Source: an uncultured Sphingomonadaceae bacterium (lineage in GTDB: Bacteria > Pseudomonadota > Alphaproteobacteria > Sphingomonadales > Sphingomonadaceae). From it: DNA of 64,000 nt. Where the stretch lies: the NCBI GenBank assembly GCA_947488625.1, contig CANKZR010000001.1:1488001-1552000 (forward strand), written 5' to 3'. Of the stretch, positions 1 through 64,000 are shown piece by piece; the stretch's first letter is position 1, and each line of letters begins with the position of its first letter. The notes beneath the pieces are model-generated. The model was not told where the DNA came from, made no database searches, and was given only the letters and a program-made list of their open reading frames with translations. The translations under genes were made by a program, and so were the position numbers.

Positions 1-728
1 GTGGGGGCAAGAACTTCGGCATCGAACTCGGCCTGTTCTGCTTCGACCGCTTTAAACGCGCCGCGGTTAATGATGTCGCCGTTCGGCTCTGCCATCCGGA
101 ATCCGCTCCAGGTATGGTAGACGCCTGTTTCGTCGGCTACGTATCGGCGGTTGGGTTCGGGCTGCAGATTATCTTGTGCCTCGCAGATGGCCAGGGCGAT
201 ATGCAGCGCCTCGATTTCCTTCCCCTGCCCCCATTCGCCGACCTTGCCCGACCTGCTGTCGGCAGTGCAGACGGCAAGGTGAAAATGGCCAAAGCTCGTG
301 TCACCATGGTTCGAGTAAATCATGGGCTTGTTTTCGGCCCGTAGCACGCGACGAAAAATGTCCCTGTGGCTGGCGGCCATCTCGTGGGTTACGGGCTCGT
401 CTCCGTAAGCTACGACGATCTGCCGCAATGAATTCTTTCCCGACGCTGCAACTAGATAGGCAAATTCAAGCGCCCGGTCCTGTTCAGTGCCCTCTTCAAG
501 ATTGAAAATCGCCACATCGAGAACACGCGTATCGTCGTCCCGGTCATCGGGACCATATGAACCGATATTGCTGGCCTCGCGCACAAGCGTGGATTCATCC
601 TGGCCCAGTTCCAAATCGAGCACATATTTGGCGACCGCCCATCCCGCGAAGAGCGCCTTGCGGTCGGCGCTTGAGATAGTTGCGATATCCCTAAAGAGAT
701 GCGCGTAGGAAATACTCTTTGCGATCAT
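1..728 (-). CDS. Relaxase/mobilization nuclease, N-terminal part (truncated by window edge)
   Basis: The reading frame stays open for 242 codons from the ATG at 728 to the window edge, so only the N-terminal part is present. The product should nick the transfer origin of a mobile element. Residues 141-150 read HGDTSFGHFH, an exact HxDT-x3-HxH relaxase metal-binding motif (H141, D143, H148, H150), followed by a hydrophobic beta strand. The start follows a GGAAAGG ribosome site, and its ATG overlaps the stop of the MobC-like gene (ATGA), so the two are translationally coupled. The motif and neighbour make a relaxase likely, but the exact MOB class cannot be assigned, and the catalytic tyrosine was not identified with certainty. 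Confidence 0.72.
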   Translation of the reverse strand, partial: MIAKSISYAHLFRDIATISSADRKALFAGWAVAKYVLDLELGQDESTLVREASNIGSYGPDDRDDDTRVLDVAIFNLEEGTEQDRALEFAYLVAASGKNSLRQIVVAYGDEPVTHEMAASHRDIFRRVLRAENKPMIYSNHGDTSFGHFHLAVCTADSRSGKVGEWGQGKEIEALHIALAICEAQDNLQPEPNRRYVADETGVYHTWSGFRMAEPNGDIINRGAFKAVEAEQAEFDAEVLAP

Positions 729-1249
729 CGGCCTTTCCTCGGCACGATCTCCTTTGCCGGGTATCGCTCAAGCATTTCGTTCATATGCTTTTGACCCAGT
801 TCGCGGGCTTGTCCGGCAAGCGACTTTGCCTGAGACTCCATCCGCTCAGCAACGGCGTGAAGCTGCATCGCAAATTCGCACAAATTCTCGATACCCTCCC
901 GGCTGTTTTCGGCGCCGAAATTTTGGCCCGCCGAGCTAACGGAGACTGTCGCAGAATCCTGAAGGGCGATACTCGCCTGGCCTAGCAACTCAGCGCTGTC
1001 ACGCAGATTACGGGCAGACTGGTAAACGCCGCCGATGGCCGCGTAAGTGGGATCGTAGACATCGCCCCGGGTCAACCCGCGATCTCGCAGGAAAGCGGAA
1101 AAGCTCAGCCGACCCTTTTGTTTTTCAAGCTCTGCCTTCTCTGTCTCGTTTACGAAGACCTTGATGATGCGATCGCGTCGATCCTTCGGAGAGGGATCAT
1201 CCTGCTCTGCCTCTACATCCGACGGAGATTTGAAAGAACGTTCGGTCAT
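725..1249 (-). CDS. MobC-like relaxosome accessory protein
   Basis: A 174-residue protein. Residues about 24-60 (RDRIIKVFVNETEKAEL, then a helix ending FSAFLRDRGL) look like the ribbon-helix-helix domain of MobC-type mobilization proteins, which bind origin-of-transfer DNA and recruit the relaxase. The C-terminal half is helical and rich in Ala, Glu and Gln, compatible with oligomerisation. A strong GGGAGGGAAG ribosome site lies just before the ATG. The stop overlaps the ATG of the relaxase gene, the usual mobC-relaxase order. The family call rests on this N-terminal pattern and the context, not on a database match. Confidence 0.62.
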   Translation of the reverse strand: MTERSFKSPSDVEAEQDDPSPKDRRDRIIKVFVNETEKAELEKQKGRLSFSAFLRDRGLTRGDVYDPTYAAIGGVYQSARNLRDSAELLGQASIALQDSATVSVSSAGQNFGAENSREGIENLCEFAMQLHAVAERMESQAKSLAGQARELGQKHMNEMLERYPAKEIVPRKGR

Positions 1250-1380
1250 CTTCCTTCCCTCCCTTCTTCAAGGGCGGCACGAAGCGCAGCGACACGACGC
1301 CTAAAGGAACGGGACCCGTTCCCATCCTGCTTATTGCTATACCCTTCAAATGGTGTGCCGTATGGTGCTGAATCACGCAT
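1246..1380 (-). CDS. Possible 44-residue small protein between two mobilization genes
   Basis: A short frame starts at an ATG that overlaps the stop of the upstream 340-residue gene (ATGCGTGA) and ends in a TGA overlapping the ATG of the MobC-like gene. It would therefore be translationally coupled on both sides and fills the whole gap between them. The predicted product is polar, with an Arg/Glu-rich C-terminal helix. No convincing ribosome site precedes its start and no family is recognised. It may simply be the spacer between neighbours, so confidence is low. Confidence 0.3.
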   Translation of the reverse strand: MRDSAPYGTPFEGYSNKQDGNGSRSFRRRVAALRAALEEGREGR

Positions 1381-2395
1381 CGGCGTCGAGACCCAATTTG
1401 GCGAAGGCTTCCCGGATGTCTTGGCTTGCCGAGTCCCGGCGGGACAAGGCACCGGATAGCTGAGCTCTGTCCGCTGCGAGCGCGCGGGCACGCCGTTCGA
1501 TCTCTTCGCGCGGCTTCTTGTAATAGATTGCGAAAAGGAAGCTTTGAACCTCGTCGCCTTCGATGGATTTAATGTGGCCTGTTCGAAGGGAGATCAGGTA
1601 ATCGTCCATCTCATTCGCACCACCTTCGCCTGCCGCTCTGCCGTAATCGTCAAACGACGGAATATCTTCGCTATCGGAAATGCCTCTAAGAGAGGCGAGA
1701 GCAGCGTCGAACCTGTCCACCGAGCCTTCCTCTTGAGACTCTTCGGCGGCCCGCTGGGGTCTAGCCGACGAGCCGTCATTCGTGTCCACATGGCCGTTAT
1801 CTTCGCCGCTCCGCGCAGCCAAAATCGACGACTTGCTCCTCTCTGCTTCCGCCGGCTGGGCCTCTTTCGGGTCCACACCAGTTCGAGAAGAAGTGTCTTG
1901 AAAACGGTCCCCGCAGGATACTGCTTCAGCCTCCGGCTCTGGTCCTTTCAAGGCCTCGGCGATAACCTCTGGCGGCGGCTTCAGACCGACTTTTTCTTTC
2001 GCCGCTCGCAAAGTTTGCTCCTGCGCCTTCGCAGCCGCCAGCACCTGATATCCATCGCGAGCAGACCAGCGAAACCAGTTGCGTTGCAACCATGCGATCC
2101 GCTCCGTCAACAGCTTGACGTCGTCACTGGTTAGGGCATTCCCTTTTGCCAGTTTCCGCGCCAGAACCGCGCCCTTGATCGGGGCTGGAGGATTGGCTTT
2201 ACGTTGCTCCGCTGACCTGCCTGATGATGGCCAACCCGAAGCCCGAAGCTCTTGGCACACGAGATCATCGAACTTCTCAGTGCGCGGGCAGAGCAGGACC
2301 GGCGGATCGGGGTCGAGCCCTGAGATTAGCGTCGGTAAGGCATCCATCTGGCGGCGATGGAAAGCCATTCTTTCACGTTCATTCTTTGAAGACAT
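1373..2395 (-). CDS. Hypothetical protein of the mobile element
   Basis: A 340-residue protein I do not recognise. Residues 1-150 look globular and helical, with a Trp-rich stretch (IAWLQRNWFRWSARDGYQ, about 104-121). Residues about 150-235 are acidic, Ser/Glu/Ala-rich and probably disordered. Residues about 250-340 are charged and helical (DDYLISLRTGHIKSIEG onwards). It is first in a coupled leftward run with the small frame, the MobC-like gene and the relaxase, so a mobilization role is possible but inferred only from position. It has no signal peptide or membrane segment. The start codon lies inside a repeat-rich leader. Confidence 0.6.
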   Translation of the reverse strand: MSSKNERERMAFHRRQMDALPTLISGLDPDPPVLLCPRTEKFDDLVCQELRASGWPSSGRSAEQRKANPPAPIKGAVLARKLAKGNALTSDDVKLLTERIAWLQRNWFRWSARDGYQVLAAAKAQEQTLRAAKEKVGLKPPPEVIAEALKGPEPEAEAVSCGDRFQDTSSRTGVDPKEAQPAEAERSKSSILAARSGEDNGHVDTNDGSSARPQRAAEESQEEGSVDRFDAALASLRGISDSEDIPSFDDYGRAAGEGGANEMDDYLISLRTGHIKSIEGDEVQSFLFAIYYKKPREEIERRARALAADRAQLSGALSRRDSASQDIREAFAKLGLDADA

Positions 2396-2427
2396 TCTAA
2401 GGCACTCCGTGGGATTCTAAGTGCCTT
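2393..2427 (-). promoter_or_regulatory. Operator-like dyad and direct repeat at the start of the 340-residue gene
   Basis: Arms AAGGCACT (2399-2406) and AGTGCCTT (2420-2427) are a perfect 8-bp inverted repeat with a 13-nt spacer. On the coding strand TTAGAAT also occurs twice, 20 bp apart, the second copy running into the start codon. A dyad overlapping a start suits a repressor site or an RNA hairpin masking the ribosome site. No protein can be assigned to it. Confidence 0.35.
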
Positions 2428-2484
2428 GTAGGATGAGTTAACAGATGTGAGAAACGCCGTGCTAAGAATTCGGCCTCTGCCCAC

Positions 2485-5157
2485 CTATGACTTTGCTTTG
2501 AGTGATTGCAGCGTGAGCGATTGGCTTACGTCCTTCTCATCAAGCAAAATATAGTGCCACGCCTTCCCGTCAGCTTCATTCACGAAACCGTTCGCTACGC
2601 TAACCCATTTTTGAGCCGCACGGGCCTTCTCTTGAACCTCAACGTCGGTCATTTTGTCGCTTGCCTTGACCTCGATGATCATTTTGCAATCGCGGCATTC
2701 GACAACGAAGTCGGGGTCGTATCGACGGTTGCGATCATACTCGATCGAGAACTGGCCGGCGGCAGGTCTCAACCATTTTAGCACGTCAGGGAAACGCTCG
2801 CCATCCATCGCGTAAGCCAGGCGGCGTTCCGGGTCGCTGTCGAAGCGATTTACAGGATAGGGGGTCTTATTTCCTCCAGTGAAGAGGAAGCTCTTCGTCG
2901 CTGATAGCGGCTCCGCTGGCTCGCCCAAAGGCTTGACGCGCTTGGCGTCGAACTGGGCCTGCTGCGGCTTGAGCATCCGGAATGCCCGCACACGTTTTGC
3001 ACGGTATTCGACGGGCGTTTCGCGAAAGTGCGACCGCATTTGCTGGAAGATAAACTCGGCCAGCTTGCGGCCATGCTCGAGCGCGACAGCTTCGACCTCG
3101 TCTTCGTTTGCGAGATAGCTCCGCAACCTTTCAACCATCTGTCCGCATAGCTTGTAGAGCAGGTCAGATTGGCTGTCATAGTCGACCTCGGGGAAGCCGA
3201 TGAGATGCCGGATTATGTAGTTCTCAGGCCTCTCCTCCTTCGGGCCGTCCATCGATCTGGCGAGCTCGCGCTGGACATCAGTCCGCAAGTTGCGGATCAG
3301 CAGAGTATCGCCGCTTGGTCGCTGGCGGATCTGGTCAAGATCGGTGAGATCGAAGTCCTCGAACCAGAAGTTCACTTCACGGCTTGGGAGGACAACGATC
3401 TCCGGAATTTCGATGGTGTTTTCGGCAATCGCGCCGGTTATCTCGGCCACCAGCTTCTCGACATCTTGCTCTGGCAAAACGCCATCCAGCTGCCCCTGCG
3501 CCGACACGGTGGCTTTCCGATAATCGTCCGCAATCTGCTTCTGCACCTCGGGCTTCCGCAGGTCGCTCAGGCTATCCAGCTGCCGCTCGTATTTGTCGCG
3601 GATCAGCGTCATCACCGTGTCTTGCGCCGCAGCGACTTCCGGCTTCGGCGGTTCGTAGCGCTGCTGACCGGAGAAGAAGTCGTTAAGCTCTCTCGGACCT
3701 TCGTAAGGCTTCTGCACATAGGGCGGCGGGATCTCGATGACCTCGCGCTTGCCCGGCTCAATGTCTCCACCCTCGCCGATCGTCAGCGACTTCATGGCGA
3801 TGATCGAGCTGTCCTGCTTCGCCTCCTCAATGACCTTGTCGAAGCTGTCATGCGCGATGACGGTCAGCGTATCGACCATGTCGTTGCCAGTGCGCCGGCC
3901 ATAGGGAAGCCGCAGGCCGCGGCCCAAGGTCTGCTCGGTCAGAATATCCGAGTGCGAGGCACGCAGCGGCACGATGGTGAAGAGGTTGGTGACATCCCAG
4001 CCCTCCTTCAGCTTGTTCACGTGGATGACGATGTCGGTCTCGTCCTCGTGCTCCAGTTTCACGAGGCGCTCCATGGCCTCGTTCGATTCCTCCGCACCCT
4101 GGTTCGAATGCACTTCCGCTACGCGGCCGCGATAAGCACCGCCGAAGAAGGCATCGCTCTCAATGTAGGCCTTCAATTCCCCTGCGTGGGTGGTGTCCTT
4201 CGCGACAACCAGCATGAAAGGATGGACCAGCGGATGGCCCGTTTCGCGGGCGTAGAGTTCGAGGTCTACGCGCACCTGCTCATGATAGGTCACGCCGTCT
4301 TCCAGCATGATCCGCTCTAGCTGGTCGCGATCGTATTGATCCTTGCGGAAACCTTCGCGCGTGGCGACCGCAGGCTCCTTGACGAACCCATCCTCCATCG
4401 CCTGGCCGAGGGTGTAGTGGTAAATGACGTTCTTGAAGTCCTTGCCATTTGCGCCGACCGTTTTAGGCGTCGCGGTCAGCTCCAGGCCAAGCTTCGGATT
4501 GAGTTCGTAGACCGCTTTCGCTGCTGCCTTTGCGCGGTATCGGTGCGCTTCGTCCATCAGCATCACCAGATCGGCATGCCCCGCAAGGATGTCGAAATAG
4601 CTCTCGCCCAAGGTCTCTCGGAAGGACCGGATGCGGCCCTTCTCCTTGTTGATCTTGTCGACGTTGAAGATGTTGATCACCGCCTCGCCCAGCTTCAGGC
4701 CGGTGGCGTTTTCCCAGTTCTCGCCGGTGACGATTGTCGGCGGGTTCTGGGCGAATTCTGCGATGCCCTTGAACACGTATTTCGGGCTAGATGGGCGACT
4801 GAAATCCTCCAGCAGCTTGGCGTAGATCGTCGTGTTGGGGGCAAGCACGAAGAAGTTGCGGCTGCGCCCGGTGAGATAGAGATAGGCGACGAATGCGCCC
4901 ATCAGCCGCGTCTTGCCGACACCCGTTGCCAGCGCGAAACAGAGCGAGGGGAACTCGCGCTCGAAGCTTTCCACGCTGGGATAGAGCGCCTGGATTTCCT
5001 CCAGCAACTCTTGCGAATCGTCCTCGCCACGCCAATCGATAAGGTCAGCCACTTCGGCTAGGCGTTTGAGGCTTTCCTCCTGCGGCGCGCGGAGTGAAAG
5101 TCGCTGGGTAACTTCGCGGCGGATGCGCCTGCGCTGCTGGTCGGTGAGCTCGCTCAT
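2485..5157 (-). CDS. Type III-like restriction subunit Res (DEAD/DEAH helicase-nuclease)
   Basis: An 890-residue predicted restriction subunit that would translocate on and cut DNA lacking the partner Mod methylation. SF2 helicase motifs are in order: motif I ATGVGKTR (77-84), DEAH box (202-205), TATP (228-231), motif V KLKEGWDVTN (about 382-391) and motif VI EQTLGRGLRLPYGRR (408-422). The C terminus carries a PD-(D/E)xK nuclease with D816 in YDPDF and E829-x-K831 in IIEVKAS. Its ATG overlaps the mod stop (ATGA), so stoichiometry with Mod is probably set by coupling. The protein appears intact, with every expected motif present. It closes the four-gene block that starts with the SNF2 helicase gene. 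Confidence 0.88.
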   Translation of the reverse strand: MSELTDQQRRRIRREVTQRLSLRAPQEESLKRLAEVADLIDWRGEDDSQELLEEIQALYPSVESFEREFPSLCFALATGVGKTRLMGAFVAYLYLTGRSRNFFVLAPNTTIYAKLLEDFSRPSSPKYVFKGIAEFAQNPPTIVTGENWENATGLKLGEAVINIFNVDKINKEKGRIRSFRETLGESYFDILAGHADLVMLMDEAHRYRAKAAAKAVYELNPKLGLELTATPKTVGANGKDFKNVIYHYTLGQAMEDGFVKEPAVATREGFRKDQYDRDQLERIMLEDGVTYHEQVRVDLELYARETGHPLVHPFMLVVAKDTTHAGELKAYIESDAFFGGAYRGRVAEVHSNQGAEESNEAMERLVKLEHEDETDIVIHVNKLKEGWDVTNLFTIVPLRASHSDILTEQTLGRGLRLPYGRRTGNDMVDTLTVIAHDSFDKVIEEAKQDSSIIAMKSLTIGEGGDIEPGKREVIEIPPPYVQKPYEGPRELNDFFSGQQRYEPPKPEVAAAQDTVMTLIRDKYERQLDSLSDLRKPEVQKQIADDYRKATVSAQGQLDGVLPEQDVEKLVAEITGAIAENTIEIPEIVVLPSREVNFWFEDFDLTDLDQIRQRPSGDTLLIRNLRTDVQRELARSMDGPKEERPENYIIRHLIGFPEVDYDSQSDLLYKLCGQMVERLRSYLANEDEVEAVALEHGRKLAEFIFQQMRSHFRETPVEYRAKRVRAFRMLKPQQAQFDAKRVKPLGEPAEPLSATKSFLFTGGNKTPYPVNRFDSDPERRLAYAMDGERFPDVLKWLRPAAGQFSIEYDRNRRYDPDFVVECRDCKMIIEVKASDKMTDVEVQEKARAAQKWVSVANGFVNEADGKAWHYILLDEKDVSQSLTLQSLKAKS

Positions 5158-6788
5158 GCCTCCTCTCCTTCCTCGACCGCCTCTTCGTCGTCATCAGGAA
5201 CCGGGTCGCTGACGTTGAGCGAATAATCGTCTCGGCCCCATTCGCAGCGACTGAGGATGGCGCTGGGAATTTTGGTGCAAGAGAGGTTCTCGAGGTCGTC
5301 GAAACTGCCGGAGAAGGCCGGCGCGCAGATCATCAGCGAGCGACCTTCTCCCACTTCGTCGGACAGCAGTTTCAGCGCATCGCGCGTCAGGCTTTGCGTG
5401 GTGACATAAAGGAAATCGGTCTCGCTCGACTGGCCGTGGCGCCACCATTCGCCCTCGTCCTCGCTGGGCGCGTAGGTGAAGCCGAGATGCTTGCACATGG
5501 CGGCGGCGAGCATATCGGGATTGTATTCCTTGGCGACGACCCAGTTGCCCCACTTGTCCTTTTCCAGCAACGAAGGCGCGAGCGTGTAGTAACGGAAGCC
5601 ACCGCCGCCCTGCCATTCGACCGCCTTGGAAATGCCGCCCTGATCCTCGCCGTCGATCACCTTCTTCAGGCGCGGAACGATATGCGTATCGGCATGATCG
5701 CCGATCTCGGCCATGATCCAACGGCGACCCATTTTCTGGGCGACTGCGCCCGTGGTGCCGGAGCCTGCGAATGAGTCTAGGACGAGGTCGCCGGGATTAG
5801 TGGCGATGCGTAGGATCGTGTCGAGCAATTTCTCTGGCTTCGGATTGTCGAAGGGATCGTCGGGTATCAACGCCAAAGTTTCTTTTCGCCCGTCTTGGTT
5901 GTGGCCAGCGAGAGTATGCTTCCAAAGCGACATCGGCATCATGCCTTGGTTGATCGTATCAATGAAGTTCTTAAGAGCCGGGACGGAGTTCTTGCCTTTG
6001 ACGCCCCACCAAATCTTGTCTTCCCGAACATTCTGAGCATGCGCCTCTTTCGAAAAAGCCCACACACGCGTTTTCTTCGGCCAAACTTCTTCACCGGTAT
6101 TCGGCTGCTTAATAGGGTAGTAAAGGTTTGGACGATCCTCAGCAGAATAGCGGCAGGTATAATCCATCGCCTTCCAAGGCCCGCGTGGATCTTTGTCGGG
6201 GTTTTTATATCGCCCCATCTGGTCTTCAGTCAGAGGCAACAGATTGCGCTCGAAAGCAGCGGATTTTCGATAGACTAGAATGTGGTCATGAACATACCCG
6301 AAGTCCTTTGTGTCGGGCGGCGGCGAATACCGCTTTTCCCAAGCGATATCACAAAGGAAGTTAGACCGGCCGAAGACTTCATCCAACATTACCTTGAGAT
6401 AATGCGCTTCATTGTCGTCAATCGTTATCCAGATCGACCCATCCTCGCTCAAAAGCTTTCGAAGAACGAGAATTCGATGGCGCACTAAGGAAAGCCAAAG
6501 CGAATGCTCGAGTCCGTCTTCATAGTGCTTGAATGCTGACCCAGTATTGTAAGGCGGATCGATAAAGACGCACTTCACTTTCCCCGCATACTCAGCCTCC
6601 AGCGCCTTCAACGCGAGAAGGTTGTCGCCCTTGATCAGGATATTGTCGAAGGTGCCCGGCCCCTGCGCCCCGCCCGGTCCTTCCGCGCGGTAGGACTTGT
6701 CCGGATCCTCGATCAGGATGCGCGGCTCCAGCTTCGGCCGCTCTTCCTTGCCGGGCCAGGTCAGTTCGAGCTTGGTCTTCTTCGTCAT
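5154..6788 (-). CDS. Type III-like site-specific adenine DNA methyltransferase (Mod)
   Basis: A 544-residue methyltransferase expected to make N6-methyladenine and provide target recognition for the Res partner. Motif IV DPPY is at 77-80 and the SAM-binding motif FAGSGTT at 340-346. The catalytic motif comes first, the beta-class order typical of type III Mod proteins. The region between them, about 150-320, is the probable target recognition domain. The C-terminal 150 residues are acidic and could contact Res. It overlaps the genes on both sides by 4 bp, so the GcrA-domain protein, Mod and Res form one translational unit. The recognition sequence cannot be read from the gene. Confidence 0.9.
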   Translation of the reverse strand: MTKKTKLELTWPGKEERPKLEPRILIEDPDKSYRAEGPGGAQGPGTFDNILIKGDNLLALKALEAEYAGKVKCVFIDPPYNTGSAFKHYEDGLEHSLWLSLVRHRILVLRKLLSEDGSIWITIDDNEAHYLKVMLDEVFGRSNFLCDIAWEKRYSPPPDTKDFGYVHDHILVYRKSAAFERNLLPLTEDQMGRYKNPDKDPRGPWKAMDYTCRYSAEDRPNLYYPIKQPNTGEEVWPKKTRVWAFSKEAHAQNVREDKIWWGVKGKNSVPALKNFIDTINQGMMPMSLWKHTLAGHNQDGRKETLALIPDDPFDNPKPEKLLDTILRIATNPGDLVLDSFAGSGTTGAVAQKMGRRWIMAEIGDHADTHIVPRLKKVIDGEDQGGISKAVEWQGGGGFRYYTLAPSLLEKDKWGNWVVAKEYNPDMLAAAMCKHLGFTYAPSEDEGEWWRHGQSSETDFLYVTTQSLTRDALKLLSDEVGEGRSLMICAPAFSGSFDDLENLSCTKIPSAILSRCEWGRDDYSLNVSDPVPDDDEEAVEEGEEA

Positions 6789-8107
6789 GCGTTTCCTTCG
6801 AGCCGCTTTTCGGCCAGTTCAATCTTGCGGTCGAGCTCCGCAATCGTGGTTTCCAGTTGCGCGTGCCGCCTTTGAACGCGCTTGAATTTTTGCGACCCCT
6901 CGAAAAACTTACGCCCACGCCGCTTGAGGGCAGCAAGCGAGCGGCTTGCTCGGTCCCGCTCCCGCCGCAAATTCCGCAGCGCGACAGCATCAAAGACCGG
7001 CGGTAGCCGCTCCGTGAAAGTCGCCGTATTGGTCTTGGGTAATCCGAGACGCTCCGCTTTCCCGATTACCGCGTTGCGAGACGTGTTACCCAGCGCAGCC
7101 GCAATGGTCGATGCCGACTGTCCGTCGCGCCACATGGATTTCAACAGTTCAACGCGCTTGTAAGTCCAGCCTGAGTCTTCGGGAGACAACCCTTCTGCTT
7201 CTATGTCGGGCGGCGGTGAGCTAATCTTGTCTAGCGCGGGAGAATGTTTGGGAAGGTCGCGTTTGGGTGCGACTGCTACGACTTCTTTGACCGCCTTTGC
7301 GGCCGCCGCCTTCGCCAATCCAGCCGCAAGTTGCTCCTCCACGTTTTCCAACTTGGGCGTAGAGCCGCCCGTTCGCCCAGATGCGGGAATCCAGTGCGTG
7401 GCATATTGCTTTGGCCGCGTAGGCACATCCGAATAGGCACATGACTTGGCTTTCCATCGCACGACGTGAAGCGGGCTCACCTCGATCAGGAGATCATCTC
7501 GCGCCCACAAGGACTCTTCGAACTCTGCCGACTGCTCCCTGATAGTCGCGCGTGTCTCGGCCATTTCCGCCAGAAGCTCGTCATTCTCTGCGTCAAGCTC
7601 CTCGATGATCTGCCGCATCGCCACGCGCATATCCGGCGTGGCATCGGGATGCCGCCGACGCTGGCGCAATTCTGCTATCTGCAATTCGTTACGCTCGATC
7701 ATCGAACGGACGCGTCCCTCCAGCTCGGCAATACGGGCCTCCTGGTCCTCGAATGCCTCAGCCAGCGCGGTGTTCTTCTCGCGATGCCAACGCGCGATCA
7801 GTGCCCCTTCTTCCTCGCAGATCAGGTCTTCGAGAATGTCCGGGGGCAGTTCGTCGCAATAGGTCGGATTGATCCACCCGCAGTGAATAAGGTTGACTGC
7901 CTTGAAGGACGGGATGGGGGTTTCCTGTTCGTCACATGCGACGACAAGCTTTTCGGTAAGAATATCGTGCTCGCTTTGGATGGTCGCTTTTGCCACCATC
8001 AGCCAGCCTGATTTCTTGCGCAATCGGGCGACCCAGTGCGGCGGTCCATCGAAGGAATCAAAGTCCAGCTCCAAGCATAGCGGTGCTGGGCCAAACTCCG
8101 TGAACAT
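6785..8107 (-). CDS. Coiled-coil protein with embedded GcrA-type DNA-binding domain
   Basis: A 440-residue protein without a known whole-length relative that I can name. Residues 1-100 form a globular domain of unknown type. Residues about 108-200 are a long Glu/Arg-rich coiled coil. Residues 312-358 closely follow the N-terminal helix-turn-helix of the cell-cycle regulator GcrA (GWTYKRVELLKSMW, then SASTIAAALG and SRNAVIGKAERLGLP), and residues about 374-438 are another coiled coil. GcrA in Caulobacter works at sites methylated by CcrM, so a DNA- or methylation-reading role is suggested, not shown. The gene sits 3 bp after the SNF2 gene and overlaps mod by 4 bp. In similar cassettes this slot, as I recall, often holds a DUF4391 protein. 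Confidence 0.75.
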   Translation of the reverse strand: MFTEFGPAPLCLELDFDSFDGPPHWVARLRKKSGWLMVAKATIQSEHDILTEKLVVACDEQETPIPSFKAVNLIHCGWINPTYCDELPPDILEDLICEEEGALIARWHREKNTALAEAFEDQEARIAELEGRVRSMIERNELQIAELRQRRRHPDATPDMRVAMRQIIEELDAENDELLAEMAETRATIREQSAEFEESLWARDDLLIEVSPLHVVRWKAKSCAYSDVPTRPKQYATHWIPASGRTGGSTPKLENVEEQLAAGLAKAAAAKAVKEVVAVAPKRDLPKHSPALDKISSPPPDIEAEGLSPEDSGWTYKRVELLKSMWRDGQSASTIAAALGNTSRNAVIGKAERLGLPKTNTATFTERLPPVFDAVALRNLRRERDRASRSLAALKRRGRKFFEGSQKFKRVQRRHAQLETTIAELDRKIELAEKRLEGNA

Positions 8108-8110
8108 CGA

Positions 8111-11002
8111 TCAAGCTGCCTCCACACGATCAGCCTGCACGGCCCCGGGTTGCACCTGCCAGCGGAGCGTCATGATCTGCTCGACCCGCGGTTCACGCAT
8201 GAGCATCGCTTCAATCTCGTCGATACGGGCATCAATTTCGTCACGAACCTTGCGCTTTTGCTCATGCTGGCCAAGCACCAGATCGTCGCGCTGGTTCTGC
8301 AATTTGCGCTTGTCGCGCTTGAGTTTGATTCCCTCGTCCATGGACAGATGCGGGTTACGCGCCGCCCGGTCGATCTCACGGATCTCTTCCTCCAGCGCGC
8401 TGATCTTCGCCTGGATCTCCAGTTCCATATCGCTCGCGTAGCGGCTGAGGCGCTCCTCTTCCTCCAGCATCATCTTGTAGCTCTCATCACGCACACGCTT
8501 GGAGAAGCTTTCGAATGCCTCGCCCTGAACTGCGTCGAGCTGGTCTGCCGGCACAGCTTCAAATGCAGTGCCTTGCGAGATGGCTGGCGCCATCATGAGT
8601 TTGTCCCCGACCGCAGGTGGCAGCAGTTCGCCACTATCTGTCAGTGCGACGACGATGATTTCTTCAACCGGGGCATCTTCCACCGGCATGACGGCTTTCA
8701 GCACGCGCAACCAACCGGATTTGCCTCCAAGATCGGCGACGCCACCGAGCTGTCCGGTATATGCGTAGGCGGAGGGGTCGAAGATCAGGCTAGATGGCTC
8801 TCTGTCTTCCTTTGCAGCGAGAGCTTCCTCGATCAGCTGCGCGCCGAGGCCCTCGTTGGCCCGGAAGAACTGCCAATCATGCTCATCGGCCTCTTTCCAA
8901 TCGGTCGTCCATCGCTTGCCTTGAAAGTCGAAGCAGCGACTGTCCGGAGACGGGAACTGCGCCTCTGGCAGCATACCATGGGCAACCATCAGAAGCCGGC
9001 GTTCGAATTCCGGGACGATCTCTGCAAGAACCTGATCGCGCCGATGGAGCTTTGATACCACGTCGGCGTCGAGATGCTCGAGGGCCTTGGCGCGTGCCAT
9101 CTCCATGTCCGCGTCGATGCTGTCCTGAATTTTTGCGGTTAGTTCGTCGAACTCCCGATCCGCTTCTTCCGCGCTGCGGCACTCCTGGACAATGCGCAGG
9201 ACCTCGCGCTCGAAATCGATCCCATCGGTCAGGATACCCAAGACCTCGTCCGACGCTCCAAAAACCCCGTCGAACAGATGCAGCTTTTGCTCGAGAAGCT
9301 CGTGGATGCGCGCCTCGGTGCCGTTCTTCATGTTCAGCATGTTGACGACGGTAACGTCGACCAGCTGTCCGTAGCGATGGCAGCGACCGATACGCTGCTC
9401 GACGCGCTGCGGATTCCAAGGAAGATCGTAGTTTATCAGCAGCGAACAGAACTGCAGGTTGATACCTTCTGCACCGCTCTCAGTGGCGATGAGGATCGAC
9501 TTGTCATCACTCTTGAAAGCCTCGACGATGGCAGCCTTCATGTCGGCTGTTTTCGAACCGGAGATACGATCGGTATCCGCGTGCTTTTCTTTCCATTGGC
9601 GGTAGATTTCGCGGCTTTCCGGATCATTGTTGGATCCGTTCATCAGCACCACTTGCCCGTCATATCCGTTGTCTGAGAGGAGGTCGGCGAGGTAGCGCTG
9701 CGTTCTCGTGCTTTCCGTGAAGATCACAGCTTTGCGCTTGCCACCCTTCCCCTCTATTTCGTCCAGCACCAGAGGGAGGTTCTCGATCAGCTTCTGGCCC
9801 TTGGCGTTTTCGGTGATCGAGTGCGCGAGATCACGCATTGCCTCGACAAGGGCCAGTTCATATGCGAGCTGATCGGGATCGATGAACTCAGGTTCAACGT
9901 CTTCTTCGCTCTCGTCCTCGATGTCATCGAAGTCGTCGAGGTCCAGATCGTCTATCCCTTCGATCTCGCGTATCATTTCGATGTTCGCCGTCTTTTTCTG
10001 ACGGAGCCGCTCGACCAAACTGTCCAGATAGCGCGCTACGGCAAACGTAGATGATCCCAAGACCTTCCGGGCTTGCAGCAGCACCAGCGGGTTATTTCGA
10101 CCTCCATAAGCGATGGTGGTGGGGTCACGCAGATACTCTGAAAGCGCTTCATAAAGCTGCTGCTCGGGTTCGCTCGCCTCGAACCTGAAGGTAACTGCAT
10201 GCCTCTTGCGAAAATTGATGTGGCCAGCCTCCTGAACTTGCCTTCGCAGAGTTCGATTGCAGATTGGCTCGAGCCGCTCTCGCAAGAGTTGCTGCGAGGC
10301 CGGATTGGACGCAGCACCGGTGTATTGCGCTTTGAAAGCGTGCTCACCACCGAAATGGGTTTCATCGATGATCGACACGAGGCCGTAGAGTTCGTTGAGG
10401 TTGTTCTGGAGCGGGGTAGCAGTCAGCAGGATCTTGAATCGATCGCCCAGAGCCTCCTTCAAAGCCTTAGCATTCTTAGCCGCACCCTTCTTGTGCACGT
10501 TACGCAGTCGATGAGCTTCATCGAAAACCACAAGATCCCACTTCGCGGCGCGAACTTCGTCGGCCCTCCGCGCAGCGAATTCGTAGGAGCAGATAATAAT
10601 CGACCCAGGCGTCTCAAACGGTCGCCTGCGGCCCGCCTTGACCATATCTCTGTAGGTCTTGGCCTCGAGAATCTGACTGGGCAGCGAGAACTTCTCGTGG
10701 AGCTCCTGGCTCCATTGCTTCCGCAGTGATGCGGGCACCACGAGTAGAATTCGCCGCTTATGCTCAGCCCATCGCTGCGAAATTACGAGACCTGCCTCGA
10801 TGGTTTTGCCCAAACCGACTTCGTCGGCAAGCAATACGCCCTTGGATAAGGGCGAGCGCAAAGCGAACAGGGCAGCATTGACTTGGTGAGGGTTCATCTC
10901 AACCCTTGCTGAGGTCAGCGAGCGTGTGAATGCTTCCTCTGCGTTGGCCGAAGAGACGAGCCGGTGCGCATGATAAGTCGCCTGTTCGGGCAGATAGGTC
11001 AT
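8111..11002 (-). CDS. SNF2-family helicase/translocase of the defence cassette
   Basis: A 963-residue SNF2-like ATPase. Motif I is DEVGLGKT (60-67), motif II DEAH (161-164), motif III TATPLQNN (about 194-201), motif V ATESGAEGINLQF (506-518) and motif VI EQRIGRCHRYGQ (535-546). This resembles the RapA/HepA and DrmD-like branch. A strongly acidic insertion lies at about 346-373, and residues about 840-935 form a long coiled coil. Its likely role is double-stranded DNA translocation with the Mod/Res pair. Three bases separate it from the GcrA-domain gene, whose coiled coils could pair with its tail (inference). Transcription probably comes through from the WYL gene 56 bp upstream or from a promoter in that gap. 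Confidence 0.85.
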   Translation of the reverse strand: MTYLPEQATYHAHRLVSSANAEEAFTRSLTSARVEMNPHQVNAALFALRSPLSKGVLLADEVGLGKTIEAGLVISQRWAEHKRRILLVVPASLRKQWSQELHEKFSLPSQILEAKTYRDMVKAGRRRPFETPGSIIICSYEFAARRADEVRAAKWDLVVFDEAHRLRNVHKKGAAKNAKALKEALGDRFKILLTATPLQNNLNELYGLVSIIDETHFGGEHAFKAQYTGAASNPASQQLLRERLEPICNRTLRRQVQEAGHINFRKRHAVTFRFEASEPEQQLYEALSEYLRDPTTIAYGGRNNPLVLLQARKVLGSSTFAVARYLDSLVERLRQKKTANIEMIREIEGIDDLDLDDFDDIEDESEEDVEPEFIDPDQLAYELALVEAMRDLAHSITENAKGQKLIENLPLVLDEIEGKGGKRKAVIFTESTRTQRYLADLLSDNGYDGQVVLMNGSNNDPESREIYRQWKEKHADTDRISGSKTADMKAAIVEAFKSDDKSILIATESGAEGINLQFCSLLINYDLPWNPQRVEQRIGRCHRYGQLVDVTVVNMLNMKNGTEARIHELLEQKLHLFDGVFGASDEVLGILTDGIDFEREVLRIVQECRSAEEADREFDELTAKIQDSIDADMEMARAKALEHLDADVVSKLHRRDQVLAEIVPEFERRLLMVAHGMLPEAQFPSPDSRCFDFQGKRWTTDWKEADEHDWQFFRANEGLGAQLIEEALAAKEDREPSSLIFDPSAYAYTGQLGGVADLGGKSGWLRVLKAVMPVEDAPVEEIIVVALTDSGELLPPAVGDKLMMAPAISQGTAFEAVPADQLDAVQGEAFESFSKRVRDESYKMMLEEEERLSRYASDMELEIQAKISALEEEIREIDRAARNPHLSMDEGIKLKRDKRKLQNQRDDLVLGQHEQKRKVRDEIDARIDEIEAMLMREPRVEQIMTLRWQVQPGAVQADRVEAA

Positions 11003-11058
11003 TCAGTCTTATCCTTCGTTCTTCAGAAACCCATCGCAGGCCTTTGCGACAAATCCGG

Positions 11059-12036
11059 TCACACCTCACCGAGAGCTGCTTGCGCAGCTTCCAATCTTTC
11101 CTGCATTACTTGACGAAGATCGTCAGGTGCGATGATGGCTACCTCGCCGCCCCAAGTGAACAGATGCTCCGCCAGCTCGCGCAATCCGCCAGAGTGAAAG
11201 CGAACAAGCAGAGAGCCGTCCTGCTGGTCTTCAAGAACCTGTTCTGGATGGAAGCGCCATGCACGGGCACGCTCAACAGCTGTGGGAGCAACGGAAAGCA
11301 CAATGTCGTGTCCATCTTCCCGCCAGATTCCGAAGCTTCGTGCTAGCCAAGCATCGAGATCCCAGTCCTCGCTGGCACATCCCGATTGATTACTGATGTG
11401 CACCTTGCTCATCCGATCCAGGCGATAGGGCACGGGCTCATGCTCGCTGCCAGGCAGCTGGCCAATTAGATAGGTGACCGCGCCGTGAATCAGTCCAACA
11501 GGTATGACACGGCGCCATCGGGCTTCGGTGGCTCCATCCCGCATGTAGTCAAACTCAACGCATGAGCCCGCCATCATTGCGCCCTGCACCTGCGCCAGCA
11601 CTTCATGCGAAACAGAAAGTGCGGGGCCGGCAGGAATATGATGCCGCTGCAAACGAGCGAGAGGTTCCAAATCAGGATCGAGACGGCGCTTCTCATGAAT
11701 GTCCAGCGCGCCTTTCACCTTCTCTTCAAGGCTCTGCAAAAGCGAGGCCTGCACTGTGCCAGTGAGTTTAGCGGCAGAAGCGGCCTGATGTAACGCAGCA
11801 ATCTCGGCAGCGGTCGGCCGCGTGAAGACGCGCCGCAGGCTACCTGTGATTCGAAACCGCTTGCGGCGATCATCGATCACTTCTTCAAGATCGAAATGAA
11901 GACGGATCACGTCGCGGAGGCGCTCTGCAGTGCGACGGTCGGCACCAATGACTTCGGCCATCTCGTCAAGCGTTAGTCCGTCGGAGGTATCATGAAGCGC
12001 GTTCACCAGCGTGAGGAGCCGGTCCAGCTTTGCCAT
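11059..12036 (-). CDS. WYL-domain transcriptional regulator
   Basis: A regulator with an N-terminal winged helix (LDRLLTLVNALHDTSDGLTLDEM onward, with RRTAERLRD as recognition helix), a WYL domain centred on the AVTYLIGQ strand, and a C-terminal WCX-type domain (WRFHPEQVLED to the end). WYL regulators are common switches in defence islands, where they usually repress the neighbouring genes and respond to a nucleic acid or nucleotide ligand. I prefer the ATG at 12036 (MAKLDRLL), since homologues start about there and GGGGTGGGAAGA precedes it. An upstream ATG at 12063 would add nine residues. The gene lies between the McrBC and SNF2 blocks and may control either. It has a dyad in its leader. 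Confidence 0.85.
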   Translation of the reverse strand: MAKLDRLLTLVNALHDTSDGLTLDEMAEVIGADRRTAERLRDVIRLHFDLEEVIDDRRKRFRITGSLRRVFTRPTAAEIAALHQAASAAKLTGTVQASLLQSLEEKVKGALDIHEKRRLDPDLEPLARLQRHHIPAGPALSVSHEVLAQVQGAMMAGSCVEFDYMRDGATEARWRRVIPVGLIHGAVTYLIGQLPGSEHEPVPYRLDRMSKVHISNQSGCASEDWDLDAWLARSFGIWREDGHDIVLSVAPTAVERARAWRFHPEQVLEDQQDGSLLVRFHSGGLRELAEHLFTWGGEVAIIAPDDLRQVMQERLEAAQAALGEV

Positions 12037-12066
12037 TCTTCCCACCCCTGCCCCCAATGACATAAA

Positions 12067-12079
12067 CGCATTTGATGCG
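12067..12079. promoter_or_regulatory. Candidate operator upstream of the WYL gene
   Basis: CGCATTTGATGCG is a perfect 13-bp dyad (5-bp arms, 3-bp centre) placed 4 bp before the upstream ATG and about 30 bp before the preferred ATG of the WYL gene. Position and symmetry suit an autoregulatory operator. Nothing ties it to this protein except proximity, and a 13-bp dyad can occur by chance. Confidence 0.3.
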
Positions 12080-12151
12080 ACCGAAACTGACGGAGCTGAA
12101 CGCTGGAGACAAGTAAGAAAGCGCTTAATTCACAGAAAGTTGTGGGGCAGA

Positions 12152-13444
12152 TTAAAATCGCTCGCAGAGTTTTGCGATGCGACGGGTGACTTCGTCTTCA
12201 GCCTGCGAAGTATCAATCGTGGCGATAGCCAAGCGTTCGCTTCCCCCGGCCACCCCGAAAGGTTCACGTTCGCCACACGGCTCGCCAGGAATGCTAGGAT
12301 AGAGCAGCATCAACTCGCGCGTCGGATAGAGGCGCGCATACGCCATCAATTGGTAGACATCGCCTTGACTTACCCCGTGCTTACGGTCGAGGGTATTGGT
12401 AGCGAGCTTCTTCCACTTGGTGTCGATGATCGCTAGGAGGCGGCCACTTTGCCGCAGTATAATGTCTGGCTTGGTTCGGAACACATCGCCGTTTTCCAGA
12501 TGCCCGCCGGTAAATGCACCAAGGCAAGCGCGGTGACCGCCTTGGTCGACGACCTCAATGTCGCTTCCCGCTAGTGCCTTGCGCATCAAGGCGGCGATGT
12601 ATTTCTCGAACAGGTCGTTCATCGGGAAAAGAAGACTAAATCCGTCGGGTGCGCGCGTGGCGTGGTGCGTCGCTTGCCAGTCGCGGCGCAGCAAAAGTTG
12701 GGCAAGACGGAAGAGACTTTCCCAGCGGCGATTGGTGCGATCGATCTGCACTGCCTTCCACGGAAGGCGAGCCACCGGCACGAGAGGGATTTCAGCCAGC
12801 GCATGGCGAAGCTCATCCAGCTTCCGGCGCGTTGCAGGAGAGCGCACGTATTTTCCGAGGAAAACTACCGAGCTGGCCATCACCCGCATCAGCGGGGTAT
12901 CGGGTTCAAGTTGGTCGAAACGACAGGCAAGGCGGTCAGGGCGGACGGCATTTTGGGTGAATTGGCGGGTAACATCCAACCTGCCGCGTAGGGCGGGCAG
13001 ATCGTCTTCACACTGGAGATAGAGCCGCGGCAGTCCTCGCCGCACTTCGGCCATCAGCTTGTCGGCAAAGGCACGGATCAGCACTTCGAGCAGCGTGTGG
13101 GACTGCGTATCTATCGCCGCCTCGCGCCCCATGTCCAGATCAAGGCCAAGCGCCACATCGAGCATCCGCACAAGGCGATTGCGGACAGCATCGGGCGTTT
13201 CCGAGTCCACCGTGTCCGGGTCGACCTTGGGCAGGATCTCGAGGCTGCAGCCTTTCGCTGCGACCATCCCAACCATCTGGCGGGCCACTATCCTGTCTCG
13301 CCGATAGATGAGTATGTTGGTGCCGTCGCGATGGGCGAGCGGGTGCTGACACGCGGCGGCGTGTAGAGCATCAGCCTGCGCAAGGGTGAACCCGTCCTCC
13401 CCAAGCTTCACATGCCCCCATTCACGGACGGTGAAATGGCTCAC
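12152..13444 (-). CDS. mcrC: McrC-like nuclease subunit of a type IV restriction system
   Basis: A 430-residue McrC protein. The N-terminal part (VREWGHVKLG, then LEILPKVDPD) is the typical McrC head that binds and stimulates the McrB ring. The C-terminal PD-(D/E)xK nuclease shows PD at 326-327 and D341-T-K343 in AIIDTKWKK. With McrB it should cut foreign DNA carrying modified bases. The GTG start overlaps the mcrB stop (GTGA), so the subunits are coupled. The gene looks intact and of ordinary length. It is followed after 88-115 bp by the WYL gene. Confidence 0.9.
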   Translation of the reverse strand: MSHFTVREWGHVKLGEDGFTLAQADALHAAACQHPLAHRDGTNILIYRRDRIVARQMVGMVAAKGCSLEILPKVDPDTVDSETPDAVRNRLVRMLDVALGLDLDMGREAAIDTQSHTLLEVLIRAFADKLMAEVRRGLPRLYLQCEDDLPALRGRLDVTRQFTQNAVRPDRLACRFDQLEPDTPLMRVMASSVVFLGKYVRSPATRRKLDELRHALAEIPLVPVARLPWKAVQIDRTNRRWESLFRLAQLLLRRDWQATHHATRAPDGFSLLFPMNDLFEKYIAALMRKALAGSDIEVVDQGGHRACLGAFTGGHLENGDVFRTKPDIILRQSGRLLAIIDTKWKKLATNTLDRKHGVSQGDVYQLMAYARLYPTRELMLLYPSIPGEPCGEREPFGVAGGSERLAIATIDTSQAEDEVTRRIAKLCERF

Positions 13445-16400
13445 TGTGTGTCGGCCTCGCCACTGTTTGCCTCCGGTTCGGTAGTGGTCTTGCCGGAGAC
13501 GAGGCAGCTGTAATCGGCTTTCTCAAAGCTCGCTCGCGCCCGCCAGGATTTGAGCGGCTCTCCACCTTCCCCCATCGGATCCTCGATCGTTTCGCAAATC
13601 AGGAAATTGCCGCCATTTTCTTTCTCGCCAAGCACCGCAGCAAGGCGGTTCCAGTCATCGAAGAAATATTCCTGCAGCAGCGGAATCACCTTGTCGCGCA
13701 TCACGGCATCGACCTGCGCCTTCGTCTCGCAGCCGATAAAGAATGCGTGGCCAATTCTGTGATCGCGATCAACGAGATATTCGATCCGCTTGTTCATCGC
13801 ATTTAGCACCGCAGCGAGCGGCAGACGGGTCTTTTCCTCGGCCCTTCGGAACGCGTCAACGCTTGTATCGGGCGCCATTTCCTCGAATCTAAACCGCCGG
13901 CGTAGTGCGGTATCGAGCAATGCGATGGAGCGGTCGGCGGTGTTCATTGTGCCGATAATGTGAAGATTGGCAGGAATGCCGAACGTCTCCATGGAGTAAG
14001 GGAGTTTTACGGTAAGCTCCTCATCCATTCCCAGGCGCTTATCTGGCTCGATTAACGTGATGAGCTCGCCGAACACTTTGGAGATGTTGGCGCGATTGAT
14101 TTCGTCGATCACGAGGACGAAGTGCTTTACCTGACCACTTTTGCTCTCATCACCTGGCAGAAGGGTGGAGAGCCCCTCGCGATCGAGATTGGCTTCCTGT
14201 ATTTTGTAGCAGGATTTCTGACTGAACTTCGCGCTTGAAATGAGCGAGGCGTCGATTGGGGTATCGAAGCGCCGAAGCCACCTCACTTTACGGCGATGGT
14301 TGTAATCGCGCGTTTCCGTCGGCGCAAATTCGTATTCTCCAGTAACCTCGGCGATCGCCCGGATCTTCGTGTTGCCATAGGAAACGACAACGATGTCGCC
14401 AGGCTTCATGTCGACGACAAAACGATTGACCTGCGCGATGTTCGAATCTGATCCATGGGTGCCGGGATGATCCTCATTCCAACGATCATGGATCGCTCGA
14501 TAACTATCGTAGCCTGACCAGTCGATCTCGCCTCCCCAACCCAAAACTATGTAGTTGCCGGCCCACGCGTCTTCGAAAATCTCGTCCTCTAAGCCTGCCC
14601 TTCCAAGGGACATTTTGAATACGCTTCGACCTTCAAGGTCTTGCGCTTCACTCACGCCCCCAGACTTCCGGGCCTCATCAGCTCTCGTGCAGAGTTGCCT
14701 GAAGATACCCGCCACTGGTTCAAGCCGAAAACCAGGTCCGTCGCCTTCAGCCTCGCTCTCCCCGGTTTGAGGTCGAAGTCCCTCGACAAACTCCTCGTAT
14801 GCGAAGTTCTGGTGGAAGGTCACGAATTCAATGCGCTTGTCTCTACGAAGACGCTCGTATTGCTTGCGCAATTCTTTACGATCGCGCGACGGAGCCTCGC
14901 CGCAATAGCGGACGGCCACTTCCATTGTTCGATACGTCTTTCCGGTGCCTGGAGGTCCGTAAAGTATGAGGTTGGTTGGTTCTATCAACTCCTGACTCCC
15001 CGCGGCTGACCTTTCATCGAGTTCATACTCATCGGGCCATCGCCCCTCGCGCTTAGTTTCAGTCGGCTTCCAGTCTGAAAGCAATGAGTTGGCTTCTTCG
15101 ATTGTCGAAGCAAAATCTGCGGCTTTCTGGTCATTGAACTCATAAGCGCCCATAAGGCCGAGCTTGTCGTTCTGATGGCTGAAGACGACGAATGCGCGAT
15201 CAGTTCGCAGTTGAACCGAACCTAGCGTTCCGCTGGCGTCGCGGTTGGCGTCATTTTTCCGACCGAACCGAATTTCCGGAATGTTCGTGTGATACCAATC
15301 GAGGCCTGCATCATGCACAGTTCGGGCAATCGAACAAAAAGCTCGCCTCTGCTCGGCGCTCCAGGCGGCACGGGCCACCCGAAATCGCTCATCCCCATCG
15401 AAGCGCATTAGAAGCTCATCGTCAGTCATTTCGTCGTCTCGCAGCACTTTCTGACAAGTCTCCCAAATGAAGCCTTGCACGTCCCAAAGATCGCGGGGTG
15501 ACCAACCCCACTCATGGTCCATGATCCGCATCATCTCTTTGGCCATTCCCGAGACATTGGTCAGTTCTTCGAGAGAAAGTGGTCCATTTGCAAAAGCCGG
15601 CTTTCCACGAAGCATGCGGGACGCATTGTCAGTTGGCGTGGATCTGATCGGTAGGACCGATTGCGGGTCGACGAGCGCGCGCAGCATGCTCGCCAACATT
15701 CGGCTTTCAGCATAGGGATTACTTGGGGGATCACCTTGCAGAGGAGACCAGACCTCTTGAATGAAGGCGGCGACCGCGTCATCGCCATTCTCCGACCGCA
15801 CCAGTCGTCCGGCCTCCGCTTCAAAAAGTCCGGGGTTGGCTTTGCGCGCTTTGTCGATAACGCTCATCGCATGCCAATCGATCAAATTGCAGAACAGTTT
15901 GTTTCGTCCCGCGAGCATTTCGATGAGAGCCTCGCCCAACTCTTCGTTTGACGCATCCTGCAGCGAAATCACCAGGCGCTGCGCCTCTTCCACAAGCGCC
16001 TGCTTGTAGTCGCCTTCGTTTGACGCGAAGCTTGGCGTCTCCGCGAAACTCGTAAAATCGGGGTGACGCCCTAAGAAAACTGTCTTGAGGCGTTCAAAGG
16101 CGACCATGTTGATCGTAGTGCCGAACTCCAGCTCAAATCGATATCGAATCGTCGAGCTAGGTTTTTCGCTGCCTATTGGGCTATGCCTATTGAGCAGCTT
16201 GACCTTAGCCTGTTCCGCAAAAGCCTTTCCCTCGAGAACCGAGCAGACAGCGGGCAAAGAGTTTTTCAGGCCCATCGCATTGTGCAAATCGCCGGAGATC
16301 AATTCGACAAACGCCTCGTGGCGCTCCCGGGCAGGCGAAATATAGTTCTCGAATGCAAACTGACGAATTCGGTCAGCTTGGGATGATGAGCCGCCGGATC

Positions 16401-16704
16401 TTGCGGGGACGCCTATTCGGTCGGCAATGTCTGGATCTAGCTCATATTCGACCAACTTTTGCGCGCCGAATTTCAAGTAATTGACAGGCCCACCGGCGAG
16501 AGCCTTTACCCTTGCCGGAAGTTTGTCGACCAGCATCGCCTTGGCCGTCTCTTCGATCGTATCAAGCTCGAGACAGTCGTCTGTTTCATTTGATGCGCCG
16601 GGCGGTTTGACGCGATATGCCGATACCCCCGTTTTGCGATTGTGGTGTTGCACAGGCTGATATTCGCCACCCTCCGAATCGCGGAAAATTAATTCCCTCT
16701 TCAA
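13441..16704 (-). CDS. mcrB: McrB-like AAA+ motor with inserted EVE/PUA-like domain
   Basis: A 1087-residue, unusually long McrB. Walker A GPPGTGKT is at 583-590, Walker B in FVLVIDEINRA at about 862-872, the McrB signature MNTADRS at 920-926 and the arginine-rich sensor ALRRRFRF at 933-940. Between Walker A and B, residues about 695-815 form an extra domain (KMSLGR, YIVLGWGGEIDW, GDIVVVSYG, IRAIAEVTGEY). It reads like an EVE/PUA-like modified-base reader inside the motor. The N-terminal 560 residues show no clear named domain and probably contain a further DNA-binding or target module. The start is a TTG after a strong GGAGGAGGG site and overlaps the upstream stop. The McrB call is firm; the EVE call is by pattern only. 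Confidence 0.88.
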   Translation of the reverse strand: MKRELIFRDSEGGEYQPVQHHNRKTGVSAYRVKPPGASNETDDCLELDTIEETAKAMLVDKLPARVKALAGGPVNYLKFGAQKLVEYELDPDIADRIGVPARSGGSSSQADRIRQFAFENYISPARERHEAFVELISGDLHNAMGLKNSLPAVCSVLEGKAFAEQAKVKLLNRHSPIGSEKPSSTIRYRFELEFGTTINMVAFERLKTVFLGRHPDFTSFAETPSFASNEGDYKQALVEEAQRLVISLQDASNEELGEALIEMLAGRNKLFCNLIDWHAMSVIDKARKANPGLFEAEAGRLVRSENGDDAVAAFIQEVWSPLQGDPPSNPYAESRMLASMLRALVDPQSVLPIRSTPTDNASRMLRGKPAFANGPLSLEELTNVSGMAKEMMRIMDHEWGWSPRDLWDVQGFIWETCQKVLRDDEMTDDELLMRFDGDERFRVARAAWSAEQRRAFCSIARTVHDAGLDWYHTNIPEIRFGRKNDANRDASGTLGSVQLRTDRAFVVFSHQNDKLGLMGAYEFNDQKAADFASTIEEANSLLSDWKPTETKREGRWPDEYELDERSAAGSQELIEPTNLILYGPPGTGKTYRTMEVAVRYCGEAPSRDRKELRKQYERLRRDKRIEFVTFHQNFAYEEFVEGLRPQTGESEAEGDGPGFRLEPVAGIFRQLCTRADEARKSGGVSEAQDLEGRSVFKMSLGRAGLEDEIFEDAWAGNYIVLGWGGEIDWSGYDSYRAIHDRWNEDHPGTHGSDSNIAQVNRFVVDMKPGDIVVVSYGNTKIRAIAEVTGEYEFAPTETRDYNHRRKVRWLRRFDTPIDASLISSAKFSQKSCYKIQEANLDREGLSTLLPGDESKSGQVKHFVLVIDEINRANISKVFGELITLIEPDKRLGMDEELTVKLPYSMETFGIPANLHIIGTMNTADRSIALLDTALRRRFRFEEMAPDTSVDAFRRAEEKTRLPLAAVLNAMNKRIEYLVDRDHRIGHAFFIGCETKAQVDAVMRDKVIPLLQEYFFDDWNRLAAVLGEKENGGNFLICETIEDPMGEGGEPLKSWRARASFEKADYSCLVSGKTTTEPEANSGEADTQ

Positions 16705-19700
16705 ATTCTTCCCTCCTCCGCCACCCAGGCGAGCGTGTTTACGAGCCGCAAGTGGTCTATGCTTTTTGCGTCTAACTCCAACAACTTTGGGTTAGCTACC
16801 ACCAGTGCCAATGTCCTAGCGCGGCTAATCGCGACGTTTATTCGGTTCTTGGAATAAAAGAACTCGATATGCCGCGGCAGGTCATCCGGTGTGGAGGTTG
16901 CTAGCGATACGATCACCACCTCGGCTTCCTGACCCTGGAACTTGTCGACAGTGCCCACGCGCGCCTTGGCGGGCAACGCAGCCGTGAGTGCGTTCACCTG
17001 CATATTGTAAGGTGCCACGATCAGGATGTTCTTCCACCCGATCTTGCCCGTCTCGCCCTCACGATTGATAAATTGCGTGCCGATCAGACCATCGGCCAAT
17101 TCCTTCACCCGCGATACTTCGGCATCGCTTCGCTGGCCGCAGCCGGTGTGATTCATGGCCACGAAGCGGATCCCGCTTTCGGCTAGCACCGGATCATGGC
17201 CCGGTTGCAACTGGAGCCGTTGGCGCGCGCAATCAGGATGTGCCTTGAGGCGGCTGTCGTAGACTACGTCTGAGATGAAACCGCAAATGGAGGGATGCAT
17301 ACGCCAGCTCGTGTCAAGCAAAATGCCTCGGTCGGGTGCGACGGTGGCCTCGCCCTGCAACAGATAATCCAGCGCTGAGAGGCCGCTTTCGCCCGGATGT
17401 GCGCCCTGAATGGGCTGTGACAACTGCATCTGGTCGCCCACGAGCACGATATTGCGTGCAGCCGAACCCATCGCGAGCAAATGACCTAGCGACACTTGCC
17501 CGGCCTCGTCCACAAACAGGTAGTCGAGCGTCTGATCGAAATCGCTATCGGCAAATAGCCAAGCGGTGCCACCGATCAGGTCGGGCATGTATTCGTGCAC
17601 GTCGGCGGCGGATTCAACGTCTGTGATAATGCGGCCATTCAGGCGCTGATCGGGATTCCCACGCGTGCATTTTTTCACGCCCACGAAGCTGACGCTGGTT
17701 TCCTCGGCTACATCCTCCACTTTCGCGAGCAGGTTGTTGATCGCCTTGTGGCTGTTGCTGGAAACGCCGACCTTCTTGCCCGCGGCGAGCAACGAGCAGA
17801 TCACGTGTGCGCTTGTGAAGGTCTTGCCCGTGCCTGGCGGACCCTGAATAAACAATGTCGTGCCGTCCATCGCCAGACAGCGCATCGTGGCGGCTTCAAT
17901 CAGGGTTTCGCCCTCTCGCACCAGCGGCCCACCATTCCAGCCAAGTAGTTGCGGCGCCCTTCGTTCGATGAAGTCGAGCAGCGCGCTGTAAGGTCGCTCG
18001 GCCGCTTCCTCGACTGGCGATGAAACACCGTTGAGCCACTCTTCTTCCGCCATACCCGCCCAAGCCAATGCCACCCGGCGAACGGCGGATACGAGTATCT
18101 GGTTCGGCACAGTCGGCTCGGGGATCAGTGATCCATCCAGCGGCCAGATTCCCTTGGATGCATTGCTTCGCTTGATCTCGACCGCGCCCGCTTCGCAATC
18201 GAGCGCTACGATGGTGCCAACTTTCGAAAGGCTCGGCGCGTGCAGCACGACTGCTCCCACTCGAAGTTTTGTCTCCTGCGGCGGGAATCGGTAGCTGGCG
18301 ATGGTGCTGCGTTTTTCAGGGCGCTGCCATACGCCGCCTTCATCGACATCCGGCTCAATACCACCGAGGCATTCATGGTCTTCGGCAAGCTCATCCGGAT
18401 CACGCTCGCAGCGATCGAACATGGCCCAGAACGCAGGCTTATCTGCGCGCCGGTGAAACTGGGTAAGATGGCCAACAAGTGCCCGGCCATCGTTGCTCTC
18501 AGGCAGCGGACCGGCTTCGATAGCCGCTAGCAATCTCTGTGAGCGTTCCTCGGCTTCAGCTCGGGCTTCTGCCTTTTCGTCAGGAACCGCCGTGGCCGGG
18601 CCGACTGGCCGCCAAGGCAGATCGTCCTTCCGCAATTTCAAGAGCCAGTCGCGCAGGGCCTCAGTATTCTCGCAATCCACCTTGTTGTATTCGAGGATGC
18701 CGTCGAGAACCGCCTGATCGCCGGTCTGTTGCCAGCTCTTGTATTCAACGACAGACTGGTCAGCCTTGGTCACATCGCCCTGCCGCGCTTCGGCAAAGAA
18801 TATTTCCATCGTCTTGAGCGAGAGATTATCTTCACTCGTTCGAATGGCCTGTCTCAATACGGCATAGAGATCCACGAACCGCCGCTGGCGCAGCATATTG
18901 TCGAGCATTTCCTCACGACTGGCATGAAGCGTGGAAAGGCGGCGCAGCGCGGTAATCTCGTAGGGTGCATAGTGGTAAACATGCGCGTTGGGATTGGCCT
19001 CCAGATGGGCGGCCATCCAATCCATCGTGTTTTCGAAAGCAGTCCGCTCATCGGCATGATTGTGTCCCCAGCGGAAACGAAACTGCGGACCGGATTCAGT
19101 GCGGTAATGCACACCCCACAGGTAGTCGAGCCCACCCTCTTCAAGAGGGTCTCCTTCAAGGTCGAAAAAGAGGTCGGTCGGATCGGGCTGCGGGAGGTTG
19201 GCGAAGCCCCTGCCTTCCTCGATCGGCAAGGGTTCCGCCACCGGCTCTCCGCCCTGCCAGCGGGTTCGCTGAAGCCGGGCCTGCGCACGCAATTTGTCGA
19301 GCGTGGCTGGCGCGAGGCGGGGTATGCGCTGATCTTCCGGAACTGCGACCAATTGCGCGACCGTCGATACTCCGGCGGCTCGAAGTTTCTCAATCTGCGG
19401 CTTGCCGATGCCACACACGCGGGAAAGATGGTCCTGCGCTTCCCAGACTTCCGCGCAATGGTTTCGCCACGGACACAGGCCGCAGGCTGAGCAGGGCTCT
19501 GGCTCGCTTCCCGCCGTCCCGCTCTCAATGAAATCGAGGAAGCGCACGACAGCGGCCCCGAGCACTTTGTCAAAATCGACGAGGCGAAAGCTCTCGCGTC
19601 GACCGTCGCCCAGCTGAACATGCACACGGCGCGGCGCCTTGCCCTGGATCGCGGCAATCATTCGCGCATAGAGGCCAAGCTGCACAACGTGGCTGGCCTT

Positions 19701-20123
19701 GGCCGAGCGCGCAAGCTTGGTATCCACCGGTTCGTAGGACCAGTCGCCAAGGTCAGAAGGTTCCTCAACCCGAATCAGGAAATCGGCAAACCCACTCCAC
19801 GGAGGCTGCAAAAACGCGGCTTGAAAGATTGCCTTCGCGCCTTGCTCCATTGCCTCCCTTGTCAGCAACGCGCGGCTTTCAAGTGAGCCTTTCTCGGGTA
19901 TCTCAATCAGTCCGCCTTGATTGGCAAGCTGCTCACGATAGGCATCTTCATGTTCAAGCCCGGCCTGTTGCACGAGCTTGCCCATGGCGTCGTCTTCGGC
20001 CTGTTCCGGAGCGGCGTCAGGGTCCCGCAATCGCGCCAGGTCGAGTGCGGTGGCATGCGCACAGCCTAAATATCGCACCAAGTCTGACGGCGAACAAAGG
20101 ATCGAATTGTCATATTGGCGCAC
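16701..20123 (-). CDS. TM0106-type RecB-like nuclease fused to UPF1/Dna2-like SF1 helicase
   Basis: A giant protein of about 1140 residues. An N-terminal Cas4/RecB-like nuclease has GFADF (about 111-115), VDTKLA (133-138) and an iron-sulphur cysteine set, C211, C214, C217, C223. A helix-hairpin-helix-like stretch (CGIGKPQIEKLRAAGV) follows. Then comes an RNase H-like domain starting FFDLEGD (319-325) and ending with VDCENTEALRDWL. The SF1 helicase has Walker A GPPGTGKT (761-768), DEAG (872-875), VGDQMQLSQ and DKFQGQEAEVVIVS. I chose the GTG at 20123 because AGGAG lies 9 nt upstream; an upstream TTG at 20168 is weaker. It is coupled to mcrB, so it probably processes DNA with McrBC. Confidence 0.85.
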   Translation of the reverse strand: MRQYDNSILCSPSDLVRYLGCAHATALDLARLRDPDAAPEQAEDDAMGKLVQQAGLEHEDAYREQLANQGGLIEIPEKGSLESRALLTREAMEQGAKAIFQAAFLQPPWSGFADFLIRVEEPSDLGDWSYEPVDTKLARSAKASHVVQLGLYARMIAAIQGKAPRRVHVQLGDGRRESFRLVDFDKVLGAAVVRFLDFIESGTAGSEPEPCSACGLCPWRNHCAEVWEAQDHLSRVCGIGKPQIEKLRAAGVSTVAQLVAVPEDQRIPRLAPATLDKLRAQARLQRTRWQGGEPVAEPLPIEEGRGFANLPQPDPTDLFFDLEGDPLEEGGLDYLWGVHYRTESGPQFRFRWGHNHADERTAFENTMDWMAAHLEANPNAHVYHYAPYEITALRRLSTLHASREEMLDNMLRQRRFVDLYAVLRQAIRTSEDNLSLKTMEIFFAEARQGDVTKADQSVVEYKSWQQTGDQAVLDGILEYNKVDCENTEALRDWLLKLRKDDLPWRPVGPATAVPDEKAEARAEAEERSQRLLAAIEAGPLPESNDGRALVGHLTQFHRRADKPAFWAMFDRCERDPDELAEDHECLGGIEPDVDEGGVWQRPEKRSTIASYRFPPQETKLRVGAVVLHAPSLSKVGTIVALDCEAGAVEIKRSNASKGIWPLDGSLIPEPTVPNQILVSAVRRVALAWAGMAEEEWLNGVSSPVEEAAERPYSALLDFIERRAPQLLGWNGGPLVREGETLIEAATMRCLAMDGTTLFIQGPPGTGKTFTSAHVICSLLAAGKKVGVSSNSHKAINNLLAKVEDVAEETSVSFVGVKKCTRGNPDQRLNGRIITDVESAADVHEYMPDLIGGTAWLFADSDFDQTLDYLFVDEAGQVSLGHLLAMGSAARNIVLVGDQMQLSQPIQGAHPGESGLSALDYLLQGEATVAPDRGILLDTSWRMHPSICGFISDVVYDSRLKAHPDCARQRLQLQPGHDPVLAESGIRFVAMNHTGCGQRSDAEVSRVKELADGLIGTQFINREGETGKIGWKNILIVAPYNMQVNALTAALPAKARVGTVDKFQGQEAEVVIVSLATSTPDDLPRHIEFFYSKNRINVAISRARTLALVVANPKLLELDAKSIDHLRLVNTLAWVAEEGRI

Positions 20124-20222
20124 GGCGCGATTCTCCTGTTCACCCTTCCTACGCAACCAATACGACAAAACTGGTCGTTCTAATTTTGGGTGCTGAAGGC
20201 CGCTTCATCGCTGGCGCTCTTC

Positions 20223-21080
20223 TCATCTTAGTGACGCAAGAAAGCTTGTCGGCGAAAGGTCCGCGTGAGCGTTCAACGGGGGCCGAAGACAAAAAGCCCT
20301 TGGTTGGCGAGCGAAGTCCCAAAGCCGAATGAGATGCCAATGATCACGCTTATTTTCAGCTACGGACAGCTCGTTTGCGGTGATGTGAAAAGGTGTCCGC
20401 TCCCAGCCATTGGTGGTCTTCACTTCCAGTAACCGCTCAGTGCCATCGGCCTCGAAGCTGGATATATCGTAGCCGTAGCCATCTCCGTCCTCCGCCGACG
20501 TCCATCGCACTTCGCGAGCAAGGTCAGCCCTCCCCGCGGACGCCAGCCGTGCTCGTTCGTGTGAAAGGACTCGTTCTTCGCCGGCTTTGCCCAAAGCGCG
20601 ATTGCGGGCGTCGCGTTGCGCTACATCGTATTTGAGCCCGATCTTCGCCATAAATTCGGCGTCCACCGGTGGTGGCTCATTGCGCTGCGTCGGTATGGGA
20701 CCGAATTCCAACAGTGCCCCGGTCGCTGGACCGATCCAGCTTGCCGCCGCTGGGTCTCTCAGGCGCAATTGATTTGTGTGTGGGGCAAGCCAGTCCTCAT
20801 TGCGATCCAGCCAGCGCAACACTCCATCTACCAAGGCAATCTGGAAATTTGCCGCTGGTTTGTAACCTGGAATCCATGGTTGGCCGAGACCGAGCAGGAC
20901 AGCACTGATATTCTGATGTTTGAACTCAATCGAACCTCGCCCGCGCCCGATTCTGTCCTGTAATACTCGATTGTGCGCAGCCTTATTGTAAGGAACTCTT
21001 GCAATGTCGTCCGCTAGCATCGCGAAATAGTCCGCAACGGCAGCATCGATCTCCGGCGCGGCCCAGTCCTCGCCCGCCAA
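20223..21080 (-). CDS. DUF3883 nuclease-like defence protein
   Basis: A 285-residue protein. Residues about 10-95 (AVADYFAMLADDIARVPYNK, then FKHQNISAVLLGLG) match a conserved N-terminal module found with HNH and DUF3883 restriction proteins. Residues about 155-285 are a DUF3883 domain with a PD-(D/E)xK-like core, D205 in GYGYDIS and E219-x-K221 in LLEVKTT. It could be a restriction nuclease or a recognition subunit. The frame begins with TTG only 5 bp after the stop of the upstream HEPN gene. About 99 bp separate it from the helicase-nuclease gene, leaving room for a promoter there. Confidence 0.75.
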   Translation of the reverse strand: MAGEDWAAPEIDAAVADYFAMLADDIARVPYNKAAHNRVLQDRIGRGRGSIEFKHQNISAVLLGLGQPWIPGYKPAANFQIALVDGVLRWLDRNEDWLAPHTNQLRLRDPAAASWIGPATGALLEFGPIPTQRNEPPPVDAEFMAKIGLKYDVAQRDARNRALGKAGEERVLSHERARLASAGRADLAREVRWTSAEDGDGYGYDISSFEADGTERLLEVKTTNGWERTPFHITANELSVAENKRDHWHLIRLWDFARQPRAFCLRPPLNAHADLSPTSFLASLR

Positions 21081-21085
21081 GCCTC

Positions 21086-21784
21086 TTACTCTTCAACCAC
21101 TGGATACATTGGCATCGCCCACTCGGCATCCGGATTGTCCATCATCAGGTCAATGAAGACAGGTAGCAAACAGCCGAGCAGCGATGCGCCATCTCGCACC
21201 TGGTTGCGGTTTGCGCTGCTGTCCCAAGTGGCACCGCCATGCACGAGCTGATTGCGCAGCACGTAAAGGCGATCAAACAGAATTGAGAGAACGATCGGCG
21301 TATTGCGCTGAGCCACCGCGCGGTTAGCCGCGGCACGAGCGCTTTCGAAGCTCACCTCCCAACCGGCCCCGCCGAACTCGCCAGCCTGATGGCGCCAGAA
21401 CGGGGCGAACACGAATTTGTTGTCGAGCAGTAGACGGATTTCCTGACTGAAACGCTCCCAGATGGCGTTGTATATCCGATTATAGCGATCCATCTCGACC
21501 AAGGTGGCAAAGAACTTGTCGAAGCGCTCACGCTCGCTTCCAGCCTTACCCTCACCGTCTAGCGCGCGGTCCAGATCCCCTGCATAGGCTGCGTTAAAAC
21601 CGATCCAAAGAAGGATGAAACGCACGTCGAGGTCATCCTCCTCCGCCTCGGCGCGGCGTAACCAGCTAAGCGCGCGATGAACTCTCAAGGTAAGCGGGAG
21701 AGCAAAACCATCTCGAAGACTTCGCTGCTTCCCCTTCAATTGTTCTGGATGAAGCGGATCGTCAATGTCGTAGGGGCTTGGCAT
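21086..21784 (-). CDS. HEPN-motif protein, candidate abortive-infection RNase
   Basis: A 232-residue, mostly helical protein. Residues 177-182 read RNQLVH, fitting the Rx4-6H motif of HEPN ribonucleases with a polar residue after the arginine. The flanking helix LSILFDRLYVL also fits. Its length and helical pattern resemble Apea-like HEPN proteins. In the HEPN family this motif cuts RNA, often to kill or arrest infected cells. The gene is first in the leftward defence run, 5 bp before the DUF3883 gene. The motif alone is short and non-catalytic HEPN relatives exist, so activity is uncertain. No antitoxin-like gene adjoins it on the upstream side. Confidence 0.6.
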   Translation of the reverse strand: MPSPYDIDDPLHPEQLKGKQRSLRDGFALPLTLRVHRALSWLRRAEAEEDDLDVRFILLWIGFNAAYAGDLDRALDGEGKAGSERERFDKFFATLVEMDRYNRIYNAIWERFSQEIRLLLDNKFVFAPFWRHQAGEFGGAGWEVSFESARAAANRAVAQRNTPIVLSILFDRLYVLRNQLVHGGATWDSSANRNQVRDGASLLGCLLPVFIDLMMDNPDAEWAMPMYPVVEE

Positions 21785-21813
21785 TCGAAGACGCTAAGCG
21801 GGCGCTCCCCGGC

Positions 21814-21841
21814 TGTCTAGAATTAGAGCACTGAGTATCAA
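21814..21841 (-). promoter_or_regulatory. Weak promoter candidate for the defence run
   Basis: On the minus strand TTGATA (21841-21836) and TAGACA (21819-21814) are 16 bp apart and end 30 bp before the HEPN start codon. The -35 element is good and the -10 poor. It is the only plausible promoter seen ahead of the first gene of the leftward run. Confidence 0.25.
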
Positions 21842-21954
21842 CGCTTTTTGCCCACGCTCAGCCTCTGCCCGAACAGTGCGTCAGAACGCCCCGACCCTGG
21901 GAAACTCTTTGCACGAAGTGATACTGCTCAACTGGCTGAAATGCCCTCTCGCAC

Positions 21955-21987
21955 TGTGCCACAAATTGTGCCACAGATTGTGCCACA
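21955..21987. repeat. Three tandem 12-bp repeats, possible integrase arm sites
   Basis: TGTGCCACA occurs at 21955-21963, 21967-21975 and 21979-21987, exactly 12 bp apart, with AAT and GAT as spacers. The array ends 62 bp before the tRNA-like sequence at 22050-22075, on the island side. Clustered short direct repeats just inside an element end are what tyrosine-integrase arm-type sites look like. A binding site for a regulator is the alternative. Confidence 0.5.
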
Positions 21988-22049
21988 CGCTTCGACCGGA
22001 AGCGTGGAAATGGCTGTTTTCTGGGCTTTCTCGGAAGCGGTTGAAAAAA

Positions 22050-22075
22050 GGTCGGGAATCCTCTCTCCCCGACCA
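22050..22075 (+). other. Putative attR: copy of a tRNA 3' end, also a hairpin
   Basis: AATCCTCTCTCCCCGACCA (22057-22075) parses as the end of a tRNA gene: T-loop AAT, T-stem CCTCT, acceptor CTCCCCG, discriminator A, then CCA. It most resembles tRNA-Pro. No tRNA body precedes it, so it is a fragment, as left by an element integrated at a tRNA 3' end. The intact tRNA would lie beyond the left window edge. The same bases also form a 7-bp hairpin (GGTCGGG/CCCGACC) flanked by A and T runs, so a terminator is the competing reading. Confidence 0.5.
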
Positions 22076-22082
22076 TTTTCAA

Positions 22083-22106
22083 ATTGCGGAGAATCATTCG
22101 CGCAAT
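22083..22106. promoter_or_regulatory. Dyad of unknown function, weakly Fur-box-like
   Basis: Arms ATTGCG and CGCAAT enclose GAATCATTC, itself a nearly perfect palindrome resembling the core of ferric-uptake-regulator boxes. It lies 8 bp beyond the proposed attR, on the chromosomal side, and about 160 bp before purF. The two dyads are not quite co-centred, which weakens the case. Confidence 0.2.
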
Positions 22107-22268
22107 CGTTTTCTGACGAACACCTCGCCGAGGCGAGAGGCCGTTTAGCTCGTCTTGCCGGTCGTATTCGTATTTCGCCCTCAGAACTGTCCGAAACCCA
22201 TCGCCACCCTTGTAATCGAAGCGCAACATCGCCATTGGAGCAGCGCTGCAGATTACAAACGGAAATAG

Positions 22269-23744
22269 ATGAATTTCACCCATCCCTTTTTGAACGGTGA
22301 CGGTGACGACAAGCTGCGCGAAGAGTGCGGTGTGTTCGGCATCATCGGCGGGACTGACGCTGCGGCTGCCTGCGCACTGGGCTTGCACGCCCTGCAACAC
22401 CGTGGGCAGGAAGCTGTCGGCATCACCAGTTTCGACGGGGCGGAATTCTACACCCGTCGCGGGCTTGGCCATGTGGCCGATAACTTCTCCTCCGAAGAAT
22501 CGATTGCTGAACTGCCCGGTCACATGGCGGGCGGACACGTGCGCTATTCCACCACCGGCGGTTCCGGCATGCGCAACATCCAGCCGCTGTATGCCGATCT
22601 TGCCAGTGGCGGTTTTGCCGTGGCGCATAACGGCAATATCTCCAACGCCATGAAGCTGCGGCAGGAACTGGTCAGCAAGGGCGCCATCTTCCAGTCCACA
22701 TCCGATACCGAAGTCATTATCCACCTGGTCGCAACCAGCCGCTATCCCACCATGCGCGACAAGCTGGTGGATGCGCTTCGACTGGTCGAGGGCGCCTATG
22801 CACTCGTGGTGATGACGCCGCGCGGAATGGCAGCCTGCCGCGACCCGATGGGCATTCGCCCACTGGTGATGGGCAAACTGGGCGACGCTGTAGTCTTCGC
22901 CAGCGAAACCGTGGCGCTGGACGTTGTGGGCGCCGAATTCACCCGCCAGGTCGATCCCGGTGAACTGGTGGAAGTGGATTTCGACGGCAACGTCCAGTCC
23001 CACCGCCCGTTTGGCGACACCCGTCCGCGCCCATGCATTTTCGAGCATGTCTATTTCAGCCGGCCCGATTCCATCTTCAACAAGCGCAGCGTTTACGAAA
23101 GCCGCAAGAACATCGGCGCGGAACTGGCGCGCGAGATGCCTTGCGATGCAGACCTTGTGGTGCCTGTGCCCGATAGCGGTGTTCCTGCTGCCATCGGGTA
23201 TGCGCAGGAAAGCGGAATACCGTTCGAACTCGGCATCATCCGCTCGCATTATGTCGGTCGAACCTTCATCCAGCCATCGGACGGCGCACGCCATGCTGGT
23301 GTAAAGCGCAAGCACAATGCCAACCGCCTGCTGGTGGAAGGCAAGCGCATCGTGCTGATCGACGATTCCATCGTCCGCGGCACCACCAGCCTCAAGATCG
23401 TGCAGATGATGCGCGATGCAGGCGCGGCGGAAGTGCACTTCCGCGTGGCCAGCCCACCCACCGGCCACGGCTGCTACTACGGCGTCGACACACCGGAACG
23501 CTCCAAACTGCTGGCCGGGCGCATGGACCTGGCCGCTATGCAGGAATTCATCCAGGCAGACAGCCTGGCGTTCGTTTCGATCGATGGCCTGTACCGCGCC
23601 GTTGGCCTGACTGGCCGTGACAGCGCCTGCCCGCAATATTGCGACGCCTGCTTTACGGGTGAATATCCAACCCCGCTGACCGATCTTTCCGGAAAGAAAG
23701 ACGAGGAAGCGCAGCTTTCCCTCCCTGTCAACAAGGTCGCCTGA
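22269..23744 (+). CDS. purF: Amidophosphoribosyltransferase
   Basis: A 491-residue enzyme that transfers glutamine amide nitrogen to PRPP, the first committed step of purine synthesis. A short propeptide precedes ECGVFGI, whose cysteine becomes the N-terminal nucleophile of the class II glutaminase domain. HALQHRGQEAVGI is also typical. The phosphoribosyltransferase domain has VVPVPDSGVPAA and the PRPP loop IVLIDDSIVRGTT. Length and motifs are normal and the gene looks intact. The stop directly abuts the ATG of the next SDR gene. It is the first chromosomal gene right of the island. Its usual neighbour cvpA is not present here, perhaps because the element separates them. Confidence 0.96.
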   Translation: MNFTHPFLNGDGDDKLREECGVFGIIGGTDAAAACALGLHALQHRGQEAVGITSFDGAEFYTRRGLGHVADNFSSEESIAELPGHMAGGHVRYSTTGGSGMRNIQPLYADLASGGFAVAHNGNISNAMKLRQELVSKGAIFQSTSDTEVIIHLVATSRYPTMRDKLVDALRLVEGAYALVVMTPRGMAACRDPMGIRPLVMGKLGDAVVFASETVALDVVGAEFTRQVDPGELVEVDFDGNVQSHRPFGDTRPRPCIFEHVYFSRPDSIFNKRSVYESRKNIGAELAREMPCDADLVVPVPDSGVPAAIGYAQESGIPFELGIIRSHYVGRTFIQPSDGARHAGVKRKHNANRLLVEGKRIVLIDDSIVRGTTSLKIVQMMRDAGAAEVHFRVASPPTGHGCYYGVDTPERSKLLAGRMDLAAMQEFIQADSLAFVSIDGLYRAVGLTGRDSACPQYCDACFTGEYPTPLTDLSGKKDEEAQLSLPVNKVA

Positions 23745-24476
23745 ATGACGCAGACTGCTGAACAAAAGCCACTTGCGGGCAAGGTCGCGCTTGTCACCGG
23801 GGCAAGCCGTGGAATTGGCGCAGCGACGGCGAGAGCGCTCGCCGCGAAGGGTTCCCACGTTGTCCTCACCGCGCGCAAGGTGAAGGATCTGGAGGGCGTG
23901 GAAGATGACATCCACGATCTTGGCGGCACCTCTACCATCGCACCGCTCGACCTGACCGATGGCGAAAGCATCGCCCGCCTCGCGCAGGCAATCGCAGAGC
24001 GCTGGGAAAAGCTCGATATGCTTGTGATCTGTGCTGCGCAGATGCCCACGCTCACACCTGTTACGCAGATCGACGGCAAGCAGTTCAACCAGGCCCTTAC
24101 CCTCAACGTGCTTTCCACGCAGGCCCTGCTGGCGCATTTCGACGCGTTGCTGAAGCGGGCCGACACGGGCCGGATAATCGGCCTGACGAGCTCTGTCGGT
24201 ACCGAACCGCGCCCCTTCTGGGGTGCCTATGGGGCCAGCAAGGCAGCATTTGAAAATCTGCTCGAATCGCATGGCAAGGAGATCGAGCGAATTTCCGAAA
24301 TGCGCGTGGCTATCCTGGATCCGGGCGCGACCCGGACCGACATGCGCGCACGCGCCTATCCGGGCGAAGATCCCGATTCGGTGAAGCCACCAGAGGTGGT
24401 GGGCGAACGGATTGCGCAGATACTGGTCGAAGATTTTCCCAATCTGCACCGTGAAAGGGTGGAAACGCCCCGTTAA
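23745..24476 (+). CDS. Short-chain dehydrogenase/reductase
   Basis: A 243-residue classical SDR. The nucleotide-binding motif GASRGIGAA is near residues 20-28 and the catalytic YxxxK is in WGAYGASKAAF, with serine in GLTSSVG. A Cys-Ala-Ala stretch (VICAAQ) replaces the usual NNAG, a minor departure. It starts immediately after the purF stop, so the two are probably cotranscribed. The substrate cannot be read from the sequence, and a role in purine metabolism is not implied. Confidence 0.85.
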   Translation: MTQTAEQKPLAGKVALVTGASRGIGAATARALAAKGSHVVLTARKVKDLEGVEDDIHDLGGTSTIAPLDLTDGESIARLAQAIAERWEKLDMLVICAAQMPTLTPVTQIDGKQFNQALTLNVLSTQALLAHFDALLKRADTGRIIGLTSSVGTEPRPFWGAYGASKAAFENLLESHGKEIERISEMRVAILDPGATRTDMRARAYPGEDPDSVKPPEVVGERIAQILVEDFPNLHRERVETPR

Positions 24477-24581
24477 CCACAAGTCTTAGCGGCCTGTTAG
24501 GCAGCATCCGACATTCTGTGCAAAGCAAGGCCTGGGACGGGTCTGTTATATCAATCGCCAGATTACGGGAACTTTGCCGCG

Positions 24582-24929
24582 ATGAGCTTGCACAACACCA
24601 TGGGCCGCTACGACGTTGCTGCGCAGGAAGATCGCAGCGCACCGCGCACCAAGATCATGATTCCCGCACAGTTGCGCGGATCGGGCATGCGCGCTTTCCA
24701 GACTGTCGTGAACGATCTTTCGTTGTCGGGATTTTCGGCAACGGCACTGAACCGCATGCACCCCGGTTCGGTCTGCTGGTTGACGCTTCCGGGCCTTGAA
24801 TCGCTTCAGGCCGAGGTGGTCTGGTGGGAGAATGGCCAGTGCGGCTGCGCATTCACCAACCTGCTGTCCCCCATCGTTCACGACAACATCCTGGCCCGCT
24901 ATCGCGGCGACGGCACCTACAGGCGCTGA
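24582..24929 (+). CDS. Single-domain PilZ protein
   Basis: A 115-residue protein made of one PilZ domain. Both cyclic-di-GMP contact motifs are visible: RSAPR (RxxxR) near residue 18 and DLSLSG (DxSxxG) near residue 45. It should bind cyclic-di-GMP and relay it to motility, envelope or exopolysaccharide functions, but the partner is unknown. The gene ends 1 bp before the end of the convergent TspO-like gene, leaving no space for a separate terminator. Two more PilZ genes occur in this window. Confidence 0.85.
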   Translation: MSLHNTMGRYDVAAQEDRSAPRTKIMIPAQLRGSGMRAFQTVVNDLSLSGFSATALNRMHPGSVCWLTLPGLESLQAEVVWWENGQCGCAFTNLLSPIVHDNILARYRGDGTYRR

Positions 24930-24930
24930 T

Positions 24931-25734
24931 CTAGCCTAACCAGTGCTTCCGATTTGCAGCATGGCGTAGTTTCATCAACACGCTACCCAGCACCAGCAGG
25001 CTCGCGGAAACTGTTGCGAACGCAATGGCAGGCACCGTCTGACCCCCCGCCATGTAGATGGCGAGCAGGGCCCATAGGAAAACACCCGCATAGACAGGAT
25101 TGCCCCGCCCTCGCCATACGGCCAGTGCCGCTATAATCCCGCCGATGCCAACGACACCCGCTGCAAGCATAATGTTATCACTATCGGCACCGACGCCGTA
25201 GTACCGCAGCGTCGCCGAAATATTGACGATCGTGGCTGCCGTAAGCCAGGCGGCTAACGCGCTGAGCGGAAGCATCACCAGCCACCGTTCGGCCGCGGTA
25301 AAATCGCGATCCAGGTGATAGAGTTTGCGGTAGACCGTCAGAACGCACACCAGGGCGATACTGATTACAAGTGCCGAGGCGACGGTCAGCGCATAGAACT
25401 GCGTGTAGAGAGCCCATAAGCCGTTCAGGACGAAAACGCCCGTGGCAGGCCATGCGATCCGGTTCAACAAAGCGTTGTATCTTTGTGACGGCAGCGCCTG
25501 ATAAATCGCATACAGCGCCGATCCGGCAAACAGCGGCCCCCAGATGGCAAAGGCCCAGCCTGCCGGCGTAATAAGCGTGCGCGTAGCATCGGATCGGCTG
25601 CCTATATCCTCACCGATGCCGAAGTTGGGCAGGAACGTGGAACCGATTTGCAGAACGACAGCAAGCACCACTGCAAGGCGCTGAAGCGGGTTGCGGGGAT
25701 TGGGCGTACGTCGCGGAGCGGAACCGATTGTCAT
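24931..25734 (-). CDS. TspO/MBR-related membrane protein
   Basis: An integral membrane protein of about 267 residues with seven or eight hydrophobic segments. LITPAGWAFAIWGPLF is the hallmark of the tryptophan-rich TspO-related group, although the protein is longer than classic five-helix TspO (about 160 residues). Ligand and function are unknown; relatives are linked to porphyrin or stress signalling. I chose the ATG at 25734 (MTIGSAPRR) because membrane segments start soon after; an upstream ATG at 25776 is possible. It is last in the leftward run with the serine hydrolase, methyltransferase and photolyase genes. Confidence 0.72.
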   Translation of the reverse strand: MTIGSAPRRTPNPRNPLQRLAVVLAVVLQIGSTFLPNFGIGEDIGSRSDATRTLITPAGWAFAIWGPLFAGSALYAIYQALPSQRYNALLNRIAWPATGVFVLNGLWALYTQFYALTVASALVISIALVCVLTVYRKLYHLDRDFTAAERWLVMLPLSALAAWLTAATIVNISATLRYYGVGADSDNIMLAAGVVGIGGIIAALAVWRGRGNPVYAGVFLWALLAIYMAGGQTVPAIAFATVSASLLVLGSVLMKLRHAANRKHWLG

Positions 25735-25801
25735 GGAAAAGAGCGTTAGTGCCTGGACCTCATGACCGCCAGACATATTCTTGCGCCGTCGGGCGTTATT
25801 G

Positions 25802-27043
25802 TTACCGCACCATCGGTTCTGCCGGACCACCTACAAGAATGCCGTTCTGTCCCCTGCGGGCATCGATTGCACGTTGAACTGCGGCATAGAAGCGGTTGCG
25901 CTCCTCCCCCGTACCATCATTGCCGGTGGATTGCCGCCAGTTGGAATTCGTAGCGATCACCAGATCGCGTGCCGGGTCGATGAAAATGCCCTGACCGTAC
26001 AGGCCGCTGGCGGCATAGGCCCCACCGGGGTAGGTCCACCATTGATAGGCATAGCCGCGATCGAGGCGTCCGGTTTCGAAAGCCGGATCGGTCGCCTCGT
26101 TGAACCAACCTTCTGGCACCACGCGCTTTCCGCCGGCCATGCCGCCGCCAAGGGTGAAAAGGCCGAAACGCGCCATGTCGCGGGTACTGGCCTGAATGCA
26201 ACAGCCGGATATCTCGCTACCACTGCCCGACAGGATCCAGGTGGCATCCTGCTCCATGCCGAAGGGCGCCCACACCTTTTCGGAGAGGTATTCGGCCAGG
26301 TTCTTTCCCGTTGCCTCGCGCACCAGCACGCCGATCAGGTTGGTCTCACCCGTGTTGTATTGCCAGCGCGTACCCGGCTGCGCATCGCGGGGAAGCTGAC
26401 GCATGTAGTCGACGAGAGCGTCCACGCTATCATCTTCCGGCACATGTTCGTTGAACAAGGCAACGTCCGATTGCGGATCGGAATAGTCCTCACTCCATTG
26501 CACGCCGCTGCTCATGGTCAGCAACTGGCGAATGGTTACCTCGTCATAGGCAGAACCGCGCATGTCCGGCAGATATTTGCTGACCGGATCGTCGAGACTG
26601 TCGATATCGCCATCGGCAAGGGCCGCGCCCACCAGTGTGGAGGTAAGGCTTTTCGCAACCGAGAAGCTGGTCCACTTGCCGTCAGCATCGAAATCGAGGC
26701 CGTAGCGCTCCAGTACGACTTCGCCATCTTGCACCACCACAACCGCTGCGGCATTCTGCCCTTCCATGAAGGCATCCATGTCAAAACCGTCCAGGTCCAG
26801 CGGCTCACCGTCGGGCAGGGGATAGGTCGCGTCGCCGGCCTCGATTACCCGTGCCTCTGCCAGTGCGGGGAAGGCATCGAGTGCGCGAAAAGCTGCGGTT
26901 CGCGTTTCCTCTGGCCAGAACAATACGTCGCGGTCGGTCGGCATGTTGGCAAGTAAACCGCGCTGATCGTCATCCAGCGACACCCAGAAAACACCTGCTG
27001 CCAGGAACACAACGGCGAGAATGCCCAAAATCCACTTTACCAT
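25802..27043 (-). CDS. Beta-lactamase-family serine hydrolase (class C fold)
   Basis: About 413 residues with an N-terminal membrane anchor (WILGILAVVFLAAGVFWV). The catalytic SxxK is in FSVAKSLTS and the YxN motif is in WQYNTGE, so it is a penicillin-binding-protein/class C-type serine hydrolase. Such proteins are usually peptidases or esterases of the periplasm and rarely true resistance enzymes. The ATG at 27043 overlaps the TAA of the methyltransferase gene by one base (TAATG), which decides the start and implies coupling. Confidence 0.85.
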   Translation of the reverse strand: MVKWILGILAVVFLAAGVFWVSLDDDQRGLLANMPTDRDVLFWPEETRTAAFRALDAFPALAEARVIEAGDATYPLPDGEPLDLDGFDMDAFMEGQNAAAVVVVQDGEVVLERYGLDFDADGKWTSFSVAKSLTSTLVGAALADGDIDSLDDPVSKYLPDMRGSAYDEVTIRQLLTMSSGVQWSEDYSDPQSDVALFNEHVPEDDSVDALVDYMRQLPRDAQPGTRWQYNTGETNLIGVLVREATGKNLAEYLSEKVWAPFGMEQDATWILSGSGSEISGCCIQASTRDMARFGLFTLGGGMAGGKRVVPEGWFNEATDPAFETGRLDRGYAYQWWTYPGGAYAASGLYGQGIFIDPARDLVIATNSNWRQSTGNDGTGEERNRFYAAVQRAIDARRGQNGILVGGPAEPMVR

Positions 27044-28278
27044 TACAGGTCCTTCACGAGAGTAACCTGATGAACGTCGATCCCGCCACCCCGAAATCCG
27101 CCTTCGCAATACATCAGGTAAAAGCGCCACAGATCTCGGAAACGCTTGTCGAAATCAGCGGGCAGGCGGCCGTCGTGATAGGCTTCGTCAAAGCGATTGC
27201 GCCAGCATTCCAGCGTTTTGGCATAATCGAGGCCAAAGTCGCGCTGATCGGTCCAGCGCAGGCCGCGCTGCTCTGCCAGACGCTTAAATTCGCTGGTGCG
27301 TATCAGCATTCCGCCCGGGAACACGTAGGCCTGGATGAAATCGGCACTGGCGGCGTAATCATCGAAAATCGGTTCGACGATGGAGATATACTGGATTGCG
27401 ACGCGTCCACCGGGCTTCAGGTTCCGGGCCAGGCAATCCATGAAGGTGGGCCAGTATTCTTGGCCAAGCGCCTCGACCATCTCGACGCTGACAATGGCAT
27501 CGTACTGCCCTGCCATGTCGCGATAGTCGCGTTTCCTGAAGTCCGGCCCGGGATTGTGGGCGCGCGCCCATTCCAGTTGCCGGTTCGAAATGCTGATAGC
27601 CGTAACATCGCGTCCCTCCCCGGCCAGGTGCGCTGCCATCGAGCCCCAGCCGCAACCGATCTCCAGCACGCTCGCCGCATCTCCGATCCGGCCCGTCAGC
27701 GCATCCCACTTGCGTTGTTGTGCGGCCTCCAGTCCATCGTCAGCAAAGTCCAGCGCGCTGGAATAAGCCATCGAAGAGTCGAGCCAGCTGGCGTAGAAAT
27801 CGTTGCCGAGGTCATAGTGCGCATGGATGTTTTTTTCCGCACCCTCGCGCGTGTTGCGTTTCAGCGCGTGCATCGCCTTGGCCGCCCAGCGCCACGGCCC
27901 TTTGGCGCGCGCGGCGTCGCCCAGCGATACGGCGTTTGCCATGAACAGCGCAAACAGCGGCACCGGATCGGGGCTGGACCATTCGCCAGCCTCCCATGCC
28001 TGATACCAGCCGACGGACCCGCCCGTTGCCAGCCGCAGCAGCGCGCGCCAGTCGTGCAGCGTCACCTCGCATTCGAAACCCGGAGCATTGCCACCCAGCG
28101 TGCGCCGGGTGCCATCGGGCAAAGTCCCGTGGATCGTACCGCTGACAAGACCGGCATCGATGGAATCGAGAATTCGGGATACTGCGGGCACAAACAATCG
28201 CGCAAACAGGCCGGGTTTGACCCCGAAACGCTCGCCACTGTCCAGCAGCACCCCTCCCCTTGCATGACCCGCATTCAT
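27043..28278 (-). CDS. cfa: Cyclopropane-fatty-acid synthase family methyltransferase
   Basis: A SAM-dependent methyltransferase that should methylenate unsaturated acyl chains of membrane phospholipids. IHAHYDLGNDFY, VLEIGCGWGSMAAHLA (SAM loop) and VSVEMVEALGQEYW are the family signatures. The N-terminal domain has DWRALLRLATGGSVGW. The start is uncertain. The ATG at 28278 leaves a 43-bp gap to the photolyase gene, whereas the ATG at 28362 would overlap it by about 40 bp. Photolyase and Cfa together suggest a light- and envelope-stress unit, an inference from adjacency only. Confidence 0.9.
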   Translation of the reverse strand: MNAGHARGGVLLDSGERFGVKPGLFARLFVPAVSRILDSIDAGLVSGTIHGTLPDGTRRTLGGNAPGFECEVTLHDWRALLRLATGGSVGWYQAWEAGEWSSPDPVPLFALFMANAVSLGDAARAKGPWRWAAKAMHALKRNTREGAEKNIHAHYDLGNDFYASWLDSSMAYSSALDFADDGLEAAQQRKWDALTGRIGDAASVLEIGCGWGSMAAHLAGEGRDVTAISISNRQLEWARAHNPGPDFRKRDYRDMAGQYDAIVSVEMVEALGQEYWPTFMDCLARNLKPGGRVAIQYISIVEPIFDDYAASADFIQAYVFPGGMLIRTSEFKRLAEQRGLRWTDQRDFGLDYAKTLECWRNRFDEAYHDGRLPADFDKRFRDLWRFYLMYCEGGFRGGGIDVHQVTLVKDL

Positions 28279-28321
28279 GGCGCGCTTTATGGCGACGTTG
28301 CGCCGCCATCTCAAGCGCTTC

Positions 28322-29713
28322 TCAGTCCTTGTGCTCACGGTAATTGGCAAGCGCCCGCTCACGCGCTTCCTTGTGACCGATCAGCTTGGCGGGATAGTCG
28401 TCGGGCTTGCAGCCCTTAGCCTCGGGATCGTGAATGTCATCGCCGCGAAGTTCGGACAATTCGGGCACCCATTCGCGGATGTAATCGCCAGCATCGAACT
28501 TCTCGCTCTGGCTGAGCGGAGCCATGATGCGCACGAACATGTTGCTGTCGACGCCCGTACCGCTGACCCACTGCCAGTTCGTTCCATTGCTGGCATAGTC
28601 GGCATCAACCAGCGTATCCCAGAACCATCGTTCGCCGTGTCGCCAGTCGATCAGCAGGTGTTTGACCAGGAAACTGGCGGTGATCATCCGCACCCGGTTG
28701 TGCATCCAGCCCGTAGCCCAAAGCTGGCGCATTCCGGCATCCACGATCGGGTAGCCGGTCCGGCCCTTTTGCCAGGCCTCCAAATCGTTTTCTATCACGT
28801 GCCCGCGATTGGGATTGCGCCAGAAATTGCCGGTGTAGAGATCGCGATAAGGCTCTTCGCCGTAATCGGGGAACTGGCAAACGAGGTTTTGCGCAAAGTC
28901 GCGCCAGACCAGTTCCGAGCGGAATGTGCGCGCGCCTTCGCTGGTATAGCGGCTCATGGCATCCCACAGCATCCGCGGGCTGACTTCACCATGATGGAGG
29001 TGCGGCGACATACAACTCGTGGCATCCTCGCTCGGCAGATTGCGATCGTCGGAGTAGTCCTTGCTCACCTCCAGAAACGCATCGAAGCGTTCCATGGCTG
29101 CGGCAGTGCCGTGCTGCTCGCCCCAGAATTCGCGCATTCCGCCTGCCCAGTCGGGCGTGGTCGGCAACAGGTCCAGGTCTTCAAGGCCGTCGCTTTTGGG
29201 CCAGCTATCCGGACTGGTGAGGCTAGGTTCCGGCAATATGTCGAACCCGTCGATGGCGGCGAACATCGAATCCCTGAAGGGCGTGAAAATCTTGTAGGGC
29301 GTGCCGCTGCCGGTGGTGACGCTGCCGGGTGGCAGCAGGTAATTGCCGTCGTGCAGTTCCAGATTCAGCAGGTCTTTCAGTTTTCCCTGCGCACGCCGCC
29401 ACCAGTGTTCGTAATGGCGCATGGCGTGAACTGTCTTCGCACCTGTCTCCTCGGCCAATTCGGGCAATACGTCGCAAACGCTGCCGCGCCGCAGTATCAG
29501 TTTCGAACCATGGCGGCCCAGGTCGCGTGCCAGCGATTCCAGCGCATGATGCAGCCACCAGCGGCTGGCCCCGCCCAGCTTGCGGTCACCGGGTGTATCG
29601 TCGTCGAGAATATAGACCGGGATCACCGGTCCTGCCTGCGCGGCGGCAGTCAATGAAGCATGATCGCACAGGCGCAGATCGCGGCGCAGCCAGACAATTT
29701 GTGGTTCGGACAA
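28322..29713 (-). CDS. phrB: Deoxyribodipyrimidine photolyase
   Basis: A 463-residue class I cryptochrome/photolyase that uses light to split UV-induced pyrimidine dimers. The N-terminal antenna domain begins IVWLRRDLRL. The FAD-binding C-terminal half has ELVWRDFAQNL, GYPIVDAGMRQLW, MHNRVRMI and NWQWVSGTGVD. Length is normal. It heads a leftward run with cfa, the serine hydrolase and the TspO-like gene. A 6-4 photolyase is less likely, given the close fit to the classic CPD class. Confidence 0.93.
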   Translation of the reverse strand: MSEPQIVWLRRDLRLCDHASLTAAAQAGPVIPVYILDDDTPGDRKLGGASRWWLHHALESLARDLGRHGSKLILRRGSVCDVLPELAEETGAKTVHAMRHYEHWWRRAQGKLKDLLNLELHDGNYLLPPGSVTTGSGTPYKIFTPFRDSMFAAIDGFDILPEPSLTSPDSWPKSDGLEDLDLLPTTPDWAGGMREFWGEQHGTAAAMERFDAFLEVSKDYSDDRNLPSEDATSCMSPHLHHGEVSPRMLWDAMSRYTSEGARTFRSELVWRDFAQNLVCQFPDYGEEPYRDLYTGNFWRNPNRGHVIENDLEAWQKGRTGYPIVDAGMRQLWATGWMHNRVRMITASFLVKHLLIDWRHGERWFWDTLVDADYASNGTNWQWVSGTGVDSNMFVRIMAPLSQSEKFDAGDYIREWVPELSELRGDDIHDPEAKGCKPDDYPAKLIGHKEARERALANYREHKD

Positions 29714-29742
29714 GTCTGTTCCCCTTCAATCGGGCAACGGTA

Positions 29743-30651
29743 TCAACTTCCGCCCGGTTCCGAACACAGACCATCGGGCAGGGTTACGCTGAAACGGCCA
29801 TCCTCCACGCCGTAATACCGCGCATCGCCCAGCAGGTAGGCACCATCCTCCAGCCGCGTGATGACGGGCGCCCGACTCCAGAACAGGAAGGCATCCACCT
29901 GATCGCTTCGCTCGTGCGCGGATGCCAGGTTGCATGCGGAAAGCGGCGTGTTCCCGACACGCTCTCCATCGACGAAGAAGCTGCCGCTGCCGCTGACCCC
30001 TATGCTCTCCCGCTGCCAGAACGCCAATGGTGGGGGGGAGGAAATCGTTTCGACGAAGGCGGCGTTGCCCGCGCGATCAAACTGCGAGATGGCGAAATTG
30101 GCGACCAGGTATATACCGCACAGCCCCAGCGCTGCCCGTGCTGCGCCGCGCCAGTCCGCTCCGCTCTTTTCGCGTCGCCGAGACAGCCAGGTCCCGCCGA
30201 TCAGCAGAGCCCATAGCCACACGTCGATGATAAATAGGACATCGCCGTAGAACCAGCGACTGGAAAACGGCTCCAGCAGGCGGATGCCGTAAACGTTCAA
30301 CCAGTCGAGCGCCGGGTGCGTAAGGCAACCGATCAGCGCCACGCCGTACAGCCAGCCGAAATGCACGGGCAGTCTGCCCTCTAGCCGCTTGCCTCGGCGC
30401 GCCTGCCAGCGATCCCACCCATACAGCAGGCCAGCCAGCAAGAGCGGCAATAGCAGCAGCGCAATAGGCCCGTGCGTAATACCTCGACGGAAGGCCAGGT
30501 GTTCGACCCCGTCCAGCCAGAAAAAGCATGCTGCATCAATATCAGGCAGGTTTGCCCCGATAATCAGGGCAGGCATGGAGAGGCCCGTTTTCTTCTTGAG
30601 TCCGGTCTGGCCGATCAGTGCGCCGGTCAGGGAGTGGGTGAGATTATCCAT
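29743..30651 (-). CDS. Membrane-bound metal-dependent hydrolase (YdjM/YbcI family)
   Basis: A 302-residue inner-membrane protein. MDNLTHSLTGALIGQ with a downstream NLPDIDA and RRGITHGP are the conserved His/Asp motifs of the YdjM-like family, followed by several membrane helices and a periplasmic C-terminal part. Some relatives in Escherichia coli are LexA-regulated, but no LexA box was identified here. The biochemical role is unknown. It is downstream of the sugar transferase gene and 30 bp before the photolyase start, and could be read with either. Confidence 0.85.
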   Translation of the reverse strand: MDNLTHSLTGALIGQTGLKKKTGLSMPALIIGANLPDIDAACFFWLDGVEHLAFRRGITHGPIALLLLPLLLAGLLYGWDRWQARRGKRLEGRLPVHFGWLYGVALIGCLTHPALDWLNVYGIRLLEPFSSRWFYGDVLFIIDVWLWALLIGGTWLSRRREKSGADWRGAARAALGLCGIYLVANFAISQFDRAGNAAFVETISSPPPLAFWQRESIGVSGSGSFFVDGERVGNTPLSACNLASAHERSDQVDAFLFWSRAPVITRLEDGAYLLGDARYYGVEDGRFSVTLPDGLCSEPGGS

Positions 30652-30740
30652 CGCGCCCGAACCATAGGGTTAGCGTCGCATAGAGCCAGTGGGCTTGCCC
30701 CTTTATCGCCAGCCCATTTCTACCGCAAATTAGCAGAAAC

Positions 30741-32030
30741 CTATTTCGCGCCATGTCCGGTAAACACCACCTGGGCGGTGCGCATCAGGATCAGGAAATC
30801 CAGCCAGTAAGAGAAGTTCTTGATGTAGTAGAAATCGAACTGAAGTTTGTGATCGATGTCGTGCAATTCGGTAACGTGGCCCTGGTTCACCTGCGCCCAG
30901 CCGGTAATGCCGGGGCGTACAATATGGCGGTAATCATAGAAGGGGATTTCCTTCTGGTACCAGTTGCTAAGATCCATGGCTTCGGGTCGCGGTCCTATCC
31001 AGCTCATGTGGCCAAGCAGGATGTTGAACATCTGCGGCAATTCATCGATCCGCGTACGTCGCAGAAATGCGCCGAGGCGGGTGATACGCGGGTCATTTTC
31101 ATTGGTCACTGCCCGCGCGCGCCGTTCCTCCATGCAGTCGGATAATGTCTCGACACGCATTGTGCGGAATTTCGAGACCGTGAAGGGACGGCCCCGAAAG
31201 CCCACCCTCTCCTGCCGAAACAGTATGGGTCCGGGCGAATCCAGCTTCACCAGCAGCGCAATTGCCATCAATGGCACGAGCAATAGTGGAAGCAGCACCA
31301 GCACCATGGTCACGTCGAACAACCGTTTCAGCCGCATGAAGGTCATGTTGGGAAGCAGCGAACCGAAGCTGTTTTCGGAAAGGTGCTCCACCCACACCTT
31401 GCCCGTGGCGGCTTCGTAAACCTGCTTGAAATGAAATACCGGCACGCCTTCCAGTGCAGCGCTGGCAAGCAGCCGTTCCCACGTCTCGTCGAGGTCGGCG
31501 TGCAGGTCCGCCACGATAATCGCGCCCTCGTGCGAAGGCAGCGCGGGCGTGGGAAGCGCCTCCACCATTAATCCAACATTGGCGAGCCGATCGATACGAC
31601 CGCCGGGCACCGCGTAGAATGTGGAACGACCGACCTTGGTCGCGAGGCTGATAACGCCGATATACGCCGCGACGGACGCCACGAAGTTCAACAGGAGAAC
31701 CTGGTTCGAATAATCGAAACGGAACGCCAGGATCGTAAGAGCCACCGCGCCGAAACTGGCGATGAAGGTGGGCAGCACTGCGCCCAGCTGCTTCACACCG
31801 GGATAGATATTTACCCGGCGCGCAAAAAAGATACCCGCCACCAGCGCGATGATGGAACCCGCAAGACTGTGCTGGAGGGTAGCGCTGTGAAAAGCGGAAG
31901 CATCCCCACCGAAGTAGAGAAACGGTGGCAGGAGGGTTCCCAGCACCACGCAGGCGAGCACCTGCACGGCAAATGACCGAAAGATGCTTCGTCCGTCCTG
32001 GACCAGCTCTGAAGGAGCTGCCATCCGCAT
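30741..32030 (-). CDS. Polyprenyl-phosphate sugar-1-phosphate transferase (exopolysaccharide initiation)
   Basis: About 429 residues. Five N-terminal membrane segments and a nucleotide-binding-like middle domain are followed by the bacterial sugar transferase domain: KRLFDVTMVLVLLPLLL, DSPGPILFRQERVGFRGRPF, KFRTMR, RRTRIDELPQMFNIL and GPRPE. It should start exopolysaccharide synthesis by loading a sugar phosphate onto undecaprenyl phosphate. The ATG at 32030 has an AGGGA site and avoids an unlikely Cys/Arg-rich leader. No other glycosyltransferase or Wzx/Wzy gene lies nearby, so it seems to stand apart from its pathway. Confidence 0.9.
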   Translation of the reverse strand: MRMAAPSELVQDGRSIFRSFAVQVLACVVLGTLLPPFLYFGGDASAFHSATLQHSLAGSIIALVAGIFFARRVNIYPGVKQLGAVLPTFIASFGAVALTILAFRFDYSNQVLLLNFVASVAAYIGVISLATKVGRSTFYAVPGGRIDRLANVGLMVEALPTPALPSHEGAIIVADLHADLDETWERLLASAALEGVPVFHFKQVYEAATGKVWVEHLSENSFGSLLPNMTFMRLKRLFDVTMVLVLLPLLLVPLMAIALLVKLDSPGPILFRQERVGFRGRPFTVSKFRTMRVETLSDCMEERRARAVTNENDPRITRLGAFLRRTRIDELPQMFNILLGHMSWIGPRPEAMDLSNWYQKEIPFYDYRHIVRPGITGWAQVNQGHVTELHDIDHKLQFDFYYIKNFSYWLDFLILMRTAQVVFTGHGAK

Positions 32031-32142
32031 GATTATACGTCCCTGTTGCCCGGATCGCAGCAAGGTACTGCAATCATTACCCGCGCATTCACGCGAATAA
32101 CACCTTGCATTAAGCAAGCGTCATGCGGTGCGCAAGTAAGTG

Positions 32143-33189
32143 CTAGACCGGGTCCCCGGCGGTTCCACTAACCGTCCATGTCTGGCCGGTCGCAAGCAGC
32201 TTGGCCAGGCTTGCTTCCTTACCCTTGCTGGCGCGGCGCTTTTCTTCGTGCACCACCGCCTCATAGGTTTCTGCGGGATCATCGTAAATCACACCAAGTG
32301 GCATGGGGAATGCACCGAAAGGCAGTTCCACCAGCATGTGCGCCAGCATGCGGTTCGTGGCATCATGCACCAGCACACCAGCGGCCTCGCCATCGCCATC
32401 AGGCACATCGACCACTTCGAACGACAATGTCTGCGTGTCGAGCTTCAGACCCTTGATGCCGCCTGTCTTCTCGCTGCCGAACAGCATGGGCTTGCCATGC
32501 TCCAGCCAGAGCTGCTGCTGATCCGCGCCCTTGGGCTTGGCGAAATCGTCGAACACGTCCTTGTTATAGACGATGCAGTTCTGGAAGATTTCGATGAAGG
32601 CGGCACCCTGGTGGGCATGAGCTGCCTTCAGGACATCGGGCAGGTTCTTCGATACGTCGATCCCGCGGGCGACGAAGCGCGCGCCGCTGCCCAGTGCAAA
32701 GGCGCAGGGGTTTGCCGGGTGATCGACCGAACCGAGCGGCGTTGAAGGTGAGCGCGTGTTCTCACGGCTGGTGGGCGAATACTGGCCCTTGGTGAGGCCA
32801 TAGATCTCGTTGTTGAACAGCATGATCTGCATGTTCACATTACGCCTGAGCACATGCATCAGGTGGTTACCGCCGATGGAAAGCCCATCACCGTCACCCG
32901 TCACCATCCAGACGTCGAGATCAGGATTGGCCAGCTTGATACCCGTGGCGAAGGCTGGTGCGCGCCCATGGATCGTGTGGAAGCCGTAGGTTTCCATGTA
33001 ATAGGGGAAGCGGCTGGAACAGCCGATGCCCGATACGAACACCGTATTCCTCGGATCACAACCCAGCTGCGGCAAGGTGCGCTGTACGGCCTTGAGGATG
33101 GCATAGTCGCCGCAGCCCGGACACCAGCGAACTTCCTGGTCGGTTTCCCAGTCCTTCAGCGTGGTCTCGATCTTGGTAAGCTCGTTCAT
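32143..33189 (-). CDS. korB: 2-oxoacid:ferredoxin oxidoreductase, beta subunit
   Basis: A 348-residue thiamine-diphosphate subunit. WCPGCGDYAIL near the N terminus and GIGCSSRFPYYM fit the iron-sulphur/TPP core. TGDGDGLSIGGNH plus NNEIYGLTKGQ is the TPP-magnesium motif. With the alpha subunit encoded just upstream (15 bp gap) it should oxidatively decarboxylate 2-oxoglutarate (or another 2-oxoacid) with ferredoxin as acceptor. Substrate choice between 2-oxoglutarate and pyruvate is inferred from the two-subunit KorAB layout. Confidence 0.92.
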   Translation of the reverse strand: MNELTKIETTLKDWETDQEVRWCPGCGDYAILKAVQRTLPQLGCDPRNTVFVSGIGCSSRFPYYMETYGFHTIHGRAPAFATGIKLANPDLDVWMVTGDGDGLSIGGNHLMHVLRRNVNMQIMLFNNEIYGLTKGQYSPTSRENTRSPSTPLGSVDHPANPCAFALGSGARFVARGIDVSKNLPDVLKAAHAHQGAAFIEIFQNCIVYNKDVFDDFAKPKGADQQQLWLEHGKPMLFGSEKTGGIKGLKLDTQTLSFEVVDVPDGDGEAAGVLVHDATNRMLAHMLVELPFGAFPMPLGVIYDDPAETYEAVVHEEKRRASKGKEASLAKLLATGQTWTVSGTAGDPV

Positions 33190-33204
33190 ATCCGTGTGCT
33201 CTTT

Positions 33205-35172
33205 CTAACCTTTCGACTGCGGCGAGTGATCGTCGCGCAGCGAGCCATCGTCATAGCCTTGTTCCAAACCGGGAAGCTGCTCGTCATTCACCTTCACCCT
33301 GCCACCGCATTTCTGATCGAGGCAATTGCCGATGGCTTCCTCCAGCTCGGCAATCTGGAACGGCTGGCCGCTGGTCTTCGTCAGGCTTTCGGCGTCGATC
33401 AGCAACTGGTCGCGCAGCAGCGTCTTGAACTGGCCGGTGTTCATCTCGGGCACCAGAACATGTTTGAAACCGGAAAGCAGATCGCCAAGGTTGCCTGGCA
33501 GGGGCCAGATATGGCGCACGTGCACGTGAGAAACCTTTGCACCCTTTTCGATCCAACGGTTCACGGCCTGCTTGATAGGGCCATATGTGCTGCCCCAACC
33601 GACGACCACCAGGTCGCCGCTGTCCTCGCCCCACGAAACCTCTTGATCGGGTAGGTCGACACCCAGCACCTTGTCCCGGCGAAGCTGCGTCATGCGCTGG
33701 TGATTGTCCGGGGAATAATCGATGTTGCCGGTGGTTTCGTGCTTCTCGATCCCGCCTACACGGTGCATCAGATCAGGCGTGCCGGGTTTCACCCACGGTC
33801 GCGCACCCTTGGCATCGCGTTTGTAGGGATGGAATTCCTCACCTTCCGGCAGTTCGTCCATAAATGTCACCGGGAATGGCTCGTAAGTCGAAGGATCGGG
33901 CACCTTCCATGGCTCTGCCGCATTAGCGATATAGCCATCGGTCAGCAGCATGACAGGCGTCATGTACTGCGTGGCAATGCGGCACGATTCGATAGCGACA
34001 TCGAATGCATCGGCCGGGCTGCGCGCGGCGAGGACTGGCATGGGCGCATCGCCATTGCGGCCATAAACGGCCTGATAAAGATCGCTCTGCTCGGTCTTCG
34101 TCGGCAGGCCGGTCGAAGGGCCACCACGCTGCGAGTTCACGATCACCAGCGGCAGTTCCACCATGATACCAAGGCCCATCGCCTCGGTCTTCAAGGCAAT
34201 GCCGGGGCCGGATGAACTGGTAACGCCCAGCTGCCCCGCATAGCTTGCACCGATGGCGGCGCAGATCGCAGCGATCTCGTCTTCCGCCTGGAAGGTGGTG
34301 ACGTCAAATTCCTTGAGCCGCACGAGGTGATGCAGGATCGCACTGGCAGGTGTGATGGGATATCCACCGAAGAACATCGGCAGGTCCGCCAGTTGAGCAC
34401 CGGCCACGAGGCCCAGCGAAACGCTCTCTGCGCCGGTGATGGTGCGATACAAGCCGGGCTCGGCTGGAACGGGCGCCAGTGCCACCTGCTTCAGCGGACC
34501 GGAAAGCTCCGCCGTCTCGCCATAGGCATGGCCCGCATCCAGCGCAGCAATATTGGCATCGGCGATATCCGGCTTGGACTTGAACTTGGCCCGCAGCCAT
34601 TCATGAATAGGTTCGCGTGGGCGATCGAACATCCACAGCGCCAAGCCCAGCGTCCACATGTTCTTGGACCGCAGGGCGTCCTTGTTACCTAGCCCGTAAG
34701 GCTTCACCGCCTCGATCGTCAGCTCCGAAATATCGAATGCCAGCAAATCGTATTTCGCAAGGCTGCCGTCTTCCAGCGGGTTGGCGTCGTAATGCGCCTT
34801 TTCAAGGTTGCGCTTGGTAAAGGCACCGCTGTCGGCGATGATCAGGCCGCCGGGGCTGAGCGAGGCGAGGTTCACCTTCAGCGCTGCCGGGTTCATCGCC
34901 ACCAGCACATCGGGCGCGTCGCCAGCCGTGTTGATCTGGCGGCTGCCGAAATTGATCTGAAATGCAGAGACTCCGAAAAGCGTGCCCTGCGGGGCGCGAA
35001 TTTCGGCAGGAAAATCCGGGAATGTCGCAAGGTCATTCCCCGCCAGCGCGGTGGACAGGGTGAACTGGCCACCCGTAAGCTGCATGCCGTCACCGCTGTC
35101 TCCAGCGAAGCGGACCACCATGGAATCCAGTGCCTGTGTTTCGGGCTGGTTGCCAGCCGTCTGTGTCGCCAT
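33205..35172 (-). CDS. korA: 2-oxoacid:ferredoxin oxidoreductase, alpha (gamma-alpha fused) subunit
   Basis: About 655 residues. The N-terminal gamma-like domain begins VVRFAGDSGDGMQLTGGQF. The alpha domain follows with FFGGYPITPASAIL, TFQAEDEIAAI, SSSGPGIALKTEA and VNSQRGGPSTGLPTKTEQ. These are standard for KorA-type fused subunits. The ATG at 35172 follows AGGAAGAG and gives the expected N terminus. The korA-korB order and close spacing indicate one operon. It faces rppH divergently across about 150 bp that should hold both promoters. Confidence 0.93.
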   Translation of the reverse strand: MATQTAGNQPETQALDSMVVRFAGDSGDGMQLTGGQFTLSTALAGNDLATFPDFPAEIRAPQGTLFGVSAFQINFGSRQINTAGDAPDVLVAMNPAALKVNLASLSPGGLIIADSGAFTKRNLEKAHYDANPLEDGSLAKYDLLAFDISELTIEAVKPYGLGNKDALRSKNMWTLGLALWMFDRPREPIHEWLRAKFKSKPDIADANIAALDAGHAYGETAELSGPLKQVALAPVPAEPGLYRTITGAESVSLGLVAGAQLADLPMFFGGYPITPASAILHHLVRLKEFDVTTFQAEDEIAAICAAIGASYAGQLGVTSSSGPGIALKTEAMGLGIMVELPLVIVNSQRGGPSTGLPTKTEQSDLYQAVYGRNGDAPMPVLAARSPADAFDVAIESCRIATQYMTPVMLLTDGYIANAAEPWKVPDPSTYEPFPVTFMDELPEGEEFHPYKRDAKGARPWVKPGTPDLMHRVGGIEKHETTGNIDYSPDNHQRMTQLRRDKVLGVDLPDQEVSWGEDSGDLVVVGWGSTYGPIKQAVNRWIEKGAKVSHVHVRHIWPLPGNLGDLLSGFKHVLVPEMNTGQFKTLLRDQLLIDAESLTKTSGQPFQIAELEEAIGNCLDQKCGGRVKVNDEQLPGLEQGYDDGSLRDDHSPQSKG

Positions 35173-35325
35173 GTAAAACTCTTCCTGCAGCACGCCGATT
35201 GTCATAGGGGATAATGCCCCAACGTTAAGAGCGACCTAGGTTCCCCCCGCGGCAGAAACAATCAAGATTTTCTGTTTGGCCCGCAATGGCTGGAATTCAC
35301 GTGTCCACCGCATTAAGCCACCGGC

Positions 35326-35808
35326 ATGACCAGACCAGACCAACTCGAGTACCGTCCGTGCGTTGGCACGATGATGATCAACTCTGCCGGAGAAGCCTTT
35401 GTCGGCAAACGGATCGACAACAAGGAAGGCGACTGGTGGCAGATGCCACAGGGCGGCGTGGATGATGGCGAGGACCTGGACGAGGCGATGTTCCGCGAAC
35501 TGGGCGAAGAAACCGGCGTAACCACCCGTCACCTGCAGATCATTCACCGGTTGGATGAAGAACTCTTCTACGATCTGCCCGAGAAATTGCAGGGCGAGCT
35601 ATGGGGCGGCAAGTACAAGGGGCAGCGACAGGTATGGTATCTGGTCCGCTTTACCGGGGAGGATAGCGATATCGACCTGGAGGCGTTCAAGCACCCAGAA
35701 TTCTGCGAGTGGAAATGGGTCGATCCCGATCTGCTGCCCGAACTGATCGTACCCTTCAAGCGCGAGATTTACGAGACGATCGTCGCCGGCTTCAAGGGCA
35801 GGTTCTGA
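35326..35808 (+). CDS. rppH: RNA pyrophosphohydrolase (Nudix)
   Basis: A 160-residue Nudix hydrolase. The box Gx5Ex7REUxEExGU is complete at 43-65. YRPCVGTMMIN and QGELWGGKYKGQRQVWYL are typical of RppH. The enzyme removes pyrophosphate from mRNA 5' ends and so starts RNase E-type decay. Its length is standard. It is convergent with the TPR gene, which ends 6 bp further on. Confidence 0.94.
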   Translation: MTRPDQLEYRPCVGTMMINSAGEAFVGKRIDNKEGDWWQMPQGGVDDGEDLDEAMFRELGEETGVTTRHLQIIHRLDEELFYDLPEKLQGELWGGKYKGQRQVWYLVRFTGEDSDIDLEAFKHPEFCEWKWVDPDLLPELIVPFKREIYETIVAGFKGRF

Positions 35809-35814
35809 CCCTGC

Positions 35815-36312
35815 TCAGTTCTGGACAACTTCGTCTTCGACGGCAACTGCCTCTGCGGTAAGCACCGGCGGGCCGCGGTCGATGGCGGCGGCCAGTTGCA
35901 CGGTCTGAACGCAGGTCGCGCCGCACAGGTTTTCCAGGCGGTTGAGGTTCTCGCGGGCCGCGGTCAATGCGCCTTTCTCCACCAGAGCTTCACCTTCGCC
36001 CGTTATGGCTGCGAGATTTTCGGGCTCGCGTTCCTGCGCCTCGCGATAGTAATGGATCGCCTTGCCCTGCAAACCCTCGACGCGGGCGGTGTTGGCCAGT
36101 TCGATGTAAACGGCCGTGTGGCCGGGATCGACCGCCAATGCGGCTTCGAAGGCGTCGATAGCGGTTTGCGTATCGCCCATCTCCAGAGCTGCACGCCCTT
36201 CGGCTACCAGTGCCTGTGCCCGCGGATCAACCTCGTATTCGCCCGCGATCCCGATACTCGCCTGCAATGCCAAGGCGAGAGAAAGGGCGGCGGCGACTGG
36301 TCCGAAACGCAT
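35815..36312 (-). CDS. Periplasmic tetratricopeptide-repeat protein
   Basis: About 165 residues with a signal peptide (VAAALSLALALQASIGIAG) and about three TPR units (ALEMGDTQTAIDAFEAALAV, PGHTAVYIELANTARVEG, GKAIHYYREAQEREPENLA). A pair of cysteines follows in ENLCGATCVQT. It is probably a periplasmic scaffold; no partner is evident. I chose the ATG at 36312, which begins the signal peptide; an upstream ATG at 36360 would add a leader that spoils it. Confidence 0.75.
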   Translation of the reverse strand: MRFGPVAAALSLALALQASIGIAGEYEVDPRAQALVAEGRAALEMGDTQTAIDAFEAALAVDPGHTAVYIELANTARVEGLQGKAIHYYREAQEREPENLAAITGEGEALVEKGALTAARENLNRLENLCGATCVQTVQLAAAIDRGPPVLTAEAVAVEDEVVQN

Positions 36313-36372
36313 GGCGTACTCCTTGAGCTTGGACGGTAAGGGGTGGTGGTAAGCGTCCATTTCACCCCATCG

Positions 36373-37554
36373 TTAACACGCCTTAGATATACGTGCGATG
36401 AAAAATCCGTCCGTTCCGTCGCGGGACGGCGTGAGGCGCATGCCCGGCCCCCGCGCTGCGCCAAGCGGGAGTTCGAGCGCGTCGGACTGCCAATCCGGGT
36501 GGTCAGAAAGGAACGCGGCGACCTGCCCTGCCCCTTCTTCGTCCAGCAAAGAACAGGTGACATAAGTGATCGAGCCACCCGGCTTTACCAACTGCGCAGC
36601 GATATCCAGAAGACGGGCCTGAAGCTGCGTCAGTCGCGACAGCTCGGCTGCGGACAGCCTCCAACGCGCCTCCGGATTGCGACGCCAGGTGCCGGTGCCT
36701 GAACACGGTGCATCCACCAGCACGCGGTCTGCCTCGCCCTGCCAGGCAGCCAGCGCCTCCATTTCGCGGCCCGGATCGAGAAGGACGGTCTCGGCCACTT
36801 GCGCCCCTGCCCGCTCCGCCCGCGGGGCAAGCTGTGACAGGCGGCGCTTGTCGGTATCGGCAGCGATCAGCGTGCCCTCGTTCTTCATCGCCGCTGCCAG
36901 CGCCAGGCTCTTTCCGCCTGCACCGGCGCACAGATCGATCACGGTCTCGCCAGGTTGCGCGCCAACCGCAGAACAGGCGATCTGACTGCCCAGATCCTGC
37001 ACCTCGATCAGGCCCTGTTCGTAGGCGTCCCAATTGGAAAGCTGCGTACCCGAAGGAAAGCGCAAGGCGTCGGGCAAGGAGAGCGTTTCGCCCGATTCCG
37101 GCAAATCGGGCAGATCCTTACCCACCTTAAGCCGGTTGATCCGCACATCCAGCGGCGCACGAGACAGAAGGGCCTCGGCCTCGTCCTCTGCGATGTCGGC
37201 GGCGATCAGGCGATCTTCCAGCCATTCGGGCGCGATGCCGCCTTCCGCCGGTTGCTCGTTCTTGCCAATTTTTGGCGGGCCATAGCCTTCACCGTTGAAC
37301 AGTTCGCGCAGGTCGGGCTTGTCCTCCACCAGACCCAGCATCGCACGGCGTCCCGTGGCGGGCACCGGGCCACAGGCACGGATGGCATCGTAAACATGCT
37401 CGCGAATGGCGCGCTTGTCCTTCGATCCGGCAAAGCGATGGTTCTTGAACCAGTCCGCCACCAACCTGTCTGCCGGGGGACCGTTGTTCTTCGCGGCTTC
37501 GATGATGCCATCGAGTATCTCGATAGCGGCCTGGATACGTGCTGCGGGGGTCAT
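36373..37554 (-). CDS. rsmB: RsmB/NOP-family RNA (cytosine-5) methyltransferase
   Basis: A 393-residue SAM enzyme. The catalytic domain shows DLCAGAGGKSLALAA (SAM loop), VDAPCSGTGTWRRNP (motif IV cysteine) and YVTCSLLDEEG (catalytic cysteine). The N-terminal region is a NusB-like helical part. It should methylate a cytosine in 16S rRNA. Alphaproteobacteria carry several paralogues, so the exact position methylated is not certain. About 210 bp with no recognisable gene lie between its start and the guaB stop. Confidence 0.88.
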   Translation of the reverse strand: MTPAARIQAAIEILDGIIEAAKNNGPPADRLVADWFKNHRFAGSKDKRAIREHVYDAIRACGPVPATGRRAMLGLVEDKPDLRELFNGEGYGPPKIGKNEQPAEGGIAPEWLEDRLIAADIAEDEAEALLSRAPLDVRINRLKVGKDLPDLPESGETLSLPDALRFPSGTQLSNWDAYEQGLIEVQDLGSQIACSAVGAQPGETVIDLCAGAGGKSLALAAAMKNEGTLIAADTDKRRLSQLAPRAERAGAQVAETVLLDPGREMEALAAWQGEADRVLVDAPCSGTGTWRRNPEARWRLSAAELSRLTQLQARLLDIAAQLVKPGGSITYVTCSLLDEEGAGQVAAFLSDHPDWQSDALELPLGAARGPGMRLTPSRDGTDGFFIARISKAC

Positions 37555-37765
37555 GCTTGCTCCGATATGGAACGCTGATCGCCCCGTTTACGATACTTCA
37601 ATCTTGCCAATTTCACCGACGATCCAGGGGTTTGCATGGCAACCCTGTTGGAAAACATGTAACCTTCCGAAATATCCGGAAGCCTCGAGATGATCGACGC
37701 TTTCATGGCGTGAAACCTGCATCCGGTCTTCGAAGTAGGAAAGACGCACGCCAAGTCCAGGTTCC

Positions 37766-39283
<1,518 letters not shown>

Positions 39284-39317
39284 CTAGGGGGCGAGGCGGG
39301 AAAGAGGGGAATGGCTC

Positions 39318-40028
39318 CTAGTTCGTCACCAATAGCTCGGCTGCTCTTTGACCAGACAAAGCCTTCATTGTAAGTTCCGTCGGCGTTGGCCTGTATGAGC
39401 TTACGATCCGGTCTGCTGCCTGACGATCATCTGCGCTCATGCTGGAACGGAAGTCGTCCAGCCAATCCGTCTGCTCTTCGCTTCCGCCGTTGCGCTGTAT
39501 AAACAACTGAAAATAGGCAGCGGTCAAAACGGGATCGGGCGTGATGCCTTCTGCACCATTATAGATTGAGGCGTAGGTAGCGAGCGCCTGCCCCCATCCT
39601 TGGGCGGCCGCTCGTTCAATCCAAGCGATAGCAGAATCATAGTCGCCTTGCCGCGCATACAGGGCTGCTACATCTTGTTGAGCAAGTGCATAGCCCGCCT
39701 CTGCCGCAACCAGCTTATGCTGCAGGGCAAGATCAGGGTCGTTCGCGATCAAACCCTGCCCTTGGCCATCATAATAGCAGCCCAGTTTGTAAGCGGCGAG
39801 AACGTCGCCCAATGCGGCAGCTTCGCGGAAAGACGCGAGGGCCATTTCCGGGTTCTGAGGAAGTCCAGCTCCAGTCTGATATGCCATTCCGATATGATAT
39901 ATCGCTTCGGCGTTGCCCTGCTCGGCAAGTTTCTCCAACGACGGGATAAGATCGGTGGAGTCTTGAGAATTCGCGCAAGAGGTCAACGCGACGCCCGCAA
40001 GGCTCAATGCCAAAACTAGTTTCTTCAT
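39318..40028 (-). CDS. Sel1/TPR-like repeat lipoprotein
   Basis: A 236-residue protein with a lipoprotein signal ending LTSC. Sel1-like repeats follow (GNAEAIYHIGMAYQTGAGLP, then GDVLAAYKLGCYYDGQG and GYALAQQDVAALYARQG). Such solenoids mediate protein contacts at the envelope. It faces left from the guaB side and lies about 50 bp after the 3-hydroxybutyrate dehydrogenase stop. No specific function can be given. It looks less GC-rich than its neighbours by eye, but this was not computed. Confidence 0.7.
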   Translation of the reverse strand: MKKLVLALSLAGVALTSCANSQDSTDLIPSLEKLAEQGNAEAIYHIGMAYQTGAGLPQNPEMALASFREAAALGDVLAAYKLGCYYDGQGQGLIANDPDLALQHKLVAAEAGYALAQQDVAALYARQGDYDSAIAWIERAAAQGWGQALATYASIYNGAEGITPDPVLTAAYFQLFIQRNGGSEEQTDWLDDFRSSMSADDRQAADRIVSSYRPTPTELTMKALSGQRAAELLVTN

Positions 40029-40079
40029 CCATCAAGCCTATGTCATCGTTGGCAATATCACAACTGCTTGAGCTGCCCT

Positions 40080-40835
40080 CTACTGCGCTGTCCATCCTCC
40101 ATCGATCTCGTAATTCGCGCCGGTAATGTTCTGTGCCACGTCGCGGCACAGGAATACCGCCAGGGCGGCGACCTCATCCGGCTGGGCGAATTTCTTGCTT
40201 GGCTGCCGTTCAAGCAGCACATCGTTGATCACTTCTTCGCGCGAAAGCCCACGGCTTTTCATCGTATCGGGGATCTGGCTTTCCACCAGCGGGGTCCAGA
40301 CATAGCCGGGCGAGATGCAATTGGCGGTGATGTTCTGCTCCGCCAGTTCCAGTGCGACGGTCTTGGTAAGGCCCGCGATACCGTGCTTTGCCGCCACGTA
40401 TGCCGCCTTGAAAGGGCTGGCCGTGGTGGAATGTGCGCTGGCCGTGTTGATAATGCGGCCCCAGCCCGCCTCCTTCATGTGCGGCACGGCAAGGCGGCAG
40501 GTGTGGAAGGCGGCGGAAAGGTTCAGCGCGATGATCTGGTTCCACTTCTCCACCGGGAATTCCTCCACCGGGGCGACGTGCTGCATACCTGCGTTGTTCA
40601 CCAGAATGTCTATCCCGCCGGCATCGGCCATCATGCCTTCGATCGCGCTGGCATCGGTCAGGTCTGCGCCGGAATGGCTGGCGCCCAGTTCCTCGCACAG
40701 TTTGGCAATCTCTGCCTCGTCACCAAAGCCGTTCAGCACCACGTCCGCCCCCTCTGCCTGCAAGGCGCGGGCGATGGCCAGGCCAATGCCGGAAGTCGAT
40801 CCGGTAATCAGTGCGCGCTTGCCTTTGAGGAACAT
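40080..40835 (-). CDS. bdhA: 3-Hydroxybutyrate dehydrogenase (SDR)
   Basis: A 251-residue SDR. GSTSGIGLAIA is the NAD loop, NNAGMQHVAPVEEFP and the catalytic Ser (NTASAHS) and YVAAK follow, and the C terminus GANYEIDGGWTAQ is characteristic of D-3-hydroxybutyrate dehydrogenases. It interconverts 3-hydroxybutyrate and acetoacetate in polyhydroxybutyrate or ketone-body use. The ATG at 40835 has GGAG 6 nt upstream; an ATG four codons earlier overlaps that site and is less likely. Confidence 0.9.
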   Translation of the reverse strand: MFLKGKRALITGSTSGIGLAIARALQAEGADVVLNGFGDEAEIAKLCEELGASHSGADLTDASAIEGMMADAGGIDILVNNAGMQHVAPVEEFPVEKWNQIIALNLSAAFHTCRLAVPHMKEAGWGRIINTASAHSTTASPFKAAYVAAKHGIAGLTKTVALELAEQNITANCISPGYVWTPLVESQIPDTMKSRGLSREEVINDVLLERQPSKKFAQPDEVAALAVFLCRDVAQNITGANYEIDGGWTAQ

Positions 40836-40930
40836 TCGTGTCTCCATACAATTAAATTGCCGATATATCGCCTTGCCGTAAACACGATGGCCGGGCGATG
40901 ACAACATGCTTCGCCGCGGGAGGGCGCTTA

Positions 40931-41794
40931 ATGAGACTTAATCCGTTCGATACCAGCAAGATCGATGTGGGCACCACCGGCGGACGCGGCGGCATGGGCA
41001 AGGCTGGCGGACTGGGCTGCGGCACCATCGTGATCGCGGCGATCGGTTATTTCGTATTCGGGCTCGACCCGATGCAGACCGCAGCCACCGTGGAAGGCAT
41101 GCAGCAGGGCCAGGGCCAGGTGCAATCCGCGCCCGCGAACGAGGACGAGGCGGCCGTCTGCTCCTCCAACGAATATGCCCGCGAAAGCTGCAATGCGCTC
41201 ACCTCGCTCAACGAGACATGGGCCGCGCGCTTCCAGGAAGAGGGGCTGGGAAGCCAGTTCCGCGGCCCCGGCCTGCGCTTTGCAACCGCGCAGCAATTCA
41301 GCACCGGCTGCGGCACCGGCTCTGTTGGCATGGGTCCGTTCTACTGCCCGGCGGACGAGCGGATGTATATCGACGTCGCCTTCTTCGACCAGTTGGCGCA
41401 GATGGCAGGCGAAGGCGGCGATTTCGCGCGGCTCTACGTCGTGGCGCACGAATATGGCCATCACGTGCAGACCATCACCGGCGTATCCGACCAGATCCGC
41501 AGCGCGCAGCAGCAGAACCCGCGCATGCAGAACCAGTTGCAGGTGCGCATGGAATTGCATGCCGATTGCTATGCCGGTGTCTGGGCGGGGCGCAATCGCA
41601 ACGCCATCGAACCCGGCGATTTCGAGGAAGGCATGAACGCCGCTGCCGCCATCGGCGACGATACCTTGACACAGGGGCGCGTCAGCCCCGACAACTTCAC
41701 CCACGGCACCAGCCAGCAGCGCATGGATGCGCTGCAACTGGGCATGCGCACCGGCGACGACGAACAGTGCGACGCCACCTATTTGCGGATCTGA
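40931..41794 (+). CDS. Neutral zinc metallopeptidase (YpfJ/KPN_02809 family)
   Basis: About 287 residues. A Gly-rich N terminus and one membrane helix (GCGTIVIAAIGYFVFGL) precede a periplasmic domain with VVAHEYGHHVQ, the zinc HExxH, and MELHADCYAGVWA, the downstream acidic ligand helix. SVGMGPFYCPADERMYID is typical. Function in the family is poorly known. The ATG at 40931 gives the usual MRLNPFDTSK-like start. The next gene begins 2 bp after its stop, so the two are cotranscribed. Confidence 0.9.
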   Translation: MRLNPFDTSKIDVGTTGGRGGMGKAGGLGCGTIVIAAIGYFVFGLDPMQTAATVEGMQQGQGQVQSAPANEDEAAVCSSNEYARESCNALTSLNETWAARFQEEGLGSQFRGPGLRFATAQQFSTGCGTGSVGMGPFYCPADERMYIDVAFFDQLAQMAGEGGDFARLYVVAHEYGHHVQTITGVSDQIRSAQQQNPRMQNQLQVRMELHADCYAGVWAGRNRNAIEPGDFEEGMNAAAAIGDDTLTQGRVSPDNFTHGTSQQRMDALQLGMRTGDDEQCDATYLRI

Positions 41795-41796
41795 TA

Positions 41797-42408
41797 ATGA
41801 CACAAGTTCGATATTTGCTAGCCCTTCCCCTTCTCGCGCTCGCCACCCCCGCCAGCGCGCAGGACGACGTGACCGACCGCACGCCGAACGTGGCCGACGT
41901 GGCCATGACGCCGCTCAGCGATCTCAACCTGAAGCGCGACGCTATCCCCACGATCCTTATCTGGGCGCAGGAAAACCCCTACGCCAACGAAGGCATGGAA
42001 GACTGCGCGAACATCCTTCGCGGGATCGGGGATCTGGATGCGGTGCTGGGTGACGATGTGGATGCCCAGCCCGACGAAGAGAGCCGCCTGTCGGTAACCG
42101 GAGTGGCGCAAAGCGCGGTCGGCATGTTCATCCCGTTTCGCGGTATCATCCGCGAGATTTCAGGAGCGAACGATCACGAGGAGAAGTTCCGCCTGGCGAT
42201 CGCTGCGGGACTGATGCGCCGTTCCTACCTCAAGGGGCTGGGCGAAGCGCGTGGATGCCCCTATCCGGCGCGGCCCATGCCGAGCGGGATGCTGGTGGCC
42301 ATGGAACAGGGCGGATCGCTGGTGCCCGTCATGCCGGAGCAACGTGAAGTTGTGGGCGAAGACGGGACGCGCTTCGTATCACGTCCCGTCGTCCAGTCAG
42401 TCGACTGA
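41797..42408 (+). CDS. Secreted protein of unknown function
   Basis: A 203-residue protein with a clear signal peptide (YLLALPLLALATPASA, cleaved before QDD). The mature part has two cysteines (in EDCANILRG and EARGCPYPARP) that could form a disulphide and a GMFIPFRGIIREISGA hydrophobic stretch. I do not recognise the family. It starts 2 bp after the metallopeptidase stop and may be a partner or substrate of it. It is convergent with the M56 gene 14 bp away. Confidence 0.7.
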   Translation: MTQVRYLLALPLLALATPASAQDDVTDRTPNVADVAMTPLSDLNLKRDAIPTILIWAQENPYANEGMEDCANILRGIGDLDAVLGDDVDAQPDEESRLSVTGVAQSAVGMFIPFRGIIREISGANDHEEKFRLAIAAGLMRRSYLKGLGEARGCPYPARPMPSGMLVAMEQGGSLVPVMPEQREVVGEDGTRFVSRPVVQSVD

Positions 42409-42422
42409 TCCAGGTGGATCGG

Positions 42423-44258
42423 TCAGGCGCGGATCGCAACCGCCGCGTGCACCTTGTCGGACTCGCAGTCCTCATCGGTCGTGGGGGCGGAAATCTGCAT
42501 GCTGACAGGTGAGATTGCCTGAACCGGAGAGACCATTCGCCCCTGCCAGCGCATGGCGACGGTTGACCCACGCGGATGGGGTGCGGCTTGCAGCTGAACT
42601 CCCAAACCGGCCTGCGTCCGGCGCATGTTGCGCGTTTCGCTTTGCAATTCGCGTATAGCCTCGCGCATTTCGCGTAACGCTTCCTCGCGCTCGGTTGCGG
42701 GTATGATCTCGTTATCCCGCAGCGCTTCCATCGCTGCGCGAAGACCCACGATGGCCGCTTCCATCGAGACCTTGGCGCTTTCGCGGACGATGCGTTCGTG
42801 GCTTTCGGTTTCGCAAATGATGGTTGCCTTGCGCCCGTTGCCAAGATCCCTCTCGATCACGCGACTTCCATTGGCGTCATCACAGTCGAACTCTTCGCCC
42901 AGGCGCGCAACCATCGCGCGGGCATGTTCGGCGCGTTCCTGCCCGTGTTCGGCCCTGTTTGCGGCATGCTGCGCCCGTTCGTGTGCACGCCTTACGACCA
43001 TCTCGATCTCTGCTTCGCGGCTTTCCATTTCGGCTTCCAGCCGCTCCACCATTGCCTCGATTTCTTCATCGTGATGCTCGGAACCATCGCGAACGATACG
43101 ATGGCGAATGACACGCCGCTCGCCCGTTTCGTCATCGATCTCGACGATGATATGCTCGTTCTCTGCGTCGATCGCCGGTGCTTCGGGCGGCAGCGGAGGT
43201 TCGGGCGCTTCGGGTGGCAGCGGCGGCTCCGGAGCCATCGGAGCCATCGGAGCCATCGGCGCTTCGGGCGGCAGCGGGGCATCGGCCTGCGCATAGGTGA
43301 TGGATGCCGTCAACGGCAGGGCCAGGGCGGTGGTGGTGATTGCGGCGATGCCGAGACGACGGCGGCCGGATGAAATGTCGGACATGGTGAGGCTCCTCAA
43401 ACGATGGATGATCGATTTCTCGCCAAGCACCGGACAAGCCATGGGAGCCGCCAGAGCAAGGTGTTCACCCGCAGCAAAGCTGGCGATCACCTGTGCATAG
43501 GCAGCCCGTTCAGACCGCGCACGGCCAGCGACAACGCGCGCGTCGCACGCAGCCTCCTGATCCCTGCGCATCGCTCTCCAGCCCCACCAGGCGAGCGGAT
43601 TGAACCAGTGCAAGGCCAACAGCGGCTGCGCCGCGAAGTTGGCAACGAGGTCGTGCCCGCGATGGTGCGCAAGCTCGTGCGCAATCGCCATGTCGCGGGC
43701 GTTGATGTCGTAATGCGCCATGAAGGCAGGCGGAAGCGCCACTACCTTGTCGGCAATGCCGAAGGCGACGGGTCCGGTAACGGCGGGCGTCTCCACCAGC
43801 CGAACCTTGCCTGCGTCACCCACGGGGATGCTCTCTTCCAGCAGGTAGCGACGCATCTGTACATACTGGCGGATGCGCCAGCCGATGAACACCAGCGCGC
43901 CCCCGATCCATAGCGGCAGCAACAGATCCGTCACGGCGATGCCCACCAACGGTGCAGCGGCAATTTCCGCGGTAGCAGCCGTTTCAACCGGATCGGAGAT
44001 GATGACCATCAGCGGTTCCGACGCTGAATTGACGCCTGCGGGCTGTACCGGTTCGACAGGTGCCATCCATGCGGGCAGCACGATGGGCGGCATGAGGAAA
44101 CGCAGGAACGGCAATGCCCACAGGGCATAGGCCACCTGCGGCCCGCACAAGCGCGACACCGGGCGCCGCACCAGAAGCACCAGCGCGATCAGCAGACTGG
44201 TGTAAATGAACGTGTCGATCATCCAGTCCGCCAGACCAATGCCCCCTGCCCCGCTCAT
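42423..44258 (-). CDS. M56-family (BlaR1/MecR1-like) membrane metallopeptidase
   Basis: A 611-residue protein. Membrane helices at about 15-30, 45-60 and 105-125 flank a cytoplasmic metalloprotease loop with HELAH (194-198), the BlaR1-type zinc site. A helix near 303-323 leads to a Pro-rich segment (328-362, repeated PLPPEAP and APMAP). A long charged coiled coil follows (about 385-530), with a tail of unknown type. The penicillin-binding sensor of true BlaR1 is missing, so the signal is probably something else. The ATG overlaps the blaI stop (ATGA). It should cleave the BlaI-like repressor when stimulated (family inference). Confidence 0.88.
   Translation of the reverse strand: MSGAGGIGLADWMIDTFIYTSLLIALVLLVRRPVSRLCGPQVAYALWALPFLRFLMPPIVLPAWMAPVEPVQPAGVNSASEPLMVIISDPVETAATAEIAAAPLVGIAVTDLLLPLWIGGALVFIGWRIRQYVQMRRYLLEESIPVGDAGKVRLVETPAVTGPVAFGIADKVVALPPAFMAHYDINARDMAIAHELAHHRGHDLVANFAAQPLLALHWFNPLAWWGWRAMRRDQEAACDARVVAGRARSERAAYAQVIASFAAGEHLALAAPMACPVLGEKSIIHRLRSLTMSDISSGRRRLGIAAITTTALALPLTASITYAQADAPLPPEAPMAPMAPMAPEPPLPPEAPEPPLPPEAPAIDAENEHIIVEIDDETGERRVIRHRIVRDGSEHHDEEIEAMVERLEAEMESREAEIEMVVRRAHERAQHAANRAEHGQERAEHARAMVARLGEEFDCDDANGSRVIERDLGNGRKATIICETESHERIVRESAKVSMEAAIVGLRAAMEALRDNEIIPATEREEALREMREAIRELQSETRNMRRTQAGLGVQLQAAPHPRGSTVAMRWQGRMVSPVQAISPVSMQISAPTTDEDCESDKVHAAVAIRA
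43180..43277. repeat. Short in-gene repeats encoding the Pro/Ala-rich linker
   Basis: Three near-identical 17-bp copies of GCTTCGGGCGGCAGCGG start at 43180, 43207 and 43261. Between them GGAGCCATC is repeated three times in tandem (43231-43257). They encode the Pro-rich linker of the M56 protein. Being multiples of three, copy changes would alter linker length without a frameshift. Confidence 0.7.
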
Positions 44259-44659
44259 TTCTTCAACTCCCGCAGAATGCTCTCGATTTCGGCGATGTCA
44301 TCCTCGCTCAGAGCTTCGGATTCGGCCAGATGCGCAAACAGCGGCGCGGCACGCCCGCCGAAAAGTCGATCGACAAGACGCTGCGATTCCCCGCCGACGT
44401 AGGCGGAGCGGGCAATCAGCGGAGTGTAGAGAAAACGTCGTCCGTCAGGCTTGGTAGCCAGCGCGCCTTTCTGCACGAGTCGGGAAAGCAGGGTCTTGAC
44501 CGTGGGTATCGACCAGCCCCGATCCTTGCATACGCTCTCGCACACTTCGGCGGCGGTCTGGGGGCTGCGCTCCCACAGCGCTTCCATTACCGCATGTTCG
44601 GCGTCGCTGATGCGCTCCACGCCTGCGTCGCTTGTGTTGGCTTTGGTCCTGGCAACCAC
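44255..44659 (-). CDS. blaI: BlaI/MecI/CopY-family repressor
   Basis: A 134-residue winged-helix repressor. RISDAEHAVMEALWERSPQ and WSIPTVKTLLSRLVQKGAL are hallmark helices, and the C-terminal part is the dimerisation and cleavage region. It should repress its own operon by binding the two operators upstream. It is cleaved or released when the coupled M56 protease is activated. Nothing near it is a BlaR-dependent beta-lactamase gene, so the regulon is open. Confidence 0.92.
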   Translation of the reverse strand: MVARTKANTSDAGVERISDAEHAVMEALWERSPQTAAEVCESVCKDRGWSIPTVKTLLSRLVQKGALATKPDGRRFLYTPLIARSAYVGGESQRLVDRLFGGRAAPLFAHLAESEALSEDDIAEIESILRELKK

Positions 44660-44673
44660 ATCGTCCTCCCTGA

Positions 44674-44732
44674 ACGATTACGTTTGTAGGCTTTACGATT
44701 ACGTTTGTAATCTGAATGACTGGTGAATGCAA
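44674..44732 (-). promoter_or_regulatory. blaI promoter with two BlaI-type operators
   Basis: ACGATTACGTTTGTA is repeated exactly at 44674-44688 and 44695-44709 (21-bp period). On the minus strand each contains TACAAACGTA, matching the TACA-type BlaI/MecI operator dyad. A sigma-70 promoter fits: TTGCAT at 44732-44727, 17-bp spacer, TACAAA at 44709-44704. The upstream operator covers the -10, so a bound repressor would block the polymerase. Two turns of helix separate the sites, suiting cooperative dimers. Confidence 0.75.
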
Positions 44733-44804
44733 GTGTCACCCAAGGATTTGACCGGCCCTGCGCGAAGGGATGGGCCTCGGCGAAAATCCGTGTAACCTCT
44801 CGCA

Positions 44805-45356
44805 GTGATGGCGCGAATGGACAGTCAGGCGAATACTTCGGGCGACGTGCTGGACCGGCTTATGGCCGCAGCGCGTGACGGGGATTCCGTGGCATACCGG
44901 CACTTCCTTGCCGAAGCCGCGCAGCGCGTCCGCGCCATGCTGGCCAGGAAGATCGGCGCCGATAGCGAAGTGGAGGACCTGGTGCAGGAATGCCTGATCG
45001 CCATCCATCAAAAGCGCCACACGCTCGATCCGGGGCGTCCGGTAGCCCCGTGGATGTATGCGATCGCCAATTACAAGTTGATCGACCATTGGCGCAAGCG
45101 TGGCCGCAGCCCTATCGATCTTGACGATGAGGCAGATATGGCCGTCGCGCCCGAAACGCTGGCGGCGACCGATATCGAAACCCTGCTGGACAAGCTGCCC
45201 GATGCGCAGGCCCAGGCCATTCGGCTGACGCATATCGAAGGTTTGACAAACCGAGAGGCGGGCGAGCGACTGGGTGTGGGCGTCTCGGCGATGAAACTGC
45301 GCGTCCATCGCGGCATGGCCCGGCTTAGAGAAATTGCGGACAAGGATCGGATATGA
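44805..45356 (+). CDS. ECF RNA polymerase sigma factor (SigF-like)
   Basis: A 183-residue group IV sigma factor. Region 2 includes VEDLVQECLIAIHQKRHT and VAPWMYAIANYKLIDHWRK; region 4 includes GLTNREAGERLGVGVSAMKLRVHRG. Overlap by 4 bp with a NrsF-type membrane protein places it in the SigF/NrsF branch. In Caulobacter relatives this branch answers oxidative or metal stress. A typical SigF-type target promoter was not searched successfully in the window. Confidence 0.9.
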   Translation: MMARMDSQANTSGDVLDRLMAAARDGDSVAYRHFLAEAAQRVRAMLARKIGADSEVEDLVQECLIAIHQKRHTLDPGRPVAPWMYAIANYKLIDHWRKRGRSPIDLDDEADMAVAPETLAATDIETLLDKLPDAQAQAIRLTHIEGLTNREAGERLGVGVSAMKLRVHRGMARLREIADKDRI

Positions 45357-45979
45357 GCAGCACGGATTCTCTCATCGACCGACTGGCGACAGACGGTGCC
45401 ACGCCGCGCACCGGGTCGCTTGCGCGCTTCGCTGCCCCCATGGTGGGCGCGGCCGCCATCTGTGCCGCGCTCGTGATCTTCGCACTCGATACGCCATTCT
45501 CGACAGTCAGCAGCGACGGGTTCAGCCCGATATTCGTGAAGTGGGGTTTCTCCATTGCGCTATTACTGCTCAGCGGGTTTGCATTGTGGTTCATCGGCAG
45601 GCCCGGCAGGTCCACCGGTGGAGCATTGGCGACGCTGGCCGTGCCCTTTGTTCTGGTGGGTGCCTTGCTGTTACCGGATCCGCTGATCGGCCAGCATTCC
45701 TTTCCCGGCGAAACATGGCGACGCTGCCTGACAGCGATGGCCGTGATGAGCCCGATTGCCTTTGCCGGTGCAATCCTGGGGGCACGCTCGCTTGCACCCG
45801 TCAGGCTAAGACGCGCCGGTTTCGCGGCAGGACTGTTCGGCGGGGCCGTGGCGATGACTGCCTATTCACCCTACTGCCCGGAGCGCGGCATGCTTTACAT
45901 GGCTGTATTCTATTGCCTGCCGATCATTACCATGGCTGCCATAGGCTGGGTGACCGGCCCTCGGCTCTTGCGCTGGTAG
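45353..45979 (+). CDS. nrsF: NrsF-family (DUF1109) membrane anti-sigma factor
   Basis: A 208-residue protein with six predicted membrane helices and an N-terminal cytoplasmic stretch (STDSLIDRLATDG) expected to hold the sigma factor. A C-terminal cysteine in AYSPYCPERGMLY matches the redox-sensitive motif region of DUF1109 proteins. Its ATG overlaps the sigma gene stop (ATGA). It should release the ECF sigma factor on oxidative or metal stress. Confidence 0.85.
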   Translation: MSSTDSLIDRLATDGATPRTGSLARFAAPMVGAAAICAALVIFALDTPFSTVSSDGFSPIFVKWGFSIALLLLSGFALWFIGRPGRSTGGALATLAVPFVLVGALLLPDPLIGQHSFPGETWRRCLTAMAVMSPIAFAGAILGARSLAPVRLRRAGFAAGLFGGAVAMTAYSPYCPERGMLYMAVFYCLPIITMAAIGWVTGPRLLRW

Positions 45980-46014
45980 CCGGAACAGCAGCCGCGCACG
46001 CTGGTTGCAATGGC

Positions 46015-46578
46015 ATGACTACGAAAACCGGAAGCCAGACCGTCCGCACCAGCCCGCAACTGCGCCTGATCGGCAGCGTCGACGAAGCGATGTATGCCGA
46101 ATTTCGCGACCAGTTGAATGCCGCCCCTTCGGAAGGGCCGCTGGTGATTGCCATCACCACGCTGGGCGGCAATCCCGAAGTCGCGCGCACCATGGCAGAT
46201 GATATACGCCTGCTGCGCGAGCCGGGACGCGAGATTTACTTTCTCGGCAAGTCCGCCGTCTATTCCGCCGGTGCGACCTTCATGGCGGGCTTTCCCGTCA
46301 GCCACCGCTATATGACCAAGAATTCCAGCCTGCTGATACACGAGCGGCAGATTACCCGGACGATCAACCTTTCGGGTCCGCTCAAAAGCTGCACCGATCA
46401 GCTTCACGCGGCACTCAACGAGATCGAACATTCCATCGATATCGAGGAACAGGGATTCCGCGATATCGTCGAAGGCAGCAACGTTTCCTTCGAAGAGGTG
46501 CAGGATCGCGCGCCGGAGAACTGGTACATCGGTTGTGACGAGGCGAAGGAGCTGGGCCTGATCACCGATGTGATCTGA
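46015..46578 (+). CDS. ClpP/S14-like peptidase-fold protein
   Basis: A 187-residue protein of the ClpP/crotonase fold. SAGATFMAG holds the predicted nucleophile S84 and LLIHERQ the catalytic H109. ITTLGGNPEVARTMADDI is the usual ClpP-like beta-alpha unit. It lacks a membrane anchor and differs in detail from housekeeping ClpP, so it is probably an accessory relative, with activity unproven. It lies 35 bp after the nrsF stop and may belong to the sigma-factor operon. Confidence 0.75.
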   Translation: MTTKTGSQTVRTSPQLRLIGSVDEAMYAEFRDQLNAAPSEGPLVIAITTLGGNPEVARTMADDIRLLREPGREIYFLGKSAVYSAGATFMAGFPVSHRYMTKNSSLLIHERQITRTINLSGPLKSCTDQLHAALNEIEHSIDIEEQGFRDIVEGSNVSFEEVQDRAPENWYIGCDEAKELGLITDVI

Positions 46579-46606
46579 CCCACCCTCCGATACTTCGCGC
46601 CTCGCC

Positions 46607-48001
46607 TCAGGCTGGAAGCTCGCCCTCGTTGCGACCGACCGAAGACCAGTCCACGTTGCGCGTTGCATACATGATGCCTGCCAAAGCAATGAACAGCAGC
46701 AGCGATCCGATGACCAGCGAATAGGTTTCCTCGTTCAACAAGACGTAAAGCACGGCATACAGCGCGGCCAGCATCGTGCCGATGAAGCCTGCGCGGCGCC
46801 ATGTTCCCAGAGTGGCAGCGCTGTAGGCAGTCAGCAATCCGATGATGGAAGCAGCTGCAACAAGATATGCCAGTGCAAAGCCGATGACCTCTGCAAAGGC
46901 CAGCAGCATGACAAAGAACAGCACCAGCCCTGCCCCGGTTAGCAGGTATTCCGCAGCAGCAACACGAGCGCCGCCGACGATGTCGAACATGAGCAGCACG
47001 GCGAATGTGAAGCCGATGAACAGGAACCCGTATTTCGCTGCGCGGTCCACCTGGCTGTAGAGATCGACGGGCTCGACAAGGCCGATCGTGGCCGTCTGGG
47101 TCGTCGCCACGCTCCTTCGTGTATCCGCCGATGCCGAATGGTCGACAGTCGTATCAGTGAGAGAGAGCAATCCCTCGCCCAGAGCCAGGTTGGTAATGCC
47201 GGGGTAGACGGCAGTGAAGCCTTCAGCCGTGGTTTCCGTTTGCGATGGTTCCGGCAGGTAATTGCCTGTGAAACTTGGGTGCGGCCATGGCGAAGTGACA
47301 GTCCACTCGGTCTCACCCCCGCGCGGCACCAGGGAGAGCGACCGCGTACCGCGCAAACCATAACTCCACCGCACATCCAGCGCGTCCGTGCCATCCCATG
47401 TGGAAACAGCAGCGGAGAAGCCCGCGCCGTTCGTGGCCATGGGGCCGCTTCCAGGACTGAGTTCCAGCCTTTCTCCTCCTGCTGATACACTTGCACCGTC
47501 AGAGAGGCCGCGCGTGTCGGAGACGCCGAAGCGCAGTTCCGCCTCATCGAGCAAAAGCTGTTCGCGCGCGATATCGAGGCGATCCAGTTCGCTGGTGAGC
47601 ATGAAACGGGCCGCTCCCTCCAGCGCACCGGAATAGACCACGCTCTGGTAAATGGCATAACCCTTACGGTCGGGATCGAGCCGGGTTTCGATAGCCTGTT
47701 TCGCCGGAGAAACGAAAAGTTCGCGCCGCACCTGTCGCCGCCGCTCCGTCACCACGCCGTCGACCGTTTCGGCCTCGATCGCCTCGTACAGGAAAGGAAT
47801 GACGAGCACGGGCCCCGTTACGACCTGCAGACCACCCCAGCCCCGCGTGATCTGCGCCTGCGCCTGCTCGGACCGGCTCTCTCGATCGTAAACCAGGGCA
47901 TAGACCATGAGGAGCGGCACGATCAGCACCGCTGCCATCAGTCCGGCCAGGGTGAGCTTCATACCAGGGCTGCGTTCTCGTTCCATCGCCTTGTCCTTCA
48001 T
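46607..48001 (-). CDS. creD: Inner membrane protein CreD-like
   Basis: About 464 residues. An N-terminal helix (LTLAGLMAAVLIVPLLMVYA) precedes RGWGGLQVVTGPVLVIPF and a large periplasmic domain. Five or six C-terminal helices follow, the CreD layout. In enterobacteria CreD belongs to the CreBC envelope-stress regulon; no creBC genes are here. The start at 48001 (MKDKAMERER) is chosen because the longer frame upstream reads through the divergent cyclophilin gene. About 70 bp separate the two divergent genes. Confidence 0.85.
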   Translation of the reverse strand: MKDKAMERERSPGMKLTLAGLMAAVLIVPLLMVYALVYDRESRSEQAQAQITRGWGGLQVVTGPVLVIPFLYEAIEAETVDGVVTERRRQVRRELFVSPAKQAIETRLDPDRKGYAIYQSVVYSGALEGAARFMLTSELDRLDIAREQLLLDEAELRFGVSDTRGLSDGASVSAGGERLELSPGSGPMATNGAGFSAAVSTWDGTDALDVRWSYGLRGTRSLSLVPRGGETEWTVTSPWPHPSFTGNYLPEPSQTETTAEGFTAVYPGITNLALGEGLLSLTDTTVDHSASADTRRSVATTQTATIGLVEPVDLYSQVDRAAKYGFLFIGFTFAVLLMFDIVGGARVAAAEYLLTGAGLVLFFVMLLAFAEVIGFALAYLVAAASIIGLLTAYSAATLGTWRRAGFIGTMLAALYAVLYVLLNEETYSLVIGSLLLFIALAGIMYATRNVDWSSVGRNEGELPA

Positions 48002-48072
48002 AATTATCACGACGAACCGTGCATTGAGAGCGACGAACTGAATGCTTGGTGAATTGGGCGGGAGCGGGCAAA

Positions 48073-48735
48073 ATGGTGAACATGCTGAAACGATTCGCTT
48101 TTGCCGCACCTTACGCCGCGCTCCTGCTGGCATCTCCCGTACTCGCGCAGGAGGTGGCAGAGCCTGCTCCCGCCCCCGATTTCGAGACGACGAGCGTGGT
48201 GCTGGAAACCACCATGGGCGACATCGTGATCGCGCTGGAGACCGAGCGCGCTCCAATCACGGCGGACAATTTCCTCCGCTACGTGGAAGAGGACAGGTTT
48301 GACGGTACCGTGTTCTATCGTGCCATGCCGCTAGACTGGGGGGAGCAGCCCAACGGATTGATCCAGGGCGGCACGCAGTGGGACCCGGACCGTGTGCTGC
48401 CCGGTATCGCGCACGAACCGACAAGCGAGACCGGCCTTACCCACACGCGCGGCGCGCTATCCATGGCGATGGGCGAACCGGGCACGGCGAATGGCGATTT
48501 TTCGATCATGGTGGGCGACCAGACCGGCCTAGATGCAAAACCCGAGGCAGACGATCCGGTCTGGCGCAATGGCTATGCCGTGTTCGGTTATGTGACTGAC
48601 GGCATGGACGTGGTCGAGGCGATCCACGCCGCGCCGGTCGACCCGGAAAAGGGCGAAGGCTGGATGAAGGGCCAGATGCTGGCAGAGCCTATCGAGATCG
48701 TGGAAGCGCGCGTGATCGATTCGCCGAGTGAATGA
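48073..48735 (+). CDS. Periplasmic peptidylprolyl isomerase (cyclophilin type)
   Basis: About 220 residues with a signal peptide ending VLAQ. The cyclophilin domain has ETTMGDIVIALETERAP, NFLRYVEEDRFDGTVFYR, RGALSMAMGEP and GYAVFGYVTDGMDVV. It should catalyse proline isomerisation in exported proteins. The ATG at 48073 has GGGAGCGGG upstream. It is convergent with the M20 peptidase gene. Confidence 0.9.
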   Translation: MVNMLKRFAFAAPYAALLLASPVLAQEVAEPAPAPDFETTSVVLETTMGDIVIALETERAPITADNFLRYVEEDRFDGTVFYRAMPLDWGEQPNGLIQGGTQWDPDRVLPGIAHEPTSETGLTHTRGALSMAMGEPGTANGDFSIMVGDQTGLDAKPEADDPVWRNGYAVFGYVTDGMDVVEAIHAAPVDPEKGEGWMKGQMLAEPIEIVEARVIDSPSE

Positions 48736-48798
48736 CTTAACCCGAAGTTGAGACCCGGGGGCCGACGAAGGGAAAGAGCGAGGCCGCCCTACCCCCGC

Positions 48799-50139
48799 CT
48801 ACTCCGGCAGGGAAACGCGGGCGTTGTGTGGGTTCTCGCCCAGGCGGCTCATCAGGATCGCTGCACGCTGCGCCTGCCGCGTGAAGCTGCGCAAGTTCAC
48901 GCTCTCGCCCTCTGCATGGCTTCCCGATCCGTCCGGCCCCATGCCAGCCAGCCCGTGCGTATAGGGCGCAACGAAGCTGATGTCGGCCGCGCCGCGACGG
49001 GCGGGCGGGAACACGCCCATTTCCTCCAGACCCATGTCCGCATTGATACGGTTCAACGCTGCTAGGAGGGCGGAATTGCCCTCGCTGGGAGACATCGGGG
49101 GATAGCGGAAGGCGAACTCGATCGCGGCATCGGTGCCCGGCAGGTTCGCGTCCACGATGGCCTGCATCGCGGCCACCGCGCGGTCCGTCTGTTCCTGCGT
49201 CAAAGTGCGCAGGTCGCCTCGTGCCACGGCACTGTCGGCGATGATGTTGGTCTTGCCGGTGGCGCTGGCCGAAAGCTGGTCCTCCCCCAGCTCGGCAGGT
49301 GTGCCGCCCGCCATGAAGCCGACGTTGTAGGTGAGGTTTTCTTCCGGCAGTTCTAGGCGGAAAGCATCGAGAATGCGCGCCATCTCGTAGATCGCGCCGT
49401 AGCCCGCGCCTTCGCTGAATATGCCGGAGGAATGGCCGGTGCGGCCCGTGGTCGTGAGCGTCCAGCTGTTGGAGGAACGGCGCGCGACGACACCCAGATC
49501 CTGCCCGTCCACCACCGATAGCCCCTCGAAACCCAGCGCCACATCGGCCCACTGGCCTGCCTCTATCAGGTGCTGCCGCGATTGTTCGATGGGATCGCCC
49601 GCGTCTTCCTCGTCACCTGTCAGTGCCACCACGATATTGGCGCCGGAAAGAGTACCTGCCGCCTGCATGGCGCGCAGGGCAGACAGGATCACGACGATCC
49701 CGCCCTTGTCGTCCACCACGCCGGGGCCGGTGGCCGTGTCCCCTTCCCGCACGAATTGTTGGAAGGGGGAAGACGGCTCGAACACGGTGTCGATATGGCC
49801 GATCAGCAAGATCTTCGGGTTGTCGCTGTCGCCTTCGTGCCGGGCGAAGAGGTGGCCAGCACGGTTCACGTGATCCTGATCGATCCATTCCACGTCGAAG
49901 CCCAACGCCTCGAACTCGGGCGTCAGCATCTGCCCCACTTCGCGCACGCCATCGTGGTTGTGCGTGCCGGAATTGACGTTGGTAATCGCCTCCAGCAGCG
50001 CGACGTCATCCTCGAAGCCGCTCTCCACCGTGGTGATGATCTTTTGCTCCGCTGGTGAAAGTTGCGCAGCGGCAGGCGACGAAATGGCCATGGCGGTGAA
50101 GGCGGCGGCCAAAGGGGCGATGCGGAGGCAGGATGTCAT
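48799..50139 (-). CDS. Secreted M20-family zinc peptidase
   Basis: About 446 residues with a signal peptide (LAAAFTAMAISSPAAAQ). Metal ligands are visible in LLIGHIDTVFE, GPGVVDDKGGI, ALTGDEEDAG and GSGSHAEGE. A dimerisation lid (WTLTTTGRTGHSSG) is present. This is a carboxypeptidase G2-like exported enzyme; the substrate is unknown. The ATG at 50139 begins the signal peptide; an earlier ATG at 50175 would overlap the upstream lipoprotein gap and adds a non-signal leader. Confidence 0.9.
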   Translation of the reverse strand: MTSCLRIAPLAAAFTAMAISSPAAAQLSPAEQKIITTVESGFEDDVALLEAITNVNSGTHNHDGVREVGQMLTPEFEALGFDVEWIDQDHVNRAGHLFARHEGDSDNPKILLIGHIDTVFEPSSPFQQFVREGDTATGPGVVDDKGGIVVILSALRAMQAAGTLSGANIVVALTGDEEDAGDPIEQSRQHLIEAGQWADVALGFEGLSVVDGQDLGVVARRSSNSWTLTTTGRTGHSSGIFSEGAGYGAIYEMARILDAFRLELPEENLTYNVGFMAGGTPAELGEDQLSASATGKTNIIADSAVARGDLRTLTQEQTDRAVAAMQAIVDANLPGTDAAIEFAFRYPPMSPSEGNSALLAALNRINADMGLEEMGVFPPARRGAADISFVAPYTHGLAGMGPDGSGSHAEGESVNLRSFTRQAQRAAILMSRLGENPHNARVSLPE

Positions 50140-50181
50140 GCCAGCAAGGCTACTGCGCGCCTCGGCAGGCGGCAAGAGATC

Positions 50182-51039
50182 TCAGCACACCTCGGCGGTG
50201 TTTTCCGGTATCGGCCCGTCGGGCACGCGTGCGGGGTGCAGATGGAAAGGGTCCGATGCCAGCCGATGCGTATCGGGATAGACCTGCGCCAGCACGGCGA
50301 AGAGTGCCGGATCGTAAGCCTGCAGGTCCCGGTGGCCCAGTATCTGGCGTCCATCCACCACCACAAGCTTGTTGGAATCGAACCAGAACTGCGTTCCCTC
50401 GGCCCAATATTCGTGCAGCGTCGTCATGGCGTATTCGTCGCGCCACAGGCCCTGCGCCTGCGCATCGGCATAGGCCTCCTCAAGCTGGAGATAGAGCACG
50501 GGATCGATTGCCCGGATGGCGTAGAGGATGGAATGGCCGAACTCGTGGACGAGGATCGTCTCGCCGTAATAGCGGCTTTCGCGCAAGCCCAGAACGTCCT
50601 CCTCCGCCACCACGGTCCGCTCCCCACCTATGCCGCGTACACGCGCGTCCCAATACTGCCTATCGGTCAGGCTGCCGATGCGTTCGGCGTAATGCAGCCG
50701 CTCGCACCGCGTCAGGCGGGGATCGTCGGTATCGGGCTTGGTCCAGGTTGCGAATTCCGGCAGGTCCAGCAAGGCCTCCTGCCGGCCCATCACCGCAACG
50801 CGAATGTCCTGCCGCTGCATCTCGGCGGCAAGGTCGGGCCGCTGCGACAGCATTCCGCGCACCATGTCCCGCGCGGCAAGCAGCGCCTCGTCCTCCACCC
50901 GCGCGCTGGAGCGGATGGGCAATCCTGCTGCCGTTACCTGCTTGGTGTAAAAGCCCGCCTGGTCGACGGGCGTTACGGTCGCGGCGCACCCTGCCAGCGG
51001 CAGCGCTGCCAGGGTCAACGCATACGCTGCTGGCTTCAT
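50182..51039 (-). CDS. Lipoprotein with HExxH metallopeptidase motif
   Basis: A 285-residue lipoprotein (LPLAGC lipobox). ILVHEFGHSILYAI contains HExxH, and a glutamate in MTTLHEYWAEGTQFW about 40 residues on could be the third ligand, a gluzincin-like arrangement. I know no named family for it. It is 7 bp after the sdhA stop, in the place sdhB usually occupies, so it is probably cotranscribed with succinate dehydrogenase. Whether the two are linked in function is unknown. Confidence 0.7.
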   Translation of the reverse strand: MKPAAYALTLAALPLAGCAATVTPVDQAGFYTKQVTAAGLPIRSSARVEDEALLAARDMVRGMLSQRPDLAAEMQRQDIRVAVMGRQEALLDLPEFATWTKPDTDDPRLTRCERLHYAERIGSLTDRQYWDARVRGIGGERTVVAEEDVLGLRESRYYGETILVHEFGHSILYAIRAIDPVLYLQLEEAYADAQAQGLWRDEYAMTTLHEYWAEGTQFWFDSNKLVVVDGRQILGHRDLQAYDPALFAVLAQVYPDTHRLASDPFHLHPARVPDGPIPENTAEVC

Positions 51040-51046
51040 CGCGTGA

Positions 51047-52879
51047 TCAGTAAACGCGCTTCTTTGGCTCGATGTAGGCGATATCGTCCGTCAGCGTGTA
51101 TTCGTGCACGGGGCGATAATCGATGCGGACGTCGCCGCTGCTGCCGCCCCATCCTTCAAACCATGCGGCGGTGTGCTTCATCCATTCCGCATCGTTGCGA
51201 TCGGGGAAATCCTCGTGCGCGTGGGCGCCGCGCGATTCCTTGCGGTTTTCAGCGGACGACATGGTGACGACGGCCTGCGACATCAAATTGTCCAGCTCCA
51301 GCGTCTCGATCAGGTCGGAATTCCAGATCAGGGAGCGGTCGTGAACCTTGATATCCTGCATCCGCTTGTTCGTCTCTGCCAGAGAGGCGACACCGGCAGA
51401 CATCAGTTCGCTGTCGCGGAACACGGCTGCGTGCTTTTGCATGGTTTTCTGCATTTCGGCGCGCACCTCGGCGGTGGGAGAGCCCCCGTCTGCGTGGCGG
51501 AAATGGTCGAGGCGGGTCAGGGCGAATTCGGCACTGTCAGCTGACAGTTCGTCATGGCTCTGGCCGGGCTTGATCAGTTCCTTCAGGCGGAAACCGGTTG
51601 CCCGGCCGAACACCACGAGGTCGATCAACGAGTTGGAGCCGAGGCGGTTGGCACCGTGTACGGACACGCAGGCAGCTTCGCCCACGGCGAACAGGCCCGG
51701 CACCACGGCATCGGGATTGCCGTCTGCATCGATGGTGACGACTTCGCCGTGATAGTTACACGGAATGCCGCCCATGTTGTAATGCACGGTGGGCGTTACG
51801 GGCAGCGGCTGGCGTGTCAGGTCGACGCCTGCAAAGATCTTGCCGCTTTCGGTAATGCCCGGCAGGCGCTGGGCCAGCACGTCCGGCGCGATGTGATCGA
51901 GGTGGAGGTAGATGTGGTCGCCATCCGGCCCCACGCCGCGTCCCTCGCGCATTTCCAGTGCCATGGAGCGCGAAACCACGTCGCGGCTGGCAAGATCCTT
52001 CGCGGACGGGGCATAGCGTTCCATGAAACGCTCGCCTTCGGAGTTGGTGAGATAGCCACCCTCCCCGCGAGCGCCCTCGGTAATCAGCACGCCTGCGCCG
52101 TAGATGCCGGTGGGGTGGAACTGCACGAATTCCATGTCCTGCAGGGGCAGGCCGGCGCGCAACACCATGCCGCCGCCGTCACCCGTGCAGGTGTGGGCGC
52201 TGGTGGCGGTATAGTAGCAGCGGCCATATCCGCCGGTTGCCAGCACAACGCCGTGGCTGCGGAAACGGTGGATCGTTCCATCGTCCAGGCACATGGCGAT
52301 CACGCCAACGCACACGCCATCCTTCATGATGAGGTCGATGGCGAAATATTCGATGTAGAAATCGGCGCTGTACTTCAGGCTTTGCTGGTAGAGCGCGTGG
52401 AGCATGGCGTGGCCGGTGCGGTCTGCCGCGGCGCAGGTGCGCTGCACGGGCGGGCCTTCACCCATGTTCTGCATGTGGCCGCCAAACGGGCGCTGGTAGA
52501 TGGTGCCGTCTTCGTTGCGGCTGAACGGCACGCCTGCGTGCTCCAGCTCGTAAACCGCCTGCGGTGCTTCGCGCGCGAGGTATTCGATCGCGTCCTGGTC
52601 GCCCAGCCAGTCTGCGCCCTTCACCGTGTCATACATGTGCCATGACCAGTGATCGGGTGTGTTGTTGCCCAGCGAGGCAGCGATGCCGCCCTGCGCTGCC
52701 ACGGTGTGGCTGCGGGTGGGGAACACCTTGGAGATGTTGGCCGTCTTCAGGCCCGCTTCGGCGGCGCCCATCGTGGCGCGCAGGCCGGAACCGCCCGCGC
52801 CAACGACCACCACATCATAGGTATGGTCGATGATCGGGTAGGCGCGGCCGTTGATTTCGAAAGTCTCTTTGCGGGCCAT
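51047..52879 (-). CDS. sdhA: Succinate dehydrogenase flavoprotein subunit
   Basis: A 610-residue complex II subunit that oxidises succinate to fumarate. [13 protein letters not shown] is the FAD fold, [17 protein letters not shown] contains the flavinylated histidine, and [19 protein letters not shown] and [17 protein letters not shown] are conserved. The C terminus RVY is typical of alphaproteobacterial SdhA. The ATG overlaps the sdhD stop by one base. The gene is intact. Confidence 0.96.
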
Positions 52880-53268
52880 CAGGCGGCTCCTGTGGAGAAT
52901 GCGAGGCTGGCGATGCAGAACAGGCCGAATGCGGCCCCGGCAAAGCAGGCGACGTTGAGCAGGAGAATCGCGGCAAACTTGCTGCCCGATTCATGTACAT
53001 AATCTTCGATCACGACCTGCAGGCCCAGGCGCGCGTGCCAGAAGGTGGAGATCACCAGCAGCGCCAGCATGAAGGCAGGCAGGGGAGATGACAGCCAACC
53101 GGAAATGCCGGCGTAGGAATAGTCGTTCATCAACGCCAGCGAGATGCCGAGAAACAGCACCGTCACAAGGTTGCCGACAGCCGTGAAGCGTTGCATCAAC
53201 CAGTGATGCGGCCCTTCGTGAGCCGCGCCGAGGCCGCGTACGCGACCGATCGAAGTTCCATTACCCAT
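52879..53268 (-). CDS. sdhD: Succinate dehydrogenase membrane anchor subunit
   Basis: A 129-residue three-helix membrane subunit. The pattern [20 protein letters not shown], then the helices and [16 protein letters not shown], holds the haem and quinone site residues of SdhD. It anchors SdhAB and carries electrons to ubiquinone. It lies 15 bp downstream of sdhC and 1 bp overlaps sdhA. Confidence 0.93.
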
Positions 53269-53283
53269 AGTGTATTTTCCGTC

Positions 53284-53664
53284 CTAGCGAAGCAGGATGA
53301 AGGCCCAGAAGGCCGCAGTCAGCACGATTCCCGAAATGATCGAGATTACAGAGAATGTGCGATTTGTCTGGATTTCGTAACCCGCACCAAGGTCCAGCAC
53401 GAAGTGGCGAATGCCCGAAGACATGTGATTGAAAAAGGCCCATGTCAGACCGATCAGCACAACCATGCCATACCAGCTGGAAGCGTGACCATGGAACGTC
53501 TCGTAAGCGTCCGGCCCGCTGGCCGCCGCGCCCAGCCACCAGAGCAGAACGCCCAGGCCGACAAGTGCCATTCCCGAGCCGGTTATGCGGTGCAGGATGG
53601 AGACCGTCATATGCGGACCCCATTTCCAGATTTGCAGGTGCGGTGAAAGCGGGCGATTGGCCAT
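53284..53664 (-). CDS. sdhC: Succinate dehydrogenase cytochrome b556 subunit
   Basis: A 126-residue membrane subunit beginning MANRPLSPHLQIWKWGP. SILHRITGSGMALVGLG and HMSSGIRHFVLDLG are the SdhC signatures, including the haem-ligand histidine. A longer open frame extends far upstream, but the family start and a GGAAC-type site place the ATG at 53664. It is the first gene of sdhC-sdhD-sdhA; the promoter should lie in the 180 bp between it and the divergent SDR gene. Confidence 0.93.
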   Translation of the reverse strand: MANRPLSPHLQIWKWGPHMTVSILHRITGSGMALVGLGVLLWWLGAAASGPDAYETFHGHASSWYGMVVLIGLTWAFFNHMSSGIRHFVLDLGAGYEIQTNRTFSVISIISGIVLTAAFWAFILLR

Positions 53665-53845
53665 GATGTGTTCCGTCGCGTTATTGAATGCCCAAAGTGT
53701 TGACCCCGCTCTAGCGATTGTATCGCCTGTGACAAGCGGGCCTTCGGGCAGGTTGGCAAAATTCCTCCCCGGCCTGACCAAAAGAGCCGGTCTGGCGACT
53801 TCTCGGCCTTTCCCAGTGCGATGCCCCTCGCTATGAGATGAGGCC

Positions 53846-54556
53846 ATGACCAATATTCTAGTAACCGGCAGCAGCAGAGGCATCGGACAGGCGATTGCCG
53901 ACCGGTTGGCCGATCGCGACTGTAATGTCATGGGCCACGCCACCCGCGCGGTGGACGCCCGCACCATTGCCGCCGACTTCGCCGATCCGCCCGCCCCGCA
54001 GATGCTGTGGGAGGAGGCGCTTGCGCGTCTGGACGGACAGATAGACGTGCTGGTGAACAATGCCGGCCTGTTCGAGCAGATACCGCTGAACGCCAGTGAC
54101 ATAGAATGGCTGGACCGGTGGGAAGATACTCTGCGCATCAATCTTACCGCTGCAGCCCAGCTGAGCCGGTTCGCCGTGCGCCACTGGCAGGAGCGCGGTG
54201 CCCCCGGCCGCCTCGTCCACATTTCCAGCCGCGCCGCCTATCGCGGCGATTCCCCAGCGCACTGGCATTATGCAGCAGCCAAGGGCGGAATGGTGTCCAT
54301 GCACAAGACCATCGCCCGTGCCTATGCCGGTGAAGGCATCTTGTCCTACGCCATCACGCCGGGCTTCACCGATACCAGCATGGCGGGCGATTACCTGGAA
54401 AGCCGGGGCGGAGAAGGCCTGCTGGCAGATATTCCGCTGGGCCGCGTGGCAGAGCCGGAAGAGATTGCCGACATCGCCGTTTTCTGCGCGCTGGACGCTC
54501 CACCCAGCATGACCGGCGCGGTGATCGATGCCAACGGCGCGAGCTATGTTCGCTAG
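53846..54556 (+). CDS. Short-chain dehydrogenase/reductase
   Basis: A 236-residue SDR with GSSRGIGQAIA, VNNAGLFEQIP, ISSRAAYRG and the catalytic YAAAK in HWHYAAAKGG. The substrate is unknown. It overlaps the start of the metallo-beta-lactamase-like gene by 11 bp and so probably leads an operon with that gene and prmA. Confidence 0.87.
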   Translation: MTNILVTGSSRGIGQAIADRLADRDCNVMGHATRAVDARTIAADFADPPAPQMLWEEALARLDGQIDVLVNNAGLFEQIPLNASDIEWLDRWEDTLRINLTAAAQLSRFAVRHWQERGAPGRLVHISSRAAYRGDSPAHWHYAAAKGGMVSMHKTIARAYAGEGILSYAITPGFTDTSMAGDYLESRGGEGLLADIPLGRVAEPEEIADIAVFCALDAPPSMTGAVIDANGASYVR

Positions 54557-55487
54557 GTTGCAGGCGGGTCTGGCGGTTGGGCTCACCGCCCTTTTGCTGG
54601 GCGCCTGTGTCGCCCCGCAACCGCCCGTACCCCTCGCCAGCCCAGCCGTGCTGGAGGCTGCACGAAGCAATGCGCCCTCTCCCGCAGGATGGACCGCAGC
54701 TTGTGGGGACTGGGATGAATGGGACAAGCGCGCCCAGCCCTTTCGCATTCACGGTGACACCTATCATGTCGGCACGTGCGGAATTTCCGCCATCCTCGTT
54801 GCCGGCGAAAACGGCCACGTGCTCCTCGACAGCGGTACACGGGATGGCGCGCGCGTTGTTCTCAGCAACATCCGCACACTGGGCTTTCAGCCGCAGAACC
54901 TGCGCGCGGTGCTGACCAGCCATGAGCATTTCGACCACGTGGGCGGCCTGTGGTGGATCTATCAGAACACCGGCACGAAAGTACTGACATCGCCACAGGC
55001 TGCACCCGTAATCGAAACCGGCGTTGCGGCCAGCGACGATCCGCAATACGGCATGCATGGCCCCATGCGCCCCCTGGCCAGCCAGGTTGTATCAGCGATC
55101 ACACCCGGAGAAGCCGTGACGATCTCCGGTCTCACGTTCACGCCCATTGCCACTCCGGGCCATACGGCGGGTGCGCTGGCGTGGCAGTGGAGAAGTTGCG
55201 AAGGAGACGATTGCAAGACCATCGTCTATGCAGACAGCCTGTCCCCCGTCTCAAGCGACGATTACCGTTTCTCGGACCATCCCCGATTTGTTCAGGCCTT
55301 TCGCGACGGTATTACGCGCCTTTCGACGCTAAACTGCGATATCCTGCTGACACCCCACCCCTCTGCCAGCGACATGCGTGACAAGCTGGTGGCCGGTGAT
55401 ATTGCTGCGGGGATGGATTGTGCATCCTATGCCTCGGATCGCCTCGCACGATTAGAAGAACGCCTGGCGATGGAAGCTGCGCGATGA
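54546..55487 (+). CDS. Subclass B3-like metallo-beta-lactamase, lipoprotein
   Basis: About 313 residues. A lipoprotein signal ends LLLGAC. The metal sites fit subclass B3: HEHFDH in LTSHEHFDHVGGLWW (the HxHxDH set), the histidine in TPGHTAGALAW and the histidine in LTPHPSASDM. Two cysteines (SCEGDDC) may form a disulphide. B3 enzymes hydrolyse penicillins and carbapenems, but related environmental proteins vary and activity is unproven. The ATG at 54546 overlaps the SDR gene; the stop overlaps prmA (ATGA). This suggests a resident gene rather than a recent acquisition. Confidence 0.8.
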   Translation: MFARLQAGLAVGLTALLLGACVAPQPPVPLASPAVLEAARSNAPSPAGWTAACGDWDEWDKRAQPFRIHGDTYHVGTCGISAILVAGENGHVLLDSGTRDGARVVLSNIRTLGFQPQNLRAVLTSHEHFDHVGGLWWIYQNTGTKVLTSPQAAPVIETGVAASDDPQYGMHGPMRPLASQVVSAITPGEAVTISGLTFTPIATPGHTAGALAWQWRSCEGDDCKTIVYADSLSPVSSDDYRFSDHPRFVQAFRDGITRLSTLNCDILLTPHPSASDMRDKLVAGDIAAGMDCASYASDRLARLEERLAMEAAR

Positions 55488-56389
55488 GCTGGAAATTGTC
55501 CGCAATCGCTTCGAAAGAAGCCGTGGAAGCCGCGCTGGACCGGCGTGACGAAATTGTCGGTTGGGACGAGAACATCGTCCTCACCGGTTTTGAAGTCGAT
55601 CCCCCGGAGCCGGACACCTGGCGGCTGGATGCCTATACCCATGGCAAACCGAGCGACGCGGACCGAAAGGCGGTGCATTCGCTGTTCGATCATCCCGCGC
55701 CCCCCATCCTCGCGGAAAAACTACCTGCCACCGATTGGGTGACGGAAAGCCAGAAAGGCGTCGAACCGATCCGCGCGGGTCGCTTTCGGGTACGCACGCC
55801 CGATCATGCCGCGCTTGACGAACCGGGCCTGATCGAATTCGTCATCCCTGCCGCGCAGGCATTCGGAACGGGGCAGCATGAAACCACGGCAGGCTGCCTC
55901 CAGATGCTCGATATTATGCATGCACAAGGGCTCCACCCGCGCGATGTAGCCGATATTGGCACCGGCACCGGTCTGCTCGCCTTTGCCGCGCTTGCCTTGT
56001 GGCCCCATGCCTTTGCCACGGCGAGCGATATCGACCCTGTCTGCGGGCCGGCGGTGGTGTATAATTGCGAGCTGAACAAGCTGCCTTTGGGTTCGCGTCG
56101 CGGCGAATTTGCCATGCTGATTGCCGACGGCATGGACGATCCGGCGCTGCAGGCGCGGGCGCCTTACGATCTGCTGATCGCCAACATCCTTGCCGGTCCG
56201 CTGATCGATATGGCGCATGATTTCGCCAATGCCGTGGCTCCACGCGGAAGCATCCTTCTGGCGGGTCTGCTGGAGCGGCAGGAGAGCGATGTGCGCGCCG
56301 CCTATCGCAGGGCGGGCTTCCGGCTCCACCGCCGCATCGTGAACGGCGATTGGAGCATTCTGTGGCTGCGTCGTCGCTATACGGGATAG
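55484..56389 (+). CDS. prmA: Ribosomal protein L11 methyltransferase
   Basis: About 301 residues. A ferredoxin-like N-terminal domain is followed by the SAM domain: PAQAFGTGQHETTAGCL, VADIGTGTGLLAFAAL and LLIANILAGPLIDMA (the NxxA motif). It methylates L11 in the large ribosomal subunit. The ATG (MSWKLSAIAS) overlaps the preceding stop. The next gene starts 14 bp further on, preceded by an AGGAGG site that overlaps the prmA stop. Confidence 0.9.
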   Translation: MSWKLSAIASKEAVEAALDRRDEIVGWDENIVLTGFEVDPPEPDTWRLDAYTHGKPSDADRKAVHSLFDHPAPPILAEKLPATDWVTESQKGVEPIRAGRFRVRTPDHAALDEPGLIEFVIPAAQAFGTGQHETTAGCLQMLDIMHAQGLHPRDVADIGTGTGLLAFAALALWPHAFATASDIDPVCGPAVVYNCELNKLPLGSRRGEFAMLIADGMDDPALQARAPYDLLIANILAGPLIDMAHDFANAVAPRGSILLAGLLERQESDVRAAYRRAGFRLHRRIVNGDWSILWLRRRYTG

Positions 56390-56403
56390 GAGGTTACAGC
56401 ACC

Positions 56404-57117
56404 ATGCGTCGCGCAATGCGGATCTTCCTGATCGTCATCGGCCTGCTGGCGCTGATGATCGTCGGCTATCCTCTGGCGGGGTGGATCGGCAGTTCCATTC
56501 CGCAGAACAACGACGTTGACGAACCGGCGCGTGCGAGCGACGGCATCGAGATACTGGTGGAAACCAACGGCACACATACCAGTATCGTGGTGCCGGTGGT
56601 GACAGCTATAAAGGACTGGCGAACCAGCTTTCCCAGTGCAGCGATGCCCGATGCCTATGGCCGTGTTCCAACGCATCTGGCCATCGGCTGGGGAGAGCGC
56701 GAAGTCTTCCTCAACGTGCCGACGTGGGGCGACCTGAAGGCCACCACCGCCCTGCGCATTGCCACCATCGGCGGCGATGCCCTGATGCGGGTGAGCCATT
56801 ACGTGCGCCCCCTGCCCGGCCCCAACCACCGCCCCTTGCGCGTAAGCGCGCAACAGTATGAACGCCTTGTGGCCGCTATCGAACAACCCCTGCCCGATCT
56901 TCCTGCCGGCAAGGACCGCGAGATTTTAAAGGGCACCTATGCCGACGATGCCTATTACGAGGCGGCGGGCACCTATTCCATGGCCAACAACTGCAACAGC
57001 TGGGTGGGCGAAACGCTGGCCCGGGCAGGCGTGGAAATGGGCGCGTGGACACCGTTTGCCGGCGGGGTGATGAAATGGATTCCCGAGCCGGAAACCGCCC
57101 TGCAGCGCGATAAGTAA
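56404..57117 (+). CDS. TIGR02117/DUF2459 family envelope protein
   Basis: A 237-residue protein with an N-terminal membrane anchor (IFLIVIGLLALMIVGYPLAGW). ETNGTHTSIVVPV, AIGWGEREVFLN and NNCNSWVGETLARAG are the hallmark segments. The cysteine-histidine pattern resembles NlpC/P60-like or urease-associated proteins, but function is unknown. AGGAGG lies 10 nt before the ATG. It is probably last in the SDR-lactamase-prmA operon. Confidence 0.82.
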   Translation: MRRAMRIFLIVIGLLALMIVGYPLAGWIGSSIPQNNDVDEPARASDGIEILVETNGTHTSIVVPVVTAIKDWRTSFPSAAMPDAYGRVPTHLAIGWGEREVFLNVPTWGDLKATTALRIATIGGDALMRVSHYVRPLPGPNHRPLRVSAQQYERLVAAIEQPLPDLPAGKDREILKGTYADDAYYEAAGTYSMANNCNSWVGETLARAGVEMGAWTPFAGGVMKWIPEPETALQRDK

Positions 57118-57232
57118 GCGTCTGAGGTATAACACGTAGCTGTTATCAAAGGTTGATGCGCGCCATGTTGGCGTTTGCTACGCCCCGGCCCGGGTCGACT
57201 AACGAAAACATAATCAGGGTTGGTACTTCAAC

Positions 57233-57565
57233 ATGGCTGAACGCAGCGTCCAGCGGCATGACATATCTATCGTCGGGAAACTGCGGACAGGCACGGGCAA
57301 GCGCGACGTGACGATCGTCGACCTGTCCGCTCGTGGGTGTCGTATCTTTGACCGGATGGGGCATCTGCCGCATAACCAATCGGTGACGATCAAGATCGGT
57401 CCCATCGGTCCCATCGATGCGACGGTTCGCTGGCATGATCAGCCCTACGCCGGACTGCGCTTCGACAACCCCCTTTATCCTGCGGTGCTGGACCATATCC
57501 GTGCGCATTTCGACCTGCGCGAACTTGGCAAGGGCGATATCGACGGACCTGAACGGGCGAGATAG
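57233..57565 (+). CDS. Single-domain PilZ protein
   Basis: A 110-residue PilZ domain protein. RSVQR (RxxxR) begins at residue 4 and DLSARG (DxSxxG) is near residue 30, so both cyclic-di-GMP contacts are present. The rest is the six-stranded barrel with a C-terminal helix. It stands alone, with 115 bp upstream and the next SDR gene about 90 bp downstream. Confidence 0.8.
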   Translation: MAERSVQRHDISIVGKLRTGTGKRDVTIVDLSARGCRIFDRMGHLPHNQSVTIKIGPIGPIDATVRWHDQPYAGLRFDNPLYPAVLDHIRAHFDLRELGKGDIDGPERAR

Positions 57566-57653
57566 GCCAAACGTCTCTGCCTGCCCAAGGCGGAACATAG
57601 CGCACCTCCCATTCATTGCCATTGCAAACCTCCCGCAATGCAAGAGAGACACG

Positions 57654-58325
57654 ATGAACAGGACCCTTCTCATCACCGGCGCATCTTCCGGTATCGGCGC
57701 CGCAACCGCCCACGCCGCCGCCAAGGCAGGCTGGAATGTGGCTCTGCTGGCCCGTTCCGAAGACAAGCTGAAAACGCTGGCTGACGAGATTGGCGATGCT
57801 GCGCTTGCGGTACCGTGCGATGTTACGGATCGTAATCACGTGACCCAGGCGGTTTCCAGCGCGGTGGACCATTTCGGCGAGCTCCATGCGGTCTTCGCCA
57901 ATGCTGGCATGGGCGTGGAAAATCCGGGCGTGGAAAAAGGCGATCCGGCAGAGTGGCACGACATGGTGCACCTCAACATCATGGCAGTGCTCTACACCGC
58001 GCACGCCACACTGCCCCATCTGCGCAAGACGAAGGGCACCTTCGTGGTCACCGGTTCAAAGGCCGGGCGCGATCACATGCAGGGCTCCATCTACGGTGCA
58101 ACCAAATGGTTCATCCAGGGCTTTGCAGGCAATCTGGCGGAGGAGATGCGCGAGTGGAACGGGCGCTGCACGCTGATAACGCCAGGCATGGTCGACACGC
58201 CATTCTTTGATGAGGGCAAGCCCACCAAGCTGCAACCCGAAGATATCGCGGATGCTGTGGTCTTCGCGCTCGACCAACGCGATACCTCATGCGTGCGCGA
58301 AATTCACCTCATGCCCAACGACTAG
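57654..58325 (+). CDS. Short-chain dehydrogenase/reductase
   Basis: A 223-residue SDR with GASSGIGAATA, ANAGMGVENPG, VTGSKAG and the catalytic YxxxK in IYGATKWFIQG. The serine is in TGSKAGRD, slightly unusual. The ATG at 57654 follows AAGAGAG. The substrate is unknown. It is convergent with ligA, whose stop is 3 bp away. Confidence 0.86.
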   Translation: MNRTLLITGASSGIGAATAHAAAKAGWNVALLARSEDKLKTLADEIGDAALAVPCDVTDRNHVTQAVSSAVDHFGELHAVFANAGMGVENPGVEKGDPAEWHDMVHLNIMAVLYTAHATLPHLRKTKGTFVVTGSKAGRDHMQGSIYGATKWFIQGFAGNLAEEMREWNGRCTLITPGMVDTPFFDEGKPTKLQPEDIADAVVFALDQRDTSCVREIHLMPND

Positions 58326-58328
58326 CGG

Positions 58329-60894
<2,566 letters not shown>

Positions 60895-60898
<4 letters not shown>

Positions 60899-62574
60899 AC
60901 GCCCTCCAGCAAACGATCCGCCTGAGCGCGGGCCTCTTGGGTTATTTCCGCGCCGCTCAGCATCCGTGCAATTTCTTCCTGCCGCCCGGCCTCGTCCAGC
61001 AGACCGACGGAGGTTTTCGTCACCGTGCCCTCGCTCGATTTGGCGATCATGTAGTGCGTGCGCCCGCGCGCGGCGACTTGCGGAGAATGGGTAACGGCCA
61101 GCAACTGCCCGCCTTCACCACCGACGCCAGACGCGAGCCGTGCCAACCGCTCCCCGATGGCGGAAGCGACCGCGCCGCCGACGCCGCGATCGATCTCGTC
61201 GAAGATAACCGTGGCCGCTCCGCCCTGCTCTGCCAGCGCCACTTTCAGCACGAGGATGAAGCGTGACAGTTCGCCGCCCGATGCAATCTTGGTGAGCGGG
61301 GCGAAATCCGCACCAGGGTTGGTGGCAATCAGAAACTCGACCGTGTCGATGCCCTGCGGCCCCCACTTTTCCTCCGGCTGCTCTGCCACGGCGGTTTTGA
61401 AGCGCGCGGCATCCAGCTTGAGCGGAGCGAGTTCCGCGGCGACCGCCTCGTCCAGTTCCAGTGCAGCGGAAATGCGATTGGCGTGCAGCGCCTCTGCCCG
61501 TGCACGATAGATCTGGTGCGCATCGCGTTCGGCCTTCTGCAAATCCGCAAGATCGGCATCGCCCTGTTCGATGGCGTCTAGCTTCCCACGAATAGTGCGC
61601 ATCACATCCGGCAGATCATCCACCTGGCACCCGTGCTTGCGAGCCAGAGCGCGCAGTTCGAACAGGCGCGTCTCTATCCGGTCCAGTTCCAGCGGATCGT
61701 GCTGCATCGCCTCGGCGGCTGCCTGCAGCTTCTCCTCCGCCTCGCCTGCTTCGATCACGGCCCGGTCGAGAGCGCCGAGCGCCTCTGCCAGCAAGGAATG
61801 CTCTTGCGCAATACGGTCCAGCTTGCGCGCGGCCACGCGTAACGAGGCGAGCGGCGAATCCGATCCGTCCCACACCATGCGCAGGTCTTCCAGATCGCCC
61901 GCCAGCTTCTCGCCCTTCTGCATGTCGGCGCGAGTGTTGGCGAGGCTTTCCTCCTCGCCTTCCTGCGGTTCGATATTGGTGAGTTCGGCAAGGTGCGCCA
62001 GCAACAAATCCTGATCCGCCCGCGCCTGTTCAATCGCGCCTTCAGCGTCTTTCAGGGCTTCTCGCGCCGTGCGCCAGTCATCCCAGGCAGCGGCAACGCC
62101 TGCCACGTCCGCACCGGCATAGCGATCGAGCAAAGCCCGGTGTCCTCGCGGATTCACCAGTCCGCGATCATCGTGCTGGCCATGCAGTTCCACCAATGCG
62201 CCCGATAACGTACGCAGCAGTGCCACGCCTACGGGCTGATCGTTGACGAATGCCTTGGAGCCGCCATCGGCTTTCAGTCGTCGGCGGATGATCAGCGCTT
62301 CGCCCGGTTCCATGTCCACCTCGGCATCGCCCAGCGCATCGCGCACTGACGCGGGCAGTTCGTTGAATTCGAACGTCGCGGTGACGCTCGCCTGATCCTC
62401 CCCGCTGCGGACAAGCGCGGAATCGGCGCGATTGCCCAGCACGAGACCCAGGGCGTCGAGCAGGATGGACTTGCCTGCGCCCGTTTCGCCGGTCAACACG
62501 CCCAGCCCCGGTCCGAAGGACAGGTCCAGCGCCTCGATCAGCACGATGTTCCGAATAGAAAGCGCGGTGAGCAT
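60895..62574 (-). CDS. recN: DNA repair protein RecN
   Basis: About 559 residues of the SMC-like RecN family. Walker A GETGAGKS is at 29-36 of the product started at 62574 (MLTALSIRN). A coiled-coil middle follows, then ASGGELSRFILVLK and VIFDEIDRGVGGAVA as the C-terminal signature and Walker B. It acts in double-strand-break repair. The longer frame from 62631 adds a Cys-rich leader and is less likely. It heads the repair operon. Confidence 0.95.
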
Positions 62575-62702
62575 AGCTACCACCGGCTTTACGTGCCGGC
62601 CCGGCGCAGCGCAACGATTGACGCAAGACAAAGGTGGATGTTCAGGTCTTCTTAACCATTGTCTGCGTTAGTGAACGCTCGCAATTGGAGGTTCTGCCCG
62701 TA

Positions 62703-63038
62703 ATGTCGGTGCTTACGATCAGGTCGCACAAACGATATGCCACCCGGCTGCCGGTTGAATTGCGCCGCAATGGCCGCAAGACCGCATCAGGGTTGCTGAT
62801 TGAACTTTCGCAGCAAGGTGCGCGTATCAGCAACCTTGGGCGTAACAAGTTCGAGATGGGCGACGAGGTTGTTGTCGTCGTTTCCTCCGAGTTCGAAATC
62901 GAAGGCACGATCCGCTGGGCTCACGATGGCCTCGCCGGCGTCCGGCTCAACCGTTCGCTTCACCTGCCCGAAATGCGTGAGCTGCTTGAAATCAACCGTC
63001 GCGAACAGTCCGACCCGGAATTGCGCTACGGCACCTGA
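62703..63038 (+). CDS. Single-domain PilZ protein
   Basis: A 111-residue PilZ protein with RYATR (RxxxR) near residue 11 and ELSQQG near residue 38, where glutamate replaces the usual Asp/Asn of the second motif. Cyclic-di-GMP binding is therefore likely but less certain than for the other two PilZ proteins. It is divergent from recN and convergent with bamD. Confidence 0.8.
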   Translation: MSVLTIRSHKRYATRLPVELRRNGRKTASGLLIELSQQGARISNLGRNKFEMGDEVVVVVSSEFEIEGTIRWAHDGLAGVRLNRSLHLPEMRELLEINRREQSDPELRYGT

Positions 63039-63050
63039 ACCGGATTGGGA

Positions 63051-63848
63051 TCAATCCTGGATACGATCCGGGGCATGCTCCTGCATCAATTCGAACGCTT
63101 TTTCATACCATTCATTGCCCGGATAGTTGGCACCAAGCACGGCGGAATACCGCTGCGCTTCTTCGGGCACGCCCAGCGCCAGGCTGCTTTCGGTGAGACG
63201 ATAGAGTGCCTCCGGCGCGTGGCTGGTGGTCTGGTAATCGTCGACCACGTTCTGGAACCGCAACTGCGAGGCGAGCCACTGGCCGGTGCGCTGGTAGAAC
63301 CGGCCGATCTCCATTTCCTTGCCCGCCAGGTGATCGTTCACCAGATCGATCTTCAGCCGGGCATCATCGGCATAGGGGCTTTCCGGATAACGACGCACAA
63401 TCTCGGTCAAAGCCTGTAGCGCACGTTCCGTAATGGCCTGATCGCGCTCTACATCGCTGATCTGCTCGTAATAGCTGATGGCGATGAGATAATAGGCGTA
63501 GGGCGCATCGCGGTTGCCCGGATGGATCGACAGGAACCGCGACGCCGACTGGATGGCGCGCGTGTAGTCGCGCGCGGCATAGTAGGAGAACGCGCTCATC
63601 AACTGCGCACGGCGCGCCCAGGGTGAATAGGGGTGCTGGCGTTCCACCTCGTCGAAAAGACCGGCGGCCAGTTTAAGGTCACCGCGATCCAGCCGGCCCT
63701 TTGCCGCAGAATACAGCGATTCGACATCGCGCGCGACATAGGCAAGGTCAGTTTCGCCGGCAGTACTGCCGCCGCTGGCACAGCCTGTCAGCAGCATTGC
63801 GGAAGTGGCGCCCAGCAGCGCGCTACGGATGGAAAGCTTAGCGATCAT
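63051..63848 (-). CDS. bamD: Outer membrane assembly lipoprotein BamD
   Basis: About 265 residues. The lipobox LLTGC places the lipidated cysteine at residue 23. TPR units follow (YSAAKGRLDRGDLKLAAGLF, ARDYTRAIQSASRFLSIHPG, ITERALQALTEIVRRYPESP). BamD is an essential partner of BamA in inserting outer-membrane barrels. The start at 63848 (MIAKLSIRS) gives the proper signal peptide; the upstream frame start at 63917 does not. Its order before recN and ligA is common in alphaproteobacteria. Confidence 0.94.
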   Translation of the reverse strand: MIAKLSIRSALLGATSAMLLTGCASGGSTAGETDLAYVARDVESLYSAAKGRLDRGDLKLAAGLFDEVERQHPYSPWARRAQLMSAFSYYAARDYTRAIQSASRFLSIHPGNRDAPYAYYLIAISYYEQISDVERDQAITERALQALTEIVRRYPESPYADDARLKIDLVNDHLAGKEMEIGRFYQRTGQWLASQLRFQNVVDDYQTTSHAPEALYRLTESSLALGVPEEAQRYSAVLGANYPGNEWYEKAFELMQEHAPDRIQD

Positions 63849-63945
63849 GGCTCGCCTATAACTAGCCTCTCGCTGAACGCCAAGTGAAGTCACCACGACT
63901 TTACCGCTTTCTCGCATGGCCGACGCTCGAATTTTCCGCAGTTAC

Positions 63946-64000
63946 CTATCGTTTCGCAAACTGCACAAACGGCGCAGGATCGTTACGCGCGAGACCGTAT
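63946..64000 (-). CDS. Possible C-terminal tail of an upstream gene (truncated)
   Basis: On the minus strand an open frame enters from the right edge and ends with TAG at 63948-63946, giving seventeen codons ending PFVQFAKR. It points the same way as bamD. In related genomes lpxC usually precedes bamD, but this tail is too short to identify. Confidence 0.25.
   Translation of the reverse strand, partial: YGLARNDPAPFVQFAKR

What the first reader, a model, noticed from the sequence alone, without database searches (positions are those of the whole stretch)
6785..8107. GcrA-type DNA-binding domain built into a restriction-modification cassette
Residues 312-358 of this 440-residue protein match the N-terminal helix-turn-helix of GcrA, an alphaproteobacterial cell-cycle regulator that works at CcrM-methylated sites. 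Here it is flanked by coiled coils and encoded between a SNF2 helicase and a Mod/Res pair, with a 4-bp overlap to mod. A methylation-sensitive DNA reader inside a restriction system could direct the helicase to host or phage DNA, or let the system sense host GANTC methylation. I know no described defence system with this part; the motif match is seen, the role is inferred.
Basis: partly seen in the sequence, partly recalled or inferred. Interest (0 to 1): 0.82.

Follow-up and report, generated by a model that had tools for sequence, protein, structure and literature searches.

The report
Swappable helicase adaptor with methylation-reader domain
Between the motor and the DNA-modifying enzyme of a bacterial DNA-defence cassette sits a protein made from a spare copy of the motor's tail joined, in this strain, to the DNA-binding domain of a cell-cycle regulator that reads the host's own methyl marks, which suggests that the defence machine could be steered by a second host DNA mark.

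Summary
In detail: the 440-aa gene (minus strand, 6785-8107) carries a GcrA DNA-binding domain (PF07750, residues 314-370, 56 bits, cut-off 26.9) and overlaps mod by 4 bp. Residues 1-219 are a paralogue of the C-terminal alpha+beta/coiled-coil domain of the neighbouring RapA/DrmD-like SNF2 helicase (hhalign E 3.8e-21; same predicted fold). This gene ("X") is in 20 of 83 SNF2 loci examined, directly after SNF2, 18 of them one alphaproteobacterial helicase clade; SNF2 followed at once by Mod, without X, is common elsewhere. X tails vary: GcrA HTH in 4 of 20, Gre-type C domain in 2, Sel1 repeats in 1, none recognised in 13. SNF2 and Res share one history; X has its own, independent also of the Mod specificity region, like a second exchangeable module. 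The host has a CcrM-like methylase gene and gcrA. Most likely X docks on the SNF2 motor and its tail targets the complex; reading of m6A-GANTC is plausible but untested. A second GcrA-HTH fusion, to a KAP NTPase, turned up in a relative. New variant of a known kind (type III-like R-M with an SNF2 motor).

The parts
6785..8107 (-). X: 440-aa adaptor-like protein
   Evidence: ORF; family in 20 of 83 SNF2 loci
7451..8107 (-). X residues 1-219: stand-alone paralogue of the SNF2 helicase C-terminal alpha+beta domain (five strands, two long coiled-coil helices between strands 4 and 5)
   Evidence: blastp E 5e-8; hhalign prob 99.4, E 3.8e-21 over 212 columns; AF2 model, 19 of 22 blocks of ten residues over pLDDT 90
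6998..7168 (-). GcrA-type three-helix DNA-binding domain, residues 314-370
   Evidence: PF07750 56 bits; helices 316-327, 332-338, 344-353 in the model, blocks of pLDDT 83-94
6788..6997 (-). C-terminal helical hairpin, residues 371-440, with a KFFEGSQKF turn whose like is seen in several relatives
   Evidence: model; alignments
8111..11002 (-). RapA/DrmD-like SNF2 helicase, 963 aa
8153..8797 (-). helicase residues about 736-950, the C-terminal domain of which X 1-219 is a copy
5154..6788 (-). Mod: type III-like N6-adenine DNA methyltransferase, 544 aa; hypervariable middle about residues 150-300
   Evidence: PF01555 156.6 bits; MTase_III 673 bits; identity profile
2485..5157 (-). Res: type III-like restriction helicase/nuclease, 890 aa
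   Evidence: PF04851 77.5 bits; REase_III 726 bits
11059..12063 (-). WYL/WCX protein, probable regulator, next to the cassette
   Evidence: PF13280, PF25583

Best explanation
X is a targeting adaptor of an SNF2-Mod-Res restriction cassette. SHOWN by sequence: its N-terminal 219 residues are a paralogue of the C-terminal alpha+beta/coiled-coil domain of the RapA-like SNF2 motor; the X copies form one family, found almost only in one alphaproteobacterial branch of the cassette; the tail is variable; X has a history separate from the SNF2/Res backbone. INFERRED: the copied domain docks onto the motor (or takes the place of its own C-terminal domain), and the tail tells the complex where to load or not to load. 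In this strain the tail is a GcrA DNA-binding domain, so the complex is probably tethered to GcrA-type sites, most simply CcrM-methylated GANTC, giving the system a second host mark beside the one that Mod writes. The likelier use is to tell host DNA from incoming DNA (parking or exempting the motor on CcrM-marked DNA); the sign of the effect is not known.
For: Paralogy: blastp within the cassette E 5e-8; X profile or query hits helicase C-termini; hhalign E 3.8e-21; both AF2 models show four strands, two long helices, a fifth strand, the layout a 2026 paper gives for the BrxHII/RapA C-terminal domain and suggests is unique to these helicases (PMC12839542, passages). One family: 20 of 20 X N-domains on one side of a branch against 37 helicase C-domains, 100/100 support, 100% of 200 bootstrap trees; X presence needs 2 changes on a tree of 83 helicases, 0 of 500 shuffles as low. 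Position: X directly follows SNF2 in all 20; Mod-like gene present in 19 of 20, Res-like in 16 of 20 (L059 and L067 end near Mod). Exchange: in 10 loci SNF2 and Res distances agree (rho 0.89); X agrees with neither (0.15, 0.14) nor with Mod (0.18), yet X windows agree with the rest of X at 0.83-0.90; the six-row X clade that holds all HTH forms is rejected on SNF2 (p-AU 8e-76) and on Mod (1.5e-65). Tails: GcrA HTH 4 of 20, Gre C-domain 2, Sel1 1. Host marks: CcrM-like methylase and gcrA in the genome; GANTC 90 in the window against about 230 expected from base composition.
Against: No binding, complex or protection data. 16 of 20 X lack the HTH, so methyl reading cannot be the family's general job. 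The HTH copies differ from GcrA at sites conserved in GcrA. X is exchanged among helicases, so if it binds the motor the interface must be permissive. X distances are large (mean identity 42%), which blurs distance comparisons, though the tree tests do not rest on them alone. The clades tested were picked after seeing the trees, so the p values are too small by an unknown factor. The trees do not settle where X roots among the helicases, so the date and number of duplications are inferred.
Confidence: 0.5

Rival explanations
1. The HTH is a plain DNA tether. X docks on the motor and adds sequence-poor DNA affinity; methylation plays no part.
For: Tails vary widely and most have no recognised reader; each HTH copy departs from the GcrA consensus at 7-9 of 32 well conserved sites.
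Against: A rare domain was taken rather than a common HTH: 222 of the 224 genomes with a match in a class sample of 385 have a single copy, presumably gcrA; the recognition-helix core RNAVI is kept in 5 of 5 copies.
Confidence: 0.25
2. X is a transcription regulator of the cassette or island that uses GcrA-type sites, like a controller protein of R-M systems.
For: GcrA recruits RNA polymerase to methylated promoters (PMC7403470, passages); X overlaps mod and is probably in its operon.
Against: The sigma-interacting C-terminal part of GcrA is absent (profile 3-59 of 155); no GANTC in the 56-bp gap upstream of SNF2; a WYL protein, a likely regulator, already sits there; the N-domain is a helicase part, and most X have no HTH.
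Confidence: 0.12
3. X links the RapA-like motor to transcription complexes: the tails are RNA-polymerase or promoter contacts, and the system acts on transcribed phage DNA.
For: The motor's best sequence match among solved structures is RapA; two X carry a Gre-type C-terminal domain (31.3 bits, over the cut-off of 26.9, and 19.3 bits, under it); GcrA belongs to transcription initiation.
Against: The GcrA part that touches sigma is missing; Sel1 and unrecognised tails do not point to RNA polymerase; no direct evidence.
Confidence: 0.12

Closest known systems
GcrA (PF07750), alphaproteobacterial cell-cycle sigma70 cofactor
   Different: No sigma-interacting domain; the domain sits at residues 314-370 behind a helicase-derived domain
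[quoted passage not shown]
   Same: Sequence profile and predicted fold of X 1-219
   Different: In X it is a separate gene without any motor; the passages seen of a 2026 survey report it only inside helicases (PMC12839542)
Type III restriction-modification (Mod/Res)
   Same: Mod and Res
   Different: Extra SNF2 motor, and in one branch extra X
DISARM class 1 (DrmD with a methylase)
   Same: SNF2 motor scores best against DrmD (609 bits; 615.8 bits, under the cut-off of 950)
   Different: No DrmA, DrmB or DrmC in the hits shown for 8 proteins, apart from a helicase cross-hit (lists for SNF2 and Mod were cut at 25)
R-M controller (C) proteins (recalled)
   Same: A DNA-binding protein encoded inside an R-M locus
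   Different: X carries a copied motor domain and a reader-type domain of a host regulator rather than a promoter switch

Membership tests
GcrA family | N-terminal DNA-binding domain | tested here: met
   PF07750 56 bits, cut-off 26.9
GcrA family | C-terminal sigma2-interacting domain and full-length match | tested here: not met
   Match stops at profile position 59 of 155; NCBIfam GcrA 55.2 bits against 280
GcrA family | Preference for m6A-GANTC | not testable with these tools
   Needs a binding test
Type III R-M | Mod methyltransferase next to Res helicase-nuclease | tested here: met
Type III R-M | Nuclease motif in Res | tested here: inconclusive
   TnsA-like endonuclease domain 26.3 bits against a cut-off of 26.5
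DISARM | DrmD-type SNF2 helicase | tested here: inconclusive
   Best PADLOC hit DrmD 609 bits but below the NCBIfam cut-off, 615.8 of 950
DISARM | DrmA, DrmB, DrmC | tested here: not met
   Not in the hits shown for the cassette and four upstream proteins (8 in all), except a helicase cross-hit of SNF2 to DrmA at 137 bits; lists for SNF2 and Mod cut at the best 25; genes downstream of res not scanned with PADLOC
BREX type 3 | BrxHII with PglZ and BrxC | tested here: not met
   Only BrxH-type hits of SNF2; no PglZ or BrxC in the hits shown for the same 8 proteins, with the same limits
RapA | RapA full-length match | tested here: not met
   NCBIfam RapA 174.8 against 576
X family (new here) | Helicase C-domain paralogue directly 3' of SNF2 | tested here: met

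The most novel reading that the evidence does not exclude
Alphaproteobacterial SNF2-Mod-Res systems carry an exchangeable targeting subunit built from a copy of the motor's own tail, and some of these subunits read the host cell-cycle mark m6A-GANTC, so that restriction checks two independent methylation marks (the one Mod writes and the one CcrM writes) and may follow the cell cycle; GcrA-type readers have been recruited to defence-like proteins more than once (X, and a KAP NTPase).
Probability: 0.3. Interest if true: 0.88.

Novelty: new variant of a known kind. Interest (0 to 1): 0.66.

Why it matters
If right, a restriction system takes its self/non-self cue from a mark that the host makes for its own cell cycle, which would tie defence to replication state. 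More generally, a motor domain copied out as a separate, exchangeable adaptor with swappable tails would be a way for R-M systems to change targets without changing Mod or Res. The comparison of forms with and without the GcrA tail makes this directly testable.

Tried and rejected
Searches that led nowhere or count against breadth. Order sample: 7 of 396 genomes matched residues 1-247 of X, of which 5 hold X, one a helicase only and one a short frame. Class sample: 1 of 385 (own only). Phylum sample: 4 of 398; the three besides the own genome match weakly, two in 966- and 1001-aa open frames like the helicase, the third in a 113-aa frame that was not examined. Phages: no match for residues 1-219. 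Viral contigs: none of 40 pattern matches confirmed. Plasmids: 13 records match X, one over the N-domain (L034), the other 12 over the HTH only. PDB by sequence for the X N-domain: best E 0.017, to stretches that cover mostly its helical part. Foldseek on the X model: nothing at E <= 0.001; the VIA-align rows shown are mostly coiled-coil or long-helix matches. Neither RapA nor GcrA was among the 50 rows shown for X; RapA 8so8 appeared for the helicase model at rank 40, tied with coiled coils, with rmsd 15.9, and was the only shown row that spans nearly the whole model.

Considered and rejected. GcrA membership (no sigma-interacting part). DISARM or BREX membership (partner genes not found). 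A chance HTH match (E 7.8e-15, four recurrences). A neutral one-off fusion: the HTH recurs at two positions, and one relative (L047) has both. An operon-promoter GANTC site: none in 11003-11058 or 12064-12151; one at 2413, downstream of res.

Own errors. One search labelled a truncated helicase of L060 as X; one search repeats the tree with the right row. One search found res in 6 of 12 loci by motif (there SNF2-Res rho 0.91, X-SNF2 -0.25, Mod-X -0.11); one search found it by blastp in 11 of 12 and used 10 loci (L060 with its truncated helicase and L059 without res dropped). Mod was trimmed at its N-terminus in some rows, so its whole-gene values there (SNF2-Mod 0.59, Mod-Res 0.59, Mod-X 0.18) are partial; one search uses whole Mod in windows.

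Literature. in the held open-access library. In the titles and abstract starts listed, and the passages opened, I saw no GcrA domain in an R-M or defence protein and no stand-alone RapA-type C-domain. The 20 papers listed hold no GcrA at all; searches are the ones that test the word, and the 3 papers were not opened. Most subscription papers are not held, so this is weak evidence of absence. The GcrA-DNA structure paper (PMC5887438) is not held, so m6A-contact residues were not checked. Seen as passages only: PMC7403470, PMC12839542 (also outline and abstract), PMC3667746, PMC12458937, PMC10853773.
Full report
1. The observation. The gene at 6785-8107 lies on the minus strand and encodes 440 residues. 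It starts 3 bp after the SNF2 stop, and its TGA overlaps the ATG of mod by 4 bp. PF07750 (GcrA) matches residues 314-370 with 56 bits against a cut-off of 26.9. The nearest solved structures are C. crescentus GcrA DNA-binding domains. In the own genome the profile matches only gcrA (in two pieces) and this gene. In a class sample, 224 of 385 genomes had a match to this HTH, and 222 of those had exactly one, presumably gcrA; the two with two matches are the own genome and G527, which was not examined. The domain is therefore seldom found outside gcrA.

2. The rest of the protein. Residues 1-219 resemble the C-terminal domain of the SNF2 helicase encoded next door (blastp E 5e-8). A profile of six relatives finds the helicase C-terminus of the same and other cassettes (also the single sequence). 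Profile against profile gives probability 99.4, E 3.8e-21 over 212 columns. AlphaFold2 models agree: X has strands 10-15, 33-44, 49-59, 77-83, helices 91-151 and 158-202, strand 207-220; the helicase has the same order. [quoted passage not shown] X carries it without a motor. After it come a low-confidence linker, the three-helix HTH (blocks of pLDDT 83-94) and a C-terminal hairpin.

3. The cassette and the family. With the window, plasmid locus L034 and L047, all three taken because they have X, that is 83 loci. X is present in 20 (17 of the 80), always directly after SNF2. By blastp, 19 of the 20 have a Mod-like gene and 16 a Res-like gene; L066 has neither, L059 and L067 end in or near Mod, and L074 lacks a Res match. 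Of the 63 loci without X, 37 have both a Mod-like and a Res-like gene, and 21 have a Mod-like gene starting within 30 bp of the SNF2 stop (counted by eye), 17 of these with Res. So SNF2-Mod-Res without X is the plain form, seen in several classes of Pseudomonadota and in a cyanobacterium and a gemmatimonad. On the helicase tree, X loci need 2 changes (0 of 500 shuffles as low): 18 form one starred clade, and L074 and L080 lie close by. In a tree of 57 domains, 20 of 20 X N-domains stand on one side of a branch against 37 helicase C-domains, support 100/100. One duplication in this lineage is the simplest reading; the tree does not settle where X roots.

4. Variable tails. Pfam on the 20 X proteins finds GcrA in 4, Gre C-domain in 2, Sel1 in 1 (single proteins, where one Gre hit is under its cut-off). 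The remaining 13 have no recognised domain. The GcrA HTH is in the middle in the window, at the C-terminus in L071 and L063, and at both places in L047. No other ORF of the loci scanned carries it. All four HTH forms lie in one six-row clade (100/100); HTH presence needs 2 changes there, as low in 6 of 500 shuffles. The other two rows, L058 and L073, lack it and instead have an extra gene between X and mod, a Bro-N protein and a DUF3800 protein. Each HTH copy matches the GcrA consensus at 23-25 of 32 well conserved sites (C. crescentus GcrA: 28), and all keep RNAVI in the recognition helix.

5. Separate histories. For 10 loci, pairwise distances of SNF2 and Res agree (rho 0.89, Mantel p 0.0005, the least that 2000 shuffles can give). 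X agrees with SNF2 at 0.15, Res at 0.14 and Mod at 0.18 (p 0.14-0.19). Mod as a whole lies between, 0.59 with SNF2 and with Res, from a Mod trimmed in some rows. Along the cassette, SNF2 windows reach 0.61-0.88 against Res, and Res windows 0.60-0.83 against SNF2; X windows stay at 0.04-0.25 against SNF2, though they agree with the rest of X at 0.83-0.90; Mod stays between -0.27 and 0.20 against SNF2 up to about residue 390 and then reaches 0.48-0.87. Mod residues about 150-300 are only 17-22% identical, as expected of a specificity region. Mod windows against X give -0.25 to 0.11, so X and the Mod specificity region do not seem to be exchanged together. Tree tests agree: the six-row X clade is rejected on SNF2 (p-AU 8e-76) and on Mod (1.5e-65); the SNF2 grouping of L047 with L034 and L065 is rejected on X (p 0.0004) and on Mod (7e-6). 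The clades were chosen after seeing the trees. Mean identity is 65% for SNF2, 70% for Res, 57% for Mod and 42% for X: X is the most variable of the four.

6. Host context. The genome has a gcrA gene and a 387-aa CcrM-like methylase with a RAMA domain (NCBIfam CcrM 611.7 bits over 346 of 350 positions, under the strict cut-off of 830). GANTC occurs 90 times in the window against about 230 expected from base composition. The cassette lies in a defence-like island with a WYL protein, an McrBC-like pair, an AAA/RNase H-like protein and a NOV_C protein, beside a NikA-like gene (E 0.0035, under its cut-off) and a large protein with an LPD7 domain, which hints at a mobilisable element.

7. Mechanism. 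Shown: the anatomy, the paralogy, the tails and the separate histories. Inferred: docking of X on the motor through the copied domain; targeting by the tail; in this strain, GcrA-type sites as the target. GcrA binds methylated better than unmethylated GANTC DNA and recruits RNA polymerase to methylated promoters (PMC3667746 and PMC7403470, passages). Whether the copied HTH still reads the mark, and whether it attracts or exempts, is open. Rivals: a plain tether, an operon regulator, an RNA-polymerase link.

8. A second case. In genome G050 a 1078-aa open frame joins a GcrA HTH (residues 49-101, 64 bits) to a KAP NTPase (105 bits), with PADLOC resemblance to PifA and QatA (64 and 59 bits); its frame opens with TTG, so the true start is unsure. 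In the plasmid collection no record covers 80% of it. This suggests that GcrA-type readers have been taken into defence-like proteins more than once.

9. Verdict. New variant of a known kind, interest 0.66.

Noticed in passing
L141:4600-7833 (genome G050): 1078-aa open frame joining a GcrA-type HTH (residues 49-101) to a KAP-family NTPase, near a pentapeptide-repeat gene; an independent GcrA-HTH fusion of defence-like type.
   Followed up: partly
L069:11216-13294 and L068:11216-12967: X relatives in Neorhizobium and Rhizobium end in Gre-type C-terminal domains (31.3 and 19.3 bits, cut-off 26.9); by eye L069 seems to have a second copy.
   Followed up: partly
L062:11214-13061: X relative in Novosphingobium arvoryzae with Sel1 repeats and, by eye, a C-terminal zinc-ribbon-like pair of CxxC motifs.
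   Followed up: no
L058:12326-13207 and L073:12479-13216: Extra genes (Bro-N; DUF3800) between X and mod in the two HTH-less rows of the HTH clade: a possible insertion spot.
   Followed up: partly
window 5154-6788: Mod has a hypervariable middle (17-22% identity) and a C-terminal part that shares the history of SNF2 and Res.
   Followed up: yes
window 11059-21784: Defence-like neighbours: WYL protein, McrC- and McrB-like pair, AAA_12/RNase_H_2 protein, NOV_C protein.
   Followed up: partly
L139:17104-19728 and window 725-1249: Large LPD7-domain protein and a weak NikA-like protein at the left edge; possibly a mobilisable element.
   Followed up: no
whole window: GANTC sites are scarce: 90 against about 230 expected from base composition.
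   Followed up: no
L051 (genome G434): Short frame of 47 aa matching only the end of the X N-domain (residues 178-220), possibly a cassette remnant.
   Followed up: no
L066:13236-14681: In Rhodobacteraceae bacterium HTCC2150 no Mod- or Res-like gene was found beside X; the next long ORF, on the other strand, looks by eye like a phage-type integrase.
   Followed up: no
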